From a virus, in the IMG/VR virus record IMGVR_UViG_3300042988_001730, positions 1-24,726 of that record: a stretch of 24,726 nucleotides of DNA; one strand, given 5' to 3'. Under the pieces are notes generated by a model. The model did no database searches, had not been told where the DNA came from, and saw only the letters and a list, made by a program, of their open reading frames with translations. How positions within the stretch are numbered: the stretch's first letter is position 1; every line of letters starts with the position of its first letter. This document shows positions 1 through 24,726 of this stretch, one piece after another. Position numbers and translations under genes: made by a program.

Positions 1-2
1 TG

Positions 3-869
3 ATTGATGTGCATAAGGATTTACTGTATTACTGCGTGGTTGCCTGGGAGAGCAACTTTAACGGTTATGTCCTGGACTATGGAACATATCCTCGGCAAGC
101 TGCCGCATACTTTGCTTTAAATAACGCAAATCCTTCCATCTCTTCTTTATATCCTGGAAAATCGATGGAGGCCGCGCTTTATGCAGCTATAGACGCACTG
201 TGCCAAGAGTTGTTGGCAAAAGAGTGGAAACAAGAAGGGGAGCAGCAGAGACAAATTTCGAGATGCCTGATAGACGCAAACTGGGCGCAGTCGACAGAAT
301 TGGTTTATCAATATTGTCGGCAATCCCCTTATTCATCGATCCTTATTCCTAGCCATGGGAAAGCGATTCGTGCGGGTAATCTCCCAATGGGGGATTGGCA
401 CAAACACCCTGGGGATAAGGTTGGGCTGAATTGGACCATCCCGGCACGTATAAAGCGCAGTATGAAAAGGATAATCTACGACACGAATTTCTGGAAATCA
501 TTTCTACAGGCCCGGCTAGCGGCATCTTTTGGGGAACTTGGGAACCTGTCTTTGTGGGGCAATACCCCAAAAACGCACCAACTTTTTTCTGAACATCTCG
601 TCTCAGAATACAAAGTGAAAACAGAAGCCAGGGGGCGCATTGTTGAAGAATGGGAGCTTAAAGCGACAAGGCCAGATAATCACTGGCTCGACTGTCTTAC
701 TGGGTGCTGTGTGGCTGCGTCAGTCGAAGGGAGTGTGCTCGCAGCACAGGAAAACAGAAAAATAAAGAGGGAAAAAGTTAAACTTTCAGAGATAGCAAAA
801 ACGAATATACAGAAAGTTCAAGGCCATAACAGGATCAGGCTTTCAGACATACAAAAGATGAAAAAATGA
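3..869 (+). CDS. Phage terminase large subunit (GpA family), C-terminal nuclease part, 5' partial
   Basis: The reading frame is open to the left edge, so the gene begins upstream and only the C-terminal ~289 residues are seen. The first codons give IDVHKDLLYYCVVAW, the opening strand of the RNase H-like nuclease domain of GpA-type terminases, with its first acidic residue. LIDANWAQST (nt 267-296) and DNHWLDCLTGCC (from nt 675) match the other nuclease blocks, the latter carrying the final acidic residue. In this family the protein cuts concatemeric DNA and drives it through the portal into the prohead. The N-terminal ATPase half lies outside the window. An internal GTG at nt 9 is not a real start, since conserved sequence precedes it. 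The stop overlaps the next start in an ATGA. The C-terminal tail after about residue 245 is Lys-rich. Confidence 0.88.
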   Translation: MDVHKDLLYYCVVAWESNFNGYVLDYGTYPRQAAAYFALNNANPSISSLYPGKSMEAALYAAIDALCQELLAKEWKQEGEQQRQISRCLIDANWAQSTELVYQYCRQSPYSSILIPSHGKAIRAGNLPMGDWHKHPGDKVGLNWTIPARIKRSMKRIIYDTNFWKSFLQARLAASFGELGNLSLWGNTPKTHQLFSEHLVSEYKVKTEARGRIVEEWELKATRPDNHWLDCLTGCCVAASVEGSVLAAQENRKIKREKVKLSEIAKTNIQKVQGHNRIRLSDIQKMKK

Positions 870-1183
870 CCAACTTAGAAATATTAAAATTGAGAAAGAA
901 ACAATATATGAATTATAGAGAAGATAAAACACAATTCGAAGAAGTTCGTTATTTTGAAAAGATGAGCAATAAGGAAGCCAGAGAATTGACGAACTTAACA
1001 GGAACAATAAATAAAGAACCTTTCCAGCGGCTACCTCGCGGATGTGTTTTATTTTGTTCTGCATCAGGCGAAAAAACATGTGGATTATGGAAGGTAACTT
1101 ATAGATTTAAAGTATTCCCAGTTAGCAGGGAAGGCTCTTATCTTTTTTCAGATTTTCAAAAGTTAGGTTTAGGTGACAAATGA
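866..1183 (+). CDS. Small protein homologous to the C-terminal domain of the 12068-12877 tail protein
   Basis: 105 residues, starting at the ATG of an ATGA overlap with the terminase stop. Residues ~24-82 align with the tail protein encoded at 12068-12877. Shared blocks are F-E-x-x-YF, TGTINK, VLF-x-x-ASG and LW-x-V-x-Y-x-F in the same order with only small gaps. At DNA level nt 998-1015 and 12566-12583 differ at one base out of 18. The protein lacks the N-terminal ~140 residues and the C-terminal ~50 residues of the tail protein. It is therefore either a duplicated fragment or an independent single-domain relative. Its function is unknown. It sits in an AT-rich run of small genes between terminase and portal, a place where phages often carry accessory genes. 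Confidence 0.6.
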   Translation: MTNLEILKLRKKQYMNYREDKTQFEEVRYFEKMSNKEARELTNLTGTINKEPFQRLPRGCVLFCSASGEKTCGLWKVTYRFKVFPVSREGSYLFSDFQKLGLGDK

Positions 1184-1383
1184 TTTCGATAAATGCTGAA
1201 ACAAAAATTGAATTCGAAGTAATCACGGGTGATTACGAAAATTTTAAAAGGAACATGTATATTCATTTAAACAATGACTGGAAAACAGTTGGGGGGATAA
1301 ATGTCTATATCGAAAATGGAGTAACGATGTATGCTATGGCTATTGCGAGAATGGTCGAAGGGCAATTTGGGAAGCCAAGTTAA
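1180..1383 (+). CDS. Small hypothetical protein
   Basis: 67 residues. The ATG at 1180 overlaps the stop of the preceding gene (ATGA), suggesting translational coupling. The sequence alternates polar and hydrophobic residues (EFEVITGDYENF, WKTVGGINVYIENGV), as expected of a small beta-rich fold. There is no membrane segment or Cys motif. I do not recognise the family. It belongs to the accessory-looking small-gene cluster between terminase and portal. Confidence 0.5.
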   Translation: MISINAETKIEFEVITGDYENFKRNMYIHLNNDWKTVGGINVYIENGVTMYAMAIARMVEGQFGKPS

Positions 1384-1411
1384 AATTTGTTTAGTGGAGA
1401 GAGAATAGTCT

Positions 1412-1495
1412 ATGACAGCTATCAACAAATATTTTCGGTTTAAAATAGGGCAGATAATTCACGTTTATGGTGACTCAGGGGAAAGTAGGACGTGA
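1412..1495 (+). CDS. Short ORF (27 aa), possibly the displaced N-terminus of the next gene
   Basis: ATG at 1412 is preceded by a good ribosome binding site, GGAGAGAG at 1395-1402 with 9 nt spacing, yet the frame stops after 27 codons (MTAINKYFRFKIG...). The following ORF (1467-1691) overlaps it in the +1 frame and has no ribosome binding site of its own, and a stop lies just upstream of it in frame (1455-1457). One reading is a single gene split by an indel within 1467-1495. The other is a short leader peptide coupled to the next gene. Confidence 0.35.
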   Translation: MTAINKYFRFKIGQIIHVYGDSGESRT

Positions 1496-1691
1496 ACGAT
1501 TAGAAACAAATCTCTCGTTTGTTGCTGGAATAATTCGAGTTTATTGTTTAGGAAATTCATTTTGTGCTGAATATCTTAGCAATACAAACGAAACTATTTC
1601 ATGCATTGGGGAGGGTGACAGAATCGAAACCGCATTGAATGCTTTATATGAAAATTTTGTTGATAGGGAGGGAGACAAAAATGCAGAATAA
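1467..1691 (+). CDS. Hypothetical protein, N-terminus uncertain
   Basis: 74 residues from the first ATG. The sequence from ~residue 12 onward reads like a real small protein, with a strand-rich N-terminal half (LSFVAGIIRVYCLG) and a C-terminal helix (RIETALNALYENFVDRE). The start at 1467 has no visible Shine-Dalgarno, whereas the short ORF at 1412 in another frame does, so the true product may join the two by a frameshift. The end overlaps the next gene by 11 bp. I do not recognise the family. Confidence 0.45.
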   Translation: MVTQGKVGRERLETNLSFVAGIIRVYCLGNSFCAEYLSNTNETISCIGEGDRIETALNALYENFVDREGDKNAE

Positions 1692-1914
1692 CAACAGCGG
1701 AAAAGCGTATACCAACAGCCTGGTTCTCTCGTTCATTAAGGCCAGGCACGATCGCAATCAAACCCAAGAGCAGGTTGCCGCAACAATGGGGATCCCTCGA
1801 CATGTACTCGCTGATGCTGAGTCTATGCGTATTCACCCATCAGCGAACACGTGCATCAAAATGATACAATACATCACGTCTGGAACTCTCTCGATTTCTC
1901 ACTCCACAAAATAA
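1681..1914 (+). CDS. HTH-like DNA-binding protein (XRE/Cro-like), small
   Basis: 77 residues from ATG 1681, chosen because GGGAGGGAG lies directly upstream; an in-frame ATG at 1639 has no such signal. Residues 27-66 (QTQEQVAATMGIPRHVLADA followed by a second helical segment) fit the helix-turn-helix pattern of XRE-type regulators: T-Q-E-x-x-A, then a G-I-P turn and a recognition helix. The match is short and the usual following helices are diverged, so the call is tentative. It lies immediately upstream of the non-coding region with two inverted repeats, which makes local regulation plausible but unproven. It could instead be a small structural or anti-repressor protein. Confidence 0.5.
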   Translation: MQNNNSGKAYTNSLVLSFIKARHDRNQTQEQVAATMGIPRHVLADAESMRIHPSANTCIKMIQYITSGTLSISHSTK

Positions 1915-2012
1915 CCGCATTCTTCAATAATCCACGCCACTTTTCCACTTCAATATTCCACAATCCCTCTCTGCCTCTTGTTTTTCTGTACATTATTTTA
2001 TAGTCTAATCTA

Positions 2013-2069
2013 TTGAGCGTTAAAAACTTATACCTAATTTGATTGCAGCCTTGATCTTAAAACGCTCAA
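2013..2069 (+). repeat. Inverted repeat 1 (9-bp perfect arms, 39-nt spacer)
   Basis: Arms TTGAGCGTT (2013-2021) and AACGCTCAA (2061-2069) are perfect reverse complements. The spacer is long for a protein operator, so an RNA stem with a large loop is the likelier form. No U-tract follows the right arm. It lies 12 nt upstream of a second inverted repeat of similar geometry. Confidence 0.5.
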
Positions 2070-2081
2070 AAATGATAACTG

Positions 2082-2139
2082 CGTGAGCCCTGGTAGATTC
2101 TCCATTAAAAAATAATTATTATTTATTACAGGGCTCACG
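2082..2139 (+). repeat. Inverted repeat 2 (11-bp perfect GC-rich arms) abutting the RBS of the next gene
   Basis: CGTGAGCCCTG (2082-2092) and CAGGGCTCACG (2129-2139) are perfect reverse complements flanking a 36-nt AT-rich spacer. The spacer itself contains the palindrome AATAATTATT (2111-2120) and could extend the stem. The right arm ends two bases before the Shine-Dalgarno AGGAG (2142-2146) of the gene at 2152. A stem here could influence ribosome access, mark a processing site, or act as a terminator/attenuator. It has no downstream U-tract, so a classical intrinsic terminator is unlikely. Confidence 0.55.
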
Positions 2140-2151
2140 AGAGGAGACTAT

Positions 2152-2349
2152 ATGAGTGACGAAATAACTACGGCAATAACAGATAGCGCAAAAGGCCCGA
2201 AACGGGTGAAAGACCAGCAAATTGAGGTAGAACAACACAGTTTATATGAACAAATTGCTGTCGATAAATACATTGCGGGGAAAACGGCACAAACAAAAGC
2301 TCATCGCGGGTTGAAAATTAGTAAAGGGGTTGCTCCATCGTCAAAGTAA
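2152..2349 (+). CDS. Small head protein preceding the portal (gpW-position protein)
   Basis: 65 residues. The pattern resembles the short proteins encoded between terminase and portal in lambda-like head modules: an acidic N-terminus, then VEQHSLYEQIAVDKYI, a Lys/Ala-rich helix, and a short C-terminal strand ending ISKGVAPSSK. In lambda this position holds gpW, a head-tail connector, but I cannot show homology to gpW, so only the position is used. It has a very strong ribosome binding site (AGAGGAGACT) right after inverted repeat 2. The next gene starts 53 bp downstream. Confidence 0.6.
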   Translation: MSDEITTAITDSAKGPKRVKDQQIEVEQHSLYEQIAVDKYIAGKTAQTKAHRGLKISKGVAPSSK

Positions 2350-2402
2350 AGTTTGTAAGCTTCTAAGTGTAGCCGAGAGAAATAAATATAGAAATACTAA
2401 AT

Positions 2403-3857
2403 ATGGAAATACTAATATCTCCTCCAAAAAATAAGCCTCGAAAGACGATTCTTTCTCAGACAAACCCGCTCGCTAATTCCCGACAATACATCAAAGCCAA
2501 ATACGATGCAGCCCAAACCACGGACGATAATATTAAGCATTGGGCTGAATCCGATAGTTGCTCACCGGATTACGCAAACTCTCCTTGTATTCGTGATGTT
2601 TTACGTCGTCGCGCAAGGTACGAAGTCGCTAACAACTGTTACGCGAAAGGCATGGTCAAAACTCTTGCAGATGACGTTATTGGTACTGGCCCTCGGCTCC
2701 AAATGCACACTGATAATCCAGAATTGAATGCACAAATTGAAAAAGATTTTACCTCCTGGTCAAGAAAAATTAAATTCGCAAAAAAACTCAGAACAATGCG
2801 AAAAGCGCGGTGTGTTGACGGAGAGGCGTTTGCTATCTTGTTTACGAATCCAAAAATAAAACATGCAGTTAAACTTGATTTAAAGTTGGTCGAGGCCGAG
2901 AGAGTATGCGATCCTTATATCAACACCACGGCAGACCCTTTAAATATTGACGGAATCGTTTTAGACGAATTCGGAAACCCGACAAAATATTATGTTTTAA
3001 ATTATCATCCCGGAGACGGCTGGTATTTTTCGTCAAAAATAGACGACTACACCCCTGTCAATGCCGAGTCGGTAATTCACACTTTCGTACAGGATAGACC
3101 AGAACAACATCGGGGAGTATCAGAGATTCTTCCAGCTCTTCCACTCCTCCCATATACCCGAAGGTTTACACTTGCGACAGTTTCAGCAGCAGAGGCGGCA
3201 GCCTGTCAAGGGGGAATACTTTATAGTGACGCCCCTCCCTCCACGGACGAAGACGTACAGCCCGAAGCCATGGACAAAATTTATCTCGAACGGAATTTGT
3301 TTACGACCGTGCCAGGGGGATGGAAGCTCGGACAACTAAAAGCAGAGCACCCGAATGCACAATATTCTGAGTTTAAACGTGAACAAATATCGGAAACGGC
3401 ACGCCCATTATCTATGCCTCTCAATGTCGCTGCTTGTGATAGCAGCAGGTACAACTACGCTTCGGGCCGTCTCGACCATCAGATTTACAATAACTCGAAC
3501 AAGATTGACCAAGATGATACTGAAATTGACGTACTCGATAGGGTTTTAGAAGCATTTTTCAACGAGTATATGTACACAAACACAGGCGTTTTTGATATTG
3601 ATATTGAAGATCATGAATGGCATTGGCCTGGCAAAGGAGATATTGACCCAGAGACGGAGGCAAAAGCGGCCGAAATTAGACTTAGGACAATGACAAGATC
3701 GTACGCTGCTGAATATGCCTCGCAAGGCAAGGATTGGGAGACAGAATTTCAACAGATAGCAAACGAAAAAAACAGAATGAAAGAGCTGGGGATAACAGTA
3801 GAAGACGTCACAAATCAACGGAATAAGGTAATTAATCAAGCAAAAGAAGGGGTTTGA
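2403..3857 (+). CDS. Phage portal protein, lambda family
   Basis: 484 residues, close to the lambda portal (533). Characteristic features are the N-terminal RRRARYEVANN segment with a following GMVKTLADDVIGTGPRLQ, typical of lambda-type portals, then DGEAFAILF and VEAERVCDP. The central segment runs ESVIHTFVQDRPEQHRGVSE and then AAEAAACQGGILYS. In this family twelve copies form the channel at the head vertex through which terminase pumps DNA and to which the neck attaches. The stop overlaps the region of the next start, and GAAGGGG inside its last codons is the ribosome binding site of the downstream gene. Confidence 0.9.
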   Translation: MEILISPPKNKPRKTILSQTNPLANSRQYIKAKYDAAQTTDDNIKHWAESDSCSPDYANSPCIRDVLRRRARYEVANNCYAKGMVKTLADDVIGTGPRLQMHTDNPELNAQIEKDFTSWSRKIKFAKKLRTMRKARCVDGEAFAILFTNPKIKHAVKLDLKLVEAERVCDPYINTTADPLNIDGIVLDEFGNPTKYYVLNYHPGDGWYFSSKIDDYTPVNAESVIHTFVQDRPEQHRGVSEILPALPLLPYTRRFTLATVSAAEAAACQGGILYSDAPPSTDEDVQPEAMDKIYLERNLFTTVPGGWKLGQLKAEHPNAQYSEFKREQISETARPLSMPLNVAACDSSRYNYASGRLDHQIYNNSNKIDQDDTEIDVLDRVLEAFFNEYMYTNTGVFDIDIEDHEWHWPGKGDIDPETEAKAAEIRLRTMTRSYAAEYASQGKDWETEFQQIANEKNRMKELGITVEDVTNQRNKVINQAKEGV

Positions 3858-3859
3858 GG

Positions 3860-5824
3860 ATGGCAAAAACAAGTGGAATGGCATACGGGGGAGGGAAATT
3901 GAAGCAATGGTGGTCAGAATACCCTCTTATTATTGACCTTGAATCTTTACGCTTTGCGTCGCAAATTCCTCTTTTGCTCGACCACTTTGTATCAACTGAT
4001 TCCAGAGCTGGCATTGTTACAGCAAAAATTTTGGCCGGAAAAGTCTATATTGACGGTGAAATATTATCTGAGAGCGAAAAAGTAAAGGATGTAAAGTTAC
4101 AGGCTAGCAAAAAGAATGGAGAGTGGCAGCTTTCCGTAAGGACAGACATAAACGATGTGCCAGAGTTGGTGAAGGAAGGGATTCGGAGAATAAACAATCA
4201 GGATCACCAGGCACCTTTTTATCATGTTAGAAACGCTCTACTGCGTGAGGTTTCTATAACCCCTCTTGGGGTAGACGGCGAGACACGCCTTACAATCACG
4301 GCATCAGAAAAAAACAAAGATACCGCGAACCAGAATTTATTTAACAGTCTTTTTTTTAGTTTCAGCGGAGAAATAAATATGGCTGATGACAACAAAACAA
4401 ACACTCAACCTGCTCCGACTTCAACACCAATTCCTCAACCACAGCTGCCTCAACACGATGATAGCGCTGTGATAGCGAAGGCGAAAGAAGAAGAGCGGGC
4501 AAGGGTGATCGAGATAAAAAAGCTCTGTACAGATTATCCAGACATTGAGGCTTCTGCAATATCCGAAGGTTGGAATACTGAAAAAACGGCAAAGACCGTG
4601 CTTGCAAAAATCAGAGATGACCGGGCAAATGTCAGCAAGATTCACGCCCCAAATATTGTATCCCCGATTGGGAATTCATGGCAAGAATTGCAATCTGGAA
4701 TTACTGCGTCTCTGTGTCTACAAGCAAGCGTTCCAGGTGAATCATTGCACAGAAAATATGGCGACAAAGTAATGGAATTCGCCGACAAACACAGAAATAT
4801 CTCGCTTAGAGAAATCTGTATTATTTGTGCAAAAAACGAAGGGAAAAATGTTTTCGAGTACGGTTTTGGAAATGAACAGATTGTAGCTGCATTTTCAACA
4901 GTAAGTTTACCTGGAATCCTTTCAAATGTAGCCGAGAAGGCGCTCATGATGGCGTTCGGGGCTGTCCCTGGAATTGCTCGTATACTCTGTACAAAAGGCA
5001 GTCTGAGCAATTTTAAGACAAGCGAACGGTACAGGCTGAACATCAACGGAGACCTCGAGCAGGTTGCTCCCGACGGACAACTTAAAGACGCAACCGCAGC
5101 CGAAGATAAGGCAACAAATAAACTCGAAACGTACGGGAAGGCGTTTTCTCTAACTCGGCAAATGATCATCAACGATGATCTCGGCGCTTTTCTCGCTATC
5201 CCTCGCCAGCTCGGAGCAAAAGCCGGGTACAAGGTCGAGGATCTTTTTTTCTCTCATCTTCTTGGCCATGCGCAAGGCCCAACAATGGAAGATAATGTCA
5301 GGCTTTTTCACGCCGCTTCGCACTTAAACTATCAGACAGGCGTAAGCACAGCTTTGGGATACCAATCTTTTGCAAACGCAATTCAGTATTTTTTGCAACA
5401 AAAACAGCCTGACACAAAATCTATGAACGTACCTCCAAGGTTTCTTGTAGTCCCAACAGAGCTTTACATGTTGGCCTTACAATTAACCAAAGGAAATGTG
5501 TTGATTGCGAAGGGGTTTGACCCTAGCGCTGATTTCCAGGCAAACTTAAATCCCGCAAGCGAAATGGGCATTACAGCAGTCCAAAGCGCAAACTTTTCAA
5601 ATAGTAACTATACAGGTTATTCCACAAAGGCGTGGTATCTGTGGGGTGATCCACGAATGATTGAAACAATCGAGATAGGGTATCTCGACGGACGTGAAAC
5701 CCCGACGCTTGCAGAGGGGAAGCCAGACTGGAGAACACTCGGTTATTATTTCATTATTTTCTTTGATTGTGGCGTTAGAGTACAGGAGTACAGGGGCCTC
5801 CAGAAAAACAAAGGCGAAGCCTAG
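3860..5824 (+). CDS. Prohead protease-major capsid protein fusion
   Basis: 654 residues from ATG 3860 (GAAGGGG 7 nt upstream; a TTG at 3854 is less likely). Residues ~1-150 look like a prohead protease: IPLLLDH (His42), a GEIL strand, EWQLSV (Ser92) and LREVSITPLGVDGET, matching the His/Ser arrangement of U35-type head proteases. Residues ~174-260 are polar and Pro/Gln-rich then helical, like a scaffold or delta region. Residues ~340-650 resemble Mu gpT-type head subunits (AFSLTRQMIINDDLGAF, IPRQLGAKAG). Such proteins cleave the scaffold and form the capsid shell. Fusions of this kind are known in phages. The junction carries a T8 run and an internal start with a ribosome binding site (see separate entries), so two products are likely. 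Confidence 0.85.
   Translation: MAKTSGMAYGGGKLKQWWSEYPLIIDLESLRFASQIPLLLDHFVSTDSRAGIVTAKILAGKVYIDGEILSESEKVKDVKLQASKKNGEWQLSVRTDINDVPELVKEGIRRINNQDHQAPFYHVRNALLREVSITPLGVDGETRLTITASEKNKDTANQNLFNSLFFSFSGEINMADDNKTNTQPAPTSTPIPQPQLPQHDDSAVIAKAKEEERARVIEIKKLCTDYPDIEASAISEGWNTEKTAKTVLAKIRDDRANVSKIHAPNIVSPIGNSWQELQSGITASLCLQASVPGESLHRKYGDKVMEFADKHRNISLREICIICAKNEGKNVFEYGFGNEQIVAAFSTVSLPGILSNVAEKALMMAFGAVPGIARILCTKGSLSNFKTSERYRLNINGDLEQVAPDGQLKDATAAEDKATNKLETYGKAFSLTRQMIINDDLGAFLAIPRQLGAKAGYKVEDLFFSHLLGHAQGPTMEDNVRLFHAASHLNYQTGVSTALGYQSFANAIQYFLQQKQPDTKSMNVPPRFLVVPTELYMLALQLTKGNVLIAKGFDPSADFQANLNPASEMGITAVQSANFSNSNYTGYSTKAWYLWGDPRMIETIEIGYLDGRETPTLAEGKPDWRTLGYYFIIFFDCGVRVQEYRGLQKNKGEA
4350..4357 (+). 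other. T8 homopolymer at the protease-capsid junction; possible slippage site
   Basis: Eight T residues encode the end of the protease region (codons CTT TTT TTT AGT). One extra T, or a -1 slip on the run, makes the next codon TAG, which ends the protease at once. A capsid start with its own ribosome binding site follows 20 bp later. This is the layout of two separate genes fused by loss of one T, or of a slippage-regulated fusion. Confidence 0.5.
4379..5824 (+). CDS. Internal in-frame start for the capsid (plus scaffold-like N-terminus) product
   Basis: ATG 4379 is in frame with the fusion gene (its residue 174). It is preceded by GCGGAG (4365-4370) with 8 nt spacing, a better ribosome binding site than those of several genes in this window. 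Initiation here would give a 481-residue protein, MADDNKTNTQPAP..., made of a polar Pro/Gln-rich and helical N-terminal region followed by the gpT-like shell domain. In many phages head protein and scaffold are made from nested starts, as in lambda C/Nu3. This product would let capsid protein be made in excess over protease. The ribosome binding site is seen directly; its use is inferred. Confidence 0.55.
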   Translation: MADDNKTNTQPAPTSTPIPQPQLPQHDDSAVIAKAKEEERARVIEIKKLCTDYPDIEASAISEGWNTEKTAKTVLAKIRDDRANVSKIHAPNIVSPIGNSWQELQSGITASLCLQASVPGESLHRKYGDKVMEFADKHRNISLREICIICAKNEGKNVFEYGFGNEQIVAAFSTVSLPGILSNVAEKALMMAFGAVPGIARILCTKGSLSNFKTSERYRLNINGDLEQVAPDGQLKDATAAEDKATNKLETYGKAFSLTRQMIINDDLGAFLAIPRQLGAKAGYKVEDLFFSHLLGHAQGPTMEDNVRLFHAASHLNYQTGVSTALGYQSFANAIQYFLQQKQPDTKSMNVPPRFLVVPTELYMLALQLTKGNVLIAKGFDPSADFQANLNPASEMGITAVQSANFSNSNYTGYSTKAWYLWGDPRMIETIEIGYLDGRETPTLAEGKPDWRTLGYYFIIFFDCGVRVQEYRGLQKNKGEA

Positions 5825-5877
5825 AATCTTTATTTAGAAAATTAAACAAAAGTAAATTTTGATAAGGATAAAAGTGT

Positions 5878-6615
5878 ATGACAAAAGAATTAACTTATGT
5901 ACAGCAGGGGTGGGATATTGATTATACTCCTGGGAGTGCTGTAGATGCCGGCGATTTGGTGTCGCAGGGGTATTTACATGCCGTAACGCATTTGGACATT
6001 GCCGCGAGCGCACTCGGAGCCGTGCATATCCAAAACCTTTATGATTGCCTCAAGGAGGCCACGACAGACACTTATACCGCTGGGGATCTTGTGTATTGGG
6101 ATGCGACGAATGCATACGCAACCAAGACCCCAACAAATCGTTTTCTTGGGATTTGCGTTTTGGCAGCCACAGCCACAGCGACAACCGTCCGTATTCTTCT
6201 TTTTCCGACCTTTCCCCCAATGACTTACGTTTCGGAGACGTTTGCTCGGGCTGCATTTACCGATGGCCTTGGCACATCAGGATATGTTGATTGTGCGACG
6301 GCAAATAAATTGCCAGCCAAATGCGTTCCGTTAGGATGGATAATCGTTGTCGGGACAGGATTTACAGGAGACACGACCGCCGTTGTTCAAGTCGGAGTTT
6401 CTGGAACTACCGATAAATTTTCAATCGTAACGACTGAGTCCGTGCTTGCAGCGGGCACGATTGGTTGTTTTCCTGGAAAAGCTGCGACAAACATGTTTAT
6501 TGCCTCCGCTACAACGTGGCGTGTGACTGTCACAGGGGCAGCCGATTTTACATCAATAAGTGCAGGAAGCCTTACAGTATATCTATTCTATCGACCTGTT
6601 GGTGTTCCAATTTAG
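5878..6615 (+). CDS. DUF2190-type capsid decoration (cement) protein with extra C-terminal domain
   Basis: 245 residues. Residues ~1-110 match the DUF2190 pattern: a WDIDYTPGSAVDAGDLV opening, LDIAASALGAVHI, then AGDLVYWDATNAYATKTP and FLGICVLAA. DUF2190 proteins are small capsid-surface or cement proteins encoded just after the capsid gene, as here. Residues ~120-245 are an additional Thr/Gly/Val-rich beta domain that ordinary DUF2190 proteins (about 110 aa) lack. This could be a surface-exposed decoration or a second structural domain. The ribosome binding site is AAGGATA before ATG 5878. A 53-bp AT-rich spacer separates it from the capsid gene. Confidence 0.7.
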   Translation: MTKELTYVQQGWDIDYTPGSAVDAGDLVSQGYLHAVTHLDIAASALGAVHIQNLYDCLKEATTDTYTAGDLVYWDATNAYATKTPTNRFLGICVLAATATATTVRILLFPTFPPMTYVSETFARAAFTDGLGTSGYVDCATANKLPAKCVPLGWIIVVGTGFTGDTTAVVQVGVSGTTDKFSIVTTESVLAAGTIGCFPGKAATNMFIASATTWRVTVTGAADFTSISAGSLTVYLFYRPVGVPI

Positions 6616-6624
6616 GATAAAAAC

Positions 6625-6972
6625 ATGACTGACTTATTCTCGATAGGTTCGACCTGGTTAGAAACTCAAAGATTGTCTCATTTAGTACAGACTGTCGATT
6701 ATGTTGCAGGGGATACGACATATAGTAGTATCTCCGCGACCCGCAGTTTAACAAGGGTGAAGGGGCTCGATGCGTACGGGAGAGTTATTTATATCGTACT
6801 TTTTGATTTTCTCGTAAAGGCATCGAGCATCATAACGCCGGCCTCTGGGCATAGGATTACTGATGGGACACAAACTTTTGAGGTTCTAGCAATGGGGGAA
6901 ACTGGGCGTTGTTGGGAATGGTCAGATTACAACAAACTGGTGTATAGAATACATACAAAGGAAATTATATAA
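6625..6972 (+). CDS. Putative neck / head-tail joining protein
   Basis: 115 residues in the position of head-completion or head-tail adaptor genes, between capsid decoration and tail terminator. A long N-terminal helical region is followed by a compact beta domain: IITPASGHRITDGTQTFEVL, then a WEWSD segment and YRIHTKEI. This resembles the small beta-barrel head-closure proteins of siphophages. The call rests on position and fold-like pattern, not on a diagnostic motif. The stop is immediately followed by the next ATG. Confidence 0.5.
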   Translation: MTDLFSIGSTWLETQRLSHLVQTVDYVAGDTTYSSISATRSLTRVKGLDAYGRVIYIVLFDFLVKASSIITPASGHRITDGTQTFEVLAMGETGRCWEWSDYNKLVYRIHTKEII

Positions 6973-7404
6973 ATGGCCTTATCTCTTTTAGTCGCAGATG
7001 CTGTAGTAGATGAAATAAATTCGCAGCTATGGAGTTATGGGATTTCATCAGCGACTAGGGATTTTAGGCCGGTTTCAGGGCTAAAAGACCTCGAAGATCA
7101 AAAGATTACAGTGATCCCAACAGGGGTCAAAAGTGAAAAAATGACGCGGGGTGTCATTGACAACGAGGTTGAGGTCCAAATTGGAATACAAAAAAAATTC
7201 GATGAAGAGGATGAGTGTGATGATTTAACGGAGTTACTTGAAGAAATCGCTGGTTATTTTTTAGGAAAAACTTTAACGACATATTCATCAGCAATTTGCC
7301 TGAAATCTCAAATTGATCCTCTTTTTTCTCCTGAGCATGTTGACGCATTAAGGACATTTACTGGGGTTATAACATTAACTTTTAAGGTTCCACAAAATGG
7401 TTGA
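6973..7404 (+). CDS. Putative tail terminator / tail completion protein
   Basis: 143 residues; ATG abuts the preceding stop (TAAATG). The sequence begins with a helix (VADAVVDEINSQL) and continues with strands giving KITVIPTGVKSEKMTRG, then VEVQIGIQKKF, a helix (DDLTELLEEIAGYFLG) and a terminal strand TGVITLTFKV. This order matches gpU-like tail terminator proteins, which cap the tail tube and bind the head neck. Its place between the neck gene and the HEFGG-type protein fits. The last 8 bp overlap the next gene. Confidence 0.5.
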   Translation: MALSLLVADAVVDEINSQLWSYGISSATRDFRPVSGLKDLEDQKITVIPTGVKSEKMTRGVIDNEVEVQIGIQKKFDEEDECDDLTELLEEIAGYFLGKTLTTYSSAICLKSQIDPLFSPEHVDALRTFTGVITLTFKVPQNG

Positions 7405-7807
7405 ATTGCAGATAAAAGTTAAAACGAAAATCGATTATAACGACCTCAATAGACGCATAAAAACAGGGAGTCTGAATGCGTTGGGGCATGCTGGGGGAAT
7501 AATTAGAAAAACGGCTCAAAGATCGATTCAACAAAGAAAAGATAAGACAATTTTTTCAATGCCTGGGCAACCACCATTTACACATGCTGGTAATCTCAAA
7601 AACGCTATACGGTATGAGGTGGATAAACAAAAAGAAGTAGTAAGGATTGGCCCTACTTTTACCGGGATTGGACTGATTGGGCATATACAGGAATTTGGAG
7701 GAAATTATACACGAGGGCATTACCCTCCAAGACCGTTTATGAAACCTGCCCTCGATAAAATAGCGAATTTATTACCGAATTTATGGGCAAATTCCATAAG
7801 GGGCTAA
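7397..7807 (+). CDS. HK97 gp10-like neck / tail-joining protein
   Basis: 136 residues. The hallmark is IGHIQEFGGNYTRGHYPPRP followed by FMKPAL: HK97 gp10-like and related minor tail or joining proteins carry the equivalent H-x-x-EFGG and a P-x-R-PF(M)-x-PAL ending. An N-terminal helical half contains AGGIIRKTAQRSI. These proteins sit at the head-tail interface of siphophages. The start overlaps the terminator gene. The next gene begins 4 bp after the stop. Confidence 0.65.
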   Translation: MVELQIKVKTKIDYNDLNRRIKTGSLNALGHAGGIIRKTAQRSIQQRKDKTIFSMPGQPPFTHAGNLKNAIRYEVDKQKEVVRIGPTFTGIGLIGHIQEFGGNYTRGHYPPRPFMKPALDKIANLLPNLWANSIRG

Positions 7808-7811
7808 ACCT

Positions 7812-8240
7812 ATGGTGACGTTAGATTTTGGTTGGAATGCGAAAATTTACTACGGTACGGCCGGGAGCACAGCCACCACAGAAATCACAAACACCCGCAC
7901 CGTGAAAGTAACGGAGGAATCAGGAGAGGAAGACGTTACTACCAGGGGGATGGCTGTAAACGGCTACAGAGTATTTGAACCGACGCTCAAGGGGGCGAGC
8001 ATTGAAGTCGAAATGATCAAAGACGAGGACGACGCGGCCCTAGCCGCGTTCGAAACGGCATATCATAATAACCCGAGTGATGCGATAGCTTTATACATTA
8101 TTCCCGCTGTTGGGCAAAGTGGGCTTGATGCAGATTTCAAGATATTTAACATGGGGGATGATCAACCGATTGACGGCGTCGTCAAACGGACGGTCACATT
8201 TAAACCATGTTATTCTACTAGAGCCCCGGCATGGACATAA
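7812..8240 (+). CDS. Major tail tube protein
   Basis: 142 residues. The pattern is that of the TP901-1/lambda-type tube fold as found in PVC-type prophages: an N-terminal strand with YYGTAGST, then TNTRTVKVTEESGEEDVTTR, a variable loop NGYRVFEPTLKGASIEVEMI, an ALAAFETAYHN helix, and DADFKIFNMG leading to VKRTVTFKPCYSTRAP. The final strand ending KPxYS-x-x-P is typical. Many copies form the non-contractile tube around the tape measure. It lies just before the chaperone and tape-measure genes, the usual order. No sheath gene is adjacent, supporting siphovirus morphology. Confidence 0.75.
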   Translation: MVTLDFGWNAKIYYGTAGSTATTEITNTRTVKVTEESGEEDVTTRGMAVNGYRVFEPTLKGASIEVEMIKDEDDAALAAFETAYHNNPSDAIALYIIPAVGQSGLDADFKIFNMGDDQPIDGVVKRTVTFKPCYSTRAPAWT

Positions 8241-8261
8241 TGTGTGTAGAAGGGAAAAAAA

Positions 8262-8744
8262 ATGGCATCAACGTTTAATTCAACATTAAGTATAAAAAAC
8301 AATAGCTTCGGCAGTGGCTCATATGAACTATCGACGCGAAAAGCTGAGTATAAACATTCATTTTCTAAAACTCTGGCGGCTGGATCCGGGGCGTCGCAGA
8401 TCGATTTTGTAATGACTGCGGACGGAACGATAGGGGCGGGAAGTAGTGTGACCTGGGATCTCGATGATGGGACAGCTATCAAAGATCTTTTCGAAAATCT
8501 CGGGGCTTTCGCTACAGTAAAAAAAATTATTGTCGAGAATACAGGAACAACGAACGCATTGACCATTAGTGGCGATTTTTGTGGTATATCTACCCAGACA
8601 ATTTCTCTCCCTGCTGGGGGTATTTTTTTGTGGTATTTTGGCGCGAGTGGAAAGGCTGTTACAACCACAACCGCGGATGAAATTACACTAGCGAGTACAT
8701 CAGGCACGAATTACGAGATCGTCGTTGAGGGTGTACATGCATAA
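8262..8744 (+). CDS. Tail-associated beta-rich protein of unknown role
   Basis: 160 residues between tube and chaperone genes. It is Ser/Thr/Gly-rich with alternating hydrophobic positions: ASQIDFVMTADGT, VTWDLDDGTAIKDL, then ATVKKIIVENTGTTNALTIS, a SLPAGGIFLWY strand, and ITLASTSGTNYEIVVEGVHA at the end. This resembles beta-sandwich phage proteins found on virion surfaces, such as tail-tube decorations or capsid-bound Ig-like proteins, but there is no specific motif. The ribosome binding site is AAGGGAAAAAAAATG. Confidence 0.5.
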   Translation: MASTFNSTLSIKNNSFGSGSYELSTRKAEYKHSFSKTLAAGSGASQIDFVMTADGTIGAGSSVTWDLDDGTAIKDLFENLGAFATVKKIIVENTGTTNALTISGDFCGISTQTISLPAGGIFLWYFGASGKAVTTTTADEITLASTSGTNYEIVVEGVHA

Positions 8745-8765
8745 AAAGATCCGATTGAGGGCAAA

Positions 8766-9236
8766 ATGGCAAATTTTAAAGACAATCAAGGGCAAATATG
8801 GCCTGTATTAATTACGGTTAAAACGATTCGAGATGTTCAGAACATGCTCGGGATAAATCTATTATCGGTCACAGAAGGCCCTCTTCTGGAACAACTATCC
8901 CAAGATCCCGGCCTTCTTTGCAACGTTCTTTACGTCGTTTGCAAACCTACAGCGGATGAACGCAAAATCACCGACGAAGTATTCGGAACCTTGTTAGGTG
9001 GGGATTCTGTCGAATCAGCAACCAAGGCTTTTTTGGAGGCTTTGGTTGATTTTTTCCCCTCACAGAAACGCCTTGTAATGAGGCGGGCTCTGGAAAAAAT
9101 GGATCAACTACAAACAAAAATATTCAGTCAGGCACTAATGGACTTGGAAAGCCCGGATCTGGAAAAGAAACTAGAAGAGGTGATGCAGAAAAGACCTGGC
9201 AGCTCTGCTTTGAACTCGCAGGGATTGCAGGGGTAG
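8766..9236 (+). CDS. Tail assembly chaperone (gpG-like)
   Basis: 156 residues ending at TAG 9234-9236; GAGGG ribosome binding site before ATG 8766. The pattern includes FKDNQGQIWPVLITVKTIRD, then GINLL, a CNVLYVVCKPTADE segment, SVESATKAFLEALVDFFPSQ and a charged C-terminus. This fits the short chaperones encoded right before the tape measure in siphophages. In lambda, gpG and its frameshift product gpGT coat the tape measure and recruit tube protein. The G frame stops where the overlapping -1 frame continues with conserved-looking sequence (next entry). Confidence 0.7.
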   Translation: MANFKDNQGQIWPVLITVKTIRDVQNMLGINLLSVTEGPLLEQLSQDPGLLCNVLYVVCKPTADERKITDEVFGTLLGGDSVESATKAFLEALVDFFPSQKRLVMRRALEKMDQLQTKIFSQALMDLESPDLEKKLEEVMQKRPGSSALNSQGLQG

Positions 9237-9472
9237 AACCATGGGAATATACTCTTCGTCAATTAATATGGATTGCAGAGGCAAAGCAAAAAGAGGCCTG
9301 GAATCATACATCGGCAATTATTGCGTATATTGTCCAGGTGAATAGTGATGGGAAAAAAAAATACACTCCTCGTGATTTTCATCCTTTTTATCGAGAAAAA
9401 ACACTTGTAAAAAATGCTCCTTTTAGCCTTTTAAAAAAATTTTTCGTCGACAGGAAAACAAATGCCAAGTGA
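9050..9472 (+). CDS. gpT-like extension read by -1 frameshift from the tail chaperone
   Basis: This frame is open from 9050 (after TGA 9047-9049) to TGA 9470-9472, and overlaps both the chaperone and the tape-measure start. From nt 9188 it reads as a real protein: EKTWQLCFELAGIAGVEPWE, then TLRQLIWIAEAKQKEAW and YTPRDFHPFYREK. It has no ATG, GTG or TTG before that conserved block, so it cannot start independently. It must be reached from the chaperone frame by -1 slippage, giving a G-T fusion as in lambda. I see no canonical XXXYYYZ heptamer. A-rich candidates are GGAAAAAAT (9092-9100), CAAAAATA (9115-9122) and GGAAAAGAAA (9161-9170). The exact slip site is undetermined. Confidence 0.75.
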   Translation, partial: FFPLTETPCNEAGSGKNGSTTNKNIQSGTNGLGKPGSGKETRRGDAEKTWQLCFELAGIAGVEPWEYTLRQLIWIAEAKQKEAWNHTSAIIAYIVQVNSDGKKKYTPRDFHPFYREKTLVKNAPFSLLKKFFVDRKTNAK

Positions 9473-11828
9473 TATCAATGCCGGGAAAACAACTATAGAG
9501 ATTGGGGCTAGTGACAAGGGATTTCAAGCGGCTTTGAAGAGAACGCAAACCGCGCTTTTTGGGTTCGCCACACTTGTGCAATCAAAAATTGGCGGGCTTT
9601 CTGACAGCATGAAAACTGGCTTCCAAGCGGTGTTGGACGCAAGCTTGAAAGCAACTTCACTAATGGATAAGAGTTCTGAAAAATTTGCTTCTTTGCAAGA
9701 CATAATTTTGAGCATCAAAGGCGCGTTAGGCGCAACAGAAGCAGAGTATGAACGATTATACAATATTGCAGACAAAATGAGCAGAACGCGCAGGATCGGC
9801 GCGGAGCAGGCGGCGACTGGGATGTTGTCTTTAGCCCGCGGCGGGTTCTCTGTCGATGAAATTGAACGGGCAATCGAACCAGTTTTGAACCTCTCGAAAG
9901 CGACGGGGACAACGTTAGATCGAGCGGTAGAGACCGCAATGGACACAATGAGAGCGTTCGGCTTCCAGGCTTCCGACATGGGCATGATAAGTGACACCCT
10001 CACCGCGGGGGCTAACTTTGCTTCTCAATCGATTGAGCAACTTACTGACGCATTGCGTTATTCAGCATCCTCCGCGGCCCTGGCAGGTACAAGTTTTAAA
10101 GACCTTGTCACTATGATTGCAACCCTCGCAAATTTCGGGGTAAAGGGGTCGATGGCCGGAACAGCTATTAGGCAAATATACACTTCTCTTGCAAACGAGA
10201 GAATAGGCAAAAAACTCAAAGGGGAATTCGGCGTATTGACAGAAATAGGTGGGGAGTTACGGCAACCTTTAGACGTTCTTAAAGACCTCGATAAGGCCCT
10301 GGCGAACGTAGGTAGTGCGAAAAGATTACAGGTATTCCAAGAGATTTTCGGGCAAAGGGGCAAGCTCGGAGGCATGAACCTTCGCCCTGGCGAATTTGCA
10401 CGGCTTTCGCAGAAAATGCAAGGCACGGGCGGGTATGCAAAATCTACGGCAATGATTATGGAAAGCGGAACAGGTGCGGCGATGGAAAAAATAGCGAACG
10501 CACAGAAAAGCATTGTCAGAATTTTTGGTGAGGCACAAAACGAGATTTGGGTGAGGTGGGAGAAGACTTATAGTAAAGTTGCAGATACAATAAATAATTT
10601 TCTAAAACAGAATAAAAAACTAATCGCTGATTTCTCGAATTTTCTTGCGGTAGCAACCCCTGTTGCGGGGGCGCTTATCGGGGTTGCGGTATCGATAAAA
10701 ATTTTGAGTTTTGCCATGGCCGGGTTGGTGGGCGTCTTCGGGATTGTACCCGCGGTAATCGGCGCCGCGGTTGGAGCGATTACATTTATGATATCCCCGT
10801 TAGGGCTACTCGCCACCGGGTTGGGGATCGTCACAGTGTCAGTTATGAAATTTTTCACAAACACAGGCGATATCTTAAGGTGGTTTGATACACAAATTAA
10901 AGACATTGCTCCATCTGTTGAAAAAACGATGGCCGCTATCGGTGTTGCTATGGAATCGAGGGACCTCCCTACGATTTTAGGAACGGCCTGGGCTGGCATC
11001 AAACTCATTTTTGCCAGTGTGTTAAACTCTCTTCAGTCTGCATTAATCAATTTTAAAGCGTGGATAGGCACGGTTTGGACAGAGATTTGGGCTCCGCTCG
11101 GCGAGATTCTTGACTATTTTTTAGCAGATATTCAATTGTCCATTCAAACATGGTTGAAGTGGATTATGAACAGTTTTACTTATGCCCAGGCGGTTTGGAA
11201 CGAGATGAGAACAACACTCACGAAAGGTTTTCTCTCCATTCCAGGCATGAAAACAGTGGTTGGGGTTTCGGACGAAGATGTCAAGGCATGGGAAAAATCG
11301 CAGTCAAAATCAACATCAAAAATTCTTGAACAAATTGAAAAAAATGATGCTGAATACGCCGAGAAAAAGAAAGAAATCCTTTCAAAACTGGGCAGTTATG
11401 AAGATAAATTAGCGGCTGAAAATCTGGCGCGGGAACGGGAGAAAAACGCGGCTTTGCTCCGACTAAATGAAGACTACGCAGAGAAAAAGAAAGCGCTCGA
11501 TGAGGAGCTGGCAAAGCAGCAAGCGAAAGCGGAAAAGAAGATAAAAGAGAATAAAGCGAAAGAAATAACAGAAAATCCGCTCACGGTGGATGAAATTATG
11601 CGCGGGATCCCGCAACTTCTCGAAAAAGTGAAACGCGGGAGTGACCAGGGCGCAGCTATTGCCGCGGAGACTTCGGCGCAAGGTCGATTTTTAGGTTGGG
11701 GGCTCCGAGGCATGGAGGCCATGGCTGGCGGCCGCAAAATTGCAAGCGAAGAACTGCAAACCAAGCAATTGCAGGCGATAGAAAAAACGAACAAACTACT
11801 CGAAGAAAACGCTATGTGTTTTGAATAA
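9462..11828 (+). CDS. Tail tape measure protein (TP901 type)
   Basis: 788 residues. The N-terminal ~250 residues show the TP901-type tape-measure core: a repeated helical pattern with KFASLQDIILSIKGALGATE, RRIGAEQAATGMLSLARGGF, then GTTLDRAVETAMDTMRAFGF and GVKGSMAGTAIRQIYTSL. Residues ~390-470 form strongly hydrophobic Gly/Ala/Ile-rich segments (VAGALIGVAVSIKIL, PAVIGAAVGAITFMI), typical of the membrane-active part that enters the host envelope on DNA delivery. Residues ~605-705 are highly charged coiled coil (EKKKEILSKLGSYEDKLAAE). At the usual ~0.15 nm per residue the tail would be about 115-120 nm. The gene starts inside the end of the -1 frame T-like extension. Confidence 0.9.
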   Translation: MPSDINAGKTTIEIGASDKGFQAALKRTQTALFGFATLVQSKIGGLSDSMKTGFQAVLDASLKATSLMDKSSEKFASLQDIILSIKGALGATEAEYERLYNIADKMSRTRRIGAEQAATGMLSLARGGFSVDEIERAIEPVLNLSKATGTTLDRAVETAMDTMRAFGFQASDMGMISDTLTAGANFASQSIEQLTDALRYSASSAALAGTSFKDLVTMIATLANFGVKGSMAGTAIRQIYTSLANERIGKKLKGEFGVLTEIGGELRQPLDVLKDLDKALANVGSAKRLQVFQEIFGQRGKLGGMNLRPGEFARLSQKMQGTGGYAKSTAMIMESGTGAAMEKIANAQKSIVRIFGEAQNEIWVRWEKTYSKVADTINNFLKQNKKLIADFSNFLAVATPVAGALIGVAVSIKILSFAMAGLVGVFGIVPAVIGAAVGAITFMISPLGLLATGLGIVTVSVMKFFTNTGDILRWFDTQIKDIAPSVEKTMAAIGVAMESRDLPTILGTAWAGIKLIFASVLNSLQSALINFKAWIGTVWTEIWAPLGEILDYFLADIQLSIQTWLKWIMNSFTYAQAVWNEMRTTLTKGFLSIPGMKTVVGVSDEDVKAWEKSQSKSTSKILEQIEKNDAEYAEKKKEILSKLGSYEDKLAAENLAREREKNAALLRLNEDYAEKKKALDEELAKQQAKAEKKIKENKAKEITENPLTVDEIMRGIPQLLEKVKRGSDQGAAIAAETSAQGRFLGWGLRGMEAMAGGRKIASEELQTKQLQAIEKTNKLLEENAMCFE

Positions 11829-11843
11829 AAAAGGGGGGGGATT

Positions 11844-12029
11844 ATGGACGATAGAGAAAAAGTAATAATAATGCAGAGCAAAAGCTTGAAAGCCCGCAGG
11901 CTTGACGGAGTTGGGGCGTTATTCGTGATAGCCGCAATTGTGGCAGGCTTTACCCCTGGGGGTATCGGTTTCGCAATTCTTTTCTTGATTATAGCCGCGT
12001 TTTTTGGCGTGATCGGCATGTTTTTTTAG
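11844..12029 (+). CDS. Small two-TM membrane protein
   Basis: 61 residues. A charged N-terminus (MDDREKVIIMQSKSLKARRLDG) precedes two hydrophobic stretches, GALFVIAAIVAGFTPGGIG and FAILFLIIAAFFGVIGMFF, joined by a Pro-Gly turn. The protein ends almost at the last membrane residue. The translation signal is unusual: an A6G8 run (11827-11840) stops 3 nt before the ATG. A holin role would fit the size, but no lysis gene is nearby. A virion- or tape-measure-associated membrane protein is equally possible. Confidence 0.55.
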   Translation: MDDREKVIIMQSKSLKARRLDGVGALFVIAAIVAGFTPGGIGFAILFLIIAAFFGVIGMFF

Positions 12030-12067
12030 TTTCTGAAAGTGGCATTGTGATTCAATAAAGGTGGAAA

Positions 12068-12877
12068 ATGACAATCTCTGTTGAGGCTTTATTTTTTGAT
12101 CGAAATGAAATCATTAACACTGACGGGGATTATATCAGTGCTGATATTCCCTATCTCGTAATTGGTGCGACAGATGAAAATGAAGCCTTGGCCGAAACTT
12201 TGACGCAAACCCCTGAGACATATGAAAATATTCCTCGTGATACGATAGAGATACAGAACAGAGTTAATAACGAATACTATAAAGTCCTCGTGCGTTATAA
12301 GACCCCCGCAAAATCTGGGGGCGGCGGGGATCTCCCTCAACCGAGCTATTCATTCGACACGAGCGGGGGGACACAACATATAACGCAAAGTATTTCAACA
12401 TCAAAGTATCCAGCTACCGCGAACGACTACAAACAAGCTATAAAAGTAAACGAAAAGGACGTGGAAGGGGTGGATATTACCTTCCCACAGCTTGTTTTTT
12501 CTGAAACACATTATTTCCGTCCTGGGCATGTTTCGCAATCTTTCAAGGTTACATTGGCACGAAAAACAGGGACAATAAATAAATACTCATTCAGAGGGTT
12601 TGACCCTGGGGAGGTGCTTTTTCTGGGGGCTTCAGGACGACGCCAGGGGAACAAATCAAGTGATTTGTGGGAGGTCGAGTATAAATTTGCAGCGGCAGCG
12701 AATATCACGAATAAAGATGTAGGAAACGGAATCATTATAACATCAGCGCGAGGGTGGGATTTTATTTGGATGGAGTACGAAAGCCAAGTAAATACGACAT
12801 CTCTATTAAAAATCCCCAAAGCCGCGTATGTAGAACAGGTCTATGAAGAGTCGGATTTCGGGGCGTTAGGAATATGA
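12068..12877 (+). CDS. Tail-tip structural protein with C-terminal GTINK/ASG domain
   Basis: 269 residues after the tape measure, the position of distal tail or baseplate genes. An N-terminal part (residues ~1-85) contains the helical ATDENEALAETL segment. A central GGG-flexible linker leads to SFDTSGGTQHITQSISTSKY and then a beta-rich domain with KDVEGVDITFPQLVFSETHY, TGTINK, SFRGFDPGEVLFLGASG, DLWEVEYKFAA and AYVEQVYEESDFGALGI. From memory this protein is a fixed member of the late gene cassette in planctomycete-type prophages, with no assigned function. Its C-terminal domain is shared with the 105-aa protein at 866-1183. The stop overlaps the next start (ATGA). Confidence 0.65.
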   Translation: MTISVEALFFDRNEIINTDGDYISADIPYLVIGATDENEALAETLTQTPETYENIPRDTIEIQNRVNNEYYKVLVRYKTPAKSGGGGDLPQPSYSFDTSGGTQHITQSISTSKYPATANDYKQAIKVNEKDVEGVDITFPQLVFSETHYFRPGHVSQSFKVTLARKTGTINKYSFRGFDPGEVLFLGASGRRQGNKSSDLWEVEYKFAAAANITNKDVGNGIIITSARGWDFIWMEYESQVNTTSLLKIPKAAYVEQVYEESDFGALGI

Positions 12878-13677
12878 AAAAATTTAATCCAGGCGATCCC
12901 CAAAAACTATACGCAAATGACTGGAACACTCTGGTCGATGCTGCAGAATGGGTCAAAGAACGACAAAGAAACAAGTTGTCGGAATCTACAAAGCTCCCTG
13001 ACCAATCCGGGATTGTGTTAATTCAAAATAAGAGTGGCGCGGCGATGACTCATTTAAATATACTTGCTATCGATACAATTTCCATTACTCCGACAAATAA
13101 TGAAAATTTCTTTCAATGCAATACCCCTATTTTTGATTGTATTGCATGGGCATCTGTCCCAGATGCAGAAAAATATAGAAGACAATTCGTTATTCTTCAA
13201 GAACCGATCGATATAAATAAATGCGGGAAGGCAATGGTTTACGGGATAACCCCGTGCCGGTTAAACGTAATAAACGCTAACCACACATATGCAAAACCAA
13301 GTACGACCGACAATGAAAAACTAGACACGTCATATGCTGGACCATGCCGCATTTTGTGGAAAGAAAGTGGTACAGGGACAAAGTGGGGAGTAGTTCAGTT
13401 TGCCACGATTCCATGGACAAATTGGCTGCCTACGACACCTTACACGATAGATAGAAGCCTGACTGCTGACGACGCCAAAGAGTGGGATCCTAGCCAGGAT
13501 AAACCAACCGATTGGAAGGATTATGACGGGGTTAAATTAATTTATGTTACATTGCGTTATGTGAGTGGCACAGGCGCAAGCTTAAAATACGTAAAACACA
13601 CGTTACAGTGGCTTACTCCTTTTGCCCCTGTAATTGCGGCAGCCGTCGTAACAACAGCGACAACGAGTACATGCTAA
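12874..13677 (+). CDS. Tail-tip/virion protein, companion of the preceding gene
   Basis: 267 residues, translationally coupled by ATGA. It opens with FNPGDPQKLYANDWNTLVDA, then SGIVLIQNKSGAAMTHLNIL, a long beta-rich region with RRQFVILQEPIDINKCGKAM, VYGITPCRLNVINANHTYA, and GPCRILWKESGTGTKWGVV. These blocks recall the small phage proteins with an RFVIL-x-EPI motif found next to the preceding gene in PVC-type prophages. The last ~90 residues are an additional segment ending in a Thr-rich tail with terminal Cys. Likely a virion component; the role is unknown. Confidence 0.6.
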   Translation: MKKFNPGDPQKLYANDWNTLVDAAEWVKERQRNKLSESTKLPDQSGIVLIQNKSGAAMTHLNILAIDTISITPTNNENFFQCNTPIFDCIAWASVPDAEKYRRQFVILQEPIDINKCGKAMVYGITPCRLNVINANHTYAKPSTTDNEKLDTSYAGPCRILWKESGTGTKWGVVQFATIPWTNWLPTTPYTIDRSLTADDAKEWDPSQDKPTDWKDYDGVKLIYVTLRYVSGTGASLKYVKHTLQWLTPFAPVIAAAVVTTATTSTC

Positions 13678-13695
13678 AGACTTTTTGAGGGCAAT

Positions 13696-15153
13696 ATGGC
13701 AGAAAACTTATGGTTAAAAGATAATGCCTTGCTTCTTTACAATGATGCTCTCGCATTAGCGGATCATTGTTGCTGTGCTGGCGATGGAGTCCTCTATAAC
13801 ACTATGCTTTGTACAGATATTACTGGATCTGTGTTTTCTGAAACTACCTACCCACCAAATTCATTTACACGTGGTCAAATTTTTACCTTAAATGGTTCTC
13901 CAAGCGGTATGGATTTACCCCCTACAAACGGGTTTTTACTTATTCCTGCAATCGCAGACTGTTCGAAATATTGGGTAATCGGGAAAAAGACATCGACTGG
14001 CTTAACTAGTGCGTGGTATTGGGACGGCATAAGTTATGTAGAAAAAAATACAGGATTACCAGACTGCTTAAACACTTCTCTTTATAAAGGTTTTTATGAT
14101 TCTGATTCACAAATACAAAGGATGCCAGGGGCATTATATGCAGGGAATCAACAACCAGGATTAATTTTCGGAACGCGATATAGTTGGTATGGGCAGGTAT
14201 CAGATATCCAAGAATGGTATTTCAATATAGCTACAGATACATGGATTCAAGGAGCTATTTACAATTTCATTTCTCCAACTATAATTACAAGCGTTACAAA
14301 GCAATATAAAAACGGTTTGTGGGCTTGTACTTACGATTATTATGATGCAAAAATGTATTTAGCAGGGACGGGGGTTATTCCTGTTCCGAATAGCTTTGAT
14401 CTTGCCAATCAAACTGTTTCAAGCGAAGTCCAAAATCCTCTTTGTCATGCGATTGCTTTCGACAACGAAGAATTATACGCTGCTTCTGCTTATTTATACT
14501 ATCGTGCATTAGATGGAAAGCGATATTGTGGATCTGGAATAGCAAAGTGGAATGGGGCGGCATGGGTAAAATTATGTTTAAGTTGGGAACGTTATTATCC
14601 AGGACTTTTTTCAGATGTTTGGTGGCGTATAGAAAATATCGATGTGAAAGCAGGAAATTGGATTGCAAAAGGAGCGTGGATTATAGGGGGGAGCAATCGA
14701 TCAGCTTCATTGATCGCTTATAATGATTTTCTTACACTTTATAACTGCTTTACAGGGGGAACAGAAAATGCCGCAGGAGCAGTTATTTGTAGAAATTACA
14801 TTGTGACTAATGCAGAAAATAACTTTACGGGATCTGAAGTATTTGATATTGCTGCTCTTTCTTATATACAGTCCTACCCCCCAGGCGAAACTGTGTGGAA
14901 TGCAGAATATGGGTGGTTAGCGCGGCCAGGTGGAAAATCAATTATCTGTCTACATAACATAGAAAAATATGTCCAGGCTGGATATGCCCTGGACAAGGAA
15001 TTTTCTATAGAAACTGCAAAAAGAGCATTAGGAAAAGCATCAGAAGAAGCGGAAACCCTTAAACAATTCGACATAAAAATGATGATCGATAGAGAAATTC
15101 AGCAGCAAAAAATTGATTGGGAAAAGCTCTTTAAACGGCTTAGAGAAAAATGA
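13696..15153 (+). CDS. Predicted beta-propeller virion protein with N-terminal Cys triplet
   Basis: 485 residues. The N-terminus has the motif ALADHCCCAGDG, with three consecutive Cys at residues 25-27. Residues ~50-425 consist of irregular ~50-residue units rich in Trp/Tyr and Gly, such as AWYWDGISYVEKN, EWYFNIATDTWIQG, IAKWNGAAWVKL and a GNWIAKGAWIIGGSN turn. This resembles a Kelch-like propeller. Residues ~430-485 are a charged coiled coil. The position among tail-tip genes suggests a receptor-binding or spike-associated protein with a C-terminal oligomerisation helix. The propeller call rests on repeat character, not on a proven family. ATGA overlap with the next gene. Confidence 0.5.
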   Translation: MAENLWLKDNALLLYNDALALADHCCCAGDGVLYNTMLCTDITGSVFSETTYPPNSFTRGQIFTLNGSPSGMDLPPTNGFLLIPAIADCSKYWVIGKKTSTGLTSAWYWDGISYVEKNTGLPDCLNTSLYKGFYDSDSQIQRMPGALYAGNQQPGLIFGTRYSWYGQVSDIQEWYFNIATDTWIQGAIYNFISPTIITSVTKQYKNGLWACTYDYYDAKMYLAGTGVIPVPNSFDLANQTVSSEVQNPLCHAIAFDNEELYAASAYLYYRALDGKRYCGSGIAKWNGAAWVKLCLSWERYYPGLFSDVWWRIENIDVKAGNWIAKGAWIIGGSNRSASLIAYNDFLTLYNCFTGGTENAAGAVICRNYIVTNAENNFTGSEVFDIAALSYIQSYPPGETVWNAEYGWLARPGGKSIICLHNIEKYVQAGYALDKEFSIETAKRALGKASEEAETLKQFDIKMMIDREIQQQKIDWEKLFKRLREK

Positions 15154-15725
15154 AAATCGATACTATCTCAATATCAAAAAGCATGAATACAGGCCGAATA
15201 TCATGGGAATCGTCGACAAACGACATGAGTTATATCGGGATCAACGGAACCATGCAAGGGCCTATTTTTGGAGAGAGTTTTTCGGACCCTACACAACGAT
15301 ATTTTGATTTTATCTTCGATTCGGAAACGGCAGCCGGGGAAGTACAAGACGTTTCTGATATCACCGAATCGATTTCTCCTATCGAGATAGAGCCAAATAT
15401 AAAGCCTTATATTTCTTGGAATGCTGTTTCTGACGCAGAGCGTTATCGGATTTATCATAAAGAGGGGGTATCAGGGACAGAGGAATTAATCGATGAATAT
15501 CTAGCCGAAACAACGACAGATTATATAATCAGGATAGATGAAGATTTAAATGGAAACGGGGGGATCTGGCATTTTTTTAGGGTTGAAGCAATCGATGAAT
15601 CGGGAAATGAATCGACCAGGGCCTCATGGCGATTCTGGATTTATAATGTGCCGGATGCTATTGCAAATTTAACGGTAGAAAATGGCTCAGGAGCGGGATT
15701 ATTTAACATAACAGTAACTCCATAA
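15150..15725 (+). CDS. Fn3-like tail/fibre protein
   Basis: 191 residues. Residues ~85-170 have the fibronectin type III character: PYISWNAVSDAERYRIYHKE, then TTDYIIRIDEDLNG and WHFFRVEAIDESGNES (the Y/F-x-V-x-A-x-D-x-x-G-N pattern), followed by WRFWIYNVPDAI. Such Ig/Fn3 domains commonly decorate tail fibres and tips. N-terminal residues 1-80 are polar and unassigned, including the ETAAGEVQDVSDI stretch. Coupled to the preceding gene by ATGA; the next starts 13 bp after the stop. Confidence 0.55.
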   Translation: MKIDTISISKSMNTGRISWESSTNDMSYIGINGTMQGPIFGESFSDPTQRYFDFIFDSETAAGEVQDVSDITESISPIEIEPNIKPYISWNAVSDAERYRIYHKEGVSGTEELIDEYLAETTTDYIIRIDEDLNGNGGIWHFFRVEAIDESGNESTRASWRFWIYNVPDAIANLTVENGSGAGLFNITVTP

Positions 15726-15738
15726 TTGGAGAAAAGAT

Positions 15739-16995
15739 ATGACGACACCGACAGCAGATAAATTAAGAATATACTATCCGAGTAAATATCTGACCGCAGA
15801 TAACCAGGCAATAACGCAACAAACTGCTGATGCTGGGGGGAGTGTAACAACGATCGTTGATGCTGCTCTCACCCAAGCGAACGATTACTGGAATGGTGCG
15901 GTAGGGTGGTTTGACGGAGCTACGACAACTGTAGCTTTACAGGGGATATTTTTTCATGTAACTGATTTTATAGCTGCCTCTGATACACTCGTGCTTTCTA
16001 AAGAATTACCTGCGGCACCTGCGGCAGGAGACACTTATAGGCTCGTGCTAGGGGGGAATTGGCGGAGTACACAGGAATGCATGGGAATGCTCGCGGGAGG
16101 CGTTCAGCCCGAATTAATTTCGGTGACGGGTACAAATATAACAGGATTAGTGATCACAAAAATAAGTCCAATGTTGGGAGCAGGGACATTATCAGTGTCT
16201 TATGATGATACGCTTGAACTGCTCTATATCAAGATGGGCAGCGGGAATTATGGTGTTGGCCTCGATGTTTCTGGCGATGTTACGGCGGGCATCGTAATGG
16301 ATGAAAATGACACAGGCTGGATACAGGTAAATGTTACGAGCGGTTCTCTTCCTGGCTCTGATCAGGTCGACACATTTACTCTGACGATCCCTGAAGCGAC
16401 ATTGACGCCTGATTACGAAGGGGCAGAAACGACAGCAGGGAAGACAAGATATAGACTCGAAGTGATAAAAAATACTGATGCAACGGAAACCATGGTCGGG
16501 GTTGAAGTGTGGGACGAGAAACCATCAGGAACAGACACAACAATCGCTAGCGGCACACTCACGACAGCCGCAGGGTCTTTTGTGGCAACGGATGCTAGCG
16601 ACTGGCCGGTGCGGTCTTTCTGGGTGAAAAACACGACCAAAACAGACTGCCGATATGTAAAATATAGGTCTGGTAATACGATATATTGCTCGGCATCAGG
16701 AGTAACACTTCGAGACTATACATGCACAACCTGGGTAGCTACTGACGCAATCGAAATCATGAGCGATTTGGATCTCGCCCTTGATGCCCCTTCGACGCTG
16801 CAATTCGAAAACCCTGCAACGGAGGAAACTGCCCCTTCCGCGACTTTCTACGATGTCGGGGAGGAGGGAAATGCTTTGGCAATCGGGGATATGACAGCAG
16901 GAGAAATATACGGAGTGTGGCGCAGAGAAACGATTGTCGCTGGGGCGAGAGCGAGAAACGATATTCCTTTGCATACACAATATTCCTGGAGTTAA
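15739..16995 (+). CDS. Large beta-rich tail/fibre protein
   Basis: 418 residues, Thr/Gly/Ala-rich with many short strands and no long helix. Noticeable parts are an N-terminal TPTADKLRIYYPSKYLTAD, a WFDGATTTVALQGIF strand, AGDTYRLVLGGNW, and a C-terminal GDMTAGEIYGVWRRETIVAG ending in YSWS. The C-terminal pattern (G-x-x-Y/W-G-V/I-W-R-R-E-x-I-x-A-G) is one I associate with phage structural proteins of the same cassette. Ribosome binding site GGAGAAAAG. A baseplate or fibre component is likely. Confidence 0.5.
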   Translation: MTTPTADKLRIYYPSKYLTADNQAITQQTADAGGSVTTIVDAALTQANDYWNGAVGWFDGATTTVALQGIFFHVTDFIAASDTLVLSKELPAAPAAGDTYRLVLGGNWRSTQECMGMLAGGVQPELISVTGTNITGLVITKISPMLGAGTLSVSYDDTLELLYIKMGSGNYGVGLDVSGDVTAGIVMDENDTGWIQVNVTSGSLPGSDQVDTFTLTIPEATLTPDYEGAETTAGKTRYRLEVIKNTDATETMVGVEVWDEKPSGTDTTIASGTLTTAAGSFVATDASDWPVRSFWVKNTTKTDCRYVKYRSGNTIYCSASGVTLRDYTCTTWVATDAIEIMSDLDLALDAPSTLQFENPATEETAPSATFYDVGEEGNALAIGDMTAGEIYGVWRRETIVAGARARNDIPLHTQYSWS

Positions 16996-16998
16996 AAA

Positions 16999-17904
16999 GT
17001 GGCTGCAAAGAGCGGAAATTTAGCTTTGTTTGATTCAAGATTTTCCATTACGACAGAAAATCTATCATTAAGTGATTCAAAGACTTTTGAATATTTAGAA
17101 AATCTATCTTTACATAATTCCCATTTTATTCCTACGTCAAAAAATCAATCAATTTTAGATTGTGCAGGGAAATTAGATTATAAAAATCTCTCTCTGTCAG
17201 ATGCCCGCTTTACTGCACAATCTAAAAGTCTTTCTTTGTTTGACAGTAGATGGGTAGGGACTTTTGCCCTCAATCATAGCTTGCTAGATTCTCGTATAGA
17301 AGGGACGACTTCCAAGAATCTAAGCAAGCTTTCTTCTTTCTATACAGCCGGATACAATATTTATGCGCTGGATATTGCAACCGGAACAGAGGCGTTGCTT
17401 GGTTTCCTGGATGCTTCAGGGGCTCTCGTGCTTACAGATGAAGCGCTTGCAGATGGGACTTATGAACTGACTTGTCGGTCAGTATCCCTTTTTTGGGATA
17501 ATTGCAGGGATGGAAAAAAACTCACGGTGACCATTTCTGGGGGGGTAATCACGAGTCAAGGCCTGCCTCGCATACTAAACCTCAGAAGGGAGTTTTCCAG
17601 ATTTACGCCATATTTAAAGTGGACTATAGAAGACGAATATACACTAGAAGATATTTCTTTTGCAATTTGGCTTTCTAACAGTACTCCGGTAAGCACTGTA
17701 GGAACACCGGATTATACCTGCCAATATTGGGCTGGGCAGGCCGATTATACATATAAATATACTCAATCAGCGTCAAAGTATATATTGGTGGCTGCCAGAA
17801 CAACAACCACTATCGGGCCGACAACAGAAATATATTGCGCATGGGATAGCACGTCTCCTACAAGTCCTTCGAACCAACTTGGACGAGATGAAGAGGACGT
17901 TTGA
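16999..17904 (+). CDS. Fibre-like protein with eight 14-residue repeats
   Basis: 301 residues, starting at GTG 16999 (GGAG at 16988-16991, three bases after the previous stop). Residues ~6-118 are built from eight consecutive units of about 14 residues with consensus NLSLxDSRF: NLALFDSRF, NLSLSDSKT, NLSLHNSHF, NQSILDCAG, NLSLSDARF, SLSLFDSRW, NHSLLDSRI and NLSKLSSFY. This regular period suits a beta-helical or triple-stranded fibre shaft. The C-terminal ~180 residues form a separate domain with LADGTYELTCRSV, ITSQGLPRILNLRREFSRF and a CAWDSTSPTSPSNQ tail, similar to other proteins of this cassette. Likely a tail fibre or its linker. The stop overlaps the next ATG by one base. Confidence 0.6.
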   Translation: MAAKSGNLALFDSRFSITTENLSLSDSKTFEYLENLSLHNSHFIPTSKNQSILDCAGKLDYKNLSLSDARFTAQSKSLSLFDSRWVGTFALNHSLLDSRIEGTTSKNLSKLSSFYTAGYNIYALDIATGTEALLGFLDASGALVLTDEALADGTYELTCRSVSLFWDNCRDGKKLTVTISGGVITSQGLPRILNLRREFSRFTPYLKWTIEDEYTLEDISFAIWLSNSTPVSTVGTPDYTCQYWAGQADYTYKYTQSASKYILVAARTTTTIGPTTEIYCAWDSTSPTSPSNQLGRDEEDV

Positions 17905-18167
17905 TGATTGGGGAAAAACAAAAAATAAAAATAGAAAAGCTTATTAATCTTTTTGAAGATTACAATTCTTTAAATCAATTAGACATAAGGAATATCGAGC
18001 TTGTTACGGATTGTGAATATCTTAAAAATTTTCCTGCTATTGGGGATGAAGAAATTGAGCTCAACGAATTTGCTGGATTATCAGTCTTTTGTATTTTAAA
18101 AGATATGTATATAAATTATAAAGGGGAAAAAAATGGATCAACATCAGGAACTCAAACAACATCTTGA
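17904..18167 (+). CDS. Small hypothetical protein
   Basis: 87 residues from ATG 17904, chosen over the TTG at 17901 because it forms a TGATG overlap with the fibre gene stop and has AAGAGGA upstream. It is helical and acidic (KIKIEKLINLFEDYNSLNQL, then VTDCEYLKNF), with no membrane segment or recognised motif. It is the first gene of a block that departs from virion-type composition. The last 35 bp overlap the next gene. Confidence 0.5.
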   Translation: MIGEKQKIKIEKLINLFEDYNSLNQLDIRNIELVTDCEYLKNFPAIGDEEIELNEFAGLSVFCILKDMYINYKGEKNGSTSGTQTTS

Positions 18168-18579
18168 AAATTTTTCTAAAACAGTCACGGCATTATCCGA
18201 AACAAAACCAAAATCGGGAACACCTGAATGGCTAACTCCCGATATTCTTTCTGCGATGGTGATGGCATTTCAAGCGGTTATGAGTCTTTTAGCAGGGCTT
18301 TTCTCTCGATCAAAAGGGCTTTTCGATATCGGCAGCGAGGCCATGACAGGATTAAAACTTTTGGCTGAAAATCAGGTAAAACAGACAGCTATTCTTGAAA
18401 AGATACTCGCACACCTGGAAAGCACGTGCCTTAAAAAAGAGGATGCCCAAAAAATGCTCGAAACACTATCAACCAGCATCGCGGATAATGTTACGGCTGG
18501 CATCCCTGGACAAATTATTAGAGCGATGGAAGGATACGAGATAAAAACAGAACCTATGAAATTAGTCAGGAAGCCATAA
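18133..18579 (+). CDS. Helical protein with a central hydrophobic segment
   Basis: 148 residues; ribosome binding site AAAGGGGAAA. A polar N-terminus (~residues 1-35) is followed by ILSAMVMAFQAVMSLLAGLF, which could be one membrane or amphipathic segment. Long helices follow (LKLLAENQVKQTAILEKILA, EDAQKMLETLSTSIADNV), probably coiled coil, and a basic tail (KLVRKP). Similar layouts occur in phage membrane-anchored or tail-associated helpers, but I recognise no family. It ends one base before the next ATG. Confidence 0.5.
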   Translation: MDQHQELKQHLENFSKTVTALSETKPKSGTPEWLTPDILSAMVMAFQAVMSLLAGLFSRSKGLFDIGSEAMTGLKLLAENQVKQTAILEKILAHLESTCLKKEDAQKMLETLSTSIADNVTAGIPGQIIRAMEGYEIKTEPMKLVRKP

Positions 18580-18768
18580 ATGGATTTCCTAGAGTTTATT
18601 CAAAAATATGTACGGACGGAAGCCCAGGCAGATGCGAAAGCCTGGGGGAATAGGGCCGGCTTGGAACGTAGACAGGCAATTATTCATGTGTGTCAGCAAT
18701 TAGAAACGAGGGTAAACGATGTCAGAAGAAATAACGGCTCAGGGGCCGGAAACTGCAAAGATAAATGA
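18580..18768 (+). CDS. Small basic hypothetical protein
   Basis: 62 residues, starting immediately after the preceding stop. It is helical with mixed charge (FLEFIQKYVRTEAQADAKAW, then GLERRQAIIHVCQQLETRV) and a short disordered tail. It has no motif I recognise. The last 50 bp overlap the membrane-protein gene in another frame, so its expression is tied to that gene. Confidence 0.45.
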   Translation: MDFLEFIQKYVRTEAQADAKAWGNRAGLERRQAIIHVCQQLETRVNDVRRNNGSGAGNCKDK

Positions 18769-19195
18769 AGCTCTAAAAATGATCGAGCAGGATGAAGAAA
18801 TGAAAAGTTCGAAGCGATTATCTTCGAAACTCGAACATAGTGCGGAAACAAACTCTCTTGAACATCTTTTATCAGAACAGCCCCAAGAAGATTCTGTTAT
18901 CTTCGATGAAACAGGGATAAGGAAACAAATTCCTCTCGGCCCTATTAAAATCTATGATTTTATGAGCAGCTCTTTTAACATCGTCCTGGCTAATACTGTA
19001 CTTTCAGTCAGTCTTTTTTTTAGTGTAATCGTGATCACGCTTTTAACCTGTCCTTTCCTTTACACTGTCCTTTTTTCTGTTTTTGCGATATTTGCTAGTT
19101 TTTGTAGCATAATAACGAATTTAAAGCTTTTAAGTTTGATGTGGAAACACCAAAAAAACATGGTTGGGAACAGGTTTTCTTTACCCCCTGTATAG
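18719..19195 (+). CDS. Two-TM membrane protein upstream of the GAF-kinase-caspase genes
   Basis: 158 residues; ATG 18719 with GAGGGTAAAC upstream. Residues 1-80 are charged and helical (INEALKMIEQDEEMKSSKRL), predicted cytoplasmic. Two hydrophobic segments follow at ~87-109 (NIVLANTVLSVSLFFSVIVI) and ~112-133 (PFLYTVLFSVFAIFASFCSI), then a short basic C-terminus (MWKHQKNMVGNRF). With both ends inside, the long N-terminal region would face the cytoplasm. It ends 7 bp before the GAF gene, so it may anchor or be regulated by the downstream signalling proteins. No family is recognised. Confidence 0.6.
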   Translation: MSEEITAQGPETAKINEALKMIEQDEEMKSSKRLSSKLEHSAETNSLEHLLSEQPQEDSVIFDETGIRKQIPLGPIKIYDFMSSSFNIVLANTVLSVSLFFSVIVITLLTCPFLYTVLFSVFAIFASFCSIITNLKLLSLMWKHQKNMVGNRFSLPPV

Positions 19196-19202
19196 GTGAT
19201 AC

Positions 19203-20048
19203 ATGGCCTTTTTGCGTAAAATTTTGCAGATTAAGCCTGAATTAAAGAGTGAAGATATTCCTTTAAAACAAGAACAGGTTGATCTTGGAGAAGGCCTCGC
19301 TCTTATATTTCCTACAGGGCAGGGGGAATATCGGTTATGTTCGTTTCAGAAAATTGAATACTGTGGAAAAGAATTTACAGGGTCAAAAATACTCGAACAT
19401 AACGCGGCAATCCGGCTCCCGAACGGACAAATATACCTGTTTAAAGATGATGAATCTCAAGTTGCATGGCGTGAAAAAATAGAGGCCTTTATCATCTGTA
19501 CGGAATTAGAGAGTCAGTTTGCCCCTGAGACGCTGAAAGCCCTGAAAGCAAAATACCTCGATGAATATTTAGATAAAGGAAAGCATGAGGAATCTGTTGA
19601 GCAATTGGCTGCCAGGTTAGTCTATTATACGCGTAAAAAATGGAAATTCGAACGGGCGATTTTTTATACTTTCGATGGGCAAAAGGCCGTCCCTCTGGTA
19701 GCTAAAGCTCCCGAAAAAGAATACAAAACAAGCATGAAAATATTATTACAGGCCTATAAAACAAAAGGCCCTGTGAAATTTAATCTAAAGGAGTCCGCAT
19801 GTTCAAGCCTTTCAATTATCGAAAATAAAGTTCAAATTGCATTTTGCAGTCCGATTTTTTCTCAGGGAAAAGCTGTTGCTCTTTTTTATGCGGATGCTGG
19901 GAAAAAAGTACATGATTACGCCATGATCGGCCTGGCTTATCTTTGTTCGGATTTCGGGCATAGGTGGGGAAAACTGAGAGAAATGACAGAGTTAAAAACG
20001 ATAGATTTAGAGGCGGAAAATGGACGAGAAGAAACAGAAAACATATAA
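19203..20048 (+). CDS. GAF-domain sensor protein
   Basis: 281 residues. Residues ~128-258 fit a GAF domain: an N-terminal helix (EQLAARLVYYTRKKWKF), strand RAIFYTFDG, a central helix, then SLSIIENKVQIAFCSPIF and GKAVALFYADAGKKVHDYAM. The S-I-x-x-x-V-x-x-A-x-C-x-P-(x)-GKAVALFYAD series is the typical GAF core as seen in FHA-GAF and cyclase-linked sensors. GAF domains bind small ligands or mediate dimerisation and signal to partner enzymes. Residues ~25-95 form another beta-rich module (GEYRLCSFQKIEYCGKEF, then RLPNGQIYLFKDD); I looked for FHA signature residues and did not find them. It is cytoplasmic (no signal or TM). The kinase gene overlaps its end by 29 bp, so the two are made together. 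Confidence 0.65.
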   Translation: MAFLRKILQIKPELKSEDIPLKQEQVDLGEGLALIFPTGQGEYRLCSFQKIEYCGKEFTGSKILEHNAAIRLPNGQIYLFKDDESQVAWREKIEAFIICTELESQFAPETLKALKAKYLDEYLDKGKHEESVEQLAARLVYYTRKKWKFERAIFYTFDGQKAVPLVAKAPEKEYKTSMKILLQAYKTKGPVKFNLKESACSSLSIIENKVQIAFCSPIFSQGKAVALFYADAGKKVHDYAMIGLAYLCSDFGHRWGKLREMTELKTIDLEAENGREETENI

Positions 20049-21075
20049 AGAAATATTAAACGCATATTTCGCTTCTAGGCAAATGCGTAATGGAATATGG
20101 GTATTGAATGACGCGGACTATCTTGAAGATATGGCAAAATGCTGCGGGAAAAATTTCGAGGCCAGATCATTTTTGAGCATGGGAAGTGAAGCTATTTTGC
20201 TTCTTGTTTTTGACAAATTTCTCAAGGTCTGCCGGGTACTAAAAATTCCTAGGCCTGATCTCCCGGAGGTCGCTCTTCGGCGTTTTATCCGAGCGGCGCG
20301 GGTCCTTGTACAACTTGAAAGCGAGTATTTTCCAAAAGTTTGCCAATTAAGCTTGACCCCTTTTTTTCTTGTTCTCGATTGGACAATCGGCGACACCTTG
20401 AGAGACTGGGTTTTTTCTGACAGATGGTATCCAGATGCTCTTATTGATATTTTTCGAGAATTGCTGAGGGCCATGACGCTACTACACAATCAGGGAATTA
20501 TTCATCGAGATTTAAGACCTGACAATATTCTTATATGCAAAGAAAACAGAATAAAAGTGATCGATTTTGGTTTTGCAAAATGCCAGGAGAGCAGCCGGCT
20601 TACGGTCATAGAGGCCCTTGGAAATGAATTCTATTCCAGCCCTGAGCAGCTTACACATGCCGGGGATGTAAAATCCCCGTCAACGGATGTTTTCTCATTA
20701 GCTCAAGTTTTTTATTTCGGCATAACTAAACTCGAACATAAACCAGGGGATCATAAACCAGAAATTCTTATAGAAAGGGGTCTTCCTTCGAAGATCCTAG
20801 ACTGGTATAGTGCCAGTACACGATTTAACGCAGATGAGCGCTACACGAACGCAGAGATAATGCTCCGGGCATATAACGAGATATTCCCTCCTCCTCTTGT
20901 AACAAAACAAGAACACGGGGATATATACGATTTAATAGATTCTTTAATTTTGCTTACCGGGGGGGATCAGTACTTTGCTGAGGTTTTCACATCAAAATTT
21001 CTCTCCAGACAGCAATTAGCTAAACTGTGGAAAACATGTTCGGAAAGAAGGGCAAAATTATGCATATCCGAATAA
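20020..21075 (+). CDS. Eukaryotic-type Ser/Thr protein kinase (Hanks type)
   Basis: 351 residues. Visible kinase motifs: a degenerate Gly loop (FLSMGSEAILLLV), the ATP lysine in CRVLKIP (Lys75), the catalytic loop IHRDLRPDNIL (Asp164, Asn169), the metal-binding IDFGFAK (Asp182), SSPEQ (Glu209) and the subdomain IX aspartate in STDVFSLA (Asp223). All core catalytic residues are present except the alpha-C glutamate. The usual R-F-x-x-E-A reads RRFIRAAR, giving Ala92 at that place. Residues ~1-45 and ~290-351 are extra helical regions. The C-terminal tail (DLIDSLILLTGG ... LSRQQLAKLWKTC) may be a protein-interaction module. No TM segment. RBS GAGGCGG lies inside the GAF gene. Overlaps the caspase gene by 16 bp. 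Likely an active kinase working with its neighbours. Confidence 0.88.
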   Translation: MDEKKQKTYKEILNAYFASRQMRNGIWVLNDADYLEDMAKCCGKNFEARSFLSMGSEAILLLVFDKFLKVCRVLKIPRPDLPEVALRRFIRAARVLVQLESEYFPKVCQLSLTPFFLVLDWTIGDTLRDWVFSDRWYPDALIDIFRELLRAMTLLHNQGIIHRDLRPDNILICKENRIKVIDFGFAKCQESSRLTVIEALGNEFYSSPEQLTHAGDVKSPSTDVFSLAQVFYFGITKLEHKPGDHKPEILIERGLPSKILDWYSASTRFNADERYTNAEIMLRAYNEIFPPPLVTKQEHGDIYDLIDSLILLTGGDQYFAEVFTSKFLSRQQLAKLWKTCSERRAKLCISE

Positions 21076-21878
21076 AAAAAGAAATTGCGCCGGCGCAATT
21101 TGTAAATCAACAGCCAGAATCCAGGACAATCGTACACGCTAAGAGAAGAGCTATCAATATTGATCCTAATAAAATTGGGGTACTCATAGTTGGAATCGGC
21201 GAATATCCAAATCCAACATGGCGCCTCTATAAACCTGTTAGCGACGCAATTTCTTTTTTCAAATTCCTCGAAAATATGTACAACATTCCTCCACAAAACA
21301 TCCGCAGTCTTTATAATGTAGAAGCGACGAAATTAAATATTATTACTACCCTGCGGGCGTTAGTAAAAACTTTTAGATATATCGTTTTTTATTTTTCGGG
21401 GCATGGGTTCAGGGTCGTAAACGCGGACGGTGATGGGGGATGGGCAGAGGGAATCGTATGTTATGACCATGCCTGGGCTCGTGCTTGTATGGTGTTAGAT
21501 GAAGATATTAGATCTGTGCTTTGTGATGCGAAGAGGGCCTGGGTAGTTGTCGACGCCTGTCACAGTGCCGGGATTACGAGAGGGGACGGGCAAACTCGGG
21601 TAAAATCGATACGAGGGCCGGATACCGGAGTCAGACTAGGAAAAAGAACGATAATACATTGCAAAGATATCGTCGAATTGGCGGCATGTCAAAGCTCTGA
21701 AGTTGCGTACGAATTAGATTCGGGAGGAATTTTTACAACTACATTGATCGATCTTTTACAACATAGCCCATGTATGAGTTTTTTAGAATTACAAATAAAA
21801 TTACGTGAAAAAATACGTATGCAGACCCCTCAAATTTCTGCTCCTGAAATGGATTTAACTATGTTCGAAATGAACTAG
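21060..21878 (+). CDS. Caspase-like cysteine protease (peptidase C14 / metacaspase type)
   Basis: 272 residues from ATG 21060, chosen for the GGAAAGAAGGG upstream at 7 nt spacing; GTG 21027 and ATG 21036 are weaker. The catalytic His is in IVFYFSGHG (His115) and the catalytic Cys in WVVVDACHSAG (Cys167), the order and spacing of C14 proteases. Other family marks are GVLIVGIGEYP, the DA-x-x-F-x-x-F-L helix, GWAEGIVCYD before the large-subunit strand, and the VELAACQSSEVAYE and GIFTTTLIDLL blocks of the p10-like part. The N-terminal ~35 residues are basic and unassigned. No signal peptide or TM, so it acts in the cytoplasm. It overlaps the kinase gene by 16 bp, suggesting kinase-controlled proteolysis. 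A fibre gene starts 13 bp after the stop. Confidence 0.85.
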   Translation: MHIRIKKEIAPAQFVNQQPESRTIVHAKRRAINIDPNKIGVLIVGIGEYPNPTWRLYKPVSDAISFFKFLENMYNIPPQNIRSLYNVEATKLNIITTLRALVKTFRYIVFYFSGHGFRVVNADGDGGWAEGIVCYDHAWARACMVLDEDIRSVLCDAKRAWVVVDACHSAGITRGDGQTRVKSIRGPDTGVRLGKRTIIHCKDIVELAACQSSEVAYELDSGGIFTTTLIDLLQHSPCMSFLELQIKLREKIRMQTPQISAPEMDLTMFEMN

Positions 21879-21891
21879 AGGAGATAAAATA

Positions 21892-23091
21892 ATGACTGAT
21901 ACATATAAGATTGTGCCAGGCGGAGCAATTAATTTTGCGCTTGCCTTTGGTGCGGCTGATACGACGAAAAACGTGATACTCGAACCGAGCGAGGTAGAAA
22001 AACTCTACCCGTACATTTACCGTGGGTTTGTCGTTATCCCTAATTGGACTAACGTGGTAACACTCACGGTTGCATTCACTGATGCCGCTGACGGAAACTC
22101 GAAAAACCTTGATTCTGATGCAGGATTGGCACAAAATGGAACAAGGGAAATAACTACGCTTACTGTTGAAGTAGCAGAGCCAATCACGTGTACATTAACT
22201 CTGTCTGGGGCTCCTGGGGGGGCTGGGGGAACGATCTATTGCACGTTCTACAGCACAGAAAATGCGAGTGGTGCAAGCTCGAGTCTGGGCCCTGTCGTCG
22301 CAATATCAGATATCGCCAAAATTGCCGGGGTCGTTCCTCAAATGGATTCGACAGACCGGCTCGCTGTGAGTGTTTACGGGAAAAATGCCGCGAGCGGCGA
22401 TACAGAAATACATGTTGCTGCGGATGGCGATGTGCAGGTAGACGTAGTTTCGACTACGAGCGACGCGATTCTCACCACGATTGACGCCGACACCGGGAGT
22501 ATCGCTACAGATGCGAGCACCATAGCGGGCGCAATCGCAGGGTCAGAAATGCAGGTCGATGTCGTTAGCACCACGAGCGACGCGATTTTGACAACGATAG
22601 ATTCGGATACCTCGGCCCTAGCCGGTTGTGTGGGTGGTACAGAACTTCAGATAGATGTAGTTTCGACTACGAGCGACGCGATTCTCACCACGATTGACGC
22701 CGACACCGGGAGTATCGCTACAGATGCGAGCACCATAGCGGGCGCAATCGCAGGGTCAGAAATGCAGGTCGATGTCGTAACAACACCTACCCCTCATGTT
22801 ACGACGGTACAAGCGGTAATTGACATGGTCGGGAGTGGTACAAACCCTTCAGAAATAGATTCTTCCGCAATGGAAGAATTACACGTGTATGTAAAAAAAG
22901 AATTCCGATGGTGCTTTGCTGCTAATCAAACAGCGGCAAACACGACAATCGCCAGTGATACAACAAGCGGCGTGTTACCTCCTGGCTACTGGCCCTTCGT
23001 CACAAAGGGCGCAACGTTAAAATTTTACATACGGAGCAATGATACAAATGCTCTAACGGACGGAATTACTTACTGGAGTGGGGAGGAATAG
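21892..23091 (+). CDS. Tail fibre-like protein with internal tandem repeats
   Basis: 399 residues; strong ribosome binding site GAGGAGATAA. An N-terminal beta domain (residues ~1-130; GGAINFALAFGAAD, then VVIPNWTNVVTLTVAFTDAA) is followed by a short linker and ~120 residues of repeats. Each repeat has a DVVSTTSDAILTTIDADTGS strand-helix pattern with spacer SIATDASTIAGAIAGSEMQV, typical of phage fibre shafts that trimerise. A first and third copy are DNA-identical over 122 bp with a diverged copy between them. The C-terminal ~110 residues form another beta domain ending DGITYWSGEE. Presumably a receptor-binding or fibre component. It follows the caspase gene directly, so the signalling block sits inside the fibre operon. 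Confidence 0.6.
   Translation: MTDTYKIVPGGAINFALAFGAADTTKNVILEPSEVEKLYPYIYRGFVVIPNWTNVVTLTVAFTDAADGNSKNLDSDAGLAQNGTREITTLTVEVAEPITCTLTLSGAPGGAGGTIYCTFYSTENASGASSSLGPVVAISDIAKIAGVVPQMDSTDRLAVSVYGKNAASGDTEIHVAADGDVQVDVVSTTSDAILTTIDADTGSIATDASTIAGAIAGSEMQVDVVSTTSDAILTTIDSDTSALAGCVGGTELQIDVVSTTSDAILTTIDADTGSIATDASTIAGAIAGSEMQVDVVTTPTPHVTTVQAVIDMVGSGTNPSEIDSSAMEELHVYVKKEFRWCFAANQTAANTTIASDTTSGVLPPGYWPFVTKGATLKFYIRSNDTNALTDGITYWSGEE
22444..22565 (+). repeat. Direct repeat copy A (122 bp, identical to 22657-22778)
   Basis: The 122 bases starting GTAGTTTCGACTACGAGCG are repeated without mismatch 213 bp downstream (71 codons, in frame). Synonymous positions are unchanged, which indicates a recent duplication or gene conversion. 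Confidence 0.85.
22657..22778 (+). repeat. Direct repeat copy B (122 bp, identical to 22444-22565)
   Basis: Second perfect copy. Between the two copies (22566-22656) lies a related but diverged unit (encoding TSDAILTTIDSDTSALAG), so the array has three units, two of which were recently homogenised. Confidence 0.85.
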
Positions 23092-23093
23092 AC

Positions 23094-23441
23094 ATGATAC
23101 AGCGCGGCATACCGGCAACCTTTTTCTCTGCTCAATTTCAGGTATACGCTCTCGGAAATCTCGGCGCAACCGAAACGATAAATTGGGCGAACGGGCAATT
23201 CCAGGAAGGTACGCAGGATCAAAATGTGGCTATAACACACAGCAATATGGTAAAAGGCACCTGCTATCAATTCGAGTGGACTGTAGGCGCAGGCGGGGGA
23301 TTCACGATGACGTGGGTCGATACGATATATTGGGACCAGGGCGCGGAGCCAACTTGGACAACAGTGGCAGGGGAAACGAATATCGCAAGATTTTATTATA
23401 ACGGAAGCAAAATAATAGCGTCCGGATGGACACAAAGTTAG
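23094..23441 (+). CDS. Small beta-rich virion protein
   Basis: 115 residues, ATG three bases after the fibre gene stop. The pattern ETINWANGQFQEGTQDQNVA followed by GTCYQFEWTVGAGGGFTMTW, AEPTWTTVAGETNIARFYYN and GSKIIASGW is the small jelly-roll-like domain seen at C-termini of many phage fibres and as free proteins: strand TINWxNGxF, then TxxAGxxxxxxFxYxG. A fibre-tip or receptor-binding accessory is likely. No catalytic motif. Confidence 0.55.
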   Translation: MIQRGIPATFFSAQFQVYALGNLGATETINWANGQFQEGTQDQNVAITHSNMVKGTCYQFEWTVGAGGGFTMTWVDTIYWDQGAEPTWTTVAGETNIARFYYNGSKIIASGWTQS

Positions 23442-23459
23442 AGTTTCGATTCGAAACTC
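23441..23459 (+). repeat. Perfect 9-bp palindrome at the end of the small fibre gene
   Basis: GAGTTTCGA-T-TCGAAACTC: two perfect 9-bp arms around one base, overlapping the last base of the TAG stop. As RNA it folds to an 8-bp stem with a 3-nt loop. No T-run follows (GACGTAAGTC), so it is not a classical intrinsic terminator. It could be a processing site or operator. Confidence 0.55.
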
Positions 23460-23501
23460 GACGTAAGTCATTGATATATAAGGTTTGGAAAAGGAAAAAG
23501 T

Positions 23502-23771
23502 ATGAAAGCAATAATAAAAAAAGTCACTAGCCCAACAGCGGATAATAAAGCTGTAGTTAATCTCGAAATCGAGATAAAAAAGGATGACGGAAGCCTGTTA
23601 TGGTCAGGACAACGGGCGATAGCTACTCATGAAACAGACCCGGCAAAGGTGCAGGCATACATAAAAACGAGCTTGCAAAACATACGCAATCAGGCCGTAG
23701 CAGAGGCAAATGCAAAGCTCAAAGATGTAGTTGACACTCTTGTAAACCAGGAAATTGATTTGGATAAATAA
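23502..23771 (+). CDS. Small hypothetical protein
   Basis: 89 residues; ribosome binding site AAAAGGAAAAAGT. N-terminal strands (KAIIKKVTSPTADNKAVVNL, then EIEIKKDDGSLLWSGQRAI) precede a C-terminal helix (NIRNQAVAEANAKLKDVVDT). This looks like a compact beta-then-alpha protein. It lies in the spacer after the palindrome and 2 bp before the next start. Phage clusters often have such a small protein before a fibre, possibly an assembly factor, but I cannot identify it. Confidence 0.5.
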   Translation: MKAIIKKVTSPTADNKAVVNLEIEIKKDDGSLLWSGQRAIATHETDPAKVQAYIKTSLQNIRNQAVAEANAKLKDVVDTLVNQEIDLDK

Positions 23772-23773
23772 CT

Positions 23774-24726
23774 ATGGCACGATATTTTGTAAACGGGGGA
23801 GTAGATAATAATTGGTCTACTTCGGGAAACTGGAGTGCTTCACCAGGGGGAGCAGGGGGAGAAACTGTCCCGACAAGCACAGATGATGTTTATTTGGACG
23901 GTAGTTCCCCAAATTGCACTATAGACGCAACAGCAAATTGCAAAGATTTCGTGTGTACAGGCTACACGAATGCCCTTACACAATCTGCAGATTTAAATGT
24001 GTACGGGGATACCTTTACGTTTGTTGCAGGGATGACGTTTAATTATAATGTGAACTATGCAATAATTTTCAACGAAACAGCTACGTTTACAAGTGCAGGA
24101 AAAGAGATCGGAGGGATAACCCACAATGCTCATGGGAAAATACTTACAACTGATAATGTAACAATAAATGGAATTATAAATTTAGGTACTGATCCTAACG
24201 CTCCGTGGTTTTTTTGGGCAGGGGGGGTTCTTTCTTGTAAAGGCAATATTACAACGACTGGTAACGCAAATCCAGAAGGTACAAAAATAGAAATTTGTGG
24301 AGTGAATGATCAATTATTTGATCTATGGTCACTACGAAGTGGGTATATAACGATAAATAAGTCTGGAGGAACGTTATCTTTTTCCGGAAAATTGTACAAC
24401 GGGGAGTTAACATTTATTCCTTTAAATGGCACAGTATTAACTTATATTGCTGGTACTGTGGTTCATGTTGCAACTGGAAATCTTGCGGCTGGTGAGGCAA
24501 CGATAAATACAAATGGAATAAACTGGGAAATGTTCGGCATTTGGGCTGGACCAATTATCCTTACCTCAAATATGTCTGTTAAAAATGTCAGAATCGGTGC
24601 CGCTTTATTTCTTAATGGCAATACAATAGATTGTTCAGAAAATTTATTGTTAAATTTTAATATTTTTGGAACTACAAATATAAAAATGACAGGTTCCAGC
24701 AAAACCATTTCAGGGGCTGGCAGCAT
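23774..24726 (+). CDS. Predicted beta-helix tail fibre/adhesin protein, 3' partial
   Basis: The frame starting at ATG 23774 is open to the window end (317 codons without a stop), so the gene is truncated by the window. The N-terminus reads MARYFVNGGVDNNWSTSGNW, then VPTSTDDVYLDG and CTIDATANCKDFVCTGYTNA. This is the common opening of large extracellular or virion proteins built of short beta strands, with N-WS-x-x-x-NW and VPTS-x-DDV. The rest is a succession of ~20-residue strand-turn units (VTINGIINLGTDPNAPW, LSFSGKLYNGELTFIPLNGT, MSVKNVRIGAALFLNGNTID), a right-handed beta-helix pattern. It probably serves as the receptor-contacting fibre or spike, given the position at the distal end of the tail module. 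Confidence 0.6.
   Translation, partial: MARYFVNGGVDNNWSTSGNWSASPGGAGGETVPTSTDDVYLDGSSPNCTIDATANCKDFVCTGYTNALTQSADLNVYGDTFTFVAGMTFNYNVNYAIIFNETATFTSAGKEIGGITHNAHGKILTTDNVTINGIINLGTDPNAPWFFWAGGVLSCKGNITTTGNANPEGTKIEICGVNDQLFDLWSLRSGYITINKSGGTLSFSGKLYNGELTFIPLNGTVLTYIAGTVVHVATGNLAAGEATINTNGINWEMFGIWAGPIILTSNMSVKNVRIGAALFLNGNTIDCSENLLLNFNIFGTTNIKMTGSSKTISGAGS

Follow-up and report, generated by a model that had tools for sequence, protein, structure and literature searches.

Bacterial conflict and cell-death systems are already known to include caspase-like proteases and degenerate kinases. The locus examined here raises the question of whether a tailed phage carries two such proteins, together with two neighbours, as a module with a joint role. 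The window, by which we mean the whole stretch of 24,726 bases that was analysed, is an IMG/VR record that represents a fragment of a tailed phage and covers its structural part, encoded on the + strand. An initial annotation, made from the letters of the DNA, had proposed a GAF sensor, a kinase relay and a caspase effector encoded as one cassette inside a tail-fibre operon.

The phage fragment and the place of the cassette

The structural genes of the window matched the terminase large subunit, portal, a protease-capsid fusion, a cement protein, a head-tail joining protein and the tape measure, and a head maturation protease is encoded within 3854-5824. From 12068 on, the genes run head-to-tail with short gaps or overlaps. 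Relatives in IMG/VR and genome contigs reached 41% identity for the capsid and about 50-54% for the portal. One contig (L002) was identical to positions 1-7595 of the window and added 1.8 kb upstream; it stops short of the cassette. The best 80 genome loci found with portal or capsid came mainly from assemblies of Planctomycetota (notably Phycisphaerae), Lentisphaerae and Kiritimatiellae. The host probably belongs to this group, an assignment that is likely rather than certain because the assemblies of the relatives are nearly all metagenome bins.

Gene order was common with the relatives up to about 13.7 kb. Beyond this point no gene of the window, in the cassette or elsewhere, had a recognisable counterpart in related phages, the generic kinase domain excepted, and the cassette therefore lies in a variable zone. 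Its genes and their neighbours are as follows.

15150-15725: gene with a weak tail match (phrog_31, E 0.0016), the last such gene upstream of the cassette
18133..18579, + strand: 148-aa protein with one hydrophobic segment (residues 38-56), directly upstream within this gene run; it may or may not belong to the module
18580..18768, + strand: ORF of 62 aa that overlaps the 5' end of the 18719 gene; it may or may not belong to the module
18719..19195, + strand: protein with two putative membrane helices, 158 aa (ORF, hydropathy)
19203..20048, + strand: 281-aa protein, the "GAF" protein of the initial annotation (ORF; GAF-like by pattern only, about residues 129-260)
20020..21075, + strand: Hanks-type kinase-fold protein, 351 aa (Pfam Pkinase, E 6.8e-23)
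21060..21878, + strand: single-domain caspase-like protease (C14), 272 aa (Pfam Peptidase_C14, E 1.4e-17)

The last four ORFs, the 7-bp gap between the first two of them and the successive overlaps of 29 bp and 16 bp agreed exactly with the initial annotation. The likely start of the caspase ORF is the ATG at 21060, the mechanical start being a GTG at 21027. A purine-rich stretch lies upstream of each of the four genes, codon usage in the cassette was similar to that of the phage core genes, and no excess of promoter-like or terminator-like sites was found in the cassette region. Tight coupling, location on one strand and phage-like codon usage suggest that the cassette is co-expressed with the late genes. 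An assembly chimera is a possible source of the cassette, but the phage-like codon usage and the gene packing speak against it. That the surrounding genes form a tail-fibre operon is plausible, as a point that we infer: the last tail match upstream is the weak one at 15150-15725, and the genes on either side of the cassette received no functional assignment.

Several other features of the window were recorded. The product of the gene directly after the caspase (21892-23091) contains internal repeats that are nearly identical to one another (DVVSTTSDAILTTIDADTGSIATDASTIAGAIAGSEMQV and its variants), a feature seen in fibre-like proteins, and its PHROG matches were weak only. KNLSLSDSR-type repeats are present in the N-terminal part of the product of 16999-17904, which had no family match. 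A search with a DNA pattern near the window end gave unrelated contigs only. Downstream of the terminase gene, a 105-aa protein (866-1183) matches the same related-phage proteins as the tail gene at 12068-12877 (e.g. L129:433-1242) and may be a partial paralogue of it. The interval between terminase and portal (1184-2402) is a 1.2-kb gap, mostly non-coding, with one small ORF (1639-1914) whose product resembles a helix-turn-helix regulator by eye.

Families and catalytic residues of the four proteins

The caspase-like protease, a protein of 272 aa, scored 64.6 bits against Peptidase_C14 (cut-off 21.4), and its His115 (21402-21404) and Cys167 (21558-21560) form an intact dyad, both residues standing in invariant alignment columns. 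By profile and dyad it is a predicted caspase-like peptidase of family C14, as had been proposed. The nearest PDB sequences are metacaspases, and the PADLOC caspase model also matches in the cassette.

A motif-based scan recovered caspases in at least 29 viral contigs (L011-L039). The viral proteins are mostly single-domain ORFs of 243-306 aa, a form from which most host proteins found differ. Like those of the 29 IMG/VR contigs and LR745208.1, the window caspase consists of a single free-standing domain (about 280 aa) that carries the HG and DxCHS motifs. A tree was built from 69 sequences, 25 of them viral, and in it 21/25 viral caspases fell in one supported clade together with five host sequences and one plasmid sequence, the bootstrap being not fully settled. 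Unlike them, the window caspase stood outside this clade; its branch is long, it has no close relative among the 69 and its exact place is unsure owing to long branches. None of the single-domain viral caspases compared has a kinase nearby. The other viral caspases have neighbourhoods so mixed that they point to no function; some of these caspases lie near endolysin, amidase or tail genes.

The kinase fold was likewise borne out, the 351-aa protein scoring 81.8 bits against PF00069 (Pkinase; cut-off 31.7). In 388 genomes of the phylum to which Lentisphaerae and Kiritimatiellae belong, its best matches had about 25-40% identity, and its residues were compared with those of 28-31 relatives from the same genomes. 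The ATP-binding Lys75, the catalytic (HRD) Asp164, Asn169 and the DFG Asp182 are kept, as are Glu209, Asp223 and Arg274. The alphaC glutamate is lost (Ala92, versus Glu in 28/28 relatives), and so is the catalytic-loop lysine (Arg166, versus Lys in 31/31). The glycine loop is degenerate, two of its three glycines being lost, with Ser53 and Ala58 where most relatives have glycine. Pseudokinases typically lack the alphaC glutamate and the glycine loop, although kinases that lack single motifs can be active. Phosphorylation cannot be assumed, because the protein lacks residues that are kept in every relative compared; its residues point to a pseudokinase or a weak kinase and not to a clear relay. 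PADLOC kinase models such as PD-T4-6 match the kinase domain, and these matches are generic for the fold. Elsewhere, a different kinase is encoded at L193:1-2130, on a related phage or prophage contig, where it lies upstream of portal.

In contrast to the kinase fold and the caspase, the GAF domain proposed for the product of 19203-20048 was statistically unsupported. The 281-aa protein had no match in Pfam, PHROGs, NCBIfam or PADLOC even at loose thresholds, and no meaningful match among PDB sequences. With a purpose-built GAF profile made from 30 likely-host domains, and with 1000 shuffles of the protein as decoys, it scored 2.9 bits and ranked 6 of 1002; with an FHA-GAF profile it ranked 5 of 1002 and was outscored by 4/1000 shuffles. 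Structure predictions (AlphaFold, no alignment) gave pLDDT values of 34 and 43, a very low confidence that is too poor for comparison. Residues 202-228 resemble, by eye, the conserved C-terminal GAF strand pattern, which may be taken as a hint. They follow the S...C.PI...D GAF pattern of the FHA-GAF proteins of Planctomycetota and relatives, from which the 281-aa protein differs in that it is not significant by profile and has no recognisable FHA domain. No relatives of it were found in phage records or in 172 likely-host genome searches, the latter run without a positive control.

For the 18719 protein, hydropathy indicated a soluble N-terminal half followed by hydrophobic segments at about residues 88-132, which fit the two membrane helices proposed earlier. 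It belongs to no family in Pfam, PHROGs, NCBIfam, PADLOC or PDB, and the searches made found no relatives.

Recurrence of the gene set and its possible explanations

According to the initial annotation, a dedicated system would be doubtful if the cassette were absent from related phages, and in part this is what we observed: it was absent from the related phages searched. Profile searches found a kinase at none of 29 viral caspase loci, and a caspase in 0/91 related phage stretches and 0/80 prophage stretches. When 45 related phage records were searched over their whole length, there was no caspase (0/45) and a single, unrelated kinase (1/45). IMG/VR single-protein scans returned no close relatives of the caspase, the 281-aa protein or the kinase. 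Among host caspase loci, one of 37 had a kinase nearby, in loci covered for no more than about 1.5 kb on either side. A kinase in a related record (G010; L128:8078-9118) was considered as part of a homologous cassette and rejected: it lies on the opposite strand beside nuclease-like genes, with no caspase. Absence is not proof here, because many phage records are fragments and the host caspase loci were covered only over that short distance. Because none of the related phages searched has it, the cassette is not established as a conserved, dedicated phage system. It is real, unusual and apparently rare, and possibly a one-off accessory module.

The reading that we prefer, with a probability of about 0.42, is an accessory caspase module, carried in the late operon, that probably derives from genes of bacterial conflict or signalling systems and in which the four proteins would have a joint role. 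They would be made together and act together. By analogy with bacterial conflict systems, the effector would be the caspase, and the 18719 protein would be a membrane anchor that tethers the module. The kinase-like protein would serve mainly as an ATP-binding or scaffold regulator (a pseudokinase), acting on either the caspase or the 281-aa protein. During infection the protease would cleave a target protein of the host (or of a competitor). This reading is consistent with the overlapping or closely spaced co-directional genes, the strong kinase and caspase profile matches, the intact dyad and the origin of the nearest sampled kinases in likely-host phyla. The lost kinase residues also fit the picture in bacterial conflict systems, where the catalytic residues of most kinase domains are disrupted and these domains have a non-enzymatic role (PMC7159879). 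Regulation by kinase or NTPase domains is thought to occur in complexes with caspase-type effectors (PMC10907252). Against it count the lack of recurrence, the lack of relatives of the 281-aa and 18719 proteins, the failure to find an effector-associated adaptor domain or an NTPase, and a caspase with no close relative. The relay from GAF sensor through kinase to caspase is not supported as first written: the kinase fold and the intact caspase stood, the GAF assignment was statistically unsupported, and several conserved residues of the kinase are lost. A further possibility is a pseudokinase-gated caspase: in a complex tethered to the membrane, a protease that cuts host proteins would be controlled by a degenerate kinase and a sensor, turning a bacterial death machine into a phage tool. 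We regard this as unlikely.

The four genes may instead be unrelated accessory genes that collected singly in a variable stretch of the late operon and serve no joint function. This is rather doubtful, yet the set recurs in no collection searched, other phages have one of the two, caspase or kinase, but not the other, and the whole zone past 13.7 kb is variable. The overlapping starts and stops that join the three larger genes are weak evidence to the contrary, because such packing is normal in phage operons. A moron-type defence cassette, acting by superinfection exclusion or abortive infection, would guard the infected or lysogenic cell from other phages. A precedent is the phage-borne kinase Stk of 933W, which is reported to block HK97 (PMC6356687), and PADLOC kinase models such as PD-T4-6 and the PADLOC caspase model match the cassette. 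The kinase matches are generic, however, no excess of promoter- or terminator-like sites sets the cassette apart as a unit of its own, and this fragment contains no integrase or repressor; a defence role seems quite unlikely. More improbable still is a protease that acts late, in virion processing or host lysis, the two membrane-type proteins then being part of a lysis unit. The place in the late operon just before the repeat-rich gene at 21892, the two nearby genes with hydrophobic segments, and the endolysin, amidase or tail genes near some other viral caspases would suit such a protease. On the other hand, no endolysin was matched in the window, the mixed neighbourhoods of other viral caspases do not favour it, and the phage already has its head maturation protease.

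Relation to known systems

An accessory caspase module of this kind would most resemble the bacterial ternary or effector-associated conflict systems (PMC7159879, PMC8195603), in which a caspase-type peptidase and a catalytically disrupted kinase are likewise encoded by neighbouring genes. GAF is listed there as a possible nucleotide-binding domain (PMC7159879). The window cassette differs from these systems in its location in a phage late operon, and no match to an effector-associated adaptor (EAD) domain, NTPase or vWA was found in any cassette gene or sub-region. For Stk of coliphage 933W, we know of no caspase partner. Stk, which is reported to act in abortive infection against HK97 (PMC6356687), shares with the window protein a phage-carried protein kinase fold and differs from it in neighbourhood and in the degenerate motifs of the window kinase. 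In the literature searched, we found no report of a kinase and a caspase together in a phage late operon. By analogy, the cassette is apparently a variant of known caspase/kinase conflict modules that is new in its phage setting.

If the cassette proteins cooperate, the use by phages of host-type death proteases against hosts or rivals would become directly testable with four small genes. In addition, the single-domain caspases in at least 29 viral contigs, most of which belong to one supported clade, offer an entry to a seemingly unstudied group of phage proteases.
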